Source: Pseudovibrio brasiliensis (GTDB lineage: Bacteria; Pseudomonadota; Alphaproteobacteria; Rhizobiales; Stappiaceae). From it: a DNA stretch of 64,000 nt. This document shows positions 1-64,000 of the stretch, piece after piece. Each line of letters begins with the position of its first letter. The stretch's first letter is position 1. Both the position numbers and the translations under genes were made by a program. Under the pieces are notes generated by a model. That model saw only the letters and a program-made list of their open reading frames with translations. It did not search any database and was not told the origin of the DNA. The DNA lies in NCBI RefSeq assembly GCF_018282095.1, contig NZ_CP074128.1, positions 310,001 through 374,000 of the forward strand. Direction: 5' to 3'.

Positions 1-486
1 GGCGCAACCTACACCTCCGCAATGATCGCGCTGATCCTTGCCGGTGCGGCGTTCCTCTCCCTTTCCATGGGCTTTACCGGTCTGCCGCGTGGCTTGGCGG
101 ACATGATTGCAACGCTGGAGCTGTCCCGCTTTGAGTTGCTCATGGTGCTGCTGGTGTTCTACATCATCCTCGGCATGTTCCTTGATGGCATCTCATCGGT
201 GGTGCTGACCATGGCTGTGGTGGAGCCAATGATCCGTCAGGCAGGCATTGACCTGATCTGGTTCGGTATCTTCATCGTGGTGGTGGTTGAGATGGCGCAG
301 ATCACGCCGCCGATCGGCTTCAACCTATTCGTGCTGCAGGGCATGACCAATTACCAGATGGGCTTCATCGCGCGTGCTGCGTTCCCGATGTTCCTGATCA
401 TGGTTCTGATGGTCTTCGTGCTCATCGCGTTCCCAGAGGTTGCCACATGGCTGCCTGAGAACATTCGCAGCAGGCCTGGAGGCTAG
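1..486 (+). CDS. TRAP transporter large permease (DctM), C-terminal part
   Basis: The reading frame is open from the left edge, so this is the last 161 residues of a gene that starts outside the window. It is strongly hydrophobic with several membrane segments. The stretches ILGMFLDGISSVVLTMAVVEP and EMAQITPPIGFNLFVLQGM are the conserved end of TRAP DctM permeases, the 12-helix subunit that couples sodium entry to uptake of an organic acid delivered by a periplasmic DctP protein. The DctP and DctQ partners are presumably upstream, outside the window. The gene ends in a tag stop and a terminator-like hairpin follows at 523-548. The substrate cannot be read from this fragment. Confidence 0.9.
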   Translation, partial: GATYTSAMIALILAGAAFLSLSMGFTGLPRGLADMIATLELSRFELLMVLLVFYIILGMFLDGISSVVLTMAVVEPMIRQAGIDLIWFGIFIVVVVEMAQITPPIGFNLFVLQGMTNYQMGFIARAAFPMFLIMVLMVFVLIAFPEVATWLPENIRSRPGG

Positions 487-522
487 CTGTCGCCACCTTC
501 CTTAAGTGCTGATTACCTGATG

Positions 523-548
523 CCCCGATCTACGAAAGTAGGTCGGGG
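523..548 (+). terminator. hairpin terminator after the partial dctM
   Basis: An 11-bp stem (523-533 with 538-548, one G-T wobble) closes a gaaa tetraloop 36 bases after the dctM stop. The 3' side is tatttactt, a poor T-run, so termination may be weak, but position and stem strength fit the end of the TRAP operon. Confidence 0.65.
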
Positions 549-713
549 TATTTACTTAGAGTAAGCAATCAGAGGTTTATTCGGGTGAATTTGGTTAAAC
601 CATTAAGTGCGCACAAATGCAGGATTTCTCATTTCTGGAATTCTGGTTTTGACCCCTGTGACTGACACTATTATCTACTTTGATTGCGCTGATTTGCCGT
701 TGTGCGGTCACTT

Positions 714-736
714 TTAAGGTAAATATATGACCTTAA
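714..736. promoter_or_regulatory. 23-bp palindromic operator candidate
   Basis: TTAAGGT at 714-720 and ACCTTAA at 730-736 form a perfect 7-bp inverted repeat with a 9-bp AT-rich spacer. The geometry suits a dimeric helix-turn-helix regulator. No regulator gene is adjacent. Confidence 0.4.
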
Positions 737-810
737 CGGCACCTTTGTGATATATTTTCACCATAAAATGAGTGCCAGCCTCATATTTTTTGTATTGACA
801 TACATATGAG

Positions 811-826
811 TGTGACATGCATCACA
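811..826. promoter_or_regulatory. CRP-like box TGTGA-N6-TCACA
   Basis: The sequence TGTGACATGCATCACA has both half sites of the enterobacterial CRP consensus at the exact 6-base spacing. A possible -35 hexamer TTGACA lies at 795-800 and a -10-like TATGAT at 832-837. Alphaproteobacterial CRP-type proteins often prefer other half sites, so the regulator is uncertain. The next plus-strand gene is the small protein at 1515, nearly 700 bases downstream. Confidence 0.4.
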
Positions 827-1514
827 AGTGTTATGATAACTTACTCAAACGTAAGGTCTTTTTTATCGATAAATTTTTATGTAAGATAAAACAAATATAC
901 TCTAAGTATAAAAATTTTGATATTTCAACAATACCTAGAGTTGTAATTGCACTAAACATTTGGATAACATTTATTCTAGATCTAAAAGTATAAATTCTAT
1001 TGCCACATTTACGCCTCAATTGGGGCGAAATATTGAACTCAGATCAGGTCACCTCCCAAAATGGGGGCGTGTAACTGGCAGGTCGCATCATATCTGTAAT
1101 GTGTATTCAAAGTGGTATGATGAGAATTCTGCAATTTATGCAAAGGGATTTGATCAAGACTTCAGGTAACTGAAGTTCGTTGGGTGACACGAAACGTTAC
1201 TCAAAACGTTTGTCGCTATGAGGCATGCTCGTTGTGAGCATTTAGCGAAGCTGGGAGGCTAGGCTATGACGTATATTCGTAGTGTAGACTTGCATTCTGA
1301 ATGCGGCATTAGCAGTGTTCGGGTGCGCCCAGGGACTTCTCCAAAATAGAGAGCCGACTTGGGTTGGGACCCTTTGTAGCTATCACCACAAGTGTAGCCA
1401 TCTGAAGGACCTCCTGCCAGCGGTATCACTCCAACAACTCAAACTCATCGTGCTTCAGAGTCTTTTCTGAAAACGGTGAACCTCATCTAACTTTTGTCTG
1501 AAAGGGATAAAGAC

Positions 1515-1868
1515 ATGGGCTGGTGGAATCCATTTAAAGCAATCGCAAACGTAGTAACCAAAGCCGTAAGCGCGGTTATTGAAGGCGTATCTACAGCTCT
1601 TGGTGAGCCTGAGCTCGGCAAGAAGATCGCTGGCGTTTTTGAAGCTGTGGTTGACACTGTTGTTGACGTTGTTGTGGACATAGCCGTAGGGGTTGCCACA
1701 TCCAACCCAGTTACGGCTGTAGTCAGCGTCATCACCAATATCGCTGAAGGTGCAAAGGACATTTATGATGCCCTTAACCCTGCATCTGATCCTGTAGAAG
1801 TTGCTGCTGCAGACGCTCCAGTTCTGGAAGGCACTACAGACTACGGTTCTGATGACATGCTGATGTAA
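1515..1868 (+). CDS. small valine-rich protein, probable type I secretion substrate
   Basis: This 117-residue protein matches no family I recognise. I chose the ATG at 1515 because AAAGGG sits 8 bases upstream; an in-frame TTG at 1494 would add seven residues. The N-terminus has two adjacent tryptophans (MGWWNPFKAI). A central segment at about residues 42-75 is packed with Val, Ala and Ile alternating with Asp (AVVDTVVDVVVDIAVGV). There is no Sec signal and no glycine-rich RTX repeat. The last residues, DDMLM, are an acidic residue followed by hydrophobic ones, as in the C-terminal export signals of some type I substrates (for example Erwinia proteases ending DFIV). The gene lies directly before an ABC exporter and adaptor, with a hairpin between. 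A secreted amphipathic peptide (toxin, surfactant or surface protein) is an inference. Confidence 0.7.
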   Translation: MGWWNPFKAIANVVTKAVSAVIEGVSTALGEPELGKKIAGVFEAVVDTVVDVVVDIAVGVATSNPVTAVVSVITNIAEGAKDIYDALNPASDPVEVAAADAPVLEGTTDYGSDDMLM

Positions 1869-1875
1869 TCAGTAC

Positions 1876-1913
1876 GGTTCGGGCGCCACGAGCTTGGGTG
1901 TGGCGCCCGAACC
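1876..1913 (+). terminator. 14-bp perfect hairpin between substrate and exporter genes
   Basis: Positions 1876-1889 pair with 1900-1913 without mismatch around a 10-base loop, starting seven bases after the small gene's stop. No T-run follows, so it is more likely an mRNA-stabilising or partially terminating element that keeps substrate mRNA above exporter mRNA, a common layout in secretion operons. It lies upstream of the preferred exporter start at 1948. Confidence 0.7.
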
Positions 1914-1947
1914 AACCCAGCAAGGAAACAACGGGCTGGAGGCTATT

Positions 1948-3672
1948 TTGGGTAAGCAATCACAAGAACATACATCCTACATTTCAGAGGCATTCCGGAA
2001 ACTCTACCGGGCATTCTGGGGTATCGGTGGCATCAGCATGTTGATCAACCTGCTTATGCTGACGGGCCCTTTGTTCATGCTGCAGGTGTATGATCGTGTC
2101 TTGTCCAGCAGCTCTGTGCCGACCCTTGTTGTTCTCAGCCTGTTTGTGGCTGTGCTCTATATCTTCTACGGAATTCTCGATGGTTTGCGGAACCGGCTGC
2201 TGCTGCGTGTTGGCCAGCATGTCGATGAGCAATTGACCGGCTTGGCCTTTGAGGCCTCCACCCGCGTTCCGCTGGTTCTGGGTGCAGAAGGCGAACGGTC
2301 CAGACCTGTCAGCGATCTGGACTCCATCCGTCAGTTCCTGTCCGGCTCCGGTCCATCTGCTATCTTCGATATGCCCTGGATGCCGCTTTATCTGGGCATC
2401 GTGTTCCTGTTCCACCCGCTTCTGGGCACCACGGCGCTGATTGGTGCTCTACTCATCTGTGTTCTTATTGCGCTGAACGAGTTGTCATCTCGTCGTCCGG
2501 CTGCAAACACAGCTGTTGAAGCGAACAAGCGGACCACCCTGATTGAAGCCTGTCGGCGCAATGCGGAAAGCATTGAGGCCATGGGCATGATCGACCATTT
2601 GCGCGACCGGTGGGAAGACAACAATGATGTCTTCCTTGGCCGGCAGCGGGCAGCGTCTGATCGCTCCAACATCTTCACCACAATGATCAAGACCCTGCGG
2701 TTTATGCTGCAGTCCGGTATCCTTGGTCTGGGTGCGTGGCTGGTGATCCAGCAGGAAGTCTCCGCCGGTGTCATGATTGCATCGTCTATCATGACCGCCC
2801 GCGCGCTGGCTCCGGTTGAGATGGCCATCGTCAACTGGCGCGGGTTTGTCGCCGCCAGAGTTGGTATCGCCCGGTTGCAGGAAATCTTCGCAACTCAAGT
2901 GAAACCAAAACAGCGGGTGTCTATCCCGTTCCCGCAAGAATCCGTTTCGATTGAAGGCCTGTTCTGTGGTCCGATTGCTGCCAAGGAAGCGTTTGTCAAA
3001 AACGTGTCTCTGGAACTGAAAGCAGGCGATGGTCTGGGCATCATCGGCCATTCCGGTTCTGGTAAATCCACGCTGACCAGAGCAATGGTTGGCATCACAA
3101 ATCCGCTGAAAGGCTCTATCCGTTTTGATGGCGCTGAGCTGGATCAGTGGAGTGCGACGGATCGGGGTGACTTCATCGGTTATCTGCCGCAGGACATTCA
3201 ACTCTTTGACGGCACCATTGCGGAGAACATCCAGCGGTTCAAGCCGGATCAGGACAGCGACAAGTTGATTGAAGCAGCCCGCATGGCGAACGTTCATGAC
3301 CTGATCGTGAGCCTGCCGGAAGGCTACAACACCGTGATCGGCGCAACGGGCAATGGCCTGTCTGGCGGTCAGCGTCAGCGGATTGCACTGGCCCGTGCGC
3401 TTTATGGCAATCCGTTCCTGATTGTGCTGGATGAACCAAACTCCAACCTGGATGCAGAAGGTGAAGCTGCGCTGACCAACGCGATCCACGACATGCGTGA
3501 GCGTGGTTCCATCGTTATCGTGGTGGCACACCGTCCGGCGGCAACGTCTGCCGTGGATCAGATCCTCGTCATGAATGAGGGCGAAGCAGATGCTCTGGGT
3601 GCAAAAGACAAGATCATGAAGCAGGTGATTGCTCCGCTTCGCAAGCCGCAGGAGGTCGTGTTAAATGGCTAG
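1948..3672 (+). CDS. type I secretion ABC permease/ATPase (PrtD/HlyB type)
   Basis: Inner-membrane exporter of a type I secretion system, 574 residues from a TTG start at 1948 preceded by TGGAGG with a 5-base gap. A longer frame from TTG 1894 would begin inside the upstream hairpin and has no ribosome site. Order: membrane domain (about 1-300), then the nucleotide-binding domain with Walker A GHSGSGKST, ABC signature LSGGQRQRIALARAL and Walker B FLIVLDEPNSNLD. The fused layout without a peptidase C39 domain is that of PrtD/AprD exporters rather than bacteriocin exporters that cut double-glycine leaders. Its stop overlaps the HlyD-family start by eight bases. No outer-membrane TolC gene is nearby, so a shared TolC is likely. 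Confidence 0.93.
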   Translation: MGKQSQEHTSYISEAFRKLYRAFWGIGGISMLINLLMLTGPLFMLQVYDRVLSSSSVPTLVVLSLFVAVLYIFYGILDGLRNRLLLRVGQHVDEQLTGLAFEASTRVPLVLGAEGERSRPVSDLDSIRQFLSGSGPSAIFDMPWMPLYLGIVFLFHPLLGTTALIGALLICVLIALNELSSRRPAANTAVEANKRTTLIEACRRNAESIEAMGMIDHLRDRWEDNNDVFLGRQRAASDRSNIFTTMIKTLRFMLQSGILGLGAWLVIQQEVSAGVMIASSIMTARALAPVEMAIVNWRGFVAARVGIARLQEIFATQVKPKQRVSIPFPQESVSIEGLFCGPIAAKEAFVKNVSLELKAGDGLGIIGHSGSGKSTLTRAMVGITNPLKGSIRFDGAELDQWSATDRGDFIGYLPQDIQLFDGTIAENIQRFKPDQDSDKLIEAARMANVHDLIVSLPEGYNTVIGATGNGLSGGQRQRIALARALYGNPFLIVLDEPNSNLDAEGEAALTNAIHDMRERGSIVIVVAHRPAATSAVDQILVMNEGEADALGAKDKIMKQVIAPLRKPQEVVLNG

Positions 3673-4981
3673 AAACACCGATAAATCCTACGATCTCGGC
3701 GCCAGCATCTCCCGTCATTTGCGGGTTGGTGGTTACCTCGCGGCCCTTCTGATTTTGGGCGGTGGCACATGGTCCGCCGTAACTGAAATTTCAGGCGCCG
3801 TTGTTGCTCCAGCCACCATCGTAGTGGAGACCAGCACCAAGACCGTGCAGCACCGTGATGGCGGCATCATCAACCAGATCCTCGTCAAGAACGGTGATTT
3901 CGTGAAGGCTGGTGATCTGGTTCTGCGGCTGGATGATACACTCACCCGGTCCAATCTGGCGGTTCTGACCAATCAGCTTGATGAGCTCTATGCGCAAGAA
4001 GCACGGCTTACCGCTGAAATACAGGGCCGGGATGAGATCAGCTTCAAAAAGCGTGCGCAAAGCCCGTTGCATCGTGCGCATCTGATGATGATTGAAGAAA
4101 CCCAGCGCAACATGATGGAAGCGCGGCAGAAAAATCATCTGAGCAAGCGCGAGCAGCTGCAAACCCAGATCGTCCAGTTTGAAAAACAGATCGGCGGTCT
4201 GATCCGCCAGCGGGATGCCAAGCAAACCGAAGTGGATCTGGTCAATGCCGAGCTGGGCGGGCTTGAATCCCTGCGCAAGAAGAAGCTGGTGACGGAATCC
4301 CGCGTAATGGCGTTCCAGCGTGAGCGGAGTTCTCTGGAAGGTGAGCTGGGGGGGATCATCGCCCAGATCGCCCGTTCAGAAGAAGCCATCAGCGAGCGGC
4401 GGGTTATGATCCTGCAGGCTGATGAGGAACTGCGCTCCAACAATCTGGAGCAGTTGCAGCAGACACGGGCTCAGATTTCCGAGCTGGAAGAACGGCATAT
4501 TGCAGCGCGGGACGAACTCCGGCGCACAGAGATCCGTGCGCCGCAAAACGGCAAGGTGTTTGATCTGGCCGTTCACACCATCGGCGGTGTCGTCATGGGC
4601 GGTGAAGTGGTGATGAAGATCGTGCCGGAAGAAGATCAGCTGATCGTGGAAGCGAAGGTCCAGCCGGTTGATGTGGATCAGATCGGCCCGGATCAGGAAG
4701 CGACTATTCGTCTGCCTGCCTTTGACAAGCGCACCACACCAGAGCTCAAAGCACGGCTGAAAACCATTTCGCCGGATCTGGTTGAAGACCCGAGAACGGG
4801 CAGCACTTACTACCTGGCGGAGCTGGCCATTCCGGAGAATGAGCTGGAGCGCCTGGACGGTAAATCTCTCATTCCGGGCATGCCGGTTGAGGCGTTCATC
4901 AAGACAGAAGACCGGTCCGTTCTGTCTTATCTGGTCAAGCCAATGATGGACCAGATCGCACATGCGATGAGAGAGACCTGA
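3665..4981 (+). CDS. HlyD/PrtE-family type I secretion adaptor
   Basis: Periplasmic adaptor (membrane fusion protein), 438 residues, that links the ABC exporter to an outer-membrane channel. A single N-terminal membrane segment lies at about 20-40. Next comes a biotinyl-lipoyl-like half (around VQHRDGGIINQILVKNGDFV), a long charged coiled coil at about 95-285, the second lipoyl half starting at the family-typical RAPQNGKVFDL, and a beta-barrel region (EDQLIVEAKVQPVDVDQIGP). Length and order match PrtE/HlyD. The start overlaps the exporter stop, so the two are translationally coupled. Together with the small gene at 1515 this forms a complete inner-membrane export unit with a dedicated candidate cargo. 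Confidence 0.93.
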   Translation: MARNTDKSYDLGASISRHLRVGGYLAALLILGGGTWSAVTEISGAVVAPATIVVETSTKTVQHRDGGIINQILVKNGDFVKAGDLVLRLDDTLTRSNLAVLTNQLDELYAQEARLTAEIQGRDEISFKKRAQSPLHRAHLMMIEETQRNMMEARQKNHLSKREQLQTQIVQFEKQIGGLIRQRDAKQTEVDLVNAELGGLESLRKKKLVTESRVMAFQRERSSLEGELGGIIAQIARSEEAISERRVMILQADEELRSNNLEQLQQTRAQISELEERHIAARDELRRTEIRAPQNGKVFDLAVHTIGGVVMGGEVVMKIVPEEDQLIVEAKVQPVDVDQIGPDQEATIRLPAFDKRTTPELKARLKTISPDLVEDPRTGSTYYLAELAIPENELERLDGKSLIPGMPVEAFIKTEDRSVLSYLVKPMMDQIAHAMRET

Positions 4982-5001
4982 TTCACCTGGGGTTGATCCG
5001 A

Positions 5002-5194
5002 GCGTATCTGCGAGTGATGGGTACTCGCACAGATATGCCTCTAATGCCATAAGTCCCAGTGTGATGGTGAGAGGTTGAAGCAACCGCCGCTCTTGTTGCT
5101 TCAGCAACCTCCTCCCGAGAGCCCGGATCCCTAATTCCGGGCGTTGAAGACCCGTGTAGTGCTTCGCCGCCGCCCTGTGCGAGCTCTACACGGG
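5002..5194 (+). ncRNA. structured small RNA with CCTCCTCCC motif (cuckoo/CcsR-like candidate)
   Basis: Four hairpins follow one another after the hlyD-like stop: 5002-5015 with 5023-5038; 5071-5084 with about 5094-5110; 5121-5127 with 5136-5142; and 5151-5159 with 5186-5194, the last followed by a T-run. CCTCCTCCC at 5108-5116 equals the anti-Shine-Dalgarno motif of the alphaproteobacterial cuckoo family (alpha-r14, CcsR RNAs of Rhodobacter), which is known established knowledge. Whether the first hairpin belongs to the RNA or to the adaptor mRNA is unclear. The RNA could have its own promoter or be processed from the 3' end of the secretion operon. Confidence 0.6.
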
Positions 5195-5202
5195 CTCTTT
5201 TT
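5151..5202 (+). terminator. intrinsic terminator
   Basis: CCCGTGTAG at 5151-5159 pairs with CTACACGGG at 5186-5194 and is followed by ctctttttt. It ends the small RNA and the type I secretion operon before the aminotransferase gene at 5297. Confidence 0.85.
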
Positions 5203-5296
5203 TGCTAGCCAAACGCTTGATGAAATCTCTAGCCTCGCAACCTCTTTTTGCTGATATATGATGAGCCTTCAAGACAGTGATACTTGAGGTCCTCTG

Positions 5297-6538
5297 ATGA
5301 TCGAATGCAAAGCTGTACTTGGTGATTGTTTCAAATCCGGGCGGACGGGCAACATATTGACTATTGAAGCAAAACAGGGGCTGGAAAGCCGCGCAATTCA
5401 GGTTCCTCCATCCATCACGCGAGAGCTGGCCAATGCGGCCATGAGCGTTGAGGGCCTGATCCCATTGTGGTTTGGGGAGCCAAACATCCCTACCCCAAAA
5501 TTCATTTGTGACGAAGCAGCCCGGTCTCTGGCGGCGGGCGAAACATTTTATGCCGAAGGGTTGGGACGGCCTTATCTGCGTGAGGCCATCTCAAACTACA
5601 TGAGCGCGCTTTATGGCAAGTCCATCGGTGTCGACCGCATTGCAGTGACCGTCTCTGGCGGCAACGCGCTCAATCTGGCCTTTCAGAGTGTGCTGGAAGA
5701 AGGCGATACGGTTGTTACGCTGACCCCAGCCTTCCCGAACCTGCTCTCCATTCCCAAACTTCAGGGCGCGCGCACGATCACCCATGCGTTGGACGTGAAA
5801 GATGGCAAGTGGTCGCTGGATGTGGAGGCGTTTTTAGAAACGGCCAAGGGTGCCAAGGTGGTGCTGCTCAACTCCCCGTCCAACCCAACCGGCTTCATGC
5901 TGACAAAGGATGAGATCGCAAGGATCATGGAAGTGCTGCGTGAGCGGGGCACATGGCTGATCTCAGATGAGGTCTATGCCCGCACAGTTTACTCCGGTAA
6001 GGCAGCGCCATCCTTCCTTGAGGTGTCAGAGCCGGAAGATCGCCTGATCGTGGTGAATTCTTTTTCCAAAACATGGGCCATGACCGGCTGGCGTCTGGGC
6101 TGGCTCACGCTGCCGCCGAGCTTGACGCCGGTTGTCGAAAAGATCGCCGAGTTCTCCATCGCAAGCGCCCCGCCGTTCTCGCAACGGGCTGCTGTGGTGG
6201 CGCTGGAACAGGGCGAAGAGTTCGTTGCGCAAATGGCGAAGAACTATCAGCACGCGCGGGATCTGGTGTGCAATGGCTTGCTCGCCCATGAGGGCGTGAC
6301 CTGTCCGGTGCCGGAAAGCGCGTTTTACGCCTACTTCAAGGTGGATGGTGTCACAGATTCCATCGCCTATGCCCGCATGCTCATTGAAGAAGCCAAAGTC
6401 GGTCTTGCGCCGGGGGATGCGTTCCTCGTGGGAGAACCGGGCTGGTTCCGCCTGTGCTTTGCGCAAACGGATGAGCAGCTCAACGAGGCGTTGGAGCGGC
6501 TGTCACCGTTCCTTGCCAAAGCGCGGGAAATCGCCTGA
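5297..6538 (+). CDS. PLP-dependent aminotransferase, class I/II
   Basis: Fold-type I aminotransferase of 413 residues. Visible motifs are the NSPSNPTG loop, the SDEVY segment holding the aspartate that pairs with the pyridine nitrogen, and SFSKTWAMTGWRLGW with the Schiff-base lysine. These are typical of the aspartate/aromatic/alanine aminotransferase group; the amino donor cannot be told from sequence alone. The ATG at 5297 has GAGG eight bases upstream. The first 40 residues are poorly conserved, so a later start is possible. The stop abuts the convergent serine hydrolase stop with no gap. Confidence 0.88.
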   Translation: MIECKAVLGDCFKSGRTGNILTIEAKQGLESRAIQVPPSITRELANAAMSVEGLIPLWFGEPNIPTPKFICDEAARSLAAGETFYAEGLGRPYLREAISNYMSALYGKSIGVDRIAVTVSGGNALNLAFQSVLEEGDTVVTLTPAFPNLLSIPKLQGARTITHALDVKDGKWSLDVEAFLETAKGAKVVLLNSPSNPTGFMLTKDEIARIMEVLRERGTWLISDEVYARTVYSGKAAPSFLEVSEPEDRLIVVNSFSKTWAMTGWRLGWLTLPPSLTPVVEKIAEFSIASAPPFSQRAAVVALEQGEEFVAQMAKNYQHARDLVCNGLLAHEGVTCPVPESAFYAYFKVDGVTDSIAYARMLIEEAKVGLAPGDAFLVGEPGWFRLCFAQTDEQLNEALERLSPFLAKAREIA

Positions 6539-7591
6539 TCAGAACCAGTGATAGGAGGGCAACGTCCCTCCTATTGTGTGCAGGATGAGTGGTTCGATAC
6601 CTTCAAACAGTTTCTCATTGTTGGAAAGAACCACGATGCCCAGATCCTCTTCCGGATAACCCACCGTGTAGGATCGATAGCCCGGGTTGCTGCCCCAGTG
6701 CCAGATGGAACTGTTTGGCTTGGTCGCCTGAATGCCCCAGCCCATGGACCAGCTGATCTTGCCCGTGATCGTTTTGTGGGAGTTCAACATCCACTCCTTC
6801 ACTTCTGGCTCCGCGCCTTCATCCATCATCGCCGCCAGAAAACGAGCGTAATCCCCCGCTGTGGTGTGTAGGCTCCATGCCGCGTTGCCGACTGCAGGCT
6901 TGCGCTTCTTGGCAATCCGGTCACCGTCCTTATCGTAGCCAAAGCGGATACGGTAGTCATAAGCGCGCTGCCAAAGGAAGCTGGTGGAGGCCATGCCAAG
7001 GGGCTCGAACACGTGGATGCGGGCCAGTGTTTCAAGGTTCAGCCCTGTCCTGCGTTCCAAAACCTGCTGTAGTAAAGCATAGCCTGAACCGGAGTAAGTA
7101 AACTCTGTGCCCGGATCAAATCGCAGCTTCAGCGGATCTTGCTCGTCAAAGTTGGTCAGGCCGGAGGTGTGGGAGAGCAACATGCGGGCGGTGATACGTT
7201 TCAGGCGTGGATCAGTGCTTTCAAACAAGTCTGGTGCATACTGATAAAGCGGGCGTTCCAGCGACAGAATATCCAGATCCACCAGCTTCAATGTCAGATA
7301 GGCAAAGACGGGTTTGCCGAGGGACGCGACCTCAAAGATGGGTTCCTGCGCGCCGACAACGGTTTTGCCGCGATTGGATTTGTCATAGAGGCGGATGAAC
7401 TCGACTTTACCATCACGAATGACGGCCACACTCAGGCTGGTTGCAGGATTGCCGCGCTGGATGTCCTTGGCGTGCTTATCCAGCACCGTAATGATTTCGT
7501 CCTGCGGTGTTTCACGCTGCAAAGGCTTTGCCTCCTCACAGCCGCTAAGCGCCAGAACTCCTGCCAGAACTGCCAATATCCATAGTTGCAT
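6539..7591 (-). CDS. serine hydrolase, beta-lactamase/penicillin-binding-like lipoprotein
   Basis: Protein of 350 residues starting at ATG 7591 (an in-frame TTG lies one codon upstream). The N-terminus is a lipoprotein signal with lipobox LSGC, giving a lipidated Cys18. The domain is of the class C beta-lactamase/esterase type: nucleophile motif SLGK (SxxK) in FEVASLGKPVF, a YSGSGY segment in the place of the YxN motif, and a WHWGSNPGYRS region near the C-terminus. It probably acts in the periplasm on peptidoglycan peptides or esters; true beta-lactamase activity is not implied. It is convergent with the aminotransferase. Confidence 0.85.
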   Translation of the reverse strand: MQLWILAVLAGVLALSGCEEAKPLQRETPQDEIITVLDKHAKDIQRGNPATSLSVAVIRDGKVEFIRLYDKSNRGKTVVGAQEPIFEVASLGKPVFAYLTLKLVDLDILSLERPLYQYAPDLFESTDPRLKRITARMLLSHTSGLTNFDEQDPLKLRFDPGTEFTYSGSGYALLQQVLERRTGLNLETLARIHVFEPLGMASTSFLWQRAYDYRIRFGYDKDGDRIAKKRKPAVGNAAWSLHTTAGDYARFLAAMMDEGAEPEVKEWMLNSHKTITGKISWSMGWGIQATKPNSSIWHWGSNPGYRSYTVGYPEEDLGIVVLSNNEKLFEGIEPLILHTIGGTLPSYHWF

Positions 7592-7791
7592 CAAGAATCC
7601 GCTTTTAAAATCAGTTTCCCGTCAGTCTCTCACATGAGCTGTCGCACATAACGCAGGCCACGCCCAGAGCATACGCCTAAGAAGATGAATGAGAGATTGG
7701 TCTGTGACGATTAATTTGGGTCAAAGCTCTATGCAACGAAAATGGCACCAATGCGTCAGGTTGTATGTTGGCATTGCATTTACTTCAGCTT

Positions 7792-9345
7792 TCAATCATT
7801 CGCAGAGCTCATCGGCGGCGGGCCGTCGGAGCCTTGTGGCCTTTGCCGTGGGGTGTGGCCCTTGAACGCCCAGAGCGACATGACTGCCGCACCAAACAAA
7901 ACGACCGCACTGAAGATATAAGCATCTGCCAGAGCCCGGCTGCTGATGGCCTTCAGGATGTAAAGAGACTGCGGCCAGCGTTCGTGTAGCAAGGCGGCTG
8001 CAGCAGGCTGATCACCCATGAATTTGTAAAGCAGTAACTGCAAGAGTTCACGGTCTTTGTCGTTGGGTTCCATCAGTTCAGCGGCGGCGGAGATCATGGT
8101 TTTCTCCCGCCAGTTGATCAGCGCCCCCACACAGGCAATGCCAAACACACCGCCCACCTGCCTGCAGGTTTGCAGCAGTGCCGTGGCCCGGGCACGGGCA
8201 AGCAAGGAAACGTGGGAGAGTGCTTCTGTTGAAACAGTACTGATTAGGAAACCGAGCCCTGCCCCCATGAGGATCATGCCGGGAAACAGCAGCCACAGGT
8301 TATTGAAGTGAATGACCAGTGCCTGTGTCGCAAAGCCGATGCCCATAGCCAGACTTCCGCAAACCGCCAGATTGCGGAACTTAATATTGCCCACCAGTCG
8401 CCCGCCAAACTGTGCACACACGATAATCGTCAGCACCACGGGCAACATGGAGAGACCGGCCTCTAGCGGTGTCAGGCTGAGCACATTTTGCAAGAATACG
8501 GCGCCAAACACCACCTGCGCCAACAGGGCAAACGGAATGCAGAACAACAGTAGGCAGCACCCCAGATAGACCTTGTTCTCAAACAGTGAGAACTGAATGA
8601 ACGGATGGGCCACGTGGTGCCTGCGGACAAACAGAAGAGAACAGACAAGGATAACAAACCCAGCCGAGACCACCCCTTCGCCCAGAGAAAGACGATAATC
8701 TCCAAACAGCTGCACAGCTACGGTGAAAACCAACAGGGCCATCACAAACAGGATTGCGCCCTGAAAATCAAAGCTGCCCGTATCCTTGTTGGTTTTGCTC
8801 TTGCCAATGGCAAAGGCCATGATGAGCACGGCAAGTCCAATGGGCACGTTGAGCAGGAAAACAATCCGCCACGAAAAGAACTCCACCAGCAGCCCGCCCA
8901 CCAAGGGCCCGCAGGCCAGGAAGAAAAGCCCTGCTCCAACATAATGGGCCAGCGCCTTGCCACGTTCATCCGCCGGATAGGCTGAGAACACCAGTGCAGT
9001 GGCGGCGGGCTGCATCAGCGCAGCACCTGCCCCCTGAAACACACGGGCAGTAATGAAGAACTCACCCGTGGGGGCATAAGCGCAGGCCAGCGAGGCGGCT
9101 GTGAACAGCGCCAAGCCCATGCGCAGCGAGGTGAAGTAACCGAACTTATCGCCCAGCCAACCGCCGCACATCAACATGGAGGCCAGCGCGATCAGATAGG
9201 CGTTGACCGACCATTGCAGATGCACTGGACCAAACATAAAGGTCCGCTGCAGCGAAGGCAGGATAACGCCCAGTACAGTCTGGTCGACCATGACCAGAGC
9301 AAGTACTCCGATCATATTCAGCAGAACCAGATGTTTGCGGGCCAT
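7792..9345 (-). CDS. MFS transporter, DHA2 (14-helix drug:H+ antiporter) family
   Basis: Integral membrane protein of 517 residues. The ATG at 9345 has GGAGG five bases upstream and is preferred to GTG 9357. The N-terminal MVDQTVLGVILPSLQ matches the D(x)TIVNVALP-type motif of DHA2 exporters, and WLGDKFGYFTSLRMG is the loop 2-3 motif A region. There are about 14 predicted hydrophobic helices. It would export a drug or metabolite in exchange for protons. It shares a strand with the alpha/beta hydrolase and patatin genes upstream, from which it is separated by 23 bases, so the three may form one operon. Confidence 0.9.
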   Translation of the reverse strand: MARKHLVLLNMIGVLALVMVDQTVLGVILPSLQRTFMFGPVHLQWSVNAYLIALASMLMCGGWLGDKFGYFTSLRMGLALFTAASLACAYAPTGEFFITARVFQGAGAALMQPAATALVFSAYPADERGKALAHYVGAGLFFLACGPLVGGLLVEFFSWRIVFLLNVPIGLAVLIMAFAIGKSKTNKDTGSFDFQGAILFVMALLVFTVAVQLFGDYRLSLGEGVVSAGFVILVCSLLFVRRHHVAHPFIQFSLFENKVYLGCCLLLFCIPFALLAQVVFGAVFLQNVLSLTPLEAGLSMLPVVLTIIVCAQFGGRLVGNIKFRNLAVCGSLAMGIGFATQALVIHFNNLWLLFPGMILMGAGLGFLISTVSTEALSHVSLLARARATALLQTCRQVGGVFGIACVGALINWREKTMISAAAELMEPNDKDRELLQLLLYKFMGDQPAAAALLHERWPQSLYILKAISSRALADAYIFSAVVLFGAAVMSLWAFKGHTPRQRPQGSDGPPPMSSAND

Positions 9346-9368
9346 GCTCGCCTCCACTCTCGTACGGC

Positions 9369-10268
9369 TCAGGCACGGTTTTCAAATTGCCCCATGAACC
9401 CTTCAAGGGCCTCAAGGCATTTTGGTTCGTCCAGAATTGGACAGTGACCACGATCAGGAATGTCCACGGCCTGCATGCGCGGTGCCATGGTTTTCATGGA
9501 ACGGATCGTTTCAGCGGATGTGACGTCTGAAAGCTCCCCACGAATGGAAAGGATCGGCAGGTCCAGTTCTGCCGCCCGCTGATGGGCCTTCCAAAGATCG
9601 CGGTAGGCCTCTTTGTTCTCAACGAGCGCGACACCCAGATTATCGTCATAGCGGTGGTGCCACTTGCCGTCTTTCAGGCCAAACATGGAAAGCGCCATGC
9701 GCTCCCACTTGTCATCGGGCAGGTTCACAAACTGGTTGCCCACATGCTCTTTTACCGTTTCAACAACGGCGCTGAGTTCGTCCTCATCCTCCAACTGTCC
9801 GGCATAGCCGAAGATACGGGACATGCCTGCAAACTCAATGGTGGCACCCAGATCGTTCAGGATGGTGCCTGCCAGCATGTCCGGGTGGTCTTCCACCATC
9901 AGCATGGCCAGCAGTGCGCCGAGGGAGGAGCCAAGCAGAACAACGGGTTGCTCGCCGGTAAACGTCCAGAACTCGTAGATATCGCGAATGTAAACGGTGG
10001 TGTTGTAGTTGCTGTAGTCGGGATCATAATCCGACAAATCCCGTCCGCGCAGGTTCAGCGCGTAGATTTTGTAGGTCTTGCTCAGCTGAGCGGCCATGGG
10101 GTCCAGATCACGGGCGCAGCGGGTCAAACCCGGCAGAGCGATGATGGCTGGCTTTTGTGAGGTGCCATTGCCGTAGACGCGGTAGTTCAGCTTGATGCCG
10201 TCAGAGGTTTCAAACCACTTGTTCTCATAGGCGCCGCTGTCGTACTTGCGCTCATCAATCTCACTCAT
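9369..10268 (-). CDS. alpha/beta hydrolase
   Basis: A 299-residue alpha/beta-hydrolase-fold enzyme. I chose ATG 10268, which overlaps the patatin stop in ATGAGTGA and has GAGGTG upstream; the frame is open further but that part lies in the patatin gene. Visible parts are the oxyanion strand (IIALPGLTRCARDLDPM), the nucleophile elbow GSSLG, an acidic region near LSIRGELSDVTS and the late histidine in PDRGHCPILD. The substrate is unknown. Translational coupling to a patatin lipase suggests a role with lipids or esters. Confidence 0.9.
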   Translation of the reverse strand: MSEIDERKYDSGAYENKWFETSDGIKLNYRVYGNGTSQKPAIIALPGLTRCARDLDPMAAQLSKTYKIYALNLRGRDLSDYDPDYSNYNTTVYIRDIYEFWTFTGEQPVVLLGSSLGALLAMLMVEDHPDMLAGTILNDLGATIEFAGMSRIFGYAGQLEDEDELSAVVETVKEHVGNQFVNLPDDKWERMALSMFGLKDGKWHHRYDDNLGVALVENKEAYRDLWKAHQRAAELDLPILSIRGELSDVTSAETIRSMKTMAPRMQAVDIPDRGHCPILDEPKCLEALEGFMGQFENRA

Positions 10269-11358
10269 GAGCACCTCTTTTTTTCTTTGAGCCCGGCTTG
10301 TGGTGCGAATGAGCACATTCCGTCATGTAGCCTTCGTGCTTTTCATTGAGAATGGCCTCAATCCGGTCAGCATTTTTGATCAGCGCGTCGTCAGCGGCCA
10401 GATAGCCAGTCTTGATGCGCTCGTTGATGCTTTTGGGTTCAAAGTCCACCACACCAGTCAGCGCATTGTGTTCTGCATTGACGGTGATGATGTGAGACAG
10501 AGCACGCATTTTCATGAGGGATTGGTAGTGTTCGCAGTCTCGGATAGGCGAGTCTTCTGGCACCAGTTTGTCCAGATCATAAAGCATCTGGGAGTAATGC
10601 TGAGCGGACTTGTCGCCATCCAGCATGAGCCAGAATTTGTCTTCAAACACTAGCTCCGTCATGCGGTAGACAGCTTCTTCCACGGTGGTGGGAATGATGC
10701 CTTCCGGGCAGAACAGCTCGATCAGGAAGATCGGCATATGAGAGATCTGATGATCATCCAGAATACGCAGCAAAGAGCGGATGGGTGTGTTGTCGTAAAG
10801 CCCACCATCCCAGTAATAGCTGCCGTTGAGCTGAATGGGTGGGAACCCCGGCGGCAGGCTGCCGCTGGCCATGATGTGCTTGGAGGTGATGTAGTGATCC
10901 CGGTTGGAAAACCGTTCAATCTGCCCTGTCGCTACATTGGTTGCCGTGATCACCAGTCGCGGGGCTTCCGGGCTGTTGAGGCGCTCAAAGTCGATGAACT
11001 TTTCCATGGTCTCCAGCGCGGGTGTGATGTCGTAGATGCTGGGGCGCTTCTCGGCCATGAAAGAGGGTGCATGCAGCTTGAAAAAACGCGGATGGCCCAT
11101 GCTGGCGCGCAACAGTTTTTGGCTGGAATGCCAGACAAAGCCCGGCGCATGGCTAAGGTGTTCCCATAGAGCGTGCAGGGTTTCGATCGGGTCTCCGAAC
11201 TTGGGGGCAGCGATGACAGCAGCGTTGAGGGCACCGATGGAGGTTCCGGTAATGATCTCCGGCACATATCCCGCCTGATAGATGCGGGTCAGGGCACCAA
11301 CCTCATAAGCTCCAAGAGCTCCACCGCCTTGCATGACAAGGCCAATTCCTTGTGTCAT
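10261..11358 (-). CDS. patatin-like phospholipase with DUF3734
   Basis: A 365-residue acyl hydrolase. The glycine-rich oxyanion loop GGGALGAYEVGAL is at residues 11-23, the nucleophile Ser40 sits in GTSIG, and the dyad aspartate in YWDGGLYDNTP. The C-terminal third matches DUF3734, which follows patatin domains in many alphaproteobacterial proteins of this size. It has no signal peptide and ends in a basic KKKR tail. It likely cleaves membrane phospholipids or handles storage lipid in the cytoplasm. The ATG at 11358 has GGAAGGA upstream. It is coupled to the alpha/beta hydrolase by an 8-base overlap. Confidence 0.9.
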   Translation of the reverse strand: MTQGIGLVMQGGGALGAYEVGALTRIYQAGYVPEIITGTSIGALNAAVIAAPKFGDPIETLHALWEHLSHAPGFVWHSSQKLLRASMGHPRFFKLHAPSFMAEKRPSIYDITPALETMEKFIDFERLNSPEAPRLVITATNVATGQIERFSNRDHYITSKHIMASGSLPPGFPPIQLNGSYYWDGGLYDNTPIRSLLRILDDHQISHMPIFLIELFCPEGIIPTTVEEAVYRMTELVFEDKFWLMLDGDKSAQHYSQMLYDLDKLVPEDSPIRDCEHYQSLMKMRALSHIITVNAEHNALTGVVDFEPKSINERIKTGYLAADDALIKNADRIEAILNEKHEGYMTECAHSHHKPGSKKKRGAHE

Positions 11359-11685
11359 CTACCGTCCTTCCGACAGGGTTTCCTGCATTCCCCCCGGCGT
11401 ACTCCAGCTGGCAGAGAAAGAGCTCTTTCTCACCCAAACCAGAGAACAGACGTGATGATGAGCGGCCCGATAAAGCCCACCTCACTGACACAGCTTAGGC
11501 GCGAACCTCCAAAGAAAGCATAAAGCCTGCCCAAAAATCATGCGGTTTTGAAAGGGCAGTGGTGAGGCGTCTTCGTGGCCTCTCCGGTGAAAACCGGAAG
11601 GTGATGGCAACCACCCAGACGCAAGCCTCTCCTGACACTATGGCTCCTTACAAAATCTGCCTTGATGTAATGAAGTCATAACTCA
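11359..11685. other. intergenic region with a folded three-way-junction-like element
   Basis: Between the divergent patatin and lipoprotein genes. On the plus strand, GCGTCT (11567-11572) pairs with AGACGC (11617-11622), enclosing CCGG 11584-11587/11594-11597 and GGTG 11600-11603/CACC 11612-11615. The element lies 64 bases before the lipoprotein ATG. GACGCAAGCC recalls the core of c-di-GMP-I riboswitches, but the rest of that consensus is missing. I regard it as an unassigned structured leader. Confidence 0.4.
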
Positions 11686-12195
11686 ATGAAAAACAAATAC
11701 TTGCATAGCCTCAAACAGAAGCTGAAGAACCTGCGAAACGCCGCCGTACTCGCTCTGCTCGGGCTTACACTCGCAGCCTGCCAAACAACCATTACGGCGA
11801 AAGACATTGAAGAAGCCCAGGTAAAGGTCTCAAAGGTGACTGTTACGGGCGAATGGAAATACCAAGGGCTCCATAATGTCTTAGGCAAAGACTACGATAG
11901 AGACTTTATCGTTAAACGCACAAAGCAGGTCTTAAAGGACAAACTGAAAGATTTGCGTGGTCCGAAACGGGTCAACGTTGCAGTCACCGTGCGGAGTTTC
12001 TTCGTTTCTAATCTGGGGTATGATGTTCTCTTCGGTACGAGTGCATCTTCCATGGCTGGAACTGTGACAGTTGTCGAAGCAAAGACAGGCAAGGTCATTA
12101 TTAAAGACGAATGGGTTGGCACTGCGGTGGCAAGCCCTGAAGTATTTGCCGAACAAGTTCTGGCGGAGATTTTGCGGGCGACAAAAAAACGCTGA
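11686..12195 (+). CDS. hypothetical lipoprotein
   Basis: A 169-residue protein with a basic N-terminus, a hydrophobic stretch and lipobox LAAC, giving lipidated Cys32. The rest has no motif I recognise; it alternates beta-prone segments (KVSKVTVTGEWKYQG, RVNVAVTVRSFFV) and contains a GTSASSMAGTVTVVEAKTGK part that resembles surface-assembly or DUF4410-like lipoproteins without a firm match. The protein probably sits in the outer membrane facing the periplasm. It is a single gene with a structured leader. Confidence 0.75.
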   Translation: MKNKYLHSLKQKLKNLRNAAVLALLGLTLAACQTTITAKDIEEAQVKVSKVTVTGEWKYQGLHNVLGKDYDRDFIVKRTKQVLKDKLKDLRGPKRVNVAVTVRSFFVSNLGYDVLFGTSASSMAGTVTVVEAKTGKVIIKDEWVGTAVASPEVFAEQVLAEILRATKKR

Positions 12196-12300
12196 CGACT
12201 TTATCTAGCTGCCGTTGCTCTCTGCAGCGGCATGCTGCTGTTAAATTGCGAGTTCAGGGCTTACACTTCGTTGAGCCTGAACTGATAGAGCGATGAGGGT

Positions 12301-12320
12301 GGGGCTCGACTTGGAGCCCC
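12301..12320 (+). other. hairpin just before the ribosome site
   Basis: GGGGCTC (12301-12307) pairs with GAGCCCC (12314-12320), ending eight bases before the AGGAG ribosome site of the next gene. It could be a terminator remnant of the lipoprotein gene or a translation-modulating stem. Confidence 0.45.
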
Positions 12321-12338
12321 GTTCACTAGGAGCTTCGG

Positions 12339-13115
12339 ATGTCTAACAGCTCTTTGCCTCCTGTCCTGCTTTTGACTGGCACCAACGCTGCGGCTTGGGC
12401 GATGGAGAATGTGCGGACCTCCCTTGAGGCTGCCGGATATGTCTGTCACAGCCTCACTTACCGATATCATGACCTGCCACCCGGACCGGAACGCGATGCC
12501 AAGCTCACCGGGCTAAGCATCGCTGATTATGTGGAGGATGCGCGGCAGGCCATAGATGAGATTGGCGAGCCTCCGGTTGTTGTTGGGCACTCGATCGGTG
12601 GGTTGATTGCGCAGCTTCTGGCAGCTGAGGATGCCATCAAAGCGGGCGTTCTTCTCAACAGCAGCATTGTGAATGGCACTCTGCCGACCACGGAGGAAGA
12701 GCGAGACCTCGGGAAGCTGCTCATTTCAGCAGGTGCCTTCTGGGAAAGAGCGCTGGAGCAGGATTTTGAGCTGCTGGCAAAGTATGGGTTCAACACGCTG
12801 TCGCCCCAGATGCAACGTGACATTCATGGGCGTCTTGGCTCTGAATCTGGTCGGGTGCTGTTTGAGTTCTTCTTCTGGATGTATGACGTTCACCGGACCA
12901 CGTTTGTGGACCCAGACAAGGTCACATGCCCCCTGCTCTTCATCTCAGGAAACGAGGACAAGGCCGTGCCACCAAGCACAGCGCGGGTAATGGCCGAGCG
13001 TTATGAAACAGCGGAGTTCCTCGCAGTCGGCGGAGCTTGCCACTACATACAGTTTGACGAGCAATGGCCTGAGACAGCCGCCAAGATGCTCGACTGGCTG
13101 AGCCGAAATCTCTGA
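12339..13115 (+). CDS. alpha/beta hydrolase
   Basis: A 258-residue alpha/beta hydrolase without signal peptide. The nucleophile is in VVGHSIGGLIAQLL, an acid region lies around LFISGNEDKAVPPS, and the catalytic His is in GGACHYIQFDEQWPE. The pattern resembles short lipases/esterases and carboxymethylbutenolide-type enzymes, but the substrate is unknown. AGGAG lies seven bases before the ATG. Its neighbours are unrelated; the amidohydrolase downstream is convergent. Confidence 0.88.
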   Translation: MSNSSLPPVLLLTGTNAAAWAMENVRTSLEAAGYVCHSLTYRYHDLPPGPERDAKLTGLSIADYVEDARQAIDEIGEPPVVVGHSIGGLIAQLLAAEDAIKAGVLLNSSIVNGTLPTTEEERDLGKLLISAGAFWERALEQDFELLAKYGFNTLSPQMQRDIHGRLGSESGRVLFEFFFWMYDVHRTTFVDPDKVTCPLLFISGNEDKAVPPSTARVMAERYETAEFLAVGGACHYIQFDEQWPETAAKMLDWLSRNL

Positions 13116-13142
13116 GGGCTGCTCCCTAAACCAACCTGCCTC

Positions 13143-14864
13143 CTAAGTGCTGGTTGGTTCCGTCTCATCTCCCATCAGCATCTTCCAGACGGCCTTGATG
13201 GCCAGTTCCGGGTCGAACCAGCTGACGAAACGGGTGTCCACGGGTTGGCCGTTGCGGATGGTGAGGGTTGGGCGGATCAAGCGCAGGCCTTCCGGGCGCA
13301 TCACCTGCGGATTGCCGTTGAGCAGGGTGAAGTCAGCCTTCATGCCCACCGCGATCATGCCAAGCGTGTCTTCCTGCCCCAGTTGACGGGCTGCATCAAC
13401 GGTCATCGCCTGCAGCGCTTCTTCCAGCGTCACCGCATGGTCAGCCCCAACTACCGTGTTCCCGCTTTGGGAGGTGCGGGACATGGCGGTTTCCACCGTG
13501 CCCATGGGGTTCATAGGTGTTGCGGGATGATCTCCATGGAAGGTGACCACAGCACCGGCATCCTTGGCATCGCGCACGGGCATATAACGGTTCACACGGT
13601 TGCTGCCGAACAGGTCTTCCAGCTGGTCGCCGTAAAAGGTGATGTGATCCACGAAGAAGCCAAGGGAGACACCCAGATTAGTCGCCCATTGGATCTGCTC
13701 GCGGGTGATCAGTGCGTTGTGCTCCAGCCGGTGCTGGATGTCATCGCGCGGGTCTTCGGCCTGAATGGTGGCGATGGCCATCAAAGCCTGATCAATGGCG
13801 CGCTCGCCCTGCACATGCATGGCCACCTGTCCGCTCTTCTTATGCACCTCCCGCAGTTTCTCAATCAGCTCCGTATCGCTCATGTTGAGTTCGCCATGAT
13901 GGCCTGAGGAGAGGCCGAGCCGTTCCAACACAAGCTCAGAGGTTTCATAGGGGTGATAGGTGGCTGCTGCTCCGGTGAACGGCGAGCCATCCAGCCAGAA
14001 CTTGGCGCCCAAAATGGTGAAGCGATCATCACCGCCAAAGCGCCAGTTGGGCAGTTGATCCTCAGTCAGATAGAGATAGGTCCGGACTGGCGGGTTGTCC
14101 TCCAACCCAATGCGCTGCAACAGACCCACCGGATTAGGATGACGTCCCACAGCCCCGGTCACGCCGATGCTGGTGTAACCCGCCTTGGCATAGTCCGTAT
14201 ACTTCTTGCGCACCAAGAGCTCTACGGCCTCATCAGATGGGGCCGGAATTGCGGAAACAACGCGGTTGATCTCCTCCAGCTCCCGCAGCATTGGTCCGCG
14301 GCTTGGGTCAATGCCTGCTTCTTTCAGGGCCACTGAGTTGGCGTAGGCCTCATGCATCATCTGGGTCAGAACCAGCATGGGCTTGTCGGGAGAGATGGCG
14401 TCCAGTTCTGCCAAAGTTGGCGGGGAAAGGTCTTTGATCGCGATCGGATCCCAGCCATAGGCCATCACCCACGGTGTCAGGCTGTATTCATCCGCCGATT
14501 CCTCAAGGGCCTTCATGATCTGTGAACGGCTGTTGTATTTGAAGGCGCTGATATCGGTGGCAGCGCCCAGCAAGGCAGCGGCAATCGGGTGGGTATGCGG
14601 TTCAATCAGACCGGGGATCAGCGTGCCCTGGAGACGGATGAGCTTGGCTTTGTCCTGATTTTCCAAATGGCGCACATCGCCTAACGCCATGATTTCGTTG
14701 CCATCAACCAAGATGGCCTGCACCTGTGGGCGCTCCGGGTCCATGGTCAGAATACGGTCGGCGGTGATGATGTACTTGCCTGGATATTCTGGCGGCAGGG
14801 AATACCAGTAGTAGCCAGCAGCGGCGCCTACAATGACAATGACCAGCCCAGCAATCCAACGCAT
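13143..14864 (-). CDS. amidohydrolase (YtcJ-like, metal-dependent)
   Basis: A 573-residue amidohydrolase-superfamily enzyme of the YtcJ/ExeX type. It starts with an uncleaved-looking N-terminal hydrophobic helix (residues 3-21), so it is probably anchored to the periplasmic face. The metal-binding HxH is in EPHTHPIA, with later ligands likely in MHVQGERAID and RLEHN, and an aspartate in FHGDHPATP. It would hydrolyse an amide or N-acyl bond in a small molecule. GGAGGAGG upstream of ATG 14864 supports the start. It follows the cytochrome P450 on the same strand with a 93-base gap, so co-transcription is possible. Confidence 0.85.
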   Translation of the reverse strand: MRWIAGLVIVIVGAAAGYYWYSLPPEYPGKYIITADRILTMDPERPQVQAILVDGNEIMALGDVRHLENQDKAKLIRLQGTLIPGLIEPHTHPIAAALLGAATDISAFKYNSRSQIMKALEESADEYSLTPWVMAYGWDPIAIKDLSPPTLAELDAISPDKPMLVLTQMMHEAYANSVALKEAGIDPSRGPMLRELEEINRVVSAIPAPSDEAVELLVRKKYTDYAKAGYTSIGVTGAVGRHPNPVGLLQRIGLEDNPPVRTYLYLTEDQLPNWRFGGDDRFTILGAKFWLDGSPFTGAAATYHPYETSELVLERLGLSSGHHGELNMSDTELIEKLREVHKKSGQVAMHVQGERAIDQALMAIATIQAEDPRDDIQHRLEHNALITREQIQWATNLGVSLGFFVDHITFYGDQLEDLFGSNRVNRYMPVRDAKDAGAVVTFHGDHPATPMNPMGTVETAMSRTSQSGNTVVGADHAVTLEEALQAMTVDAARQLGQEDTLGMIAVGMKADFTLLNGNPQVMRPEGLRLIRPTLTIRNGQPVDTRFVSWFDPELAIKAVWKMLMGDETEPTST

Positions 14865-14957
14865 ACCAACCTCCTCCTTCTTACCCTTACGGAATGATGC
14901 ATATAATTGGCAGGGACGCCACCCGATAGTTTCGGGCTTTTCGCAGGTTTTGCGTCC

Positions 14958-16346
14958 CTAATGAGTAATATGACTGCGTTTGATGAGCTTGCATCGGATC
15001 TCAGACTGAGACCTCAGCGCAATTCCTGTTTCAGGAAAAACCTCCTCCGGCTTTTCTGCCTTGAAGTTGTAATGACGCGTCACGCCAGCCAGCACAGAGG
15101 TGGCCTCCACGGTTGAGAAGCTGGCTCCCGCACACACACGCGGGCCAATGCCAAACGGCATGTAAGCCCCGGTCATCGGGTCATCATCGCGCTCAAACCG
15201 GTCCGGATCAAAGTGGTCAGGATGGTGCCAGTAAGACCGGTGCCGGTGAACGATCCACGGTGAAATGATAATCAATGCCCCTCGCGGGATCTTATGGCCG
15301 CCAATGGTCGTCTCTTCCATGGCCATACGGGAGAGGAATGCGATGGGCGGATAGAGCCGCGTGGTTTCGCGGAAGATATTGCGGGTGAACTTCAGCTTGG
15401 ACAGGTGCTTGTACTCAAGCTCCTCGCCATTGGTGACGTTATCCGTCTCCCGCCGAATACGCTCCGTGTAGTCTGGTCGCTGGGAGAGAATGAAGAACGC
15501 CCAGTTGAGTACGGCAGAGGTGGTTTCATGCCCGGCAAGGAAGAAGGTGGCGATGTGATCCACCAGCTGTTCCTTGCTGAAGGGCAACCCAGTTTGTGGA
15601 TGGCGGGCATCCAAAAGGCGCTGGCACATGTCGTCATGCTGGCCAAACCGATCAGCAGTATGCTCATCCACCAGATCTGTCAGGAGAAGCCGGATTTCAT
15701 CGCGCAGCATCTCTGCCTCTTTAGGCAAAGGAGGCTTGGGGTCTTCCGCTGTTCCGCGCAAAATCATCTTACGCGCCCATGTTGTCGTAATCGCTTGGTA
15801 CTGCATGGCCTGCATGAACACCTTACGAGCACGTTCGCTGTCGAGAGGGTGTGAAAAGATGGTGCGAAAGATGATGTCCGCGGTCAGACGGCTCATCTCA
15901 TCGCGCAGACTGATGGACTTTCCGAACTCAGCCGCTTTATCCAGATAGGTCAGAAACTCGTTACAGGCATCCTGAATATGCTTGAACGCACTGCGCACAC
16001 CCACATGAGAAAACACCGGAGCAATCATCTCGCGCTGTTCTTCCCAGTTTTGACCACTGGCAATGATCGTGCTCTCCCCGATTACCGGTTTGAGCGTATC
16101 CACCATCACATCGGATTTTGGAAACGACAGCCGCTTTTCAACCAGCACCTCATTCACCAGATCGGGCGCATTGACCAGATAACAGGGGCGACGGGTAAAA
16201 TAGACCCGCTCCATCGGACTGTTGAAGAACTCCTCGGGGATAAGGTTTAAAACATTGCGCGCCCAGAACACGCGAAACAGTCGCAGACCTCGGAGCGGTT
16301 TGCAGGGCGTTGGTGCCGGAGGCCGATAAAGGATTGGTTCAGGCAT
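14958..16346 (-). CDS. cytochrome P450
   Basis: A soluble bacterial P450 of 462 residues. The I-helix oxygen-binding motif is AGHETTSAVLNW, the K-helix ExxR is in ETTRLYPP, and the haem-cysteine loop is PFGIGPRVCAGASF. The sequence resembles CYP enzymes that hydroxylate fatty acids or terpenoids (CYP102/CYP4-like I-helix), but I cannot assign a subfamily. It needs ferredoxin or flavodoxin partners that are not encoded nearby. The AT-rich divergent region upstream separates it from the SnoaL-like gene. Confidence 0.92.
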   Translation of the reverse strand: MPEPILYRPPAPTPCKPLRGLRLFRVFWARNVLNLIPEEFFNSPMERVYFTRRPCYLVNAPDLVNEVLVEKRLSFPKSDVMVDTLKPVIGESTIIASGQNWEEQREMIAPVFSHVGVRSAFKHIQDACNEFLTYLDKAAEFGKSISLRDEMSRLTADIIFRTIFSHPLDSERARKVFMQAMQYQAITTTWARKMILRGTAEDPKPPLPKEAEMLRDEIRLLLTDLVDEHTADRFGQHDDMCQRLLDARHPQTGLPFSKEQLVDHIATFFLAGHETTSAVLNWAFFILSQRPDYTERIRRETDNVTNGEELEYKHLSKLKFTRNIFRETTRLYPPIAFLSRMAMEETTIGGHKIPRGALIIISPWIVHRHRSYWHHPDHFDPDRFERDDDPMTGAYMPFGIGPRVCAGASFSTVEATSVLAGVTRHYNFKAEKPEEVFPETGIALRSQSEIRCKLIKRSHITH

Positions 16347-16424
16347 GTATGCTGCTTCTTTCGCGGTACATATCTATCGCGTGGCAGCCTTGTCCGTTCA
16401 TTTTCTGCTCTGGGTTATGAAAAA

Positions 16425-16635
16425 CAAAAAAACGCCAGAAAACGCAAAAAACGCATAAACCTTTCAAAGTCCACGCAAACAATCTTTCCTGTTATTTTTC
16501 TAACACTTAGCTCTCTAATGCCGACCTAAGGAAACAGCGCAAAAATCCCGGTTACTCTTCATAAATCCTCAAGCAAGCCCGCACTTATTCCCGTCCCTCC
16601 GGCTAGGTTGACCATTACGTCAATATGGGTTTGAC
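16425..16635. promoter_or_regulatory. phased A-tracts and TTGAC/GTCAA repeats in divergent promoter region
   Basis: ACGC occurs at 16432, 16442 and 16451, each after an A-run, so A-tracts recur at about one helical turn and the DNA should be bent. Further on, TTGAC 16608-16612 and GTCAA 16619-16623 make an inverted repeat with a 6-base spacer, and TTGAC recurs at 16631-16635. The region separates the P450 gene (minus) from the SnoaL-like gene (plus) and may control both. The whole gap 16347-16703 has no gene. Confidence 0.4.
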
Positions 16636-16703
16636 TGGTGATGCTCTGTCTGACCAGCGCTTGCGCTGGGAGAATAAAGGCAGCAGCTGGGGAGGATAAA
16701 CGG

Positions 16704-17129
16704 ATGTCGACGAACTACTCTGAAAACCTGCAGAAGTGGCTTGATATGCTGGAGGGCGGCAAGGATCTGGCGAAGCTGTCTGCCATGATTGCCAAGGACT
16801 GCGTGTTTTACAGCCCGGTGGTGCACAACCCGCAACGGGGACAGCAGATCACCGTCATGTATCTTTATGGCGCCGCTCAGGTGCTCGGCGTCAACAAGAG
16901 CTTCAAATATGTGCGCATTCTGGATTGCGGCAAAAATGCTGTGCTGGAGTTTGAGACAGAAGTCGATGGTATCTTCATCAACGGTGTCGACATGATCCAT
17001 TGGAATGAAGAGGGGTTGATTGATGATTTCAAGGTCATGCTGCGCCCTCTCAAAGCGGTGACCATGGTGCAGGCGAAAATGGCGGAAATGCTGGAAGCCC
17101 TTAAAGCACCTGCAAAGACTGCTGGATAA
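16704..17129 (+). CDS. SnoaL-like/NTF2-fold protein
   Basis: A 141-residue protein of the nuclear-transport-factor-2 fold. The N-terminal helix (NLQKWLDMLEGGKDLAKLSAM), the segment LSAMIAKDCVFYSPVVHNPQ and the C-terminal strand DMIHWNEEGLIDDFKVMLRP are typical of SnoaL-like domains, which act as small isomerases or hydrolases or only bind ligands. I chose ATG 16704 with GGGGAGGA seven bases upstream instead of a longer frame from 16638 that lacks a ribosome site. No active-site residue can be assigned. The divergent neighbour is the P450. Confidence 0.8.
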   Translation: MSTNYSENLQKWLDMLEGGKDLAKLSAMIAKDCVFYSPVVHNPQRGQQITVMYLYGAAQVLGVNKSFKYVRILDCGKNAVLEFETEVDGIFINGVDMIHWNEEGLIDDFKVMLRPLKAVTMVQAKMAEMLEALKAPAKTAG

Positions 17130-17298
17130 GTTGAAGGATGCAGGGGAGTAATTGATAACCATCTCTGCGCTCCCCTCATAGAATTGGTTCCTGAAATCTC
17201 ATGGGTCTCAGGCCGTGAGGCCGTGACCTTAAATATTCTGTAATCCCCCGCCCCTTGAAATATTCCCGTTAGGTCACCCAATCCTGCGCGGGAATACG

Positions 17299-18225
17299 AT
17301 GAAACATTTCATTTCAAAACCTTGTCTAAGGGGAATAACTCTGCTGGGCCTCCTGCTTGTGTTGGCGGGGTGTGGCTTGCAGACCTCTCCTGTTGCCGAC
17401 CCCAAAGGCCCCATCGCCATTATTGAGCGGGATCTGCTTTACACCGCCTTCTTCATTATGCTGATTGTGGTTATTCCCGTTTACTTCATGGTGTTCTGGT
17501 TCATCTGGCGCTACCGCGCAAAAGGCGGGACGGGCGAATACAAGCCGGAATGGCACAAATCCACCATTATTGAGGTGTTCGTCTGGTCCATTCCCGCCGC
17601 CATCATCATCACGCTTGGCTATCTGGTCTGGACTTATTCCTACAAACTTGACCCATACAAGAAGATCGCAACGCCGGAAAACACCATCAATGTGCAGGTG
17701 GTGGCGCAGGACTGGAAGTGGCTCTTCATCTACCCGGACCTTGGCATTGCCTCCGTCAACGAACTCGCCTTCCCCGTTGATAAAGCCGTCAGCATGAAGC
17801 TGACCTCAGACACAGTCATGAACTCGCTGCTCATTCCCGCATTAGGGGGACAAATCTATGCCATGGCGGGGATGACCAGTGAGCTGAACCTGAAAGCAAA
17901 TGAAACCGGACGCTTCCGTGGCCGCAACACACAGTACAGCGGCGATGGCTTTGCCATGCAGTTCTTCGACGCGGTGGCGATGACAGAAGAAGAGTTTAAG
18001 GACTGGGTTGCCAACGCCAAAGCGCACTCCAAACCACTCTCCACGGCGACATACGATCAGCTTGCTCAGCCTAGCATTGCCCATGGGGTGGAGTACTTCT
18101 CATGGGTCAAACCGGGCCTGTTTGAAGAGATCCTGAAAAAGTATGCCCGCCGGCCCGAGACTACCTTGCGCAGACATTCGCCAGCGACGACCCAGCCAGC
18201 TTGTGAGGGGGATACACCATGCTAG
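17299..18225 (+). CDS. cyoA: cytochrome o ubiquinol oxidase subunit II
   Basis: Subunit II of the cytochrome bo-type quinol oxidase, 308 residues. It has a lipoprotein signal ending in LAGC, two membrane helices (about 38-65 and 85-110) and a periplasmic cupredoxin domain ([20 protein letters not shown] to [17 protein letters not shown]). The CuA ligands of cytochrome c oxidases are absent, as expected for a quinol oxidase. It is the first of four overlapping or closely spaced genes; its stop overlaps the cyoB start by seven bases (ATGCTAG). Confidence 0.95.
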
Positions 18226-20216
18226 GAAGATTAGGATTTGACTCCCTCCCCTTCTACAGCGCCATCGCCTTTGGCGGTGCTTCCATCACCGTTCTGGGCG
18301 GACTGGTCGTCTTTCTGCTGGTCACATACTTCGGTAAGTGGCGGTATTTCTGGGATGAATGGCTGACGAGCCTGGACCATAAGCGCATCGGCATCATGTA
18401 CATCGCCCTTGCCATGGTGATGCTGGTGCGCGGCTTTGTGGATGCGCTGATGATGCGCTCACAGCAGGCCATGGCGTTGAATAACGATGGCTACCTTGCG
18501 CCTGAGCACTTCGATCAGGTGTTCAGCTCTCATGGCACGATCATGATCTTTTTCATGGCCATGCCGTTCCTGACAGGCCTCATTAACATTGTTGTGCCGC
18601 AGCAGATTGGTGCGCGGGATGTGGCCTTCCCGTTCATGAACTCCATCAGCTTATGGCTCACTGCAGCCGGGGCCGCGCTGGTGATGGTCTCACTGGTGAT
18701 CGGCAAGTTCTCGACGGCGGGCTGGACTGGTTATCCCCCCTACTCCGGCGCGGAATACAGCCCGGGCGTTGGCGTGGATTACTGGATCTGGGCCCTGCTG
18801 GTCAGTGGGGTTGGCAGCACGATGACGGGGATTAATTTTGTCGTCACGATCATAAAGTGCCGCGCCCCGAAAATGCGCCTGATGCAGATGCCGCTGTTCA
18901 CCTGGACCACCTTATGCACCAGCCTCCTCATGGCTTTCGCATTTCCGGCGCTCACAGTTGTTGCAGCTATGCTCGGCCTGGACCGTATTTTAGGGTTCCA
19001 CTTCTTCACCAATGTTTCAGGTGGCAACATGATGAACTATGCCAACCTGATCTGGATCTGGGGCCACCCGGAAGTTTACATCCTCATTCTGCCCGCGTTC
19101 GGTGTGTTCTCAGAGGTCGTGGCAACCTTCTCGCAGAAAAGGCTTTTTGGCTACAAGTCGCTGGTCTACGCCACGGCGGTTATCACCGTTCTGTCCTTCT
19201 CAGTCTGGCTGCACCACTTCTTCACCATGGGCTCCAGCCCCAATGTGAATGCGGTATTTGGCATCGTGACCATGATCATCGCCGTGCCGACGGGCGTAAA
19301 GATATTCGACTGGGTGTTCACTATGTACAAGGGGCGGATCATCTTCCACCCTGCCATGTTATTCACCATCGGCTTTTTGGTGACCTTCGTGCTCGGCGGC
19401 GTCTCCGGCGTCCTCCTCGCAATCCCCCCCGCCGACTTTTTGATGCATAACTCCACCTTCCTCGTCGCCCACTTTCACAACGTGCTTATCCCCGGCGCGG
19501 TGTTTGGATACTTCGCGGGCTTCCAGTATTGGTTCCCGAAAGCAACCGGTTTCAAACTGGATGAAAAGTGGGGCGCGCGGTCGTTCTGGTTCTGGATTAT
19601 CGGCTTCTACCTTGCCTTTATGCCGCTCTATGCCCTTGGATTTATGGGCATGTCTCGCCGTATGGAGCGTTACGACGTAGCTGAATGGCAGCCGTTCCTG
19701 ATCGTGGCAGCCGTTGGTGCGCTGAGCGTTCTGATCGGCATCTTCTGTCAGGGTATGCAGCTTTACGTCAGCATTCGTGATCGTGAGAAAAACCGCGATA
19801 TCACCGGTGATCCGTACAATGGCAGGACGCTGGAATGGCAAACTGCATCGCCGCCAGTGGAGTATAACTTTGCCAAGATTCCCGATATTCAGGACATCGA
19901 TGCCTTCTGGGATATGAAGCAACGCGGCGTGGCTTATGCCCCTGCCAAGGAGTACGAGGATATCCACTTACCCCGCAACACTGGCATCGGTGTGTTCCTC
20001 GGTGGCCTAGGGTTCCTCATTGGATTTGCGGTCACATGGTACATCTGGTGGCTTGTAGCCCTTGGCTTCCTTGGTGTGCTGGCGTGTTTGATAACTCGCA
20101 GCTCGCAAGACCACACCTATCAGATCATCCCTGCAGCCGAAATTGAGGCCTATGAAAAGGCCCGCATCAAGGCATTGGAGGAAAAGAAACCAACACCGGG
20201 GGATTTCTGGTCATGA
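18219..20216 (+). CDS. cyoB: cytochrome o ubiquinol oxidase subunit I
   Basis: Catalytic subunit, 665 residues and about 15 membrane helices, carrying low-spin haem, the high-spin haem and CuB where oxygen is reduced. Visible are [15 protein letters not shown], with the CuB His and the cross-linked Tyr, the two-His CuB site in [11 protein letters not shown], and [17 protein letters not shown] with haem ligands. It oxidises ubiquinol and pumps protons. The stop overlaps the cyoC start by four bases. Confidence 0.97.
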
Positions 20217-20821
20217 ACACATACAGCCCTAAAACCACCGGCTCTCCCGGCCCGACGGAAGAAACCTTAGACATCAGAGACTTGGGCTTCTGGCTCTACC
20301 TGATGACAGATGCGATCATCTTCTCGCTTCTGTTTGCAACCTACGTGGTCATGTTTCAAAACACGGCCACGGGGCCTTTGCCCATTGAGGTGTTTGATAT
20401 CAAGCACGTCTTTGGCGAAACCATGTTCCTGCTCTTTTCCAGCGTAACGTTTGGCTTCGCCTCACTGGCCTCCGTTAGGGAGCATAAAAGTCAGGCTGTG
20501 TTCTGGCTGATTGTCACCATTGTGCTCGGCTTAGGCTTTATTTCGCTGGAAGTGATTGAATTTATTGGCATGATCCAATCCGACGCCGGACCGCAGACCA
20601 GCGGCTTCCTCACCGCGTTCTTCACATTGGTGGGGACACATGGGGCGCATGTCAGCCTCGGCATGATCGGGATCCTGGTGATGATCTTCCAGATCCTAAT
20701 CAAAGGCCTGACCTCTCCGGTCAAATCCCGTCTCCATCGCCTCGGCATGTTTTGGCACTTCCTGGACATCGTCTGGATCGGCATTTTCTCAATCGTCTAC
20801 ATGCCCGGCTGGCTTATTTAG
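20213..20821 (+). CDS. cyoC: cytochrome o ubiquinol oxidase subunit III
   Basis: A 202-residue, five-helix subunit [27 protein letters not shown] at the start and [20 protein letters not shown] near the middle are the expected family segments. It stabilises the catalytic core. It overlaps cyoB and is followed after nine bases by cyoD. Confidence 0.95.
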
Positions 20822-20830
20822 GAGAGCAAG

Positions 20831-21130
20831 ATGCACCCGCAATCTCACAGTGCAAAGAGGCTGATCACCGGGTTTATCCTCGCCCTGGCGCTCACCTTAA
20901 TCCCCTTCGCCGCCGTCTGGACCATGGCCTTTCCGGTAGAGCTGACCTTCGGCATTATCGCCCTATGCGCGCTGGTGCAGGTGGGCGTGCACCTGCACTA
21001 CTTCCTCGGCATCGACAGCCGTACACCCATTGAGAACGTGCTGGCCATGAGCTTTGCCGGCGTTCTCATCTTCCTGATGGTCGGCGGTACGCTCTGGATT
21101 ATGTTTGATCTTTACGAGCGGATGATGTGA
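20831..21130 (+). CDS. cyoD: cytochrome o ubiquinol oxidase subunit IV
   Basis: A 99-residue small membrane subunit with three helices and the family segment ALVQVGVHLHYFLGID. AGGAG lies close upstream of the ATG. It is the last gene of the oxidase operon: no cyoE (haem O synthase) follows, so that enzyme must be elsewhere. Its last 32 bases overlap the 3' end of the convergent glycosyltransferase gene. Confidence 0.93.
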   Translation: MHPQSHSAKRLITGFILALALTLIPFAAVWTMAFPVELTFGIIALCALVQVGVHLHYFLGIDSRTPIENVLAMSFAGVLIFLMVGGTLWIMFDLYERMM

Positions 21131-22160
21131 GGACATCCTTGGTCTCGTGAGGTTGCTCTCCGGAGAAGCTCACGAGATTTTCCAGAAAATCCTGTACGGA
21201 CTGTTCCCACGAGAAGGTTTTGGCGTGAGCAATGCAATCCTCTGATTTCATTGGTAAAGCCCGTTTGATGGCACGGGCCAGATCTTCATCGATCGCGCCG
21301 ACTGGAGCATCGCCAATGATGTCCTTCGGCCCCGTTACCGGATAAGCTGCCACGGGGATACCACAGGCCATCGCCTCCAGATTGACGAGCCCGAACGTGT
21401 CCGTTTTGGACGGAAACACCATCACATCAGCCCCACAGTAGGCCTCAATCAGATCATCTCCCGTCTTGGCACCCGTAAACACCGCATCTGGATAGTGCTT
21501 GGAAAGAGACACCAAATCAGGGCCATCGCCCACCAGAACCTTGGTGCCTGAAAGATTGAGATCCAGAAAGGCTTCCAGATTTTTCTCCGGCGCAATCCGC
21601 CCCACATAGAGCATCACGGGTTTGGGATAGTGAGCAAACACCTGAGACGGAATAGGTCGAAAGTTCTTCAGCTCCACCCCCCGCTGCCAACGCACCACTC
21701 GCTTGATGCCAATGTTGCGGGCTGCCTCCACCATCGTCTGTGTGGTGACCATGGTCTGAGCGGCCTGATTGTGGAACTTTATCAGCCACTTATAAAACCA
21801 CGCGGTGGGTAGACCTGTGCGCATGGAGGCATACTCGGGGAACTTGGAGAGCCATGAACTGGTGAACTTGTACCCGTTGCGTCTGCAATATTTCCGTGCA
21901 GCCCACCCCAACGGCCCCTCTGTCATCACATGCAGCGCATCTGGCTTCAGCTCCCGCAACAGTTTGGAGAGCTTGTAATAGGGAAACAGCGCCAGCTTGA
22001 TATCGGGATAGGTCGGCAACGGCATTTGGTGGAACTGGTCCGGTGTGATCAGGATAACCTCATGCCCCAGCGCTGTGAGTTCCCGGCGTGTAATGCCCAG
22101 AACGCGGACAACGCCGTTGATTTGCGGATGCCAGGCATCGGAGACGATAACGATCTTCAT
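21099..22160 (-). CDS. GT4-type glycosyltransferase, candidate sulfolipid synthase
   Basis: A GT-B glycosyltransferase of 353 residues from ATG 22160. The N-terminal IVIVSDAWHPQINGVVRVL is typical of SqdX/PimB/MgtA-like GT4 enzymes. The donor site includes VGRIAPEKNLEAFLD and the EX7E-like PSKTDTFGLVNLEAMACG, where Asp replaces the first Glu. It lies 18 bases downstream of sqdB on the same strand, which suggests that it transfers sulfoquinovose from UDP to diacylglycerol as SqdX does in cyanobacteria. Transfer of glucose to a lipid is the main alternative. The gene end overlaps cyoD tail to tail by 32 bases. Confidence 0.85.
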   Translation of the reverse strand: MKIVIVSDAWHPQINGVVRVLGITRRELTALGHEVILITPDQFHQMPLPTYPDIKLALFPYYKLSKLLRELKPDALHVMTEGPLGWAARKYCRRNGYKFTSSWLSKFPEYASMRTGLPTAWFYKWLIKFHNQAAQTMVTTQTMVEAARNIGIKRVVRWQRGVELKNFRPIPSQVFAHYPKPVMLYVGRIAPEKNLEAFLDLNLSGTKVLVGDGPDLVSLSKHYPDAVFTGAKTGDDLIEAYCGADVMVFPSKTDTFGLVNLEAMACGIPVAAYPVTGPKDIIGDAPVGAIDEDLARAIKRALPMKSEDCIAHAKTFSWEQSVQDFLENLVSFSGEQPHETKDVLTSSARKDQT

Positions 22161-22178
22161 CAACCAATCCCTGCAGAG

Positions 22179-23336
22179 CTACCAGAGGGACAGGCAGGGG
22201 ATCTTGGTGGTGTCACAGCGATCAGAATATTTTCGCGCAATTTCAGTTACTTCGTCCAGCAACCGGTCGCTGAGCGTGATTGGCTTTAGCCCCATCTCCA
22301 GAAACTGATGATTGGCCACCATCAGGTCATTTTCAGCAGCTTCCTTGCGGGGATTATCCAGATACGCGATCTCCACATCGGTCATTTGGGCCACCATCTC
22401 GGCTAAATCTTTTACCCGGTGCACCTCGGTCATCTGGTTGAGAATTTTAACCCGCTCTCCCCGCTCAGGTGGGTTTTCGACCGCCAGCTGAACACAGCGC
22501 ACGGTATCCTGAATATGGATAAAGGCCCGCTTTTGCCCACCCGTTCCATGCACCGTCAGCGGGTACCCAATCGCACCTTGCATGAGGAAACGATTGAGGA
22601 CAGTGCCGTAGTCACCATCGTAATCGAACCGGTTGATCAGCCGCTCATCCAGGGAAGTCTGTTCGGTCTGCGTGCCCCAGACAATACCCTGATGCAGGTC
22701 CGTAATCCGCAGTCCGTAGTTCTTGGCATAGAACTGGAAGAACAGCTGATCCTGCGATTTGGTCATGTGGTAGATGGAGCCCGGGCTTGTGGGATAAAGG
22801 ATCTCCTGCTCCCGTAGATCCCCGTTCACATCCAGATGAACGCGCAGGTACCCTTCAGGGATTTCACAGCCCACAGTACTGTATCCGTACACCCCCATGG
22901 TCCCCAGATGTACCAGATGAGGATCTAGTTCCGCTTCCACTATCGCGGACAGCACATCGTTGGTGGCGTTGAGATTGTTGGAGACCGTATAGCGTCGATG
23001 CCATGAGGACTTCATGGAGTATGGTGCAGCTCGCTGTTCCGCAAAGTGGATGATGGCATCCGGCTTTTCCGTTCTCAGCAGCTGCAAAAACCGGTCGTAA
23101 TCCACGCCGAGCGTGATGTTGGCAAAGCGGATTGATTTGCCCGTCAGTTCCTCCCAGGTTGCCAGTCGCTCACTGATTGGTTGGATGGGCGTGAGCGAGG
23201 TGACCTCAAGCTCAACGTCAATTTTGCGGTGGGACAGGTTGTCGACGATGATGACATCATGGCCAAGGCTGGAGAACAAAAGACTCGTGGGCCAGCCGCA
23301 AAAACCGTCGCCGCCCAGTACCATAACTTTACCCAC
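22179..23336 (-). CDS. sqdB: UDP-sulfoquinovose synthase
   Basis: A 385-residue extended short-chain dehydrogenase. It begins with [19 protein letters not shown], the NAD-binding loop with the GGDGxCGW form specific to SQD1/SqdB. Other close matches to SQD1 are [20 protein letters not shown] with the catalytic Thr, the YHMTK catalytic Tyr/Lys pair, [10 protein letters not shown] and the late [14 protein letters not shown]. The enzyme makes UDP-sulfoquinovose from UDP-glucose and sulfite for the head group of the sulfolipid SQDG. The start is GTG 23336; ATG 23324 is an alternative. It leads a two-gene operon with the GT4 gene. Confidence 0.93.
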
Positions 23337-23913
23337 GAAATCGCCCTTCCCGCCGACTCACCCAGTTCAAAGTGAGGTAGCATCCTATTGGTACAGACTG
23401 ATGAACCCATGGCATTGCTGTTCAGGAACCCCTGATCCGGCAAAACAGGCCCTGCATAATTAGCCCCAACTCTTTCAGGTGGTCACAATGCGCAGTCCAA
23501 ACACAGGCTAGATAAGCACGTGCGCCGGAAGGCTTCATCTCCGTAAAATCAAGGGCAAAAGGCTACTGGCAGGCTGGTAAATCAGAAGCTCAATCAGAGT
23601 ACCGCACGCGGAATGTTCATAACTCGGGCTAATTTTGTTTCATTTCACCGAAATATTTCGTCTTGCCCGCAACGTGATTTTCACGTCTGTCACCAAGATT
23701 CAGTCCTTGCGAAATTTCCAGAGAGACGTAACGGTCCGCTACGTCTTTTTTTAGAGGCGTTGATCACATGCAGAGCCGATGCAAAGTTGCGTTATGGAAG
23801 AGATCTAGACAATATAATTACATTTTCTCAGTAATAACGGCCTGTACTTCTTCAAAAAACGCTCTCTAATATATCTCATATTTCAGTGAATTTGTTTTGG
23901 GAGAGGGACACCA
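23337..23913. other. 577-base gap with an orphan plus-strand terminator
   Basis: No convincing protein gene. It separates sqdB (minus) from dctP (plus). It contains an ACGTGA/TCACGT hairpin at 23672-23686 and a clear intrinsic terminator at 23724-23752 that no annotated gene explains, so a small RNA or a leader attenuator for dctP is possible. Confidence 0.55.
23724..23752 (+). terminator. orphan intrinsic terminator
   Basis: AGACGTA (23724-23730) pairs with TACGTCT (23740-23746), and seven consecutive T's end the element. There is no plus-strand gene upstream for more than 2.5 kb. Confidence 0.75.
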
Positions 23914-24903
23914 ATGAGAGTAAAACTGATTTCAATGCTGGGCGCTGCCGCGCTTTCTTTAACCAGCGTCACTGCAATGGCTGCTGAAACAATTCGCGTT
24001 ACTTTGCAGCTGCCTGAGACCCACAGTCTGGGCAAGAACTGGAACGCCTTTAAGAAAATCATTGAAGAGAAGTCCAATGGCGAACTGAGCCTTCAGCTCT
24101 TCCCGTCTGCTCAGCTGTTTAAAGATAAGGAAGTGCCGGAAGCTGTTGGTTCTGGCGCGATTGAAGCAGGTTCAGCATTTCTTGGCCGCTTCGCCGGGTC
24201 TGTTCCGGCTGTTGAGATCGTGAACCTGCCGTTCTTCTTCCGAGATGAAGCACACCTTCGCGCTGCTGCTGCCAACGGGTCGCCGATGCGTGAGATTCTC
24301 GATAAAGCAGTTCTGGAGGAAACCGGTGCCCGCGTTCTGTGGTGGCAGGCTTATGGCCGTAACATCTATCTGAACAATGGCGATCCGATCAGAACACCGG
24401 AAGACATTGAAGGCCAGAAAGTCCGCACCTACGGCAAAGTTTTGGGCTGGACTGTGGAAGCATTGGGCGGTGCTCCGACACTGATGTCCGGTTCCAAACA
24501 GTTCCTCGCGTACCAGCAGGGCGCTGTTGATGTGGGTATGACCGGCACCTCCGGTGTGACCAGCCGCAAGCTTTATGAAGTGATGGAGAACATGACGCTC
24601 TCCTATGACTTTGCCATTGAATTTGTTGCGGTGATCAACAACGACTTCTTCGAGAGCCTTTCTGAAGAAAACCAGAAGATCATTCTGGACGCTGCCGCCG
24701 TTGTCGAAAAGCAGCTGCGTGAAGAGGTGTACTCTGGCGAAGATGCCTTGGTTGAAAGCGTTGCGGACAAGATCAACGTGATCCGCCTGAGCGATGAAGA
24801 ACGCGCCAAGTGGGTAGAAGCAACCGCTTCTGTTCAGGACCGTTTTGTGGAAGCCGCAGGCCCTGTTGCACAGCAGGCAATTGACGCTGCTAAGGGCATG
24901 TAA
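23914..24903 (+). CDS. TRAP transporter substrate-binding protein (DctP)
   Basis: Periplasmic receptor of a TRAP system, 329 residues, with a Sec signal peptide ending near AMA-AETIRV. DctP features include LQLPETHSLGKNWNAFKK, the conserved arginine region GQKVRTYGKVLGW that clamps a carboxylate, and VDVGMTGTSGVTSRKLYEV. GGGAGAGGGA precedes the ATG. It is followed by a small terminator and then the membrane subunits and a C-C lyase, so the ligand is probably a di- or tricarboxylic acid used by that lyase. Confidence 0.93.
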   Translation: MRVKLISMLGAAALSLTSVTAMAAETIRVTLQLPETHSLGKNWNAFKKIIEEKSNGELSLQLFPSAQLFKDKEVPEAVGSGAIEAGSAFLGRFAGSVPAVEIVNLPFFFRDEAHLRAAAANGSPMREILDKAVLEETGARVLWWQAYGRNIYLNNGDPIRTPEDIEGQKVRTYGKVLGWTVEALGGAPTLMSGSKQFLAYQQGAVDVGMTGTSGVTSRKLYEVMENMTLSYDFAIEFVAVINNDFFESLSEENQKIILDAAAVVEKQLREEVYSGEDALVESVADKINVIRLSDEERAKWVEATASVQDRFVEAAGPVAQQAIDAAKGM

Positions 24904-24936
24904 GGCCTTCCTGCCTTCACCATCTTAAATCTGGAG

Positions 24937-24960
24937 AAGGAGCCGTCTGGCTCCTTTTCT
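24937..24960 (+). terminator. partial terminator between dctP and dctQM
   Basis: AAGGAGCC (24937-24944) pairs with GGCTCCTT (24949-24956) around GTCT, followed by tttct. Its place after the binding-protein gene suits a leaky terminator that gives more receptor than permease. Confidence 0.8.
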
Positions 24961-25069
24961 GCCCATCCAATCTGTTGGATCCCCTTTTATTTGAGGGAGA
25001 CGGCTGCACACAGAGATCGCTTCAGCCCGTGCAGTTCAGCTCTCCGGCAAATCCGTTTGGTGCTCAGCC

Positions 25070-25576
25070 GTGATTAAGCTCATAGATTACATCTCCGAAT
25101 TCACCGGCAAATTTGCTGCCTGGGTGTTTTTCGCAATTGGTTTTTTCATCTGTTACGAAGTTGTTGCGCGATATGTCTTCAACAGCCCAACCGTTTGGGT
25201 GGATGAAGTCTCCCGTATCGGTCAGATCTGGGGGGCTTATCTGGCGGGAGCTTTTGCTCTCAAACACCGCGAGATGATCGTGATTGATGTGGCCTTTCGC
25301 CGTCCGGATACGCTGGTGCGCAAGGTGGTTGAGACCTTCTCTATTCTGGTGATCCTGATCTTCTGCATCACGGCTGTCTGGTACGGCTATGGTCTCTGGT
25401 ACAAGTCACTGCTGCGCGGCCACACCACGGATACCTATCTTGCCCTGCCAAAGTGGTTCACCCACGCTTCAGTCTGGGTTGGCTTCGCCTTGCTCGGCCT
25501 GCAAGCCATGGCCGAAGCGGTGAAGATCTGGCGCAATGGCGTGCCAGCTGATGACACACTGGAACACGAGATTTAG
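25070..25576 (+). CDS. TRAP transporter small permease (DctQ)
   Basis: A four-helix membrane protein of 168 residues. VVARYVFNSPTVWVDEVSRI and GAYLAGAFALKHREMIVIDV are the typical DctQ segments. It bridges the large permease. The start codon is GTG 25070 without a strong ribosome site, so it is provisional. The large permease follows after nine bases. Confidence 0.92.
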   Translation: MIKLIDYISEFTGKFAAWVFFAIGFFICYEVVARYVFNSPTVWVDEVSRIGQIWGAYLAGAFALKHREMIVIDVAFRRPDTLVRKVVETFSILVILIFCITAVWYGYGLWYKSLLRGHTTDTYLALPKWFTHASVWVGFALLGLQAMAEAVKIWRNGVPADDTLEHEI

Positions 25577-25585
25577 GGGCGAAAG

Positions 25586-26857
25586 ATGACTGCATTTCTC
25601 ATTCTTGCAGCCCTGCTGCTGCTTTTGGTTTTCCGCGTTCCTGTCGCATTCGCGCTTGGCTCGCTCGGAGTTTTCCTGCTCTGGTACTTCCCGCTGCCGC
25701 TTAACGCCGTGCCGCAGCGCCTTTACGGCTCCATGGATAGTTTCGAGCTGCTGGCTGTGCCCATGTTCCTGCTCATGTCCAACGTGCTTCTGAAAGGCGG
25801 CGTGGGCAAAGATCTTTTTGCGGCCGTGCAAAGCTGGGTCGGGCATTGGCCGGGGGGGCTCGGCGTAGCGACGATCCTGTCCTGCGGTCTGTTTTCAGCT
25901 GTTTCCGGCTCTTCCGTTGCCACCGCAGCAACCATCGCAACTGTGGCGATCCCTGAGATGACCTCTCGCGGTTATGAACGCCCGTTTGTACTGGGCATGC
26001 TGGCTGCTGGGGGTACGCTGGGTATCCTCATTCCACCGTCTATTCCGTTGATCCTCTATGGCATTGTGACAGAAACCTCGATCCCGAAATTGTTCTTGGC
26101 AGGCATCGGGCCGGGCCTGTTTCTCGCCAGCGTGTTCATCATCTACGGCATGCTCTATTCGCGCTTTAACAGCAATTATGAGCGGGTGGAAAAGGCGAGC
26201 TGGGCAGAGCGCCGACGGGCAACCTTTATGGCCCTGCCAACCATGTTGTTGGCTGGATCAATCATCGGCTCGATCTACATGGGCATCGCCACTCCTTCTG
26301 AAAGCGCAGGCATTGGCTTTGTTATGGCGCTCCTCATCACGTTTGCCATGGGACGCATGAACTTGGAGAAGATGAAGGAAGCCACCTACAAGTCCATGAA
26401 GACCACCACCATGGTGTTCCTCATCATTGCCGGGGCCAAAGTCTTCTCCTACGCCATCACGCTCTACCGCTTGCCGCAGGATATCTCCACGCTGCTCACC
26501 TCCAACATTTCTGAGCCCGGCATGTTCATTCTTGCCGTTGGTCTGGTGCTGCTGATTGTCGGGTTTTTCCTGGAATCCCTCAGCATGTTGCTGATCATGG
26601 TGCCTGTGTTGTTCCCGGCGCTGGAAGGCATGTTCATCGACCCAATCTGGTTCGGCATCTTCTTCGTGGTTCTGATTGAGACTGCGCTGATCACACCGCC
26701 TGTGGGGATGAACCTCTTTATCATTCAAGCCGTTGGGGGAGCAAAACTGTCAGAGGTTGCCAAAGGGGCGTGGCCGTTTGCGCTGATGATGCTGGCAACA
26801 GCGGCCTTGCTTTACTTTTGGCAAGGGCTTGCCCTGTATATCCCTTACAACACCTAG
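25586..26857 (+). CDS. TRAP transporter large permease (DctM)
   Basis: A 423-residue membrane protein of 12 or more helices. Family segments include GLFSAVSGSSVATAATIATVA, GTLGILIPPSIPLILYG and ITPPVGMNLFIIQAV. It is the translocation subunit that couples sodium influx to uptake. It is co-transcribed with dctQ and followed after 18 bases by the lyase gene. Confidence 0.95.
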   Translation: MTAFLILAALLLLLVFRVPVAFALGSLGVFLLWYFPLPLNAVPQRLYGSMDSFELLAVPMFLLMSNVLLKGGVGKDLFAAVQSWVGHWPGGLGVATILSCGLFSAVSGSSVATAATIATVAIPEMTSRGYERPFVLGMLAAGGTLGILIPPSIPLILYGIVTETSIPKLFLAGIGPGLFLASVFIIYGMLYSRFNSNYERVEKASWAERRRATFMALPTMLLAGSIIGSIYMGIATPSESAGIGFVMALLITFAMGRMNLEKMKEATYKSMKTTTMVFLIIAGAKVFSYAITLYRLPQDISTLLTSNISEPGMFILAVGLVLLIVGFFLESLSMLLIMVPVLFPALEGMFIDPIWFGIFFVVLIETALITPPVGMNLFIIQAVGGAKLSEVAKGAWPFALMMLATAALLYFWQGLALYIPYNT

Positions 26858-26875
26858 AAAACGGGAAGCTCAGAG

Positions 26876-27730
26876 ATGTCAAAAGTTCAAGCACTGAAAG
26901 CACTTTTTGAGAGCGGTGAATTGCACGTTACGCCTTGCTGTTGGAATGCACTTTCCGCACGGCTGATTGAGCAAGCAGGCTTCCCGCTTGCTTTCATGAG
27001 CGGCTTTGGTGTTTCGGCCTCCCGCCTTGGACAACCCGATGCTGGGCTCATCTCCTACGCAGAGATGGTTGATCAGGCCCGCAACATTGCCTCTGCCACC
27101 AGTATTCCAGTGATTGGGGACGGGGATACAGGTTACGGCAACGCGCTCAACGTCAAGCGCACGGTCAAAGGCTATGCCAGCGCGGGCATGGCCTGTGTGA
27201 TGATTGAAGATCAGGTAGCGCCCAAACGCTGCGGTCACACAAAGGGCAAGCACGTGGTGGAGCGGGATGAGGCGTTCATGCGCATACGGGCAGCGGTTGA
27301 TGCCAAAAATGAAGGCGCTGACATCCTCATCCTCGCCCGCACAGATGCTCGCGCTGAACATGGTTTGGATGAAGCCATTGCACGCGCCCAAACCTTCCGC
27401 GAGATCGGTGCGGACATGACCTTCGTGGAAGCACCGCGAACCGTTGAAGAAATGAATCGTTATTGCGATGAAGTGGAAGGCCCCAAGATGGCAAACATGC
27501 TGGAAGGCGGACTAACGCCCTTCCTTCAACCCGCTGAGCTACAAGAGCTGGGCTACACCATCTCCACCTACCCCTTCACCGGCCTCATGGCCATGATCAA
27601 AGCGCAACAAGACGCTCTGGCCCAAATGAAGCAAGGCATATTCCCCGACCCAGCCATGACCTTCGAAGATCTGCAAAAAGCCGTCGGCTTCGATGCGTAC
27701 TACGAAGCTGAGGAGCGGTACCGGCATTAG
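26876..27730 (+). CDS. isocitrate lyase/PEP mutase superfamily C-C lyase
   Basis: A 284-residue TIM-barrel enzyme. DGDTGYGNALNV carries the metal-binding Asp and EDQVAPKRCGHTKGKHV carries the KRCGH motif with the catalytic Cys of methylisocitrate lyase and dimethylmalate lyase. This loop argues for C-C bond cleavage; phosphoenolpyruvate mutases have a different sequence here. The product would be pyruvate (or another 2-oxo acid) plus a second acid. It is the last gene of the TRAP operon, which implies that the substrate is imported by DctPQM. The exact substrate is not visible. Confidence 0.88.
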   Translation: MSKVQALKALFESGELHVTPCCWNALSARLIEQAGFPLAFMSGFGVSASRLGQPDAGLISYAEMVDQARNIASATSIPVIGDGDTGYGNALNVKRTVKGYASAGMACVMIEDQVAPKRCGHTKGKHVVERDEAFMRIRAAVDAKNEGADILILARTDARAEHGLDEAIARAQTFREIGADMTFVEAPRTVEEMNRYCDEVEGPKMANMLEGGLTPFLQPAELQELGYTISTYPFTGLMAMIKAQQDALAQMKQGIFPDPAMTFEDLQKAVGFDAYYEAEERYRH

Positions 27731-28014
27731 AGTACGGAGTTTGATAGGTTAAGAAAAGAGGACATTGCGGGCCGTCAGGTGCTGATGATCAGCTTGGAGT
27801 ATACGTGTAGAGCTGCAATGAAAAAGAGATTTCTTAATCAAATAAGGAAACTAGCGAAATTTGGAATTATTCAAATAAATCATTAGCCTAATACAAGTCA
27901 CACGACAAATACATACAACAGAATCTCACGGATTTATTAGTCCGATTTTTTCTATACAAATTGCGCCATCGGGTTTGTGAAATTTCTTTTCTCAGTAAAA
28001 CGGTGGTTCTCAAA

Positions 28015-28722
28015 ATGTCAGAGAGTGTTCGCATATTCATTGGTTACGATAGGAATGAAATCATTGCTTATCATGTTCTAGTGCAGAGCATTATTGAGAA
28101 CTCATCGCTCCCTCTTTCGATTACGCCTATTGCATTGGACAATGTTCGCGGCATTTTCAAACGCGAGAAGCATCCGCTTCAATCGACTGAGTTTTCGTTC
28201 AGTCGTTTTCTTGCACCGTATCTTTCGAATTATGAGGGTTGGTCCATATTCATGGATTGCGACATGATCGTGCGTCGTGACATAGCTGAGCTTTGGAACA
28301 TGCGTGATGACAACTATGCTGTCATGTGCTGTAAGCACGATTATACGCCTGTGAGTGACACCAAGTTCCTCAATAACGTCCAGTCCAAGTATGAGAAGAA
28401 AAACTGGTCGAGCGTTATGATGTTCAACAATGCCAAGTGTAAAGCGCTTACACCTGAGTATGTCAACACACGCTCAGGCTTAGAGTTACACCAGTTTAAG
28501 TGGTTGGAAAACGACAATCTGATTGGTTCACTTCCACTCACATGGAACCACTTGGTTGAAGATTATGCATATGATCCTGAGGCCGCTTTGATCCATTACA
28601 CCTATGGTGGTCCGTACTTCGAGGAGTATCTGGATTGTGATTATGCCGAAGATTGGCAGCAGTACAAACGCCGCACTCTTCACGCGACGCAAAGAGCGAA
28701 AGCAGAACCAGAGCCTGCATAA
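28015..28722 (+). CDS. GT8-like (glycogenin-type) glycosyltransferase
   Basis: A 235-residue GT-A enzyme from ATG 28015. The opening RIFIGYDRNEIIAYHVLVQS, the FSRFLAPYL segment and the metal-binding DxD in IFMDCDMIVRRD place it with glycogenin-like transferases common in alphaproteobacteria, the group to which the SqdD sulfolipid enzyme of Rhodobacter belongs by description. A lipid or polysaccharide acceptor is likely. The upstream 280 bases are AT-rich. A role in sulfolipid with sqdB 5 kb away is only a possibility. The gene ends convergent to map with a terminator between them. Confidence 0.8.
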   Translation: MSESVRIFIGYDRNEIIAYHVLVQSIIENSSLPLSITPIALDNVRGIFKREKHPLQSTEFSFSRFLAPYLSNYEGWSIFMDCDMIVRRDIAELWNMRDDNYAVMCCKHDYTPVSDTKFLNNVQSKYEKKNWSSVMMFNNAKCKALTPEYVNTRSGLELHQFKWLENDNLIGSLPLTWNHLVEDYAYDPEAALIHYTYGGPYFEEYLDCDYAEDWQQYKRRTLHATQRAKAEPEPA

Positions 28723-28751
28723 GCCTGGATCTTAGAAAGTAAAGAAGTAAG

Positions 28752-28777
28752 GCCGCAGACACGCGAAGGTCTGCGGC
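28752..28777. terminator. hairpin between convergent genes
   Basis: GCCGCAGAC (28752-28760) pairs with GTCTGCGGC (28769-28777) around an 8-base loop. The flanks are ttctgc on one side and aaagaagtaa on the other, so it may end transcripts from both strands. Confidence 0.7.
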
Positions 28778-28812
28778 TTCTGCATAAAGACGAAACGTCA
28801 GAACTTGCTCCC

Positions 28813-29592
28813 TTACCCCGGCACTTTCTCCCCTTCCCGCAATGTGAGCACCTCGAAACCGTCGGCTGTGACCAGTACGGTGTGTTCCCATTGGGCGGAG
28901 AGTTGACGGTCGAGGGTTTCAACGGTCCAGCCGTCTTCTTTGGATACGGTGAGTTCAGTGCCAGCGTTGACCATGGGCTCGATGGTGAAGGTCATGCCTT
29001 CCTTCAGCAATGTTCCGGTGCCACGTTTGCCGAAGTGCATGACGGATGGGCCTTCGTGCATGTCGCGGCCAATGCCGTGGCCGCAGTAGTCACGCACCAC
29101 GGAGTAACCTGCTTTTTCTGCCGTCTGCTGAATGGCTGCGCCCACATCCCCCAGTCTTGCGCCGGGACGCACTTCTTTGATGCCAGCCCACATGGCTTTG
29201 TAGGTGGTCTTGACCAGTTTCTGCGTTTTACGAGAGGCGCCGGGCATCACGAAGGTCGTGCTGGAGTCTGCGATGAAGCCATCTTTTTCCAGCGTGATAT
29301 CAACGTTGATGATGTCCGAAGCTTTCAGCTTGCGGTTCTTATCCGGGATGCCGTGGCAGACCACTTCGTTGATGGAAGAGTTGAGCGCGAACTTGTAGCC
29401 GTACTGGCCCTTGCTGGCCGGACGGGCTTGTAGCTCGTTGACGATGTAGTCCTCGACGCGATCATTGATCTCTAGCGTTGAAACACCGGGCTTTACAACA
29501 TCTTCCAGCATCTTAAAGACCTGAGCCAGCAGCTTGCCGGATTGGCGCATCAGGGCAATTTCATCGGCATTTTTGATGATTATCGCACTCAT
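28813..29592 (-). CDS. map: type I methionine aminopeptidase
   Basis: A 259-residue M24A metallopeptidase that removes the initiator methionine from new proteins. The metal ligands lie in INVDITLEKDGFIADSSTTF (Asp pair), HGIGRDMHEGPSVMHF (His), MTFTIEPMV (Glu) and QWEHTVLVT (Glu). The ATG overlaps the stop of the upstream ParD-like gene (ATGA), so the two are translationally coupled. Bacteria often carry a second map copy in such a pairing; whether this is the housekeeping copy cannot be judged here. Confidence 0.95.
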   Translation of the reverse strand: MSAIIIKNADEIALMRQSGKLLAQVFKMLEDVVKPGVSTLEINDRVEDYIVNELQARPASKGQYGYKFALNSSINEVVCHGIPDKNRKLKASDIINVDITLEKDGFIADSSTTFVMPGASRKTQKLVKTTYKAMWAGIKEVRPGARLGDVGAAIQQTAEKAGYSVVRDYCGHGIGRDMHEGPSVMHFGKRGTGTLLKEGMTFTIEPMVNAGTELTVSKEDGWTVETLDRQLSAQWEHTVLVTADGFEVLTLREGEKVPG

Positions 29593-29795
29593 GTCTCAAT
29601 CACCTCAGGCGGGGCGAGTTTGCAGGCTTTCAGTTGCTGTTGCACCAGCTCGGAATAGGTCAGGGTTGGGTTCAGCTCGGCGAGCATACCCATTTTGATC
29701 CAGAACTCTGCCTGCGCGTTGATGGAGCGAGACATGACAGTGCTCGCTTTTCTGATTTCCTCGTGCAGGTCATCAGAGATTTTGACAATGCCCAT
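29589..29795 (-). CDS. ParD-like antitoxin-family protein (ribbon-helix-helix)
   Basis: A 68-residue protein. MGIVKISDDLHEEIRKASTV is a ribbon-helix-helix DNA-binding start, and the rest (MSRSINAQAEFWIKMGMLAE) matches the ParD-like family (PF11903 type). AAGGAG precedes the ATG. It has no ParE toxin gene beside it; instead it is fused in translation to map. It lies directly downstream of palindromic sites (29809-29837), which suggests autorepression of the parD-like/map pair. Confidence 0.85.
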   Translation of the reverse strand: MGIVKISDDLHEEIRKASTVMSRSINAQAEFWIKMGMLAELNPTLTYSELVQQQLKACKLAPPEVIET

Positions 29796-29808
29796 GATAA
29801 AGACTCCT

Positions 29809-29837
29809 TATACGATTGATATACATATCGTATACGA
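29809..29837. promoter_or_regulatory. TATACGAT palindromes, likely operator of the parD-like/map operon
   Basis: TATACGAT (29809-29816) and ATCGTATA (29827-29834) form an inverted repeat with a 10-bp spacer, and TCGTATACGA (29828-29837) is a perfect palindrome. The sites lie 14-42 bases upstream of the ParD-like ATG, over the expected promoter, and suit cooperative binding of ribbon-helix-helix dimers. Confidence 0.65.
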
Positions 29838-29877
29838 ATCGCATAAAGGCAAGAGGAGAACTTCAGAGGGGTGCGTT

Positions 29878-31128
29878 CTACTCTTTCAGGTCATACGTGA
29901 AAGGATACTGGCGGTAATCCTGCTGGTAGTGGCGTTTGTGATCATTCAGCGTGTTCAAAAAGCCCTTCCAATCCAGATGAGGTTCGCCGGTCATATCACT
30001 CAGGCGTGCAAAGCACTGGAACACGCTGTTGTGGTACTCCTCTAAATCCGCAGGATTTTTTTGCAGTACGCAGCCGCCATTGGCGACTTCCGCTTTGATC
30101 TCCTCAATCGGAGGCAGATCCAACTCCCCACTCAGGATTTTGGCGCAATAGACGCTTTGCAGATGGATGCTGGCAAAGTGCACTGTGAAACGCGGTAGGC
30201 CGAGGAAAATCAATGTTGGGTCAGATGGATAGAACATGTTGAGATAGAGCGGGCCGATGGAGCAACCGCTCAACTCAATGTCGTTCAGGGAGCCTTTCAG
30301 AAACGGGAAGTCGTAGATGTAGCCGGTGCACAGGATGATCGCATCGACGTCATAGAGTACCTCACCGTTTTGCAGGTAGATGTTCTTGCCTTCCACGCGT
30401 GCGGGCCGGTCATGCTGGCTGATGTTGAGGCTCTGCCCATAAAGACCATCGCGCACATAGCACTTGTGTCCGTTGGGAGGGAACGTGCCGCAGATGTACA
30501 CCTGCTCGGCATGAGGACTCAGGTCTAATGAGATGTCTTCGGAGGAAACGCAGGCGCCGATCAGTGCAACGCGCTTGCCCTCATAAAGGTTCGGCAGGCG
30601 GTAAGACTGAGAGTGGGTGACGGGCCCATCAAAATTCTCCAATCCATCGATCTGTGCGATGTTTGGGTAGCTGTCCTTGCCTGTTGCCACGATCACGTGG
30701 GTGAAGATCCGTTCGGTACCTTCCGTGGTCACGCGCCAGCCATCGCCGGCCTTTTCAACGTGTTGTACCGGTGTGTTGAACTCAATGAGGTTTGAGACGC
30801 CGGAGGCTTTGGCGGTGGCGTCAATATAGTCCAGCACCTGAACGCGGCCCGGAAACAGCTCCAGATCTTCGGGCAGCTCATAGTCGCTGATCTGCATGGC
30901 GCGTTTGGGTAGGTTGGCGCGCAGTTTGGGGTACATGGCCGAGTAAACGCTCTGGCTCAGTGGATCGCGGACGTCGACTGGTTCGTCGGTGAGGACCTCA
31001 TAGGCCCACTGTCCGCCCAGACAGTTTCGCGCTTCAAACAAAGATGGAATGATACCGCGACGCTTGAGTTCTATCGCTGCTGTGAGCCCGGTTGGGCCAG
31101 CCCCGATAATGGCGATGTTTGGAGCCAT
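29878..31128 (-). CDS. flavin-containing monooxygenase-like FAD/NAD(P) oxidoreductase
   Basis: A 416-residue enzyme. The FAD-binding GAGPTGLTAAIELKRRG is at residues 8-24 and FEARNCLGGQWAY is the GGQW segment of flavin-containing monooxygenases. A second dinucleotide fold, KRVALIGACVSSEDISLD, binds NADPH. It would oxygenate nitrogen or sulfur in a small molecule (trimethylamine-type or similar) or act as a Baeyer-Villiger enzyme. The canonical FxGxxxHxxx(Y/F) fingerprint is not clear, so the substrate class is open. It stands alone between map and the TRAP operon. Confidence 0.85.
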   Translation of the reverse strand: MAPNIAIIGAGPTGLTAAIELKRRGIIPSLFEARNCLGGQWAYEVLTDEPVDVRDPLSQSVYSAMYPKLRANLPKRAMQISDYELPEDLELFPGRVQVLDYIDATAKASGVSNLIEFNTPVQHVEKAGDGWRVTTEGTERIFTHVIVATGKDSYPNIAQIDGLENFDGPVTHSQSYRLPNLYEGKRVALIGACVSSEDISLDLSPHAEQVYICGTFPPNGHKCYVRDGLYGQSLNISQHDRPARVEGKNIYLQNGEVLYDVDAIILCTGYIYDFPFLKGSLNDIELSGCSIGPLYLNMFYPSDPTLIFLGLPRFTVHFASIHLQSVYCAKILSGELDLPPIEEIKAEVANGGCVLQKNPADLEEYHNSVFQCFARLSDMTGEPHLDWKGFLNTLNDHKRHYQQDYRQYPFTYDLKE

Positions 31129-31260
31129 GAAACCCTCAGCCTTATTATGATTGCGGGTACTATGGGCCTTGCGGGTTAATTGCCCGTTCTTGGGATTGTT
31201 AGGATGCGAGATGAGTGAAGTGGTTCAATGAAATTCTTTGAACCACTTAGCCCTAAATGC

Positions 31261-31289
31261 AAAAAGGGAGAGCTGATGCCCTCCCCTTT
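31261..31289 (-). terminator. terminator of the aromatic-cluster TRAP operon
   Basis: Read on the minus strand, a G-rich arm (rich in GGGGAG) pairs with CTCTCCC and runs into TTTTT. It lies 24 bases beyond the dctM stop at 31314. Confidence 0.75.
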
Positions 31290-31313
31290 GCGATGATCAA
31301 AGATCCCTCAGAC

Positions 31314-32630
31314 CTACATGGCTCCAACAAGCCAGAGTGAGAAGCCGGGGATCGCGATCAGCAGCGCGAGGCGGACAAGGTCGGAAACCCAGAACGGGAA
31401 CACGCCCTTGAAGATGGTGGAGAGTTTCACGTCCTGCAGCACGTTGCGCAGCACGAATACGTTGAGGCCAACAGGAGGTGAAATCAGACTGATCTCCGTC
31501 ACCACCACAACAATCACCGCAAACCAGATCAGAACAGCTTCCGGGTCCGCCAGCATTTCGTGGCCGAAATCCAGCTCCAGAATGAGCGGGTAGAACACCG
31601 GCACCGTCAGCAGGATCATGGAGAGGCTCTCCAGCACACAACCCAGCACGATGTAGATGAGCACGATACCGAGGATCACCATGTAGGCGTTCAGCTCAAG
31701 GTCCAGCACCCATTCTGCCAGCGTATCCGGCAGGCCTGCAAAGTTGACGAAGTTGGAGAACACTTCTGCACCGATGATGATCATGAAGATCATGGCCGTG
31801 GTGCGCGCACTCTCCAGCATAGCGTGATAGAGGTTTTTTATGGTCATGCCGCCCATGAGCAACGCGATCAGGAAAGACGTCCCAGCGCCAATGCCAGCTG
31901 CTTCCGTAGGCGTGAAGAACCCACCATAAATACCAACCATAATCACTGCGAAGAGACCGAGGACTGCGAAAACGCCCAGTCTTTCCTTGCGGGTGAATGG
32001 TTCAACGCCTTCCGCCTTGGGAGCGAGAGACGGGTTGATCAAAGTGGCGACGTAGATAGCGCCGATGTAAAGCAAGAGTCCCAGAATGCCGGGAATAACA
32101 CCCGCGATGAACAGTTTGCCGATGTCGGATTCTGTCAGCAGGCCATAGATGATCATCACCACAGATGGCGGGATCAAAATGCCCAGGGTGCCGCCAGCTG
32201 CGATGGAACCGGAAGCCAAGCTGTCCGCATAGCCGTATTTGCGCATGGAGGGCATGGCCACTTTGGACATGGTGGCAGCTGTTGCCAGAGAAGATCCGCA
32301 AACCGCAGAAAAACCACCACACGCCACAACTGATGCCATAGCAAGGCCTCCGCGCGCGCCGCCCAACAGGCGGTTTGCAGCAGCATAAAGGCCGTGGCTG
32401 ACACCGGAAATGGTGAGCAAGTTGCCCATGAGGATGAACAGCGGAACAACGGAAAGCGAGTAAGACAGGCTGGTTTCAAAACCAACGGTGCTGACAACGG
32501 ACCATGTGGCGGACCATCCGCGCATCCAGGCAAAACCGATGGCTCCAACAAAGATCATGGCGAACGCGATTGGCACGCGCAGGAAAATGAGGACGAGCAG
32601 AGCTGCAAAGCCGAGAAGGGACTCAAACAT
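31314..32630 (-). CDS. TRAP transporter large permease (DctM)
   Basis: A 438-residue membrane protein with the DctM segments GGFSAVCGSSLATAATMSKVA, GTLGILIPPSVVMIIYG and ISPPVGLNVFVLRNV. It is the last gene of a minus-strand operon that begins with fumarylacetoacetase, so it most likely imports the aromatic acid that the cluster degrades. It starts five bases from the dctQ stop. Confidence 0.95.
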   Translation of the reverse strand: MFESLLGFAALLVLIFLRVPIAFAMIFVGAIGFAWMRGWSATWSVVSTVGFETSLSYSLSVVPLFILMGNLLTISGVSHGLYAAANRLLGGARGGLAMASVVACGGFSAVCGSSLATAATMSKVAMPSMRKYGYADSLASGSIAAGGTLGILIPPSVVMIIYGLLTESDIGKLFIAGVIPGILGLLLYIGAIYVATLINPSLAPKAEGVEPFTRKERLGVFAVLGLFAVIMVGIYGGFFTPTEAAGIGAGTSFLIALLMGGMTIKNLYHAMLESARTTAMIFMIIIGAEVFSNFVNFAGLPDTLAEWVLDLELNAYMVILGIVLIYIVLGCVLESLSMILLTVPVFYPLILELDFGHEMLADPEAVLIWFAVIVVVVTEISLISPPVGLNVFVLRNVLQDVKLSTIFKGVFPFWVSDLVRLALLIAIPGFSLWLVGAM

Positions 32631-32634
32631 GACT

Positions 32635-33147
32635 TTAAAAACCTCTGCGGAATGCTTTTTTGAAGAATACGAAGGTGTAACAAGCGCTCAGCAGCGCAGA
32701 GACAGCAGCGATCCAGGAAAGGGGTGCCAGTGGAATGTCCAGAGCATTGGTTACAGTGCCATCTTCCATCAGGCGCTCAGCGTGAGCTGCCAGTCGCCAG
32801 GAGAGGATCACAAGGGTGACCGTGGAGACAGACCAGGCAATGCCCTTCATCACCGATTGCATGACGGGTGGAACCATGCCGTAGATCATGTCCACTTCAA
32901 CATGTTCTTTACGAGAGGTTGTCAGCGGCAGAGCAGCGAAAACCAGAGCGCCAAGCATGAGCTGGGTGATTTCGAAAGCACCGCGAACAGGAGCGTTGAA
33001 CCAGTAACGGCCAACCACATCAACGACTGTAAGGCCAGTCAGACCCGCGAGGAGTAACGCGCAACATATTCCAAGGCCAAGCTCAATGAGGTTGGCGAGG
33101 GAGCGCACCCGCGATGCGCCCCCGGACCTGTTGTTAGACCCGATCAA
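32635..33147 (-). CDS. TRAP transporter small permease (DctQ)
   Basis: A 170-residue, four-helix protein with VDVVGRYWFNAPVRGAFEITQ and a later EHVEVDMIYGMVPPVMQ segment typical of DctQ. The start appears to be a TTG at 33147 overlapping the dctP stop; a GTG 13 codons later is possible. It partners the DctM and DctP proteins next to it. Confidence 0.9.
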   Translation of the reverse strand: MIGSNNRSGGASRVRSLANLIELGLGICCALLLAGLTGLTVVDVVGRYWFNAPVRGAFEITQLMLGALVFAALPLTTSRKEHVEVDMIYGMVPPVMQSVMKGIAWSVSTVTLVILSWRLAAHAERLMEDGTVTNALDIPLAPLSWIAAVSALLSACYTFVFFKKAFRRGF

Positions 33148-34193
33148 TTTTCTACGCCTGTAGATTTACGGAACTTGTCGAGAGCAGCAGCGCCGTCAAA
33201 GCCGTCTTCTGCAACTGCTTTTGCCCATTCGGTCTCGTAAGCAGCTGCTTTTTCCTTGATGGCCGCAACCATTTCAGGAGATGCATCATAGATTTCGATG
33301 CCAGCTTTGTTGATGCGCTCGATGGCTTTCTCGTCAGCACCGTTCCATGCCTTACCAACGCGCTCAGCAAACGCATCGCCGGAGATCGCCATGATTGCAG
33401 CCTGATCTTCAGCGGAGATCTCACCCCATTTGCCTTCGTTCATGACGAGGAACCATGTGGTGTTGTAGATACCGCCTGGAACGCGCATGGAGTACTTCAC
33501 GTGATCCAGCAGTTTGAACGCTGTCAGCGCTTCATAGGTGAAAGTCACACCGTCAATGATGCCGCGAGACAAGGTCTCGTAGACTTCGCCGGATGGCATG
33601 AACAGCGGAGATGCGCCCAGATCGCTTGCCAGATCAGCAATGTAACCGCCCGGTACACGGATCTTCAGGCCTTCAATGTCAGCTGGTGTGTTCAACTTGC
33701 GCACGTTGTTATGGAACACGCCCGGACCATGAACGAAGAGACCAAGAACTTTGGTGCCTTTGTGCTCAGCCTGTGCATCCAGATCGTTTGCGTAAACATC
33801 CCAGAATGCTTTGGAACCGGAAACAGCGTCATCACCCAGGAAGGAAAACTGACCGATACGGGAACGCTGGAAGCGGTTGTCCTTGGTGAAGGAGTGCAGA
33901 CCGTAGGTGATGTCGACAACACCATCAGCAGCCATGTCAAAGTGGGCTGGTGGTGCGCCGGCTGGCTTGGCCAGAACGCGTACGGACACACGGCCATCGG
34001 TAACTTTTTTAACTTCTTTCGCCCACGGCTTGATTGCGTTGACCACAATCGGGTGGCGTGGTGGCAGCCAGCTGGAAAGAACCAGCTTTGTTTCAGCGTA
34101 TGCAGCAGTTGCCAATGCAGTTGGCGCCAACATGGCAGCTGTTGCCATGCCAAGCAGTGTGCGGCGAGCAACTTTCGTCTTCAAGAATTCCAT
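33144..34193 (-). CDS. TRAP transporter substrate-binding protein (DctP)
   Basis: A 349-residue periplasmic receptor. The signal has a twin-arginine-like start (VARRTLLGMATAAML) and ends near AYAETK. Family segments are PADIEGLKIRVPGGYIADLA, with the ligand-binding Arg, and GIIDGVTFTYEALTAFKL. A 94-base gap separates it from the VOC gene upstream; the operon runs VOC, dctP, dctQ, dctM. Its location suggests an aromatic carboxylate ligand. Confidence 0.93.
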   Translation of the reverse strand: MEFLKTKVARRTLLGMATAAMLAPTALATAAYAETKLVLSSWLPPRHPIVVNAIKPWAKEVKKVTDGRVSVRVLAKPAGAPPAHFDMAADGVVDITYGLHSFTKDNRFQRSRIGQFSFLGDDAVSGSKAFWDVYANDLDAQAEHKGTKVLGLFVHGPGVFHNNVRKLNTPADIEGLKIRVPGGYIADLASDLGASPLFMPSGEVYETLSRGIIDGVTFTYEALTAFKLLDHVKYSMRVPGGIYNTTWFLVMNEGKWGEISAEDQAAIMAISGDAFAERVGKAWNGADEKAIERINKAGIEIYDASPEMVAAIKEKAAAYETEWAKAVAEDGFDGAAALDKFRKSTGVEN

Positions 34194-34287
34194 GGCTCCC
34201 TCCCTAAAGATACCATTAAATCAGTTTGTCAGATGAAGAACGGGAACCTCCCAGTCCCCGCCCTTCTGGCAGGTCGTCTTTAAAAAA

Positions 34288-34830
34288 CTAGACTTTGCCG
34301 AGTTCTTTTGCGTGCAGCCAGTCAGCGTGTTTTGGCGCTTTCTTGGTGCGGCTCCACTCTTCCAGCATGTCCCACTTCACAGCGTCGAGACGCTTCAGCT
34401 TCTCTTCTTCTGCTGGATCCGGACAAGCCAGCTCGATGCGGTGTCCATTCGGATCGAAGAAGTATATGGAGTGGAAGATGGAGTGATCGGTCACACCCAA
34501 CACGTCGATGCCGTTTGCTTCCAGCTGTTCCTTGAAAGCGATCAGGGTTTCGCGATCCTTCACCTTGAATGCAATGTGCTGCACCCAGATTGGTGTGTTT
34601 TCGTCGCGGCCCATTTCCGGCTTGGTTGGCAGTTCAAAGAACGCGAGCACGTTGCCGTTGCCTGCATCAAGGAACAGGTGCATGTATGGATCAGGTTCGT
34701 GCGTGGAAGGAACCTTGTCCTCTGCAATCGCCAGCACAAAGTCCATGTTGAGGTTCTTGGTGTACCACTCAACGGTCTCTTTTGCGTCTTTACAGCGGTA
34801 AGCAACGTGGTGAATTTGCTCAATTTTCAT
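34288..34830 (-). CDS. VOC-superfamily protein, possible ring-cleavage dioxygenase
   Basis: A 180-residue glyoxalase/bleomycin-resistance/extradiol-dioxygenase-fold protein. Candidate metal ligands are His in EQIHHVAYRC, His in VQHIAFKV and Glu in GHRIELAC, the two-His-one-Glu pattern of type I extradiol dioxygenases and glyoxalases. It has only one pair of beta-alpha-beta modules, half the size of classic BphC enzymes. In a cluster with a hydroxylase upstream of fumarylacetoacetase but without a recognisable homogentisate dioxygenase, a ring-opening or isomerase role is plausible but unproven. Confidence 0.85.
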   Translation of the reverse strand: MKIEQIHHVAYRCKDAKETVEWYTKNLNMDFVLAIAEDKVPSTHEPDPYMHLFLDAGNGNVLAFFELPTKPEMGRDENTPIWVQHIAFKVKDRETLIAFKEQLEANGIDVLGVTDHSIFHSIYFFDPNGHRIELACPDPAEEEKLKRLDAVKWDMLEEWSRTKKAPKHADWLHAKELGKV

Positions 34831-34849
34831 AAGACTCTAACCGAGGCGA

Positions 34850-35059
34850 CTAAGCCTCGACTCCTCCCTGTGTTTTGGCAGCCAGGTCCATTGCTTCGCG
34901 AAGAACCTCTGTATCCCCGATGTGATTGGCGAGGATGAGAACCAGCTTGGCGTTGAGCGCTTCGCTTTCCTTCTCAGAGCGTCCTTCATGCAGAACCAGA
35001 AGATCGTGATAAAACTCGTCCGGTTTGGCGATGTTTGCTTTTGTATTCAGATGGCTCAT
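34850..35059 (-). CDS. DUF2783 small protein
   Basis: A 69-residue helical protein of the DUF2783 family (PDEFYHDLLVLHEGRSEKES, LNAKLVLILANHIGD). Its ATG overlaps the stop of the FAD monooxygenase (ATGA). The family regularly accompanies such hydroxylases and may be a small accessory subunit; no activity is known to me. Confidence 0.85.
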   Translation of the reverse strand: MSHLNTKANIAKPDEFYHDLLVLHEGRSEKESEALNAKLVLILANHIGDTEVLREAMDLAAKTQGGVEA

Positions 35060-36678
35060 TGTGCGGCCTCCTGCTCAAAAATGCCGATAGCGCGGTTCAG
35101 AGCCTGCGCAACGTTTGCGCCGTCATAGGTCTCCCAACGGGCAGCCACGTGCTGGTCCGGGCGCATCAGATAAACGGCGGAAGACTTGTCTCCCAGATAG
35201 CGATCCCTGATCTCATCGCTCGCGTTCACACGCAGCGCTGAGATGGTGATGCCGCCAACGTCTACAGTGTCCGGCACATCCGCGTTGATTGCCAGCAACT
35301 GGAATTTGTTGCCGAGCTGATCCAGCAACCAGCCATTTGCCGTTGGTGCATCCGCTGCCGGAGAACCCGGACGGGAACGCACTGGCATGCCAGCACAGTC
35401 ATCGCTGTTCAGCGAAGATCCATCATAGGTGGCCGGAACGGACAGACGACCGGAGTTCACCAGTGGACGTGCAAACTCAGCAGCCTCGGAGAGGTCCAGA
35501 ACAGCATCACGGAACACACGGCTGATCGCAGATTTTGGTGTGATGAAGTCGGTAGAGCGGGAAGAGTTCAAAATGTTCTCATCCGCAGCGTAGATACGCT
35601 CTTCATCATAGGTGTCCAGTAGGCTCATTGGCGCCGTGCCGTCCATCACCAGTTTCAGCTTCCAGATCAGATTGTCTGTGTCCTGCAGGCCGGAGTTTGC
35701 ACCACGGGCACCAAACGGAGACACCTGGTGGGCACTGTCGCCAGCAAAGATCACACGGCCTTTGCGGAATTGCTCCATACGGCGGCACTGGAAGGTGTAG
35801 ATGGAAACCCACTCAAGCTCGAAGTTCACATCCTCACCCAGCATCGCTTTCAGGCGTGGAATGACGTTTTCCGGCTTCTTCTCTTCTTCCTTGTCGACAT
35901 CCCAGCCCAGCTGAAGGTCGATGCGCCACACATTGTCTGGCTGCTTATGGAGAAGAGCGGACTGACCGCGGTTGAATGGCGGATCGAACCAGAACCAGCG
36001 CTCTGTCGGGAAGTTGGCTTCCATGACCACATCGGCAATCAGGAAGTTGTCTTCAAAGATGCGGCCCACAAAGTCCAGGCCCATCATGGCGCGGATTGGA
36101 GAGGCTGCACCGTCACAGGCGATTACCCAGTCCGCTTCAACGGAGTAGTTGCCTTCCGGTGTTTCCAGCTCAACAGTTGCAAAGTCGCTGCCCTGATCAA
36201 CGGAAACAACTTTGTTGTTGCCGCGGATTTCAATGGGCTTGCCCTGCGCCTGAAGCTCTTTAACCCGGTCAACCAGATACTCTTCAAAGTAATACTGTTG
36301 CAGGTTGATGAAAGCCGGACGCTTGTGGCCGTCTTCCGGCAACAGGTCAAACTGATAGACCTGACGCTCGTCGAAGAACACCTTGCCCACGTTCCACTGA
36401 ACGCCTTTGTCGACAAACTGATCACCGCAGCCAATGCGGTCGAGGATTTCCAGCGGGCGCTTTGCATAACAAACCGCGCGAGACCCCCAGCTCACCTTGT
36501 CGTTGTCATCAACAACAACAACTTCAACATCCTGCATGGCCAGTTCAATTGCTGCGGCCAGACCAATCGGGCCCGCTCCCACCACAACAACCTTATGGCG
36601 CACTGCCTTTCCCGCATCCTGATCCGGTGACCGGACATATGGATATAGCGGAACTTCGAAAATCTTTTTTTTCGTCAT
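35056..36678 (-). CDS. group A FAD-dependent aromatic hydroxylase (MhpA-like)
   Basis: A 540-residue flavoprotein monooxygenase. GAGPIGLAAAIELAMQ binds FAD, the DG motif is in VIACDGAASPIR, and GDSAHQVSPFGARGANSG is the second FAD motif. The C-terminal 150 residues form the thioredoxin-like domain found in phenol hydroxylase, MhpA and resorcinol hydroxylase. It uses NAD(P)H and oxygen to hydroxylate a phenolic acid. With maleylacetoacetate isomerase and fumarylacetoacetase in the same cluster, the likely product is homogentisate, gentisate or a related para-diphenol. A 310-base gap lies upstream. Confidence 0.9.
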   Translation of the reverse strand: MTKKKIFEVPLYPYVRSPDQDAGKAVRHKVVVVGAGPIGLAAAIELAMQDVEVVVVDDNDKVSWGSRAVCYAKRPLEILDRIGCGDQFVDKGVQWNVGKVFFDERQVYQFDLLPEDGHKRPAFINLQQYYFEEYLVDRVKELQAQGKPIEIRGNNKVVSVDQGSDFATVELETPEGNYSVEADWVIACDGAASPIRAMMGLDFVGRIFEDNFLIADVVMEANFPTERWFWFDPPFNRGQSALLHKQPDNVWRIDLQLGWDVDKEEEKKPENVIPRLKAMLGEDVNFELEWVSIYTFQCRRMEQFRKGRVIFAGDSAHQVSPFGARGANSGLQDTDNLIWKLKLVMDGTAPMSLLDTYDEERIYAADENILNSSRSTDFITPKSAISRVFRDAVLDLSEAAEFARPLVNSGRLSVPATYDGSSLNSDDCAGMPVRSRPGSPAADAPTANGWLLDQLGNKFQLLAINADVPDTVDVGGITISALRVNASDEIRDRYLGDKSSAVYLMRPDQHVAARWETYDGANVAQALNRAIGIFEQEAAQ

Positions 36679-36988
36679 ACGCTGCCTCCCAGCAAGTGTG
36701 ATGCCTCAGCCAGCATCCGGCAAAACATCAATCAACTTTGGAGAGCCGGCTGGAACTTGGGGCCATCCGGCGCTCTGACGCATATGGGGCGGCTTTCGCC
36801 TGCGAGGTTTTTCGTCAATGTTGGGAGCCAGCAGTATCGATCGTTCACAAACAGAGTAAGAATTGTTCTGCGAAGGAAGGATCCAATCTCTGTTATGGAT
36901 TTACTCTGTTCCTCAAGGCTCCCAAGTGGGTTGGACTTAAGCTTTGCTGACAGAACAAGCGCTGTCAGCTGGCTTAAGTCCCTTCATA
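36679..36988. other. 310-base gap within the aromatic cluster, with a long hairpin
   Basis: Read on the minus strand it separates the MBL gene from the hydroxylase. The hairpin is at 36933-36981: GGACTTAAGC 36933-36942 with GCTTAAGTCC 36972-36981 and GCTGACAG 36946-36953 with CTGTCAGC 36962-36969, both perfect. It starts eight bases beyond the MBL stop and lacks a T-run. A separate promoter for the hydroxylase is likely in the rest of the gap. Confidence 0.7.
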
Positions 36989-37939
36989 TTAGCCCTGCAA
37001 TGCTGCCCACATTTCGCGGTCGCGCTCTGCAGTCCAAATACGTGGTGTCTCAATGCCGCGGGCTTCGTCAAAAGCGCGTGCAACATTGAATGGCAGACAA
37101 TGCTCGTAGATTGCGTAGTCAGCGAACTTCGGATCGCATTCTGCGCGCACTGCGTCCCATGCTTCTTTCAGCGTGCCGCCTCGTACTGCCACGCGGGCGG
37201 CTGGTTTATAGGTGCTCTCAACAAAGTCACGGGTGTTCTCAATGGCTTTGTTGACCATCTCTTTGCCCACAAGCGCATCGCCGCGGCCCGGTGCAATTGC
37301 ATCCGGATTGTAGGCTTTGATCGCGTCGAGGGTGTTGCCCCAGTCTTTGAAGTGACCGTCACCGCAGTAACAGGCGGAGTGGTACTCAACGATATCGCCG
37401 GTGAACATCACGCCTTCATCGGGAACCCATGCAACGATGTCGCCAGCGGTGTGGGCACGGCCCAGATGCATCAGCTCAACCTTACGCTTGCCCATGTTGA
37501 TGGTCATGCGGTTTTTGAAGGTCATGGTTGGCCATGTGAGGCCCGGAATGGAATCTGCTGCAGAGAACAGGCGTGGGAAACGACCGTACTCAGAGTCCCA
37601 GTCTTCCTGACCGCGTTCGTAAATCATGCCCTCACACTTTTCAGAGGCAATGATTTCGGAGGCGCCGTAACCGGAAGCACCCAGCACGCGCACAGCGTGG
37701 TAGTGGGTCAGGGTTACGTATTTGATTGGCTTGTCAGTGACTTCGCGGATTTTATCAACCACGAGCTGAGCCATGACAGGAGTTGCCTGCGCATCGACCA
37801 CCATGACGCTGTCATCACCAATGATAACACCGGTGTTTGGATCACCTTCAGCGGTGAACGCGTACAGATCGCGTCCAACTTCGGTGAAGGAGATCTTTTT
37901 GGCTTCCATGTCGCCACTGGATGCAAATGCTTTAGCCAT
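36989..37939 (-). CDS. MBL-fold hydrolase-like protein with altered metal motif
   Basis: A 316-residue metallo-beta-lactamase-fold protein from ATG 37939 (GTG 37945 is an alternative). The signature normally reads HxHxDH, but here THYHAVRVLG keeps His79 and His81 and replaces the Asp-His pair by Val-Arg. Later fold elements remain (HLGRAHTAGDIVAW, FTGDIVEYHSACYCGDGHF). The altered site suggests a single-metal enzyme, different chemistry or a lost activity. It follows fumarylacetoacetase by 15 bases, so it serves the same aromatic pathway, perhaps opening a lactone or thioester. Confidence 0.87.
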   Translation of the reverse strand: MAKAFASSGDMEAKKISFTEVGRDLYAFTAEGDPNTGVIIGDDSVMVVDAQATPVMAQLVVDKIREVTDKPIKYVTLTHYHAVRVLGASGYGASEIIASEKCEGMIYERGQEDWDSEYGRFPRLFSAADSIPGLTWPTMTFKNRMTINMGKRKVELMHLGRAHTAGDIVAWVPDEGVMFTGDIVEYHSACYCGDGHFKDWGNTLDAIKAYNPDAIAPGRGDALVGKEMVNKAIENTRDFVESTYKPAARVAVRGGTLKEAWDAVRAECDPKFADYAIYEHCLPFNVARAFDEARGIETPRIWTAERDREMWAALQG

Positions 37940-37954
37940 CGTCACTATCCTAAA

Positions 37955-39223
37955 TTAAGCTTTGAAATCTGGAGCTGGCAGAATTTTGCCGGTGCATTCG
38001 CCGAAGCCGATGCGGAAGCCATCGCCTTGCGCCCAACCTGTCAGCGTCAGGGTGTCACCATCCTCGATGAACGTACGGCTTTCACCGCTGTCCAGAGTGA
38101 TTGGCTCTTTGCCACCCCATGTGAGTTCCATGAGGGAACCAAACTCAGCCTTGTCTGCACCGGAAATGGTGCCGGAGCCGAGCAGGTCGCCCGTGTTCAT
38201 TTTACAGCCGCCAATGGCATGGTGTGTCAGCTGCTGCGCCGCAGAGTAGTACATGCGGTTGTAGTTGGTGTGGCAGAGCAGTGTCGCTTTGTCAGCGCCT
38301 TCTGGCTGCATGTAGGCTTGCAACTCAATGTCATAGATCATCGGACCCGGCTCATTGAGGTAAGGCAGAAGTTCCTTTTCACGCTCCGGTGTGCTGGTGC
38401 GGAAAGATTCCAGCGCGGCCTTGGTCACAACCCATGGGCTAATGGAGGTCGCGAATGCTTTTGCCTGAAACGGACCAAGCGGCTGATATTCCCAGCCCTG
38501 AATGTCACGGGCGGACCAGTCGTTGAGCAGAACGTAACCGAAGATCATGTCGTCAGCTTCCTGCACGGTGATCGGCTGACCCATGGTGCTTGGTGTGCCG
38601 ACAACAGCGCCCATTTCCAGCTCAATGTCGAGGCGTGCGCAAGCCATAAAAGATGGCACCTGAGCGGTTGGGGCTTTGGTCTGGCCCAGTGGGCGCTTAA
38701 TATCTGTACCGGATACAACGACCGTTGAGGCGCGGCCATTGTATCCGATTGGGATATGCAACCAGTTTGGTGGTAGTGCATTCTCTGCGCCGCGCAAGAT
38801 GGTACCAATGTTCATGGCATGCTGCTTGCCAGCGTAAAAGTCGGTGTATTCAGAAACCGCGAAAGGCAGGTACATCTGCGCGGCACTCATTGGCACCAGC
38901 GCTTTTGCCTTCAGAATATCGTTGCCGGAAAGAGCATCATTGCCATCTTTGGAAAGCAGGGCAGTCAGCTGATCGCGCACACTATCCCAGGACGCTTTGC
39001 CAAGGCCCATGAAATCATTGAGGGCTGGCTTGTCGAAGACGGTGGCAGAACCGCCTGCATTGAGAAGACCGGCGGATTCCAGCACAGCCATGTCAACAAC
39101 CATGTCCCCGATCGCAACACCACACCGTGGCTCTTCACCGTTTTTGGCAAACACACCGTAGGGAAGATTCTGGATTGGGAAATGGCAGTGCGCTGCATTC
39201 GCACTCTCGATCCAACTCGTCAT
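37955..39223 (-). CDS. fumarylacetoacetase
   Basis: A 422-residue enzyme with the N-terminal SH3-like domain and the C-terminal FAH catalytic domain. Recognisable are DFYAGKQHAMNIGTILRG, IELEMGAVVG (metal-binding Glu) and LLNDWSARDIQGWEYQPLGP. It hydrolyses fumarylacetoacetate to fumarate and acetoacetate, the last step of tyrosine/homogentisate breakdown. It is the first gene of the minus-strand operon and is divergent from the MarR regulator and maleylacetoacetate isomerase, its pathway partner. Confidence 0.95.
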   Translation of the reverse strand: MTSWIESANAAHCHFPIQNLPYGVFAKNGEEPRCGVAIGDMVVDMAVLESAGLLNAGGSATVFDKPALNDFMGLGKASWDSVRDQLTALLSKDGNDALSGNDILKAKALVPMSAAQMYLPFAVSEYTDFYAGKQHAMNIGTILRGAENALPPNWLHIPIGYNGRASTVVVSGTDIKRPLGQTKAPTAQVPSFMACARLDIELEMGAVVGTPSTMGQPITVQEADDMIFGYVLLNDWSARDIQGWEYQPLGPFQAKAFATSISPWVVTKAALESFRTSTPEREKELLPYLNEPGPMIYDIELQAYMQPEGADKATLLCHTNYNRMYYSAAQQLTHHAIGGCKMNTGDLLGSGTISGADKAEFGSLMELTWGGKEPITLDSGESRTFIEDGDTLTLTGWAQGDGFRIGFGECTGKILPAPDFKA

Positions 39224-39416
39224 AACACATCCTTGGCAATTGAAGATCGCAGCAAAGTCCTCCCAGACTCAGGCAATCTGTAATTTATCTAATCTCAGAA
39301 TAGTTTCACTTGTAACTTTGTCAATAACATTTTCCGCCAAAACAAATTCCCTAAGCGTAAGAAAGCGGGCTAAAATGCTGCAAAATGGCTAAAAATAGCT
39401 GATTATTCTACTTTGG

Positions 39417-39474
39417 GATATATATCAGTGAGCCGTTTGATGGTCTTGACATATAGTTGCAATTGATACTATCA
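39417..39474 (+). promoter_or_regulatory. promoter and operator candidates of the marR-maiA operon
   Basis: TTGACA at 39446-39451 is a consensus -35; TACTAT at 39467-39472 (15-base spacing) or a site shifted by two could serve as -10. ATAGT 39453-39457 and ACTAT 39468-39472 form an inverted repeat between these elements, positioned as a MarR-type autorepression site. GATATATATCAG at 39417-39428 resembles the palindrome before the peptide-transporter operon at 41042. Confidence 0.55.
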
Positions 39475-39530
39475 GGATATTTGTGCAAGTATCTATGTGC
39501 AATAGTTTCATTTTAAACCAACGAGACGTG

Positions 39531-40034
39531 ATGATGGTGACTGCGAATAACACGATGGATAAGGAAGACTTCCAGCTTGGGTCGTTCTTTCCCTACAAGG
39601 TCCGCGTTTTTGGCACAGCCGTTAGTACTGCTGTCTCAAGTGTTTATCGGGAACGGTATGGCCTCAGCGTATCTGAGTGGCGCACCATGGCGATCCTGGG
39701 TCGCAATCAGGCGCTGTCTGCTTCAGAGATTGTTGAGCGCTCCAGTATGGACAAGGTGAATGTCAGCCGCGCCGTTCAGGCCCTTCGCAAAAAGGAGTTC
39801 CTGCGCCGCGATATTGACGGAGAGGATCGCCGCAAGTCCGTGCTGCGTCTGACCGAGAAAGGTCTGGCCGTTTTCAATGATGTCATTCCGTTGGTCCGAG
39901 ATGTGGAAGCTGCGTTGACTGAGAACCTTTCCGCAGAAGAACAGGCGGTTCTTCTGACCTTGATGGAAAAGGTGCAGAAAAACGCAGAAGCGCTCATTGG
40001 GGATATGAGCGCCGAGGCAGCCAACGGGTCCTGA
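39531..40034 (+). CDS. MarR-family transcriptional regulator
   Basis: A winged-helix regulator of about 167 residues. LSVSEWRTMAILGRNQALSA and EIVERSSMDKVNVSRAVQAL form the helix-turn-helix, followed by the wing DIDGEDRRKSVLRLTEKG. It is divergent from fumarylacetoacetase and followed by maleylacetoacetate isomerase, so it likely represses the aromatic cluster and releases DNA when an aromatic acid binds. The start is uncertain: ATG 39531 follows the predicted promoter; GTG 39483 would add 16 residues. Confidence 0.9.
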   Translation: MMVTANNTMDKEDFQLGSFFPYKVRVFGTAVSTAVSSVYRERYGLSVSEWRTMAILGRNQALSASEIVERSSMDKVNVSRAVQALRKKEFLRRDIDGEDRRKSVLRLTEKGLAVFNDVIPLVRDVEAALTENLSAEEQAVLLTLMEKVQKNAEALIGDMSAEAANGS

Positions 40035-40122
40035 AGTGGAGCCTTTGAAACGTGAGAGCACGTTCTCGCAAAGGGTTCTGCGCAAGATAGAGAATTGAGC
40101 TCTGGGAGGGGGCGCCAATACG

Positions 40123-40758
40123 ATGAGCAACATTACTTTATATGATTACTGGCGCTCTTCTGCGAGCTATCGGGTGCGTATTGCGCTGAACCTGAAAGGC
40201 CTCAGCTATGACATGGTGACCGTCAATCTGCTCAAGGGCGAGCAGAAGGACACGGATAACCTAAAGCGCAACCCGCAAGGCTTTGTGCCGTCTCTGGATC
40301 TGGAAGGCGATATGATGACTCAGTCTCTCGCCATCATCGAGTATCTGGATGAGCTGCACCCATCCCCTGCCCTGATGCCTGCCACGGCCCGCGAACGGGC
40401 CCGCGTACGCATGCTGTCCCATGCTATTGCCATGGACATCCACCCGGTCTGTAATTTGGGTGTGGTTCAGCGTATTGTGGAACTGTCTGGCGGAGATGAT
40501 CAGGTCAAAGTCAACTGGATGCGTGAGTTCATCGCCAAGGGCCTCAATGCCTTTGAAGAGCTGCTGGCCGATGGGCAGAGCGGTAAGTACTGTCATGGAG
40601 ATCAGGTCGGGCTGGCTGATATCTGCCTTATCCCGCAGGTCTACAATGCGGATCGCTGGGGCGTGGACCGCTCTCACCTGACGCGCATCAACGCCATCGT
40701 CAAGGAAGCTGACCAGCTGGAAGCCTTTCAGAAGGCCGAACCAAAACAGGATGCCTGA
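40123..40758 (+). CDS. maiA: maleylacetoacetate isomerase (zeta-class GST)
   Basis: A 211-residue glutathione S-transferase of the zeta class. The SSASYRVRIALNLKG motif contains the catalytic Ser/Cys region, TQSLAIIEYLDE binds glutathione, and YCHGDQVGLADICLIPQVYNA is the family C-terminal part. It isomerises maleylacetoacetate (or maleylpyruvate) to the fumaryl form for fumarylacetoacetase. GGGAGGGGG precedes the ATG. It lies 88 bases after marR on the same strand. A weak terminator (GAGGGA 40757-40762/TCCCTC 40768-40773) follows. Confidence 0.95.
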   Translation: MSNITLYDYWRSSASYRVRIALNLKGLSYDMVTVNLLKGEQKDTDNLKRNPQGFVPSLDLEGDMMTQSLAIIEYLDELHPSPALMPATARERARVRMLSHAIAMDIHPVCNLGVVQRIVELSGGDDQVKVNWMREFIAKGLNAFEELLADGQSGKYCHGDQVGLADICLIPQVYNADRWGVDRSHLTRINAIVKEADQLEAFQKAEPKQDA

Positions 40759-40773
40759 GGGAAAATCTCCCTC

Positions 40774-41171
40774 TGTTTGATGAATGGCGTTCATTTTTTA
40801 CGCGGTGTTGGAAAAATATTCCTGCATCGCGTTTTTGCGTTTCAGGACGCTCATTCCAGAATAAATCAATTGTTTGGCTCCGAGAGTTTCGGAGGTACCT
40901 CAAGAATTACTGCAATATTCAACGCAAGTTTCTCTCAGTGAAACTGTAGTTTTGGCAATATTTCACTTCTAAAATATTCCTCTGCATAAATTTGTTGCCG
41001 TGAAAATTCTTCTTTACTGGGTTTTGCCTCTTGCAAACAGAGATATATCAGAGATAATACTGATATATCACGGGTGGCTAATGGAATTATTGGGAGAGGC
41101 CACCACCTGCACGCCACCATGCATCATAAAATAATAAGCAGGCCCGGCGTGTATCAATTGAGGGGACTATC
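40774..41171. other. 398-base gap with a perfect palindrome before the peptide-transporter operon
   Basis: AT-rich, no gene. GATATATCAG (41042-41051) and CTGATATATC (41060-41069) form a perfect 10-bp inverted repeat with an 8-base spacer, about 100 bases before the binding-protein ATG, a good operator candidate. A small CTCCGA/TCGGAG stem lies near 40880. Confidence 0.6.
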
Positions 41172-42749
41172 ATGAAGACTTTATTGATTGCCGCGCTTGC
41201 AGGCGTGTCGATGCTCGCCATCAACTCGGCTCAGGCCGTGGAACGTGGCGGCACGCTCACCTTCGCCCGCTATGATGATTCCAATCTGGTTGATCCGGTG
41301 TATGCTGACCGTAACCCAGATATCTGGATGGTCACAAACCTCTATGACACTCTTCTGCGCACCAAGGCAGATGGCAAAACCATTGTTCCGGGTCTGGCGT
41401 CCGGCTACGAGGTTTCTGCCGATGGCAAAACCATCTCTATCACCCTGCGCGACGGCATCAAGTTTTCTGATGGTTCCCCGATTACTGCGGCAGACGTGAA
41501 GTTCTCATTGGAACGTGCTGTTAATCCAGATTTCGGCCCATGGTCCGGCCTGCTGGGCTCTGTTGAAAGCATCACTGAGACCAAGAAAGGTGTCACGCTT
41601 TCCATGAAGAACCCTGACCCGACCATCATCTCCATTCTGGCAACCTTCAACACCGCGATCGTCTCCAAGGCTGCATTTGAGGCTGCACCAGGAGCCAATG
41701 ACCAGGAAAAAGCGACCGCTCTGTTCGCACCAGGTACACCGGTTTCCGGCCCATTCACGCTGAAAGACCGTACCCGCGGCAGCACCATGACCTTCTCTGC
41801 TAACCCGCATTACTGGCGTCAGGGTGAAGATGGTAAGCCATTGCCGTATCTGGATGAAGTCAGCTTTGTGGTGATCCCGGATGATGCGACCCGCATCCTG
41901 AAATTGCAGGCGGGCGAGGTGAACGGTGCTGAGTTTGTGCCGTTCTCCCGAGTGGCAGAGCTGAAGGCAGACCCTGCGATCAACATGGAGCTCTATCCAT
42001 CCACCCGTATCATCTACAGCCCGATCAATTCTCGCGAAACCCGCGCAGATGGTTCTCCAAACCCGATGGCAACCAAAGAGGCGCGTCAGGCGCTGAACTA
42101 TGCCATCAACAAGGATGCACTGGTTCAGCTGATCACCCATGGCACTGGCAAGTCCATGACATCCCCGCTGATGGCATCAACAACCCAGCTGGCACATGAT
42201 GGCGGCCCGCTCTATCCATACGACCCAGCCAAGGCGAAGGAACTGGCCAAATCATCTGGTCTGGAAGGTGCTGAAATCACTCTGACCACCCTTGCAGGCT
42301 CATCTGATGATGCAACTCTGTTTGCTGCCATTCAGCAGATGTGGGGCGCCATTGGCGTGAACGTGAAAGTGGAGCAGGTTGATAACCCAACCCGCGGCGC
42401 AAAGAACCGCTCTGGTGAGTTTGATGTTCACACCTACGGCTGGGTGAACGACGTGAATGATCCGGCGCAGGTTGCTGGTTGGCTTGGCTATTACCCAACC
42501 CGCAAGGCTGTTGGCACAGGCTGGAACAACGCGGAGTTCAACGCATTGTTTGAGACTTCCAACACCGAGATCGACCCGGAAAAACGCAGCGAGCAGTATA
42601 AGCGCATGCAGGAAATCTATGCAGATGCGGCCCCGCTGCTGTTCCTTTATGAAACGCCATTTGCTGTTGCGCTGTCTGCCAACGTGAACGGCTATCTCCA
42701 GACACCGTTGGGGAACAATGAGTTCTCCTCGGCGTGGATTGCAAAATAA
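41172..42749 (+). CDS. ABC transporter peptide/nickel-type substrate-binding protein
   Basis: A 525-residue family 5 extracellular solute-binding protein. The Sec signal ends near AQA-VERGG. GGTLTFARYDDSNLVDPVYA and LRDGIKFSDGSPITAADVKFSLER are typical of DppA/OppA proteins. It is the first gene of a complete dpp-like operon that ends with an aminopeptidase specific for X-Pro bonds, so peptides (perhaps proline-rich) are the likely ligands. Two hairpins separate it from the permease genes. Confidence 0.93.
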   Translation: MKTLLIAALAGVSMLAINSAQAVERGGTLTFARYDDSNLVDPVYADRNPDIWMVTNLYDTLLRTKADGKTIVPGLASGYEVSADGKTISITLRDGIKFSDGSPITAADVKFSLERAVNPDFGPWSGLLGSVESITETKKGVTLSMKNPDPTIISILATFNTAIVSKAAFEAAPGANDQEKATALFAPGTPVSGPFTLKDRTRGSTMTFSANPHYWRQGEDGKPLPYLDEVSFVVIPDDATRILKLQAGEVNGAEFVPFSRVAELKADPAINMELYPSTRIIYSPINSRETRADGSPNPMATKEARQALNYAINKDALVQLITHGTGKSMTSPLMASTTQLAHDGGPLYPYDPAKAKELAKSSGLEGAEITLTTLAGSSDDATLFAAIQQMWGAIGVNVKVEQVDNPTRGAKNRSGEFDVHTYGWVNDVNDPAQVAGWLGYYPTRKAVGTGWNNAEFNALFETSNTEIDPEKRSEQYKRMQEIYADAAPLLFLYETPFAVALSANVNGYLQTPLGNNEFSSAWIAK

Positions 42750-42810
42750 CTCCTCCTCTGAGTGCGCCCGGTCTGCATCAACAGGCTGACCGGGTGTGAA
42801 GTAAACAGAG

Positions 42811-42905
42811 CAGGTGGTCTGATCAGAAAACGGCAGGACCAGACCGCCTGTCCCATGCAATCCGGAAAGCCGAAGCGTCAATCCCGTAGACCTGTCGCTT
42901 CGGCT
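42811..42905 (+). other. two hairpins between binding protein and permease genes
   Basis: CAGGTGGTCTG (42811-42821) pairs with CAGACCGCCTG (42840-42850, one wobble); AGCCGAAGCG (42868-42877) pairs perfectly with CGCTTCGGCT (42896-42905). There is no T-run. They probably protect the binding-protein mRNA and lower downstream expression. Confidence 0.65.
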
Positions 42906-42936
42906 CTCAATGCTCTCGCCCTATTAGGACTCAGGA

Positions 42937-43878
42937 ATGTCGTCACTTTCCTATCTGGTGTCACGGCTGCTGCAGATTATTCCGACCTTTCTTCTTGTGA
43001 TGGTCGTTATTTTTCTGCTGGTGCGTATGCTGCCAGGGGATCCGGCCATTGCCATGGCCGATGCCAAAGCCACCGAAGCTCAGCTGGAACTCATCCGCCA
43101 AAAACTCGGGCTCAATGAACCGCTGGTCATGCAGTTCTTCTATTTTGTAAAGAACACCCTGAGCGGAGATATGGGCACATCCATTCTCCTTAAAGCCCCT
43201 GTTCTGGAAGTTATTCTGGAGCGTATTCCTGTCACCGCATTCCTCACCATCTATGCGGTTTGCCTTTCTATTCTTATTGCCGGTCCGCTGGCCTTTGTCG
43301 CTGCGCTCAACAAGAACGGCATGCTGGATATTGCCATTCGCAGCGGGTTTCAGGTGGGGCTTTCAACGCCTGTGTTTTATATCGGCTTGCTGCTGCTCAC
43401 CTTCCTGGCTGCTTCCTTGCGATTGTTTCCGGTTGGTGGATACGGCACTACGTTTTTGCAGCACCTGCACCACCTGATGCTGCCCGCGCTGACGGTCGCG
43501 CTCTACACTTCTGCCATCATCATGCGGAACCTGCGCGCCTCTGTGATTGAAGTTCTGGACGCCGAGTACGTGCAGTTTGCCCGCTCAAAGGGACTTTCGC
43601 GTGGTGTCATTCTGGGGCGGCATGTTCTGCGCAACGCGCTCATTTCCACCGTCACCCTGCTGGGCCTTTCCATCGGCAATCTGATGAGTGGCACGCTGGT
43701 GACGGAAACCGTCTTCGCGGTACCCGGTCTTGGCCGTTTGATGCTGGAAGCGATCTTTGCCCGTGATTATCCGTTGATACAGGGCCTCACACTCACCTTC
43801 GCCGTTATGGTTTCTCTCGTGTTTCTGTTCACCGACATGGTGCAGGCATGGCTTGATCCGAGGTTGCGCCTGTCATGA
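42937..43878 (+). CDS. ABC transporter permease (DppB type)
   Basis: A 313-residue inner-membrane permease with about six helices. PGDPAIAMADAKAT in the first periplasmic loop and the EAA loop (VLDAEYVQFARSKGLSRGVI) that contacts the ATPase are typical of DppB/GsiC. AGGA precedes the ATG. Its stop overlaps the DppC start by four bases. Confidence 0.95.
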   Translation: MSSLSYLVSRLLQIIPTFLLVMVVIFLLVRMLPGDPAIAMADAKATEAQLELIRQKLGLNEPLVMQFFYFVKNTLSGDMGTSILLKAPVLEVILERIPVTAFLTIYAVCLSILIAGPLAFVAALNKNGMLDIAIRSGFQVGLSTPVFYIGLLLLTFLAASLRLFPVGGYGTTFLQHLHHLMLPALTVALYTSAIIMRNLRASVIEVLDAEYVQFARSKGLSRGVILGRHVLRNALISTVTLLGLSIGNLMSGTLVTETVFAVPGLGRLMLEAIFARDYPLIQGLTLTFAVMVSLVFLFTDMVQAWLDPRLRLS

Positions 43879-44750
43879 CCCAGCTCGATACCCTTCAAGC
43901 CACCACACCGCAGAAGAAGAAGCTCCACCCTCGGGTGAAAGCGCTGCTGCGCCCCGGCTTCCTGCTCGGCTTATTCATTCTGTCGTCTTCCATCCTGCTT
44001 GCCGTGTTCCCATGGGCGTTTGCGCCGTATGATCCCAATGCCTTTGACTTCATGGCCATCCAGCAACCACCAAGCTGGGCCCATCCGTTTGGCACGGACA
44101 ATCTGGGCCGTGACACGCTTTCCCGCGTCATCTGGGCCTATCAGGTGGATATGCAGATCGCGTTCTTCGCCACCTTCTTTGCCATGGTGATTGGTGTGGT
44201 GGTCGGATCACTGGTCGCCTATCACGGCGGCCTTGCCGATGTGCTGTTTGGCCGACTGGTGGACGTCACCATCACCTTCCCGTTTCTGGTGTTGGTCATT
44301 GCAGTTGTCGCGGTTCTGGGACCGGGTTTGACCAACATGTACGTGGCGGTGACACTGGTGCAGTGGGTCTACTATGCTCGCCTCACCCGCGCTGAAATCA
44401 TGACGCAGATGACCAGTGATTACGCTTCCGCCGGAAAAGTTATGGGCTACTCTCCCACTCGCATCATCTTCCGCCATTTGCTGCCCAACGCCATGACGCC
44501 GCTCATCACTTACTGGATGACCGATATGGCGCTCGCCATCCTGCTTGGGTCCTCTCTCGGCTACCTCGGCCTTGGTGCACAGCCACCACAGGCGGAATGG
44601 GGCGTATTGATTGCAGAAGGCCGCAACTTCATCACCACTGCGTGGTGGATGAGCCTGATGCCGGGGATCGCGATTGTTATAACGGGGCTCGGGTTCTCTT
44701 TGGTGGGAGACAGCCTTGCTGATGTTCTCAGACCGCGGGGGGCATCCTGA
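43875..44750 (+). CDS. ABC transporter permease (DppC type)
   Basis: A 291-residue second permease with an N-terminal cytoplasmic tail. HPFGTDNLGRDTLSRVIWAY and the EAA region (MTSDYASAGKVMGYSPTRII) mark the DppC/OppC family. It pairs with the DppB-type subunit and overlaps both neighbours by one to four bases. Confidence 0.95.
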   Translation: MTQLDTLQATTPQKKKLHPRVKALLRPGFLLGLFILSSSILLAVFPWAFAPYDPNAFDFMAIQQPPSWAHPFGTDNLGRDTLSRVIWAYQVDMQIAFFATFFAMVIGVVVGSLVAYHGGLADVLFGRLVDVTITFPFLVLVIAVVAVLGPGLTNMYVAVTLVQWVYYARLTRAEIMTQMTSDYASAGKVMGYSPTRIIFRHLLPNAMTPLITYWMTDMALAILLGSSLGYLGLGAQPPQAEWGVLIAEGRNFITTAWWMSLMPGIAIVITGLGFSLVGDSLADVLRPRGAS

Positions 44751-45745
44751 TGACCAACCAAAACGAAAGCCTGTTACAGGTTCGCGATCTCACCACCACC
44801 TTTCACAGCAAGGGCCGCGTTCTGCGTGCCGTTGATGGCATCTTCTTTGATGTCCGCGCTGGTGAAGTGCTTGGTCTGGTGGGAGAAAGCGGCTCCGGTA
44901 AATCCATCACCCTACGCTCCATCATCGGCCTCGCCCGTGATTACGGCACGGTGGAAGGCAATGTCTACTGGAAAGGAGAGGATCTGCTCGCTCGTACTGA
45001 CAAACAGCTGCAATCTGTGCGGGGCAGCCAGATCTCCATGATCTTTCAAGAGCCCATGACCTCACTCAACCCGCTGCTTACCGTTGGCTTGCAGATTGAG
45101 GAAAACCTGAAGGCCCACACGGATCTGGACCGCCGCGCCCGCACAGCTCGTGCCATTGAACTGCTAGACATGGTCGGCATTCCAAGCGCGGCATCCCGGC
45201 TCAAGGATTTTCCGCACCAGTTCTCTGGCGGTATGCGCCAACGAGTGATGATCGCCATCGCGCTGGCGTCCAATCCGGAACTGTTGCTGGCAGATGAACC
45301 GACCACCGCGCTAGACGTGACCATTCAGGATCAGATCCTGCAGCTGCTGCTGTCACTGGCTAAAGACCTCAACATGGCGATTGTGCTGGTGACTCACGAT
45401 TTGGGCGTGGTCGCCCAAACCTGTGATCGTGTAGCGGTGATGTACGCTGGTCGATTGGTAGAAACCGGCTCTGTTCGCGATGTACTGAAACGACCTCAGC
45501 ACCCTTACACACTCGGCCTGCTGAAGTCGGTACCGGAAAACATTCCTCCCCGCACACCACTGTACTCTGTGCCCGGCACACCACCGGCACTGGATGCCCT
45601 GCCCAAAGGATGTGCCTTCGCACCGCGCTGTCTGAAAGTGGAGGATGTGTGTCTTGGTACCAAACCACCACTGGCGGTTCTGGGGAATGGAATATCGTCG
45701 GCCTGTCATTTCACGGCAGACATTCGTGAGGAGGTGCTGGCATGA
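44750..45745 (+). CDS. ABC transporter ATPase (DppD type)
   Basis: A 331-residue ATPase. Walker A is GESGSGKS, the signature FSGGMRQRVMIAIAL and Walker B ELLLADEPTTALD. The C-terminal oligopeptide extension has the cysteine pattern GCAFAPRCLKVEDVC that binds an iron-sulfur cluster in related proteins. It powers the transporter with the DppF-type partner. Confidence 0.96.
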   Translation: MTNQNESLLQVRDLTTTFHSKGRVLRAVDGIFFDVRAGEVLGLVGESGSGKSITLRSIIGLARDYGTVEGNVYWKGEDLLARTDKQLQSVRGSQISMIFQEPMTSLNPLLTVGLQIEENLKAHTDLDRRARTARAIELLDMVGIPSAASRLKDFPHQFSGGMRQRVMIAIALASNPELLLADEPTTALDVTIQDQILQLLLSLAKDLNMAIVLVTHDLGVVAQTCDRVAVMYAGRLVETGSVRDVLKRPQHPYTLGLLKSVPENIPPRTPLYSVPGTPPALDALPKGCAFAPRCLKVEDVCLGTKPPLAVLGNGISSACHFTADIREEVLA

Positions 45746-46758
45746 CTTATGAAGCTCCGGTTCTGGAAGTTGAAGGCCTGCATTTACACTTTCCGCTCAA
45801 AAGAACCCTCTTCGACGCAATTCAACGCAAAGAAAAACGCATCGTCAAAGCCCTCAATGGGGTTAGCCTTGAGGTAAAACGGGGTGAAACCCTTGGCATT
45901 GTTGGTGAATCTGGCTGCGGAAAGTCCACTCTAGCACGCTGTCTGGCTCGTCTTTATGAGGCAGACAAAGGCACCATTCGCTATGACGGGCAAGAGGTTG
46001 CCGCCAAAGATGCTGGCGCATTGCGGGAGTATAACCGCAAGGTCCAGATGATGTTTCAGGACCCTTACTCCTCCCTCAATCCCCGCATGACAGTGCGGCA
46101 AGTGCTGAGCGAAGCCCTGCGCGTTCACAACATGCGTCCTTCTGAGCAGATCGAGACCCGCATTGCCGAGCTGCTGGATCTGGTCCGTCTGCCGCAAGAT
46201 GCTGCGGATAAGCTCCCGCACGAGTTTTCAGGAGGACAACGCCAACGCATTGCCATTGCACGTGCTTTGTCGGTGGAGCCGGAGGTGCTTGTGGCAGATG
46301 AGCTGGTGTCAGCGCTGGATGTTTCCGTGCAGGCGCAGGTGGTGAACTTGCTGCTGGAGCTGCAGGAAAAGCTGGGCCTGACGATCCTGTTCGTGGCCCA
46401 TGACCTCAGACTTGTGCGCCATGTATCCCACAGGGTTGCGGTGATTTATCTGGGATCAATTGTTGAGATCGGAGACTCCGAACAGCTCTTCAACGCCCCA
46501 AGACACCCCTACTCCAAGGCTCTTCTGGCAGCAGCGCCTTCTCTTGATCCCGACAAACGCCATACTCGCCCGTCAATCTCCGGCGAACTACCCAGCCCTC
46601 TCAATGTACCCAAGGGCTGTGCATTCCATGCCAGATGTCCCCATGCATCGGGCCGGTGCCAGAGCGAGATTCCCAGATTGAGGGCAATGGACGAGCTGGG
46701 TAAAGTGGCTTGTCATCATGCCGAAGCTCTTTTATCAGCGACGAACCCCATCAAATAG
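45742..46758 (+). CDS. ABC transporter ATPase (DppF type)
   Basis: A 338-residue second ATPase. Walker A is GESGCGKS, the signature FSGGQRQRIAIARAL and Walker B VLVADELVSALD, in which the usual Pro after Glu is replaced by Leu. The C-terminal GCAFHARCPHASGRC is the oligopeptide cysteine region. The stop is 11 bases from the aminopeptidase start. Confidence 0.95.
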   Translation: MTYEAPVLEVEGLHLHFPLKRTLFDAIQRKEKRIVKALNGVSLEVKRGETLGIVGESGCGKSTLARCLARLYEADKGTIRYDGQEVAAKDAGALREYNRKVQMMFQDPYSSLNPRMTVRQVLSEALRVHNMRPSEQIETRIAELLDLVRLPQDAADKLPHEFSGGQRQRIAIARALSVEPEVLVADELVSALDVSVQAQVVNLLLELQEKLGLTILFVAHDLRLVRHVSHRVAVIYLGSIVEIGDSEQLFNAPRHPYSKALLAAAPSLDPDKRHTRPSISGELPSPLNVPKGCAFHARCPHASGRCQSEIPRLRAMDELGKVACHHAEALLSATNPIK

Positions 46759-46769
46759 CCGAGCAGAAA

Positions 46770-48575
46770 ATGTTGGAAAATCAGAAGTTTGAGACAACCA
46801 CAGACCGCTTGAACCTCATCCGCGCCGAGTTGAAGAACAAGGGGCTGGACGGAGTTATCATCCCCCGGTTTGATGAGCATCAGGGGGAATATTGTGCCCC
46901 GCATGATGAGCGACTGGCATGGGCAACAGGCTTCACCGGCTCTGCTGGCCTCGCAATTATCACGGCAGATCAAGCGGTTATGTTTGTTGACGGCCGCTAT
47001 ACAGTGCAAGTACGCAACCAATGCAGCAGTGATCTGTTCTCCTACCAGCATATCTTTGATGAACCACTGGAAAACTGGATTTCCGCCAATATGAAGGCCG
47101 GTCAGCAAATCGGCGTTGATCCGATGCTTATCCCCTCCGCATGGTGGGATCGCTTTGCAGGCGGAGCAGAAGATGCAGGTGCAGCACTGGTCGCCACCAC
47201 CAGCAATATCATTGATGCAGTCTGGGCTGATCAACCGGAAAAACCACTCTCGCCAATCACACCGTATTCCCTTGAAAACGCTGGTAAAACCAGCCTGGAG
47301 AAACGCTCTGAGATTGCCGAGCAGCTGAAGGATGCAGGCGCAAAAGTGCTGGTGGAAACCCAACCAGACAACATCGCCTGGCTTTTAAACGTGCGCGGTG
47401 ATGATGTGGAGTTCAACCCTATCCCGCATTCCTTCCTGCTTCTGAAAGATGATGGTTCCGCTAATTGGTTCGTCGATTCCCGTAAGCTTTCCAACGACTT
47501 GAGCGAGTATGAACTGGAGAATATTGAGACCGCAGACCCATCCAGCTTCATTAGCTCACTGGAGAATATGACGGGTGAAGGCACGCAGGTTCTCATCGAT
47601 CCGATGTTCTCCCCCGTCGCCACCCGCCTCGCGGTTCAGGCTGCTGGTGGTGTTCCTGTGATGAAACCGGGAGCTGTTACTCTCACCAAGGCGAAGAAAA
47701 ATGATAGCGAACTCAGAGGGTTGCGCGATTGCCATATACGAGATGGTATCGCGTGGACCGAGTTCTCTGCTTGGCTGAAACGGGAAGTTCCACAGCGCGC
47801 TGAAGCGGGTGATCCGGTGCATGAGCTGGAAGCGGAGGAGCGCATCCTGATAGAGCGCCAACGCCAGAAAGACTTTGTATATCCGAGCTTTAGAAGTATT
47901 TCGGCCGCCGCTGGCAATGCCGCCATGTGCCACTACGCAGCCACGGAAGCGTCCAACACAGCGATCCTGCCTGAGAACACTTACCTGCTGGATTCTGGCG
48001 GTCAGTATCAGGACGGCACCACCGACGCGACGCGTACCTTTGCATTTACGGAAACATCTGAGGAGTTCAAACGCGCCTACACCGCTGTTTTCAAAGGCTT
48101 TGTCGCGCTTGCATCCCTGCGGTTTCCCAAAGGCACGCAAGGCCATCACATCGATGGTTTCGCCCGCCGTCCACTTTGGGAACTGGGTCTGGACTACGAC
48201 CACGGCACCGGCCACGGCATCGGCCACTTCCTCTCCGTCCACGAACAACCACAGCGCATCGGCAAACCATACAATCCGGTGGATCTGGTCGCGGGCATGG
48301 TGATGTCTATTGAACCGGGATATTACGTTGCAGATCAATACGGTATCCGGATTGAGAACCTCTTTGAGATTGTTGAAGAAGACGATGGTTTCCTTGTGTT
48401 CCAAAACCTCTCTTACATCCCGATCGAGCCGCAGATGCTCAACATGGTTGATCTGACACGAGCGGAAATCAAATGGCTTGGCGACTACAATGCTGATTTG
48501 AAACGGGTTTTTGGCCCGGAACTGAGCCCGGACGCCTATGACTACCTGATGCGCTGTACTGAACTACCGGAATAA
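46770..48575 (+). CDS. X-Pro aminopeptidase (M24B, long form)
   Basis: A 601-residue aminopeptidase P of the long, eukaryote-like (XPNPEP1) type with two creatinase-like N-terminal domains and a C-terminal pita-bread domain. Metal ligands are in LLDSGGQYQDGTTDATRTF (Asp pair), GTGHGIGHFLSVHE (His), MSIEPGYY (Glu) and GIRIENLFEI (Glu). It removes the first residue from peptides with proline in second place, in the cytoplasm. Being the last gene of the peptide-transporter operon, it should degrade the imported peptides. A frame open from 46710 overlaps the ATPase gene and is less likely as the start. Confidence 0.93.
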   Translation: MLENQKFETTTDRLNLIRAELKNKGLDGVIIPRFDEHQGEYCAPHDERLAWATGFTGSAGLAIITADQAVMFVDGRYTVQVRNQCSSDLFSYQHIFDEPLENWISANMKAGQQIGVDPMLIPSAWWDRFAGGAEDAGAALVATTSNIIDAVWADQPEKPLSPITPYSLENAGKTSLEKRSEIAEQLKDAGAKVLVETQPDNIAWLLNVRGDDVEFNPIPHSFLLLKDDGSANWFVDSRKLSNDLSEYELENIETADPSSFISSLENMTGEGTQVLIDPMFSPVATRLAVQAAGGVPVMKPGAVTLTKAKKNDSELRGLRDCHIRDGIAWTEFSAWLKREVPQRAEAGDPVHELEAEERILIERQRQKDFVYPSFRSISAAAGNAAMCHYAATEASNTAILPENTYLLDSGGQYQDGTTDATRTFAFTETSEEFKRAYTAVFKGFVALASLRFPKGTQGHHIDGFARRPLWELGLDYDHGTGHGIGHFLSVHEQPQRIGKPYNPVDLVAGMVMSIEPGYYVADQYGIRIENLFEIVEEDDGFLVFQNLSYIPIEPQMLNMVDLTRAEIKWLGDYNADLKRVFGPELSPDAYDYLMRCTELPE

Positions 48576-48593
48576 GCGCAGCCTTTGAAGTAT

Positions 48594-48629
48594 AAAAAAA
48601 GCCCCGCAGAGCGTGAAGCTCTGCGGGGC
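48594..48629 (-). terminator. strong terminator of the gamma-glutamyl operon
   Basis: A perfect 12-bp stem (48601-48612 with 48618-48629, loop GTGAA) is followed on the minus strand by seven T's (aaaaaaa at 48594-48600). It lies 26 bases beyond the alcohol dehydrogenase stop and also blocks read-through from the plus-strand aminopeptidase gene. Confidence 0.92.
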
Positions 48630-48654
48630 TAATCAGTTGGTGCTCAACAGGAAA

Positions 48655-49818
48655 TCAGGCGGAAACCTGTTCCCCGATGGCCTCAATGAGTAGAGCTTTC
48701 GCGGCCTCCAGCGTCAGCTCTACAGGGTTGCCACCGGCACTTGGATCCTTGATCGCTTCTTCCGCCAGCACGTCGATCTTGTCAGTGCCAACGCCCAGCT
48801 CGCTCAAGGTCTCCGGAACGCCCATGTCCGCCCGCATTTTCATAACAAAATCAAAGAAGCCGTCGAATCCGCCCTCGATATCGAGATAAGCCGCCAGCTT
48901 CTCGATGCGCTCTTCAATTGCACCACGGTTAAACTTCAACACAGTCGGCATAATCACAGCATTGGTCAGGCCATGGTGAGTGTTGTAAACCGCACCAACC
49001 GGGTGAGCCAGCGCGTGAATGCCGCCAAGGCCTTTCTGGAAGGCCACCGCGCCCATAGCTGCCGCACTCATCATGTGGCCGCGCGCTTCGATATCATTAG
49101 GATTTTCAACGACTTTCGGCAGGTTTTCTTTCACAAGACGCATGCCTTCTAGTGCGATACCCTGTGACATCGGATGGTAGAACGGAGAGCTGTACGCTTC
49201 CAGACAGTGCACAAACGCATCAATGCCAGTGCCCACAGTGATCATCTTCGGCATGCCGACAGTCAGCTCTGGATCACAGATCACAACGCTTGGCAGGATC
49301 TTCGGATGGAAGATGATCTTCTTGACGTGGCTCTCTGAGTTGGTGATCACACTCGCACGGCCAACTTCAGAACCGGTACCAGCCGTTGTTGGAACTGCGA
49401 TATTCGGATAGATCGCATCCGCATCCGCACGGGTCCACCAGTCACCAATGTCCTCAAAATCCCAGACCGGTCGGGTTTGACCTGCCATGAATGCGATCAG
49501 CTTGCCCAGATCAAGACCAGAGCCACCACCAAACGCGATAACACCATCATGCCCACCAGCCTTGAAGGCTGCAACGCCTGCTTCCAGGTTGATTTCAGTC
49601 GGGTTTGGATCAACCTCACTGAACATGGCGCGGCCAAGGCCAGCTTCTTCCATCACGTCCAAAGTGCTTGCGGTAACTGGCAGGTTTGCCAGGCCCTTAT
49701 CGGTTACAAGCAAAGGCTTTTTGATGCCTGCAGCTGCACAAGCCTCAGCGAGTTCCTTAATGCGTCCTGCACCAAAGCGGATTGCGGTTGGGTAGCTCCA
49801 GTTTGCTGTCAACGTCAT
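48655..49818 (-). CDS. iron-containing alcohol dehydrogenase
   Basis: A 387-residue group III alcohol dehydrogenase from ATG 49818; a longer open frame upstream runs into the aldehyde dehydrogenase gene. FGGGSGLDLGKLIAFM binds NAD(P). The metal ligands are likely Asp in VPTTAGTGSEVG and neighbouring region plus His residues in GGIHALAHPVGAVYNTHHG. It would oxidise a primary alcohol to an aldehyde. It starts five bases after the aldehyde dehydrogenase stop, so the two should act in sequence on the same compound. Confidence 0.93.
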   Translation of the reverse strand: MTLTANWSYPTAIRFGAGRIKELAEACAAAGIKKPLLVTDKGLANLPVTASTLDVMEEAGLGRAMFSEVDPNPTEINLEAGVAAFKAGGHDGVIAFGGGSGLDLGKLIAFMAGQTRPVWDFEDIGDWWTRADADAIYPNIAVPTTAGTGSEVGRASVITNSESHVKKIIFHPKILPSVVICDPELTVGMPKMITVGTGIDAFVHCLEAYSSPFYHPMSQGIALEGMRLVKENLPKVVENPNDIEARGHMMSAAAMGAVAFQKGLGGIHALAHPVGAVYNTHHGLTNAVIMPTVLKFNRGAIEERIEKLAAYLDIEGGFDGFFDFVMKMRADMGVPETLSELGVGTDKIDVLAEEAIKDPSAGGNPVELTLEAAKALLIEAIGEQVSA

Positions 49819-49823
49819 TGTTC

Positions 49824-51206
49824 TTATGCCTTTTTGAGGTGGTAGGATTTTGGACGGGTCAGGTTCTGATAGCCGATCTCTGAGAGTGCACCACCGCGAC
49901 CAGTGTCTTTGCAGCCGGTCCAGCACAGCGCCGGATCCAGATAGTCAGCGCGGTTCATGAAGACAGTGCCTGTCTCAATCTGCGCACCAATTTTTGCTGC
50001 CCGTGCAGGATCTTGGGTCCAAAGAGAGGCTGTCAGGCCGTAATGGCTGTCGTTCATCAGGCGGATCGCTTCTTTGTCGCTCTCCACTTTCATGATGCCG
50101 ACCACTGGGCCAAAGCTCTCTTCGCGCATCAATTCCATGTCGTGATTTACATCCACGAGGATCTGCGGAGCCAGATAGGCACCGCCATCATCTTCAGGGA
50201 AGAGACCTGCGTCGATCATCGGCTTCGCGCCCTGCTCAACCGCATCCGCCACTTGCTTACGCACCAGTTCCGCAAAGCGCACGTTTGCCATAGGGCCAAT
50301 GGTGGTTTTCTCATCCAGCGGGTTGCCGAGCTTGTAGCCGGAAACGATCTCGACAGCCTTCTTCACGAATGCATCGTATTTGGAAGAATGCACGTAGATG
50401 CGCTCGATGCCGCAGCAGCACTGGCCGGAATTGAACATGGCCCCATCAATGAGGGTTTCAGCAGCTGCCTCAACATCCGCATCATCCATCACGTAACCCG
50501 GATCTTTACCGCCCAATTCAAGGCCAAGGCCTGTGAAGGTACCAGCAGCAGCGATCTCCATCGCACGGCCACCGCCAACAGAGCCAGTGAAGTTCACAAA
50601 GCCGAAATTGCGGCCTGCGATCAGGTGAGAAGTGGTATCGTGATCCAGGAACAGGTTCTGGAATACCTCTGCCGGAACACCTGCTTCTGCAAAGGCACTC
50701 GCCATGCGCTCGCCAACCAAAAGGGTCTGGGTCGCGTGTTTCAGGATCACGGCGTTACCGGCGATCAGCGCTGGAGCCACTGTGTTGATCGCGGTCATGT
50801 AGGGATAGTTCCATGGTGCGATCACCAGAATGACGCCGTGAGGTTCCTTCTCGATGCGGCGCTCGAAGTTGTCGCTCTCTTCCGCGATGATCGGCTTCAG
50901 GCTTTCTTCCGCGATCTTTGCCATGTATGAGGCGCGCTCGTTAAAGCCGCCGAACTCGCCGCCATAACGAACTGGACGGCCCATCATCTTTGCAAGTTCC
51001 GGAACGATTTCGTCGTTCTGTTCACCAATCTTAGCAACGCCAGCCATCACCAACTTGATGCGCTCTTCGAGTGGGCGTGCAGCCCACTCTTTCTGCGCCC
51101 TCTTGGCACTGGCAATGACGGCTTCTGCTTCTTTCTGGCTTGCCACCGGACGTTCTGCAAACACAGAACCATCTACCGGCGAAATACATTTTAGTGTTTT
51201 TGTCAT
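49824..51206 (-). CDS. aldehyde dehydrogenase (NAD(P)-dependent)
   Basis: A 460-residue aldehyde dehydrogenase from ATG 51206 (GTG 51224 is an alternative). The cofactor loop is FVNFTGSVGGGRAMEI, the catalytic Glu lies in GLELGGKDPGYV and the nucleophile in FNSGQCCCGIERIYV, a cysteine triplet. It turns an aldehyde into an acid. Placed between a gamma-glutamyl ligase-like enzyme and an alcohol dehydrogenase, it probably corresponds in role to PuuC. Confidence 0.93.
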   Translation of the reverse strand: MTKTLKCISPVDGSVFAERPVASQKEAEAVIASAKRAQKEWAARPLEERIKLVMAGVAKIGEQNDEIVPELAKMMGRPVRYGGEFGGFNERASYMAKIAEESLKPIIAEESDNFERRIEKEPHGVILVIAPWNYPYMTAINTVAPALIAGNAVILKHATQTLLVGERMASAFAEAGVPAEVFQNLFLDHDTTSHLIAGRNFGFVNFTGSVGGGRAMEIAAAGTFTGLGLELGGKDPGYVMDDADVEAAAETLIDGAMFNSGQCCCGIERIYVHSSKYDAFVKKAVEIVSGYKLGNPLDEKTTIGPMANVRFAELVRKQVADAVEQGAKPMIDAGLFPEDDGGAYLAPQILVDVNHDMELMREESFGPVVGIMKVESDKEAIRLMNDSHYGLTASLWTQDPARAAKIGAQIETGTVFMNRADYLDPALCWTGCKDTGRGGALSEIGYQNLTRPKSYHLKKA

Positions 51207-51241
51207 GGTCAACTCATCATTCACAGCAATTGCTGTTCACA

Positions 51242-52639
51242 TCAGGCCCGTTCAAATCCGCGTGCAACCTCCCAATCAGTTACACGGCGGTCATATTCAT
51301 CCTGCTCGATCTTGGCGGCATGTGCGTAGTGATCAACCACATCGCCACCAAAAGCATCACGAAGCATTTCGGAGGTTTTCATTGCAACTGCGGCATCGCG
51401 CAGGGTTGTTGGAATTTCACGCGCACCTTCGCCGCCATAGGCATCACCTCTGAACTCAGGCTCCAGCTCCATTTCCTTCTCGATACCGTCAATGCCAGCA
51501 GCCAAAAGGGCGGCCATCGCCAGATATGGGTTCAGGTCTGCGCCGCCAACGCGGCACTCAACACGTACGGCTTTGGTGCCATCACCACACACGCGGTAAC
51601 CTGCGGTGCGGTTATCCATGCTCCAGATCGCTTTGGTTGGCGCAAACGTGCCAGCTGCAAAGCGTTTGTAGGAGTTGATGTTTGGGGCGAGGAAATAGGT
51701 AATTGCATCAGCGTGCTTCAAAAGACCTGCCAAATAGTGGCGCATCATTTTGGACATACCGTACTCACCAGATGGATCGTAGAACAGAGACTCGCCGTCC
51801 TTGCCCCACAGCGACTGGTGCACGTGAGAAGAGCTGCCGGCTGCATCATAGTTCCATTTAGCCATGAAGCTCACGCTCTGGCCTTGCTGCCAGGCGATCT
51901 CTTTACAGCCGTTTTTGATGATGGAATGGCGATCAGCCATGGTCAGCGCATCGGAATAGCGGACGTTGATTTCTTCCTGGCCGGCATCTGCTTCACCCTT
52001 GGAGCATTCGACCGGAATGTCAGCACCATTGAGACCGTTGCGGATGGCACGCATCACGTTCTCTTCCTTGGTGGTTTGGAAGATGTGATAGTCTTCGTTG
52101 TAAGCGGAAATCGGAGACATTCCGCGGTAGCCCTTGGAATGGGCTTCTTCAAAACTCTCTTTAAAGAGGAAGAACTCCAGCTCTGTTGCCATGTTCGCGG
52201 TCATGCCCATGCCTTCAAGGCGGTCAACCTGGCGTTTCAAAATGGCGCGTGGAGAATGTGGAACCTCTTTGTGGGTATGGTGGTCCAGCACATCGCACAG
52301 TACCAGTGCGGTGCCTTCCAACCACGGAATAACGCGCAAGGTGGCAAGGTCTGGCTTCATGACGTAGTCGCCATAGCCTGCTTCCCAGCTTGTGGCCTTG
52401 TAGCCGTCCGGAGTTGCCATCTCCATGTCGGTTGCAAGTAGATAGTTACAACTGTGGGTCTCTTCCCAGGCGCTGTTCACGAAGAATTCTGCCTGAAAAC
52501 GCTTGCCCATCAGGCGGCCCTGCATGTCCACCTGTGCTGCAATCACTGTGTCAATCTCACCGGCATCGACCAGCTCGCGAAGCTCGTCGAGGGTCAGTTT
52601 TCCGGTTCTACGTGTCTTTTTGGTTTCTTCTCGCAACAT
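51242..52639 (-). CDS. glutamine synthetase-like gamma-glutamylamide ligase (PuuA type)
   Basis: A 465-residue glutamine-synthetase-family enzyme. The N-terminal beta-grasp has VIAAQVDMQGRLMGKRF; catalytic metal and ATP segments include ATELEFFLFKESFEEA, AGSSSHVHQSLW and PNINSYKRFAAGTFAP. The lack of the adenylylation-site and glutamine-synthetase-specific loops points to the PuuA/GlnA-like group, which joins glutamate through its gamma-carboxyl to an amine. With alcohol and aldehyde dehydrogenases downstream, an amino alcohol such as ethanolamine is a plausible partner. The ATG at 52639 is clear but its ribosome site is weak. Confidence 0.93.
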   Translation of the reverse strand: MLREETKKTRRTGKLTLDELRELVDAGEIDTVIAAQVDMQGRLMGKRFQAEFFVNSAWEETHSCNYLLATDMEMATPDGYKATSWEAGYGDYVMKPDLATLRVIPWLEGTALVLCDVLDHHTHKEVPHSPRAILKRQVDRLEGMGMTANMATELEFFLFKESFEEAHSKGYRGMSPISAYNEDYHIFQTTKEENVMRAIRNGLNGADIPVECSKGEADAGQEEINVRYSDALTMADRHSIIKNGCKEIAWQQGQSVSFMAKWNYDAAGSSSHVHQSLWGKDGESLFYDPSGEYGMSKMMRHYLAGLLKHADAITYFLAPNINSYKRFAAGTFAPTKAIWSMDNRTAGYRVCGDGTKAVRVECRVGGADLNPYLAMAALLAAGIDGIEKEMELEPEFRGDAYGGEGAREIPTTLRDAAVAMKTSEMLRDAFGGDVVDHYAHAAKIEQDEYDRRVTDWEVARGFERA

Positions 52640-52770
52640 ACCTGTTCCCCGAGGACCCTGTTAAAGCGGCGGATGCCCTCGCCTCTCCTGCATGGCATCA
52701 CCGACACTGCTTACTCACTGTGTGGCTTGGTCAGCCCGGAACCCGGGCCGACCTTTCTTGGATAATCTGC

Positions 52771-53826
52771 TTAACCGTAGCGGTAAGGACGACCAGCCTT
52801 CGCCATTGCTGCGTTGTATTCCTTCAGGATCTTAACAACGCGCGCATTGCGCTCGGACTTGGCTGCAATCTCGTCCCAGAACTTCAGAGCTTCTGCTTCC
52901 ACAGTTGCCCACTCTTCATCAGGAATAGAGGTCAGCTCCAGCTTTTCACCCTGCGTACGCAGCTTCGCTTCACCTGCCCAGTACCAGTGCTGGCGATAGT
53001 AATGCGAGCTGTCCATGCACAGGTTGAAGAGGGTCTTCAGGTGGTCTGGCAGTTCGTTCCAACGCTCTTCGTTTGCGAAGTAAGATCCAGCCCACGCACC
53101 GGAGATGTTGTTGGTGAGGAAGTAGTTGGTCACATCAGCCCAGCCTACGGTGTAGTCCTCGGTGATGCCTGACCATGCAATACCGTCCAGTTCGCCGGTC
53201 TGCATTGCAACTTCAATGTCTTCCCATGGTAGGGTGACCGGAACAACGCCGAAGCGTGTCAGGAACTTACCTGCAGTTGGGAAGGTGAAGACGCGCTTGC
53301 CCTTGAGGTCTGCAAGGCTGCGGATCGGGTCTTTGGTTGCAAAGTGACAAGGATCCCAGGCACCAGCGGAAAGCCACTTAACGCCTTCTACTTCGCCATA
53401 AGCTTCTTCCCAGATTTCTTTCAAGCCCCAGTGGTTGAACAGGGCCGGAACATCAAGGCTGTAGCGGGAAGCGAATGGGAAATAGCCACCGAAAACAGAT
53501 ACATCTACTGGTGCTGCAATGGAGTCATCATCAGACTGCACAGCATCAATGGTGCCGCGCTGCATGGCGCGGAAAAGTTCACCGGTTGGTACCAGCTGGT
53601 CAGCGTAGTAAAGCTCGATTTCCATCTCACCATTTGCTGCCTTGTTGAAGGCATCAATGGATGGCTTGATTACGTGCTGTGCAAGCGCTGCACCTGCGTA
53701 TGTCTGAAGGCGCCACTTGATTGGGCGGCCCGCAGCATGAACAGCCGGTGCTGCAAGGGTAGATGCACCAGCAGCTGCGACGGTTGTCAAACCGGCTTTC
53801 TTAAGAAAATCACGTCTATTCGTCAT
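52771..53826 (-). CDS. TRAP transporter substrate-binding protein (TakP/DctP type)
   Basis: A 351-residue periplasmic receptor with a twin-arginine signal (NRRDFLKKAGL, cleavage near VHAAGR), as in TakP and related TRAP receptors. Conserved parts are FGGYFPFASRYSLDVPALFNHW, the DPCHFATKDPIRSLADLKGKR stretch with the clamp arginine and MQTGELDGIAWSG. The ATG at 53826 has GGGGAA upstream. It follows the permease genes here instead of leading them. The ligand is presumably the compound fed into the gamma-glutamyl route or one of its products. Confidence 0.9.
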   Translation of the reverse strand: MTNRRDFLKKAGLTTVAAAGASTLAAPAVHAAGRPIKWRLQTYAGAALAQHVIKPSIDAFNKAANGEMEIELYYADQLVPTGELFRAMQRGTIDAVQSDDDSIAAPVDVSVFGGYFPFASRYSLDVPALFNHWGLKEIWEEAYGEVEGVKWLSAGAWDPCHFATKDPIRSLADLKGKRVFTFPTAGKFLTRFGVVPVTLPWEDIEVAMQTGELDGIAWSGITEDYTVGWADVTNYFLTNNISGAWAGSYFANEERWNELPDHLKTLFNLCMDSSHYYRQHWYWAGEAKLRTQGEKLELTSIPDEEWATVEAEALKFWDEIAAKSERNARVVKILKEYNAAMAKAGRPYRYG

Positions 53827-53965
53827 ACTCAATTCCCCTTGGAATATGAATTTCTGGATCCCTCAGTACCGGTGGACTTTTTATTGCGAGGGGTGTGATT
53901 TTTATCTGTCTCCATCCGGAATTCTTGCATTACTTCAATGGTTACGCTGGTAAGCTCTCCTTATG

Positions 53966-55291
53966 TCAGCGTGCGTAATAAAGGTTCGGCAGCCAGAGCG
54001 CGATTTGCGGGAAGACCGTCACCAGACCCAAGCCAAACACCATGATTGCCACGAATGGAATGATGGACTTGTAGATGTCTGTCAGTGAGATTTCTGGCGG
54101 TGCCATGGCGCGCATCAGGAACAGGTTGTAGCCGAATGGCGGTGTCATGTAGGCGATCTGACAGGTGATGGTGTAAAGCACGCCGTACCAGACCAGATCG
54201 AACCCAAGCAGCTTAACCAGTGGGACGTACAACGGTGCTACGATCACCAGCATGGCGGTGTCATCCAGGAACATGCCCATCACGATGTAGGAGAGCTGCA
54301 TCAGCAGAAGGATCTCCCATGGGCTGAGGCCCAGATCACCCACGAAGAAGTTCTCAATCGCCCGCACAGCACCCAGACCGTCAAACACAGCGCCAAAGGC
54401 GAGTGCGGCCAGAATGATCCACATGAACATACAGCTGATCTGCAGTGTCTTTTCAGTGGTGATGTGCAGCAGGCGGAACGACAGGCGTCCTTTGAACCAT
54501 GCAGCAAGCGTTGCAGCGGTTGCGCCAACTGCGGAGCTTTCCACGAGGCTGGTCACGCCCATCAGGAACAGGCCGGTCATGGCAAAGAAGATGAACAGTG
54601 GGATCACACCGGCTTGCAGAAGGCGGATCTTTTCAGCCCATGTGATCTCTTTGCGCTCTTCTTCAGAAAGGGTTGGCCCCAGTTCTGGCTGAAGGCGGCA
54701 GCGGATGACGATGTACAGGATAAACAGACCTGCCAGTAGCAGACCCGGAATAGCACCTGCGAGCCAGAGCTTGCCCACTGGCTGGCGGGCAATCATGCCG
54801 TAAAGAACCAGAACCACACTTGGCGGCACGAGAATGCCCAGTGAGGAACCGGCCTGAATAACACCGGTCACCATCACCTTGTCATAGCCGCGACGCAGCA
54901 GTTCCGGCAGAGCGATGGTTGCGCCGATGGCCATACCGGCCACAGACAGACCGTTCATGGCGGAAATCATCACCATGAGGCCGACTGTGCCGATGGCCAA
55001 TCCACCATGCAGGCCACCTGTCCAGACATGGAACATCTTATAAAGATCTTCCGCGATGCCTGACTCAGAGAGCATATAGCCCATGAAAATGAACAGTGGC
55101 AGCGTGAGGAGCGGGTACCACTTCATCAGCTTCATACTGGCGGAGAAGGCAATTTCGGAGCCACCATCCCCCCACAGAAGCAGAGCGGCGATAACAGCAA
55201 CGGAACCAATTGCAGCAAAAACGCGTTGCCCGGTGAGGAGCATCAGCATCATGCTGGAGAACATCAAAATGGCGATCAGTTCATAACTCAT
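53966..55291 (-). CDS. TRAP transporter large permease (DctM)
   Basis: A 441-residue membrane protein with the DctM segments SAMNGLSVAGMAIGATIALP, SSLGILVPPSVVLVLYG and MTPPFGYNLFLMRAM. It overlaps the small permease gene by four bases and lies 139 bases before the binding-protein gene. Confidence 0.95.
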   Translation of the reverse strand: MSYELIAILMFSSMMLMLLTGQRVFAAIGSVAVIAALLLWGDGGSEIAFSASMKLMKWYPLLTLPLFIFMGYMLSESGIAEDLYKMFHVWTGGLHGGLAIGTVGLMVMISAMNGLSVAGMAIGATIALPELLRRGYDKVMVTGVIQAGSSLGILVPPSVVLVLYGMIARQPVGKLWLAGAIPGLLLAGLFILYIVIRCRLQPELGPTLSEEERKEITWAEKIRLLQAGVIPLFIFFAMTGLFLMGVTSLVESSAVGATAATLAAWFKGRLSFRLLHITTEKTLQISCMFMWIILAALAFGAVFDGLGAVRAIENFFVGDLGLSPWEILLLMQLSYIVMGMFLDDTAMLVIVAPLYVPLVKLLGFDLVWYGVLYTITCQIAYMTPPFGYNLFLMRAMAPPEISLTDIYKSIIPFVAIMVFGLGLVTVFPQIALWLPNLYYAR

Positions 55292-55797
55292 GGCGCAGGT
55301 CTCCCAAGGGCTGCGGCCAAGTCCTTAAAGAACGTCGCGATTGCCTGAAGCAGCATCAAGAAAATTCCAAAACACATTACGGCTTTGATCGGGGCCATCG
55401 GTGGCGCCCATGCCGAATAGCTTTCCTCGCTGTATTTGATGGCGTATTCCAATGAGGAAAGGCCGCCATAAAGGAGGAAGATGAGGTAGAAAATCAGAAG
55501 CAGGATGGTCATCACATCCATAATGGCCTTACGTCGTGGAGACCAGCTTCCGTAAAACAGATCCATGCGCACGTGGGATTGCGTCTGCATGGAATATGCG
55601 CCACCCAGCAGGTAGTAGGCGGCCATGGTGAACTGCGCTGTTTCCAGCGTCCAGAGTGGTGGTGCGAAAAAGGTCTTGGCGATGGAGGAGTACAAAAGCA
55701 CTCCCAGCATCACGAAGATGAGGTACATGGCAAACCGGCCAACATATTTGTTGATCCAGTCAACCCATCTGACGAAAACAACTATTCCCCTTGGCAT
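55288..55797 (-). CDS. TRAP transporter small permease (DctQ)
   Basis: A 169-residue protein with four helices; the segment METQSHVRMDLFYGSWSPRRK-like loop and the WAPPMAPIKAVMCFGIFLM end are of the DctQ type. It starts one base away from the amidohydrolase stop and overlaps dctM, so the whole set is one transcript. Confidence 0.9.
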   Translation of the reverse strand: MPRGIVVFVRWVDWINKYVGRFAMYLIFVMLGVLLYSSIAKTFFAPPLWTLETAQFTMAAYYLLGGAYSMQTQSHVRMDLFYGSWSPRRKAIMDVMTILLLIFYLIFLLYGGLSSLEYAIKYSEESYSAWAPPMAPIKAVMCFGIFLMLLQAIATFFKDLAAALGRPAP

Positions 55798-55798
55798 T

Positions 55799-56629
55799 TT
55801 AATCTGCTGCCCTTGCTTTTGTTGTTGCCCCCTGCCCGCTCACAGCTGTTTCAGCGCTAAACTGTGGCAGGACTTGCAGAATTGCCTCTCCCAACAACTC
55901 TGCAACTTGCTCCTGGTCTGCTCGTTTAGCGATAAGGTCGTTGCGTACCTCAATCATAACGTTTAGCAGGCCGCGGGATTGTGCCTGAGAAACAAGGGTA
56001 TGCGTAACCCCGTCTTCTGGCCCATACGGTTCGTTTCTTTGTATGTCGTAGAGATCTGACGGGCACAGTGCGTTCAGAAGCGCATCAGCAAAACGTGTGT
56101 CGCTGTCGTGCAAAACACCCACTTCCACGGCGCGTTTCTTGCCGTTGTAAACCGGGGTGAACGAGTGGATGGTGATCATTACCGGCAACTGACCGGAGGC
56201 CTGCTTGGCATCAATCACCTGTTTCACTTCGGCTTGGAAGGGACGGTAATACTTGTTAACCCGGTCCAGACGCTGTTCATCACTCAAAGAGACATTGCCC
56301 GGCACCTCAAAGATTTCGCTCTTTTCCGGCATGGCGCTTGGGGCCTCCGGTGGGCGGTTACAATCATAAACGAGGCGCGATACTCGTTGAGCGACCAGGG
56401 GTGCGTTCAGTCTGGTGGAGAGGAGTTCGGCGACTGCCAGAGCTCCCGGATCCCAGGCTGCATGGCTGCTTGCAGCTTCTTCGCTTAGACCAAGGCCATC
56501 AAGGTATGCAGGAATAAACTTGGATGCGTGTTCGCAGACCAACACAATCGGAGCTGCTCCTCCTGTATTGATCGTTTCAACAATGTCGTTGCCAACAGAT
56601 TCTATCTGGTCAATTTTGACTTCAGACAA
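55799..56629 (-). CDS. N-formylglutamate amidohydrolase-family enzyme
   Basis: A 276-residue zinc-dependent amidohydrolase of the FGase family (relatives: HutG, and bacterial acyl-glutamate hydrolases). LVCEHASKFIPAYL, HAAWDPGALAVAELL and TIHSFTPVYNGKKR contain the expected His/Asp/Glu metal ligands. It cleaves an amide bond on glutamate. As the first gene of the operon it could release glutamate from a gamma-glutamyl acid made by the downstream enzymes. The start is TTG 56629 with GGGGGGA eight bases upstream. Confidence 0.9.
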   Translation of the reverse strand: MSEVKIDQIESVGNDIVETINTGGAAPIVLVCEHASKFIPAYLDGLGLSEEAASSHAAWDPGALAVAELLSTRLNAPLVAQRVSRLVYDCNRPPEAPSAMPEKSEIFEVPGNVSLSDEQRLDRVNKYYRPFQAEVKQVIDAKQASGQLPVMITIHSFTPVYNGKKRAVEVGVLHDSDTRFADALLNALCPSDLYDIQRNEPYGPEDGVTHTLVSQAQSRGLLNVMIEVRNDLIAKRADQEQVAELLGEAILQVLPQFSAETAVSGQGATTKARAAD

Positions 56630-56701
56630 GAACAGTCCCCCCGATGCATCTTGTTTTTCCTTGTACTTTCAGTCTTTTTATTCGTAAAAGAGATTCTGAA
56701 A

Positions 56702-56740
56702 GAAACGTTTCGAAAGAGACTAATCTGAATGGAACGTTTC
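56702..56740. promoter_or_regulatory. twin GAACGTTTC sites, likely RpiR operator
   Basis: The perfect palindrome GAAACGTTTC (56702-56711) and the near copy GGAACGTTTC (56731-56740) are 29 bases apart, close to three helical turns, in the 143-base region between the divergent amidohydrolase and rpiR genes. A dimeric regulator could bind both on one face of the DNA. Confidence 0.7.
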
Positions 56741-56772
56741 ACAAAGCCTAAAAACTAGGCAAATATACATAC

Positions 56773-57666
56773 ATGAGGCAGGTGAGAGACGTGCGAGACC
56801 CAAATGAACAGACCGTCGCAGAAAAATTACGCGGACATTTTAATGGGTTAACTCGTGCGGAGCGCCAGTTGGCTGTCTCTCTGCTTGCAAATTATCCAGT
56901 CAGCGGGCTGGGCAGTGTTGCAGAGCTTGCAAAATCGGCAAATGTTTCAGGGCCAACCGTTGTGAGAATGGCGCAGAAGATTGGTTTTGCAGGATTTTCT
57001 GAGTTGCAGGCCGCTCTGCGATCGGAGGTGGAAGAGACCATTTCCAACCCGATCTCCAAACAGGAACGCTGGACCCGAAATGCACCTGATGCACATATTC
57101 TGAACAGGTTTGCAGACGCTGTCATTGATAATCTGAAACAAACCTTACAGCAAATAGACCCGCAGGACTTCGATCAGGCCGTGCGTTTGCTCACAGATCG
57201 TGAACGCGCTGTCCACATTGTTGGGGGCCGTATCACCCGCGCGCTTTCAGATTACTTCTTCACGCACTTGCAGGTGATCCGCGACGATGTGATCGCCATT
57301 GCCTCCAACTCCAACACGTGGCCGCATTACCTTTTGAATATGAAAGAGGGTGATGTGGTGGTTGTGTTTGATATCCGTCGATACGAGCACGACATTCTGC
57401 GGTTTGTCGATCTGGCTCGCGAACGGGGCGTTGTGGTGATTGTGTTTACCGATCAGTGGACGTCACCAGCGGCGGTTAATGCAGAGTACGTGTTCAATGC
57501 CCGCATTGAAGCGCCTTCCGCGTGGGATAGTACGGTGGTGATCATGTTCATTCTGGAAGCCATGATCGAAGCGATGACGACATCCACCTGGGAGATCACC
57601 AAGGAGCGTATGAACACGCTGGAGAGCCTGTTCGACAAAACTAAGATGTTCAGCAAGTCCAGTTAG
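56773..57666 (+). CDS. RpiR-family regulator with SIS domain
   Basis: A 297-residue regulator. The N-terminal helix-turn-helix (LTRAERQLAVSLLANYPVSG, SVAELAKSANVSGPTVVRMA) is followed by a SIS sugar-isomerase-like ligand domain (AVHIVGGRITRALSDYFFTH). RpiR proteins often sense phosphosugars but also serve amino-acid and organic-acid operons. It is divergent from the gamma-glutamyl operon and likely represses it through the twin sites at 56702-56740. A GTG start at 56791 with a better ribosome site is possible. Its stop overlaps the TDT gene by four bases. Confidence 0.92.
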   Translation: MRQVRDVRDPNEQTVAEKLRGHFNGLTRAERQLAVSLLANYPVSGLGSVAELAKSANVSGPTVVRMAQKIGFAGFSELQAALRSEVEETISNPISKQERWTRNAPDAHILNRFADAVIDNLKQTLQQIDPQDFDQAVRLLTDRERAVHIVGGRITRALSDYFFTHLQVIRDDVIAIASNSNTWPHYLLNMKEGDVVVVFDIRRYEHDILRFVDLARERGVVVIVFTDQWTSPAAVNAEYVFNARIEAPSAWDSTVVIMFILEAMIEAMTTSTWEITKERMNTLESLFDKTKMFSKSS

Positions 57667-58640
57667 TTGGGCTGCTGCTCGGTAACGCGTGCTGGCATCA
57701 GGGCCGGTGCGAAGAATGTCAGGTATTTGAAGCTCACATAAAGAACGACTGCTGCGGCCACATATAGCTCAATGTGTGCCAGTGCTCTGATTTGTGCCAC
57801 AAGGCTGGCATTCGCGCCAAGACTTTCCATCCACGTTACGGTTTTGAAAAGAGCCGTTGCGCCAATCACCAGCGGGAAGGTGAAGGCTGAAAACCCCGGA
57901 GAGAATGGCAGACGGAACAAGCGCAGGAAGGACAGATAGATCAATGCTGTCATCGCAACTGCAATACCACCTAAAACCGCAACCATGATCGGAGATGGGC
58001 TTGGGGCGAGTGTCAGGTAGCCTGCCAATGAGAGACTCGCTGGTGCAGCCAAAATAGCAATGGTTGGCTTTGCTGCATCCGGCACTTCCGGATGGAAGAT
58101 CAACCGATAGAGCATCATCGGCAGCATGATGGCATAGGCAACCAGACCGAACCAAAGCAAGGCATTGGCAAAACCTTCAAACACGCCACCCGGAAAAGAG
58201 ACCGCCGCAACAATGATACCGACCGGCGGAACAAACCAGCTTGGTACCATGTGCTGAAGGTTGAAGTTTTTCAGCCGATGATATGTGAAGGCGCACAGGA
58301 ATGTGAGGTGGAGTACAATTCCCAGCAGCCAAAGCATTTGCCCGACAGCGAAACTATACTGCGCGATGGCATAGGAAACGATCATCAGTGCCATGGCCGT
58401 TGTAGGCAGGACACTGCCAACCACTGGGTGCTTCAGATCCTCAAAAATAGCAGTATGAGCAAGGATGATCTTGCCAAGCAGCAGCACCAGCAAAACGCCG
58501 GAAATCAATGCGCCTGTGAGTTGTAGGGCTCCTCCAAAGTTGCCTGCATTTTCCAGTGACCAGCCAAGACTTGCTATGCCAAGCGCGAGACCACCAAGCG
58601 GAGCCGGAACGTGTGCCAGTTTGCTGCGAAGAGTATTCAT
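57663..58640 (-). CDS. TDT/SLAC1-family (TehA-like) transporter
   Basis: A 325-residue protein with about ten helices from ATG 58640. PAPLGGLALGIASLGWSLE at the start and HMVPSWFVPPVGIIVAAVSF are typical of the tellurite-resistance/dicarboxylate transporter family, which includes TehA, the malate carrier Mae1 and the sulfite exporter Ssu1. The substrate may be a small anion. It is divergent from the LysR gene, which probably controls it; the shared region is about 150 bases. Confidence 0.85.
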   Translation of the reverse strand: MNTLRSKLAHVPAPLGGLALGIASLGWSLENAGNFGGALQLTGALISGVLLVLLLGKIILAHTAIFEDLKHPVVGSVLPTTAMALMIVSYAIAQYSFAVGQMLWLLGIVLHLTFLCAFTYHRLKNFNLQHMVPSWFVPPVGIIVAAVSFPGGVFEGFANALLWFGLVAYAIMLPMMLYRLIFHPEVPDAAKPTIAILAAPASLSLAGYLTLAPSPSPIMVAVLGGIAVAMTALIYLSFLRLFRLPFSPGFSAFTFPLVIGATALFKTVTWMESLGANASLVAQIRALAHIELYVAAAVVLYVSFKYLTFFAPALMPARVTEQQPN

Positions 58641-58795
58641 GGAAAATGCCAGTAACCTGAGGGTGAAAAACCTAATTATGCAACTCAAGTTTCTAGCTGA
58701 TTTGATATGTCCTGAAAATCTGAATATATTGAATAGGATGTTCAGATAAATTGAACACGTTATGATGTGATCCCAATTGCAGGCGTATCATTGGA

Positions 58796-59689
58796 ATGAA
58801 TATAACGCTTCGTCAGCTTAAAGTGTTTGTTTCTATTACTCAGGAAGGCTCGATTACCGCAGCTGCTGAAAAACTATTCCTGACTAAGTCTGCCATCTCC
58901 ATGGCGCTTGCGGAGTTGGAGCGGCAGCTGGGACGCAAGATGTTCGACAGGGCCAACAAGCAGCTCATCTTAAACGAGCAAGGTCGCCGTTTGCTGCCTC
59001 TGGCTGATGAGCTTTTAGACAGGGCAGAAGCGATCTCTCAGATCTTTGAGGGCGAGGATGCAACTAACGGTAATTTGCGTGTTGGGTCCAGTTACACAAT
59101 TGGCAATCATCTGCTGCCGACCTTGCTTGGTGATTTCCGCAAAAATACAGGTTATCTGCATCAATCCCTGAGCCTTTCCAACTCCACCAAAACTTGTCGG
59201 ATGCTGTTGGATTTCGAGTTGGATCTTGGGTTCATCGAAGCAAAGATCAGCGATAAGCGATTGAAGGTGGAACCCTGGATGACTGATGAGATGGTGGTTA
59301 TTTGCGCGCCCTCTCAATGCCCCAATGCTGATGAGCCGCTCGCCCTTGAAGCGCTGGAAGGCAACAATTGGGTGCTCCGGGAACCGGGATCAGGTACGCG
59401 TGAGTATTTTCTGACGGAAGTCGGGTCTAAGCTGAACGACTGGACTGAGGCGTTTGAGTTGAACAGTACAACGGCAATCGTGAATGCAGTGATTGCAGGG
59501 CTTGGACTGGCCGTCCTCTCCAGACGCTCCGTCAGTGCAGCTGTTCAGGATGGTCGCCTGTCGATCCTTCCCCTCCAACACAAGATGACCCGGCAGTTCT
59601 CTCTTGTTTACAACACTGAGAAGTATCAGAGCCCTGTCTTTAAATCCTTCAAAGAGTACGCTCACAACTGGGCGCTGGGACGGGAGTGA
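58796..59689 (+). CDS. LysR-family transcriptional regulator
   Basis: A 297-residue LysR regulator. The N-terminal helix-turn-helix is FVSITQEGSITAAAEKLFLT-KSAISMALAELE, the rest a periplasmic-binding-like ligand domain (LRVGSSYTIGNHLLPTLLGD). It lies divergent from the TDT transporter, the usual layout for a LysR activator and its target. Confidence 0.93.
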   Translation: MNITLRQLKVFVSITQEGSITAAAEKLFLTKSAISMALAELERQLGRKMFDRANKQLILNEQGRRLLPLADELLDRAEAISQIFEGEDATNGNLRVGSSYTIGNHLLPTLLGDFRKNTGYLHQSLSLSNSTKTCRMLLDFELDLGFIEAKISDKRLKVEPWMTDEMVVICAPSQCPNADEPLALEALEGNNWVLREPGSGTREYFLTEVGSKLNDWTEAFELNSTTAIVNAVIAGLGLAVLSRRSVSAAVQDGRLSILPLQHKMTRQFSLVYNTEKYQSPVFKSFKEYAHNWALGRE

Positions 59690-59963
59690 CAGGGGAAATA
59701 GTTGGTCTTCTATCGCATGGAATTGCAATTAAGCATCGTTTGAAAGTAAACGAGTAGCAGTTAAACTTGATCGCTAAATCACATTTGCATGATAAAATAT
59801 GTAAGTAAATCATATGTATACAGTCAAATAATCAATTGCTTGACCGGATAATGAGTCCGCCGGTAAAACCGATTAATTTTGTCACTTATAGGAAAATGCA
59901 TATATCTGGCTTGATTGCTGTTTAGATTCTTTCTAGCATTCCCCATGGTAAGGGGAGGCGCCA
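59690..59963. other. AT-rich promoter region of the AraC gene
   Basis: No gene is visible. It ends with AGGGGAGG, the ribosome site for the GTG start at 59964. A TTGACC at about 59842 could be a -35 element. I see nothing else. Confidence 0.5.
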
Positions 59964-60932
59964 GTGTGTATTCAGATACCTTCAGATCAATCCTGTCGAT
60001 TTGAGCTGGATGAATGGAACACACGGCTGACCGAAATCTGCGGCCACTTTGTGACTAACACAGAGACCGGCAGCGTAACCGGAAATGCCTCGCTGCTGCA
60101 TTTGGGGGACGTAGACTGCGCCCGTGTCACACACAATGCCAGAGAGATTACACGCGGCCCTTCCGATATCAGCAAGGATGGAGAGGCCTATTACTTCCTG
60201 ATCCTTCAATTACGTGGTGAAGCTGAGTTGGAGCAAAACGGCCAAACGGCCCTGCTCTCTTGCCCCGGTGATATGACGCTGATTGATTCAGTAAAGTCCT
60301 CTGCCTTTCGCGCCAATCGGGAGCTTGGGTCGGATCAAATCTCCATCCACATCCCCCGCCATCTGCTGCATAAACAGTTCAACTCCACCTACGCCTGCGG
60401 TCGAAAGATCTCCGCCTCTTCAGGCGCAGGTCAACTGATCAATGCGCACCTGAACATGCTGTTGTCTGCTCAACCTGGAAGCCAGAAACAGCACTTGTTG
60501 TCAGGGGCTTTCCATGATGTGGTGAGTGCAACGTTTCTGGAAGAAGACACGTGCACCTTGCAGGAAGGCTATGGCAAGCTGCAGCTTCTCCTCTCGCTTA
60601 TTCACGACAACGCATTGGAAGAGAATTTCAACATTGATGAACTCTCCAAGCTTTCCAGCATGTCACGCAGCAGCATTTACCGGCTTTTCCGAGAACATGG
60701 CCTGAGCTGCAATGAGCAGATCGCCAAGGTGCGTGTCGGGCGGTTTAAGCGGGAGCTGTCCCGCCGTTTGCATTCCAGACAAGACTTCAGAATTTCACAG
60801 CTCGCCTTCGAGTTTGGCTTCCGTGATCTGTCGACCTTCAACCGCGCTTTCCGTGCACAAGTTGGTATGTCTCCGCGCAATTTTGCTGAGCAGATCCGGC
60901 AAAAGGAACCAGCTCTGAAACGATATGCCTAG
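59964..60932 (+). CDS. AraC-family regulator (FeaR-like)
   Basis: A 322-residue regulator from GTG 59964 with AGGGGAGG six bases upstream. The N-terminal half is an AraC-binding-like (cupin-type) domain, and the C-terminal 100 residues form the two helix-turn-helix motifs (FNIDELSKLSSMSRSSIYRLF; ISQLAFEFGFRDLSTFNRAF). FeaR of E. coli has the same architecture and activates the copper amine oxidase gene tynA; here a copper amine oxidase gene follows 116 bases downstream on the same strand. Confidence 0.88.
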   Translation: MCIQIPSDQSCRFELDEWNTRLTEICGHFVTNTETGSVTGNASLLHLGDVDCARVTHNAREITRGPSDISKDGEAYYFLILQLRGEAELEQNGQTALLSCPGDMTLIDSVKSSAFRANRELGSDQISIHIPRHLLHKQFNSTYACGRKISASSGAGQLINAHLNMLLSAQPGSQKQHLLSGAFHDVVSATFLEEDTCTLQEGYGKLQLLLSLIHDNALEENFNIDELSKLSSMSRSSIYRLFREHGLSCNEQIAKVRVGRFKRELSRRLHSRQDFRISQLAFEFGFRDLSTFNRAFRAQVGMSPRNFAEQIRQKEPALKRYA

Positions 60933-60998
60933 TAAATTGCACAGGATGCGCAGACTCGCAGATCGTTGCTCGCCTAAGCTTTAACTCTACGGAATTTG

Positions 60999-61029
60999 GG
61001 GGAGAAGACGCAGGAGGGTTCATCTCCCC
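60999..61029 (+). other. leader hairpin before the amine oxidase gene
   Basis: GGGGAGA (60999-61005) pairs with TCTCCCC (61023-61029), shortly before the GGGAGGGA ribosome site. It may tune translation of the amine oxidase. Confidence 0.4.
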
Positions 61030-61048
61030 TTTCACTGGGAGGGAACCA

Positions 61049-63040
61049 ATGACTTCAAAACTGTTGGGGGGGCTTGTCGCCGCTTCGATGCTCACATCGG
61101 CGGCTTACGCTGCTGACCTACATCCACTGGATGGCTTGACGGGTGATGAGCTTAACGCGGTTCGCGCGACGCTGATTGAAGCGAGTATCGCAAGTGACAA
61201 AACTCTTTACCCGCTGATTGAGCTTCTTGAGCCGCACAAGCAGGCGGTGCTGAGCAATGCGACGGACGGGAGCCTTGATCGTAGAGCAACGGTGCATTTT
61301 CAGGAAAACGACAAGTTCCATCAGGCCGTGGTGAACATCACCAAGGGCACGGTTGAGAGCACTTCCGCGATGGAAGGCCAGCCGATGATCATGCTGGCGG
61401 ACTTTATGTCGGCCATGGAGATCGCGCTGGGAGATGAGCGCATGGTCGCTGGTCTCGCCAAACGGGGACTGACACCAGACGACGTGTTCTGCCTTCCGCT
61501 GACAGCAGGCAACTTCTTCAGTGATGCCGAGAAGGGTAAGCGCCTGATGAAAGTGCCGTGTTACGTGAACCCAACCAGTTCCAACTTCTACGCTAAACCA
61601 GTTGAGGGGCTGGTGGCTGTGGTGGAGCTTTCCGAGCGCAAAGTGCTGGATGTGCTGGACGAAGGCGCTGTCCCTCTGCCAGAGGATGACTGGGGCTACA
61701 ACGAAGATGAAGTCGCCAAACGTACAGCGCTGAGAGCAAAAACCAATCCGGCGCGTCTGCAGCAAGAAGGCGGTCCGAACTTCTCCATCGATGGCAGTGA
61801 AATCACCTGGGACATCTGGAAGATGCGTTACCGGGTCGATAAACGCCCCGGTCTCGTCCTGTCGCAAGTCAAAGCCAATGATGGCAACAACTGGCGCTCC
61901 GTGCTCTATCAGGCTTCCCTTTCTGAGGTGTTCGTGCCGTATATGGACCCATCAGAAGGCTGGTATTGGCGCACTTACATGGACAGTGGTGAATACGGCT
62001 TCGGCTTGTTCCTGACACCATTGCGCAAGAACGTAGATTGCCCGGATTACGCGACTTTCCTTCCCGCCCTCATCCATGATGATATGGGTCAGCCACTGGA
62101 GATCCCTGACGCAATCTGCATCTTTGAGCGGGACATTGGGAACCCGGCATGGCGCCACTTTGAGGTGTTTGCTCAATCAGAAACCGAGTTCGTTCCTGCG
62201 GAAGGTCGTCCAGAGACAGAGCTGGTCATCCGTACAGCCTCTGAAGTGGGCAACTACGACTACCTGATCGACTATCGCTTTAAACAGGATGGCACTATCT
62301 ACCTGAAAGTAGGTGCATCTGGTCTTGACGCGGTGAAAGGCGTTGCCTCCAAAACTCTAACAGATCCAACTGCTGCAGAAGATACAAAATATGGGTCGTT
62401 GATTGCGCCATATCTCGTGGCCCCATTCCACGATCACTACTTCAACTTCCGTCTTGATTTTGATGTCGATGGGCCAGATAACACAATGATGGTTCAGGAG
62501 ATTGTTGGTGGTGAGCCTCCAGTCAACATCCCACGCCGTTCACTTTGGACGGTAAAGAACACGCCAGTGAAAAGCGAGATGGAAGGTCGCTTCCGCCTCA
62601 GCTCCATGAAGCCGAAAGCCTTTATGGTGATGAACGGAAACGTGGATGGATATCTTGGTCACAAGCCAGGTTACATGATCCACCACGGCAGTGTGTCTTA
62701 CGCACCGTTTGACTTTGAAAACGATGCGCCATTCGTGCGGAACCGCTACATTGAGTACAGCGTATGGAACACGGCTTACGATCCCAAAGAGCGCTACGCT
62801 GGTGGTGAGTTGGCTATGGGTTCAGACGGCTCTGATGGTCTGGCCGAATGGGTGAAACAGGACCGTGACTTGATGAACAAGGACGTGGTCACCTGGTTCA
62901 CAGCTGGCTTCCATCATGTGCCGCGTATGGAAGACTGGCCGGTCATGTCTACAGAGTGGAAGACCATCCATATCCAGCCGATGAACTTCTTCCCACGCAA
63001 CCCGGCTCTTACTATCCGGTTGCCAGACGCAAACAGCTAA
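61049..63040 (+). CDS. copper amine oxidase (primary-amine oxidase)
   Basis: A 663-residue periplasmic enzyme with a cleaved signal (SAAYA-ADL). The topaquinone precursor is Tyr403 in NYDY, the catalytic base Asp312 in YMDSGEYG, and copper is bound by His461 and His463 (HDH) and His623 in HHVPRMEDWP. It oxidises a primary amine (phenylethylamine or tyramine in TynA) to an aldehyde, ammonia and peroxide. The aldehyde would be oxidised further; no FeaB-type dehydrogenase is adjacent. The tandem with the FeaR-like gene suggests amine-inducible expression. Tyramine would lead to 4-hydroxyphenylacetate, which fits the aromatic cluster at 31-41 kb. Confidence 0.95.
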   Translation: MTSKLLGGLVAASMLTSAAYAADLHPLDGLTGDELNAVRATLIEASIASDKTLYPLIELLEPHKQAVLSNATDGSLDRRATVHFQENDKFHQAVVNITKGTVESTSAMEGQPMIMLADFMSAMEIALGDERMVAGLAKRGLTPDDVFCLPLTAGNFFSDAEKGKRLMKVPCYVNPTSSNFYAKPVEGLVAVVELSERKVLDVLDEGAVPLPEDDWGYNEDEVAKRTALRAKTNPARLQQEGGPNFSIDGSEITWDIWKMRYRVDKRPGLVLSQVKANDGNNWRSVLYQASLSEVFVPYMDPSEGWYWRTYMDSGEYGFGLFLTPLRKNVDCPDYATFLPALIHDDMGQPLEIPDAICIFERDIGNPAWRHFEVFAQSETEFVPAEGRPETELVIRTASEVGNYDYLIDYRFKQDGTIYLKVGASGLDAVKGVASKTLTDPTAAEDTKYGSLIAPYLVAPFHDHYFNFRLDFDVDGPDNTMMVQEIVGGEPPVNIPRRSLWTVKNTPVKSEMEGRFRLSSMKPKAFMVMNGNVDGYLGHKPGYMIHHGSVSYAPFDFENDAPFVRNRYIEYSVWNTAYDPKERYAGGELAMGSDGSDGLAEWVKQDRDLMNKDVVTWFTAGFHHVPRMEDWPVMSTEWKTIHIQPMNFFPRNPALTIRLPDANS

Positions 63041-63050
63041 GTAATACCAG

Positions 63051-63086
63051 TCGGTTAGAGCATCTATTGCCCGGTGCTCTAACCGA
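63051..63086. terminator. perfect 12-bp hairpin, shared terminator
   Basis: TCGGTTAGAGCA (63051-63062) pairs with TGCTCTAACCGA (63075-63086), loop of 12, then gactttta. It follows the amine oxidase by 11 bases and contains the stop codon of the convergent PfpI gene. Confidence 0.8.
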
Positions 63087-63723
63087 GACTTTTATAGGTG
63101 TAGCCTTCACCTGGAATGGGTTTTACGCGACCATCCTTGGGAGGCAAGTCGATAGCGACACCAAGCTTATCCATAAAGGCTTTCATCCAGGCCCAAAGAC
63201 CGTGCCATTCAACGCCGTAGACAATGTTGCCATCGACCACCACGCCCTCATAGTTGAGCTTCTCGTAGGTGTTGCCTGCCATCTGGACTTCCGTCTCACA
63301 GACGAAGTTGCCAGTCATGGTTTTGCCTTTCAAAAGGCCCGTGGCCAATAGGATTTGTACGCCCCGGCAAATGGAAGCGATTGGTTTGTTTTCAATAATG
63401 AAATGAGAGGTTACCTCCCGCACTATCGGGTAAGTGCGCAGGTACTCGCAGGAGCGACCGCCGGGGAGAACCAGCGCGATGTAATCAGCAGGATTGAGAT
63501 GGTCGAGAGCTACGTTGATGTTTATGCGGTGCCCTTCCCACTCTGTCACGGTCTGGTAGTTTTTGTTGATGTCATGAATGGAGGAGGCAACGGTATCCCC
63601 CTCCCGCTTTTGGGGGCATGCAACATGTACTTCATAACCAATGGCTTTTAGCAGCATGAAGGGAACAATGACTTCGTAGTCCTCACCAAAGTCACCAGTA
63701 ATCAGAAGGATCTTGCTGCTCAT
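63079..63723 (-). CDS. DJ-1/PfpI-family protein
   Basis: A 214-residue glutamine-amidotransferase-like protein. I chose ATG 63723 with GAGAGGTG before it, since the preceding open frame is non-coding in character. KILLITGDFGEDYEVIVPF opens the fold, and CRGVQILLATGLLKGK holds the nucleophile Cys in the elbow (SICRG). Relatives include glyoxalase III, protein deglycases and peptidase-like PfpI. Here it may protect against reactive aldehydes, which would fit next to an aldehyde-forming amine oxidase. Confidence 0.88.
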   Translation of the reverse strand: MSSKILLITGDFGEDYEVIVPFMLLKAIGYEVHVACPQKREGDTVASSIHDINKNYQTVTEWEGHRININVALDHLNPADYIALVLPGGRSCEYLRTYPIVREVTSHFIIENKPIASICRGVQILLATGLLKGKTMTGNFVCETEVQMAGNTYEKLNYEGVVVDGNIVYGVEWHGLWAWMKAFMDKLGVAIDLPPKDGRVKPIPGEGYTYKSLG

Positions 63724-64000
63724 GAGTACACCTCTCTCCAAAATATTTGGTGTGAAAGATGACATGGCGCACTGAGCAAACTGTTTGGCAATCAGATCCA
63801 CTTTGAACTGTGATTGAGTCAGTTTGTTTTGTTCAGGTCGTCTCGCGTGCTTTGAACGTATTCTGCTCAAAACGTAAGCTTGCATAAATTCGTCAAACTC
63901 AAATCAAAGGAAGCTTTCAGCTTAGTGATCGGGAAAAAAGCGTATCAACCTTGCCCATGATCATAGGGCACGAGTGCCATGATTACATGCTAGCGTTTTC
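63724..64000. other. right-edge non-coding stretch
   Basis: Promoter-side DNA of the PfpI gene. I see no gene start, RNA gene or repeat before the window ends. Confidence 0.5.

What the first reader, a model, noticed from the sequence alone, without database searches (positions are those of the whole stretch)
48655..57666. Candidate gamma-glutamyl route for an imported amino alcohol
The operon has an FGase-type amidohydrolase, TRAP transporter, PuuA-type ligase, aldehyde dehydrogenase and iron alcohol dehydrogenase. In the putrescine pathway (PuuA, B, C, D) the oxidase PuuB acts on an amine; here an alcohol dehydrogenase takes that place, and an FGase-like enzyme replaces PuuD. This predicts: amino alcohol + glutamate, oxidation to aldehyde and acid, then release of glutamate and an amino acid (ethanolamine would give glycine). 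A gamma-glutamyl ethanolamine route is known in Streptomyces (GlnA4), but this enzyme set with TRAP and RpiR is not one I know.
Basis: partly seen in the sequence, partly recalled or inferred. Interest (0 to 1): 0.8.

Follow-up and report, generated by a model that had tools for sequence, protein, structure and literature searches.

The report
Known marine ethanolamine-use operon
This is an ordinary copy of an already published set of genes with which marine bacteria import ethanolamine, a piece of membrane lipids, attach it to glutamate and turn it into glycine.

Summary
In detail: a seven-gene minus-strand operon (FGase-family amidohydrolase, three TRAP subunits, glutamine-synthetase-like ligase, aldehyde dehydrogenase, iron alcohol dehydrogenase) lies at 48655-56629 beside a divergent RpiR gene. 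The window's DctP matches the ethanolamine-bound structure 4uab (E 8e-172) and has Phe where ordinary TRAP binding proteins have a carboxylate-reading Arg (Phe in 79 of 80 relatives, Arg in 5 of 5 aligned paralogues). No EutB was found in the genome. The host is a Pseudovibrio (inferred). Two additions not seen in the passages read: a probable RpiR operator TGWAA-N6-TTWCA (34 of 35 RpiR-side intergenic regions, 2 of 42 loci without RpiR), and a second operon form with a GATase-family protein instead of FGase. Verdict: real, rightly read, already known.

The parts
55799..56629 (-). FGase-family amidohydrolase (GGAH type, gamma-glutamylglycine amidohydrolase), TTG start
   Evidence: Pfam FGase 142.8 bits; PDB relative 2odf, E 8.6e-81; same position as MED193_10026
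55288..55797 (-). TRAP small permease DctQ (EtoV type)
   Evidence: Pfam DctQ 81.9 bits
53966..55291 (-). TRAP large permease DctM (EtoW type)
   Evidence: Pfam DctM 229.8 bits
52771..53826 (-). TRAP ethanolamine-binding protein (EtoX type), twin-arginine signal
   Evidence: phmmer to 4uab/4xf5, E 8.4e-172; TAT signal model; Phe180 in 79 of 80 relatives in place of the ligand Arg, Glu223 in 80 of 80
51242..52639 (-). Glutamine-synthetase-like glutamate-ethanolamine ligase (ETAGA type)
   Evidence: Pfam Gln-synt_C 348.1 bits; best PDB match 5dm3, E 3.7e-200; below the GlnA, type III and PuuA curated cut-offs
49824..51206 (-). Aldehyde dehydrogenase (GAADDH type)
   Evidence: Pfam Aldedh 401.6 bits; none of the 25 NCBIfam models shown (of 44) reaches its cut-off
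48655..49818 (-). Iron-containing alcohol dehydrogenase (GETADH type)
   Evidence: Pfam Fe-ADH 163.9 bits and ADH_Fe_C 146.7 bits
56773..57666 (+). RpiR-family regulator, divergent
   Evidence: Pfam HTH_6 and SIS
56697..56712 (.). Predicted RpiR operator, copy 1 (TGAAAGAAACGTTTCG; 1 mismatch to TGWAA-N6-TTWCA)
56726..56741 (.). Predicted RpiR operator, copy 2 (TGAATGGAACGTTTCA; 1 mismatch), 29 bases from copy 1
48600..48630 (-). Intrinsic-terminator-like hairpin at the end of the operon
   Evidence: 13 pairs, 10 G-C, then a T-run

Best explanation
This is an EtoX-type ethanolamine utilisation operon of a Pseudovibrio. A TRAP transporter imports ethanolamine. The GS-like enzyme joins it to the gamma-carboxyl of glutamate with ATP. 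The iron alcohol dehydrogenase oxidises gamma-glutamylethanolamide to the aldehyde, and the aldehyde dehydrogenase makes gamma-glutamylglycine. The FGase-family enzyme then splits this into glutamate, which is recycled, and glycine. The divergent RpiR protein probably represses the operon through two palindromic sites between the genes until substrate arrives. Shown in print for the Phaeobacter counterparts: induction of five of the operon's proteins on phosphorylethanolamine, and ethanolamine binding by EtoX. Inferred: each enzyme step in this organism and the role of RpiR.
For: The same eight kinds of gene in the same order in Phaeobacter MED193, five of the proteins raised on phosphorylethanolamine, EtoX Kd 7.9 uM for ethanolamine (passages). 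DctP matches 4uab/4xf5 at E 8.4e-172; 4uab is the ethanolamine complex of Csal_0678 (passage). The GS-like protein's best PDB match is 5dm3, E 3.7e-200, then 11zs, E 4.6e-183, then a gap to 7tdp at 1.5e-54. The Arg by which TRAP proteins read carboxylates is said in print to be lacking in Csal_0678 (passage); the aligned position is Phe in 79 and Tyr in 1 of 80 relatives, and Arg in 5 of 5 aligned paralogues. No EutB in the genome, E. coli control positive. TRAP, GS-like, ALDH and ADH genes stand together in alpha- and gammaproteobacteria.
Against: No activity is shown for these proteins. EtoX-type transporters also occur without the enzymes nearby: among the 68 of 80 loci with enough flank, 12 have no GS-like gene, and two (L005, L009) have FGase and ligase but no matching ALDH and ADH nearby, so the TRAP genes alone do not prove the route. 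In Phaeobacter EtoX also rose under plain phosphate lack. One paper calls the C. salexigens pathway demonstrated, another says it was predicted in silico. 4xf5 is, from recall, the same protein with 2-amino-1-propanol, so the substrate may be broader than ethanolamine. 4 of 16 genomes of the genus lack a close EtoX.
Confidence: 0.93

Rival explanations
1. The operon serves mainly another small amino alcohol, such as L-alaninol or 1-amino-2-propanol, by the same chemistry, giving alanine or another amino acid.
For: The enzyme set would handle primary amino alcohols in general (inference); 4xf5, by recall, holds 2-amino-1-propanol in the same protein as 4uab (same sequence group).
Against: Ethanolamine is the ligand measured for the Phaeobacter counterpart, whose operon responds to phosphorylethanolamine; Glu223 and its surroundings hardly vary over 80 relatives.
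Confidence: 0.05
2. A polyamine (Puu-like) pathway in which the ligase takes putrescine.
For: The ligase has partial similarity to the PuuA model (207 bits).
Against: The curated PuuA cut-off is 650 bits; there is no PuuB-type amine oxidase in the operon, and an alcohol dehydrogenase takes that place; the transporter is of the ethanolamine-binding group.
Confidence: 0.01
3. A carboxylate TRAP operon with unrelated metabolic genes.
For: Carboxylates are the typical TRAP substrates (passage).
Against: The position of the selectivity Arg holds Phe and the gene set recurs together.
Confidence: 0.01

Closest known systems
Ethanolamine operon MED193_10021-10056 of Phaeobacter sp. MED193 (RpiR, GGAH, EtoV, EtoW, EtoX, ETAGA, GAADDH, GETADH; PMC10132767, passages)
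   Same: Same eight kinds of gene in the same order
   Different: Host. The two were not aligned by sequence here, the orientation of the published RpiR gene was not in the passages, and no operator is described in them
Chromohalobacter salexigens ethanolamine TRAP binding protein Csal_0678 (4uab)
   Same: DctP matches at E 8.4e-172 over residues 27-350
   Different: Host; the paper of origin (Vetting et al.) is not held, so its operon was not compared
GlnA4 (SCO1613) route of Streptomyces coelicolor (PMC6529630, passages)
   Same: Gamma-glutamylation of ethanolamine, then a dehydrogenase, an aldehyde dehydrogenase and an FGase-family hydrolase proposed
   Different: No TRAP transporter among the genes named in the passages; a different regulator, EpuRI
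Puu pathway (PuuA, PuuB, PuuC, PuuD)
   Same: Ligation to glutamate, oxidation and release (recalled)
   Different: Alcohol dehydrogenase in place of PuuB, FGase in place of PuuD; below the PuuA cut-off
ipu isopropylamine/alaninol pathway of Pseudomonas (recalled, not read)
   Same: Gamma-glutamyl amino alcohol intermediates
   Different: Not compared by sequence here

Membership tests
EtoX-type gamma-glutamyl ethanolamine operon | RpiR, FGase, TRAP Q-M-P, GS-like, ALDH, Fe-ADH in this order | tested here: met
   against the order given
EtoX-type gamma-glutamyl ethanolamine operon | TRAP binding protein of the Csal_0678/EtoX group | tested here: met
   E 8.4e-172 to 4uab/4xf5; the next PDB group is at 1.6e-14
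EtoX-type gamma-glutamyl ethanolamine operon | Loss of the carboxylate-reading Arg; conserved acidic platform residue | tested here: met
   Phe180 in 79 of 80 and Glu223 in 80 of 80. That position 180 is the Arg site rests on the alignments; that Glu223 equals Glu220 of Csal_0678 is inferred and the residue named
EtoX-type gamma-glutamyl ethanolamine operon | Enzyme activities and growth on ethanolamine | not testable with these tools
   needs bench work
PuuA (gamma-glutamylputrescine synthetase) | NCBIfam GGputSyn score of at least 650 bits | tested here: not met
   207.1 bits
Glutamate-ammonia ligase (GlnA, type III) | NCBIfam cut-offs 429.15 and 469.6 bits | tested here: not met
   268.1 and 249.8 bits
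Eut (cobalamin ethanolamine ammonia-lyase) pathway | EutB in the genome | tested here: not met
   0 matches in G000, E. coli control positive

The most novel reading that the evidence does not exclude
The EtoX transporter feeds two parallel forms of the gamma-glutamyl ethanolamine route. In form A (this window) the last step is done by an FGase-family enzyme. In form B a different GS-like ligase (32-35% identical to this one) goes with a class-I glutamine-amidotransferase-family protein instead, so the final amidohydrolase was replaced by an unrelated fold. Where a divergent RpiR is present, in either form, it acts through TGWAA-N6-TTWCA sites, with ethanolamine or a gamma-glutamyl intermediate as the signal.
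Probability: 0.5. Interest if true: 0.35.

Novelty: already known. Interest (0 to 1): 0.2.

Why it matters
The operon links breakdown of phosphatidylethanolamine to glycine and glutamate supply. The 2023 paper reports etoX in roughly 5-10% of ocean bacteria. For this window the value is a firm annotation, plus a testable operator for an RpiR regulator and a likely case of one enzyme standing in for an unrelated one in the same pathway position.

Tried and rejected
Literature: a five-term search found nothing. The isopropylamine/alaninol search listed 20 of 44 papers; none looked by title to be about this operon and I opened none. Vetting et al. 2015 was sought by PMC id and DOI and is not held, so I rely on passages of others about it. 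A Pseudovibrio + ethanolamine search gave 4 papers; I opened none.

Loci without a GS-like gene nearby: I read ORFs behind etoX in L011 and L033 and scanned by Pfam a few ORFs near etoX in L006, L012 and L037. The scanned ones were unrelated (CorA, ketopantoate reductase, LysR, ThiC, a complex I subunit). The L033 neighbours look by eye like an amide/oligopeptide ABC cluster and were not scanned. In L005, which has FGase and ligase but no ALDH/ADH match, the one neighbour scanned was a sigma-54 response regulator. The lead was dropped; the missing enzymes may lie elsewhere in those genomes, which I did not search.

Form-B hydrolase: 11 of the 32 form-B loci with enough flank (10 from Pseudomonas, plus L018) show no GATase match even at E 10, apart from a 19-residue chance match in L053, so the hydrolase there is elsewhere or different.

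The ammonia-site residues of the GS-like protein were looked at by eye and not resolved; no claim is made. The operator motif was written by eye from the same intergenic regions that were then counted, so the shuffle comparison is partly circular. The contrast with loci without a detected RpiR is the better control, though those are largely other bacteria, and in up to 4 of them an FGase gene precedes DctQ so that the 300 bases tested are partly coding. In the window as a whole, 10 matches at up to 1 mismatch against 5.25 expected (6 of 100 shuffles reach 10) is not itself striking.

Full report
What is there. The region 48655-56629 holds seven genes on the minus strand, in transcription order FGase-family amidohydrolase, DctQ, DctM, DctP, GS-like ligase, aldehyde dehydrogenase, iron alcohol dehydrogenase, with a divergent RpiR gene at 56773-57666. 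All eight family assignments are strong. None of the NCBIfam cut-offs shown for the two dehydrogenases or the ligase is reached (for the aldehyde dehydrogenase 25 of 44 models were shown). The ligase scores 268 bits on GlnA (cut-off 429) and 207 on PuuA (cut-off 650), so it is neither an ordinary glutamine synthetase nor PuuA by those models. A terminator-like hairpin closes the operon at 48630-48600.

Where it is from. The operon genes are 96-100% identical (best segments) to those of Pseudovibrio denitrificans JCM 12308 (L003), so the host is a Pseudovibrio (inferred). The genome G000 has 6.03 Mb in 6 contigs; the window is on contig C3.

What it is. The DctP protein matches PDB entries 4uab/4xf5 at E 8.4e-172, while the next PDB group is at 1.6e-14. 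A 2025 paper states that 4uab is Csal_0678 of Chromohalobacter salexigens with bound ethanolamine and that Glu220 holds the ligand (passage). A 2015 paper states that Csal_0678 lacks the Arg by which TRAP proteins recognise carboxylates (passage). In an alignment of 80 relatives the aligned position (180) is Phe in 79 and Tyr in 1; in the 5 paralogues of the same genome that could be aligned it is Arg in all 5. Glu223, the likely counterpart of Glu220, is present in 80 of 80. The own-genome search gave 15 matches, the gene itself included; of the 7 other ones fetched as loci (L082-L088), 5 passed the script's threshold and were aligned.

The published counterpart. Westermann et al. 2023 (PMC10132767; outline and passages read) list in Phaeobacter MED193 RpiR, GGAH, EtoV, EtoW, EtoX, ETAGA, GAADDH and GETADH at locus tags 10021 to 10056 in steps of five: the order of the window. 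GGAH, EtoX, ETAGA, GAADDH and GETADH rose in cells grown on phosphorylethanolamine (EtoX also without any phosphate source), and EtoX bound ethanolamine with Kd 7.9 uM and none of the four analogues named in the passage. The paper says closely related genes were demonstrated to act in C. salexigens and A. tumefaciens. The mBio 2019 paper on GlnA4 says the C. salexigens route was predicted in silico, and proposes the same steps with an FGase-family hydrolase (passages); a 2022 review repeats them (passages). I did not align the Phaeobacter proteins with the window's.

Spread. The eight genes in this order and these orientations were found in 21 of 80 relatives fetched (listing). A close EtoX (E at most 1e-150) is present in 43 of 61 genomes searched, the own one included: 12 of 16 in the genus, 21 of 21 in the rest of the family, 10 of 24 in the rest of the order. 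The own genome has one EtoX, four FGase-family genes and five GS-domain genes and no EutB. Other possible ethanolamine routes, such as amine oxidases or transaminases, were not searched for; a copper amine oxidase gene lies at 61049-63040.

First addition: the RpiR side. The intergenic regions of the window and of the 34 relatives in which the script found a divergent RpiR gene were compared. A palindrome TGWAA-N6-TTWCA with at most one mismatch occurs in 34 of 35 (58 sites; L020 is the miss), and without mismatch in 15 of 35, against a mean of 2.0 (maximum 6) and 0.06 (maximum 1) regions in 100 dinucleotide shuffles. At most one mismatch: 10 of 11 regions whose RpiR is below 42% identity, 2 of 42 stretches of 300 bases upstream of DctQ in loci without a detected RpiR, and 51 of 2000 random 200-base stretches. 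The window has two copies, at 56697-56712 and 56726-56741, each with one mismatch. The motif was drawn from these same regions, and relatives are not independent; the window and L003 are nearly one sequence. The one held paper with all three terms RpiR, ethanolamine and TRAP transporter was Westermann et al., and the passages I read name no operator.

Second addition: a swap. Of 80 loci, 68 have enough flank. 24 of these carry the window's kind of GS-like ligase (62-99% identical), and all 24 have FGase and none the GATase; 22 of the 24 also have ALDH and ADH, L005 and L009 not. 32 carry another GS-like ligase (32-35% identical to this one); none has FGase, 21 have a GATase-family protein, 31 have ALDH and ADH, and 5 have an RpiR gene. 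12 have no GS-like gene within reach, 3 of them with FGase. The 12 loci with short flanks: 4 with the window's ligase (2 with FGase), 2 with the other, 6 with neither (2 of those with FGase); none with the GATase. The GATase family was identified by Pfam in L010 and L025; the other 19 match the L010 protein by tblastn. This fits an unrelated enzyme taking the same last step, as PuuD does in the putrescine pathway (recalled). My searches listed no paper that I recognised as describing it, but for most of those papers I saw only titles and abstract starts of capped lists, and the founding paper is not held.

Verdict.

Noticed in passing
L010:13196-13939, L025:13126-13848 and 19 further loci: Loci with an EtoX-type transporter and another GS-like ligase carry a class-I GATase-family protein in 21 of 32 cases with enough flank, and FGase in 0 of 32.
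   Followed up: partly
window 56690-56745: Two copies of a palindrome shared by 34 of 35 divergent RpiR intergenic regions; a likely operator.
   Followed up: partly
window 57134-57149: A perfect match to the same palindrome inside the RpiR gene itself.
   Followed up: no
window 61049-63040: Copper amine oxidase gene following an AraC-family regulator gene at 59964-60932; perhaps another amine catabolic unit.
   Followed up: no
window 23914-24903 and 33144-34193: Two further TRAP binding-protein genes in the same window; a PEP mutase/isocitrate lyase-family gene lies downstream of the first, at 26876-27730.
   Followed up: no
window 41172-48575: Peptide-type ABC transporter genes and an aminopeptidase P-like M24 peptidase gene, convergent with the ethanolamine operon.
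   Followed up: no
window 52720-52760: GC-rich inverted repeat between the DctP and ligase genes, seen by eye; may stabilise the DctP message.
   Followed up: no
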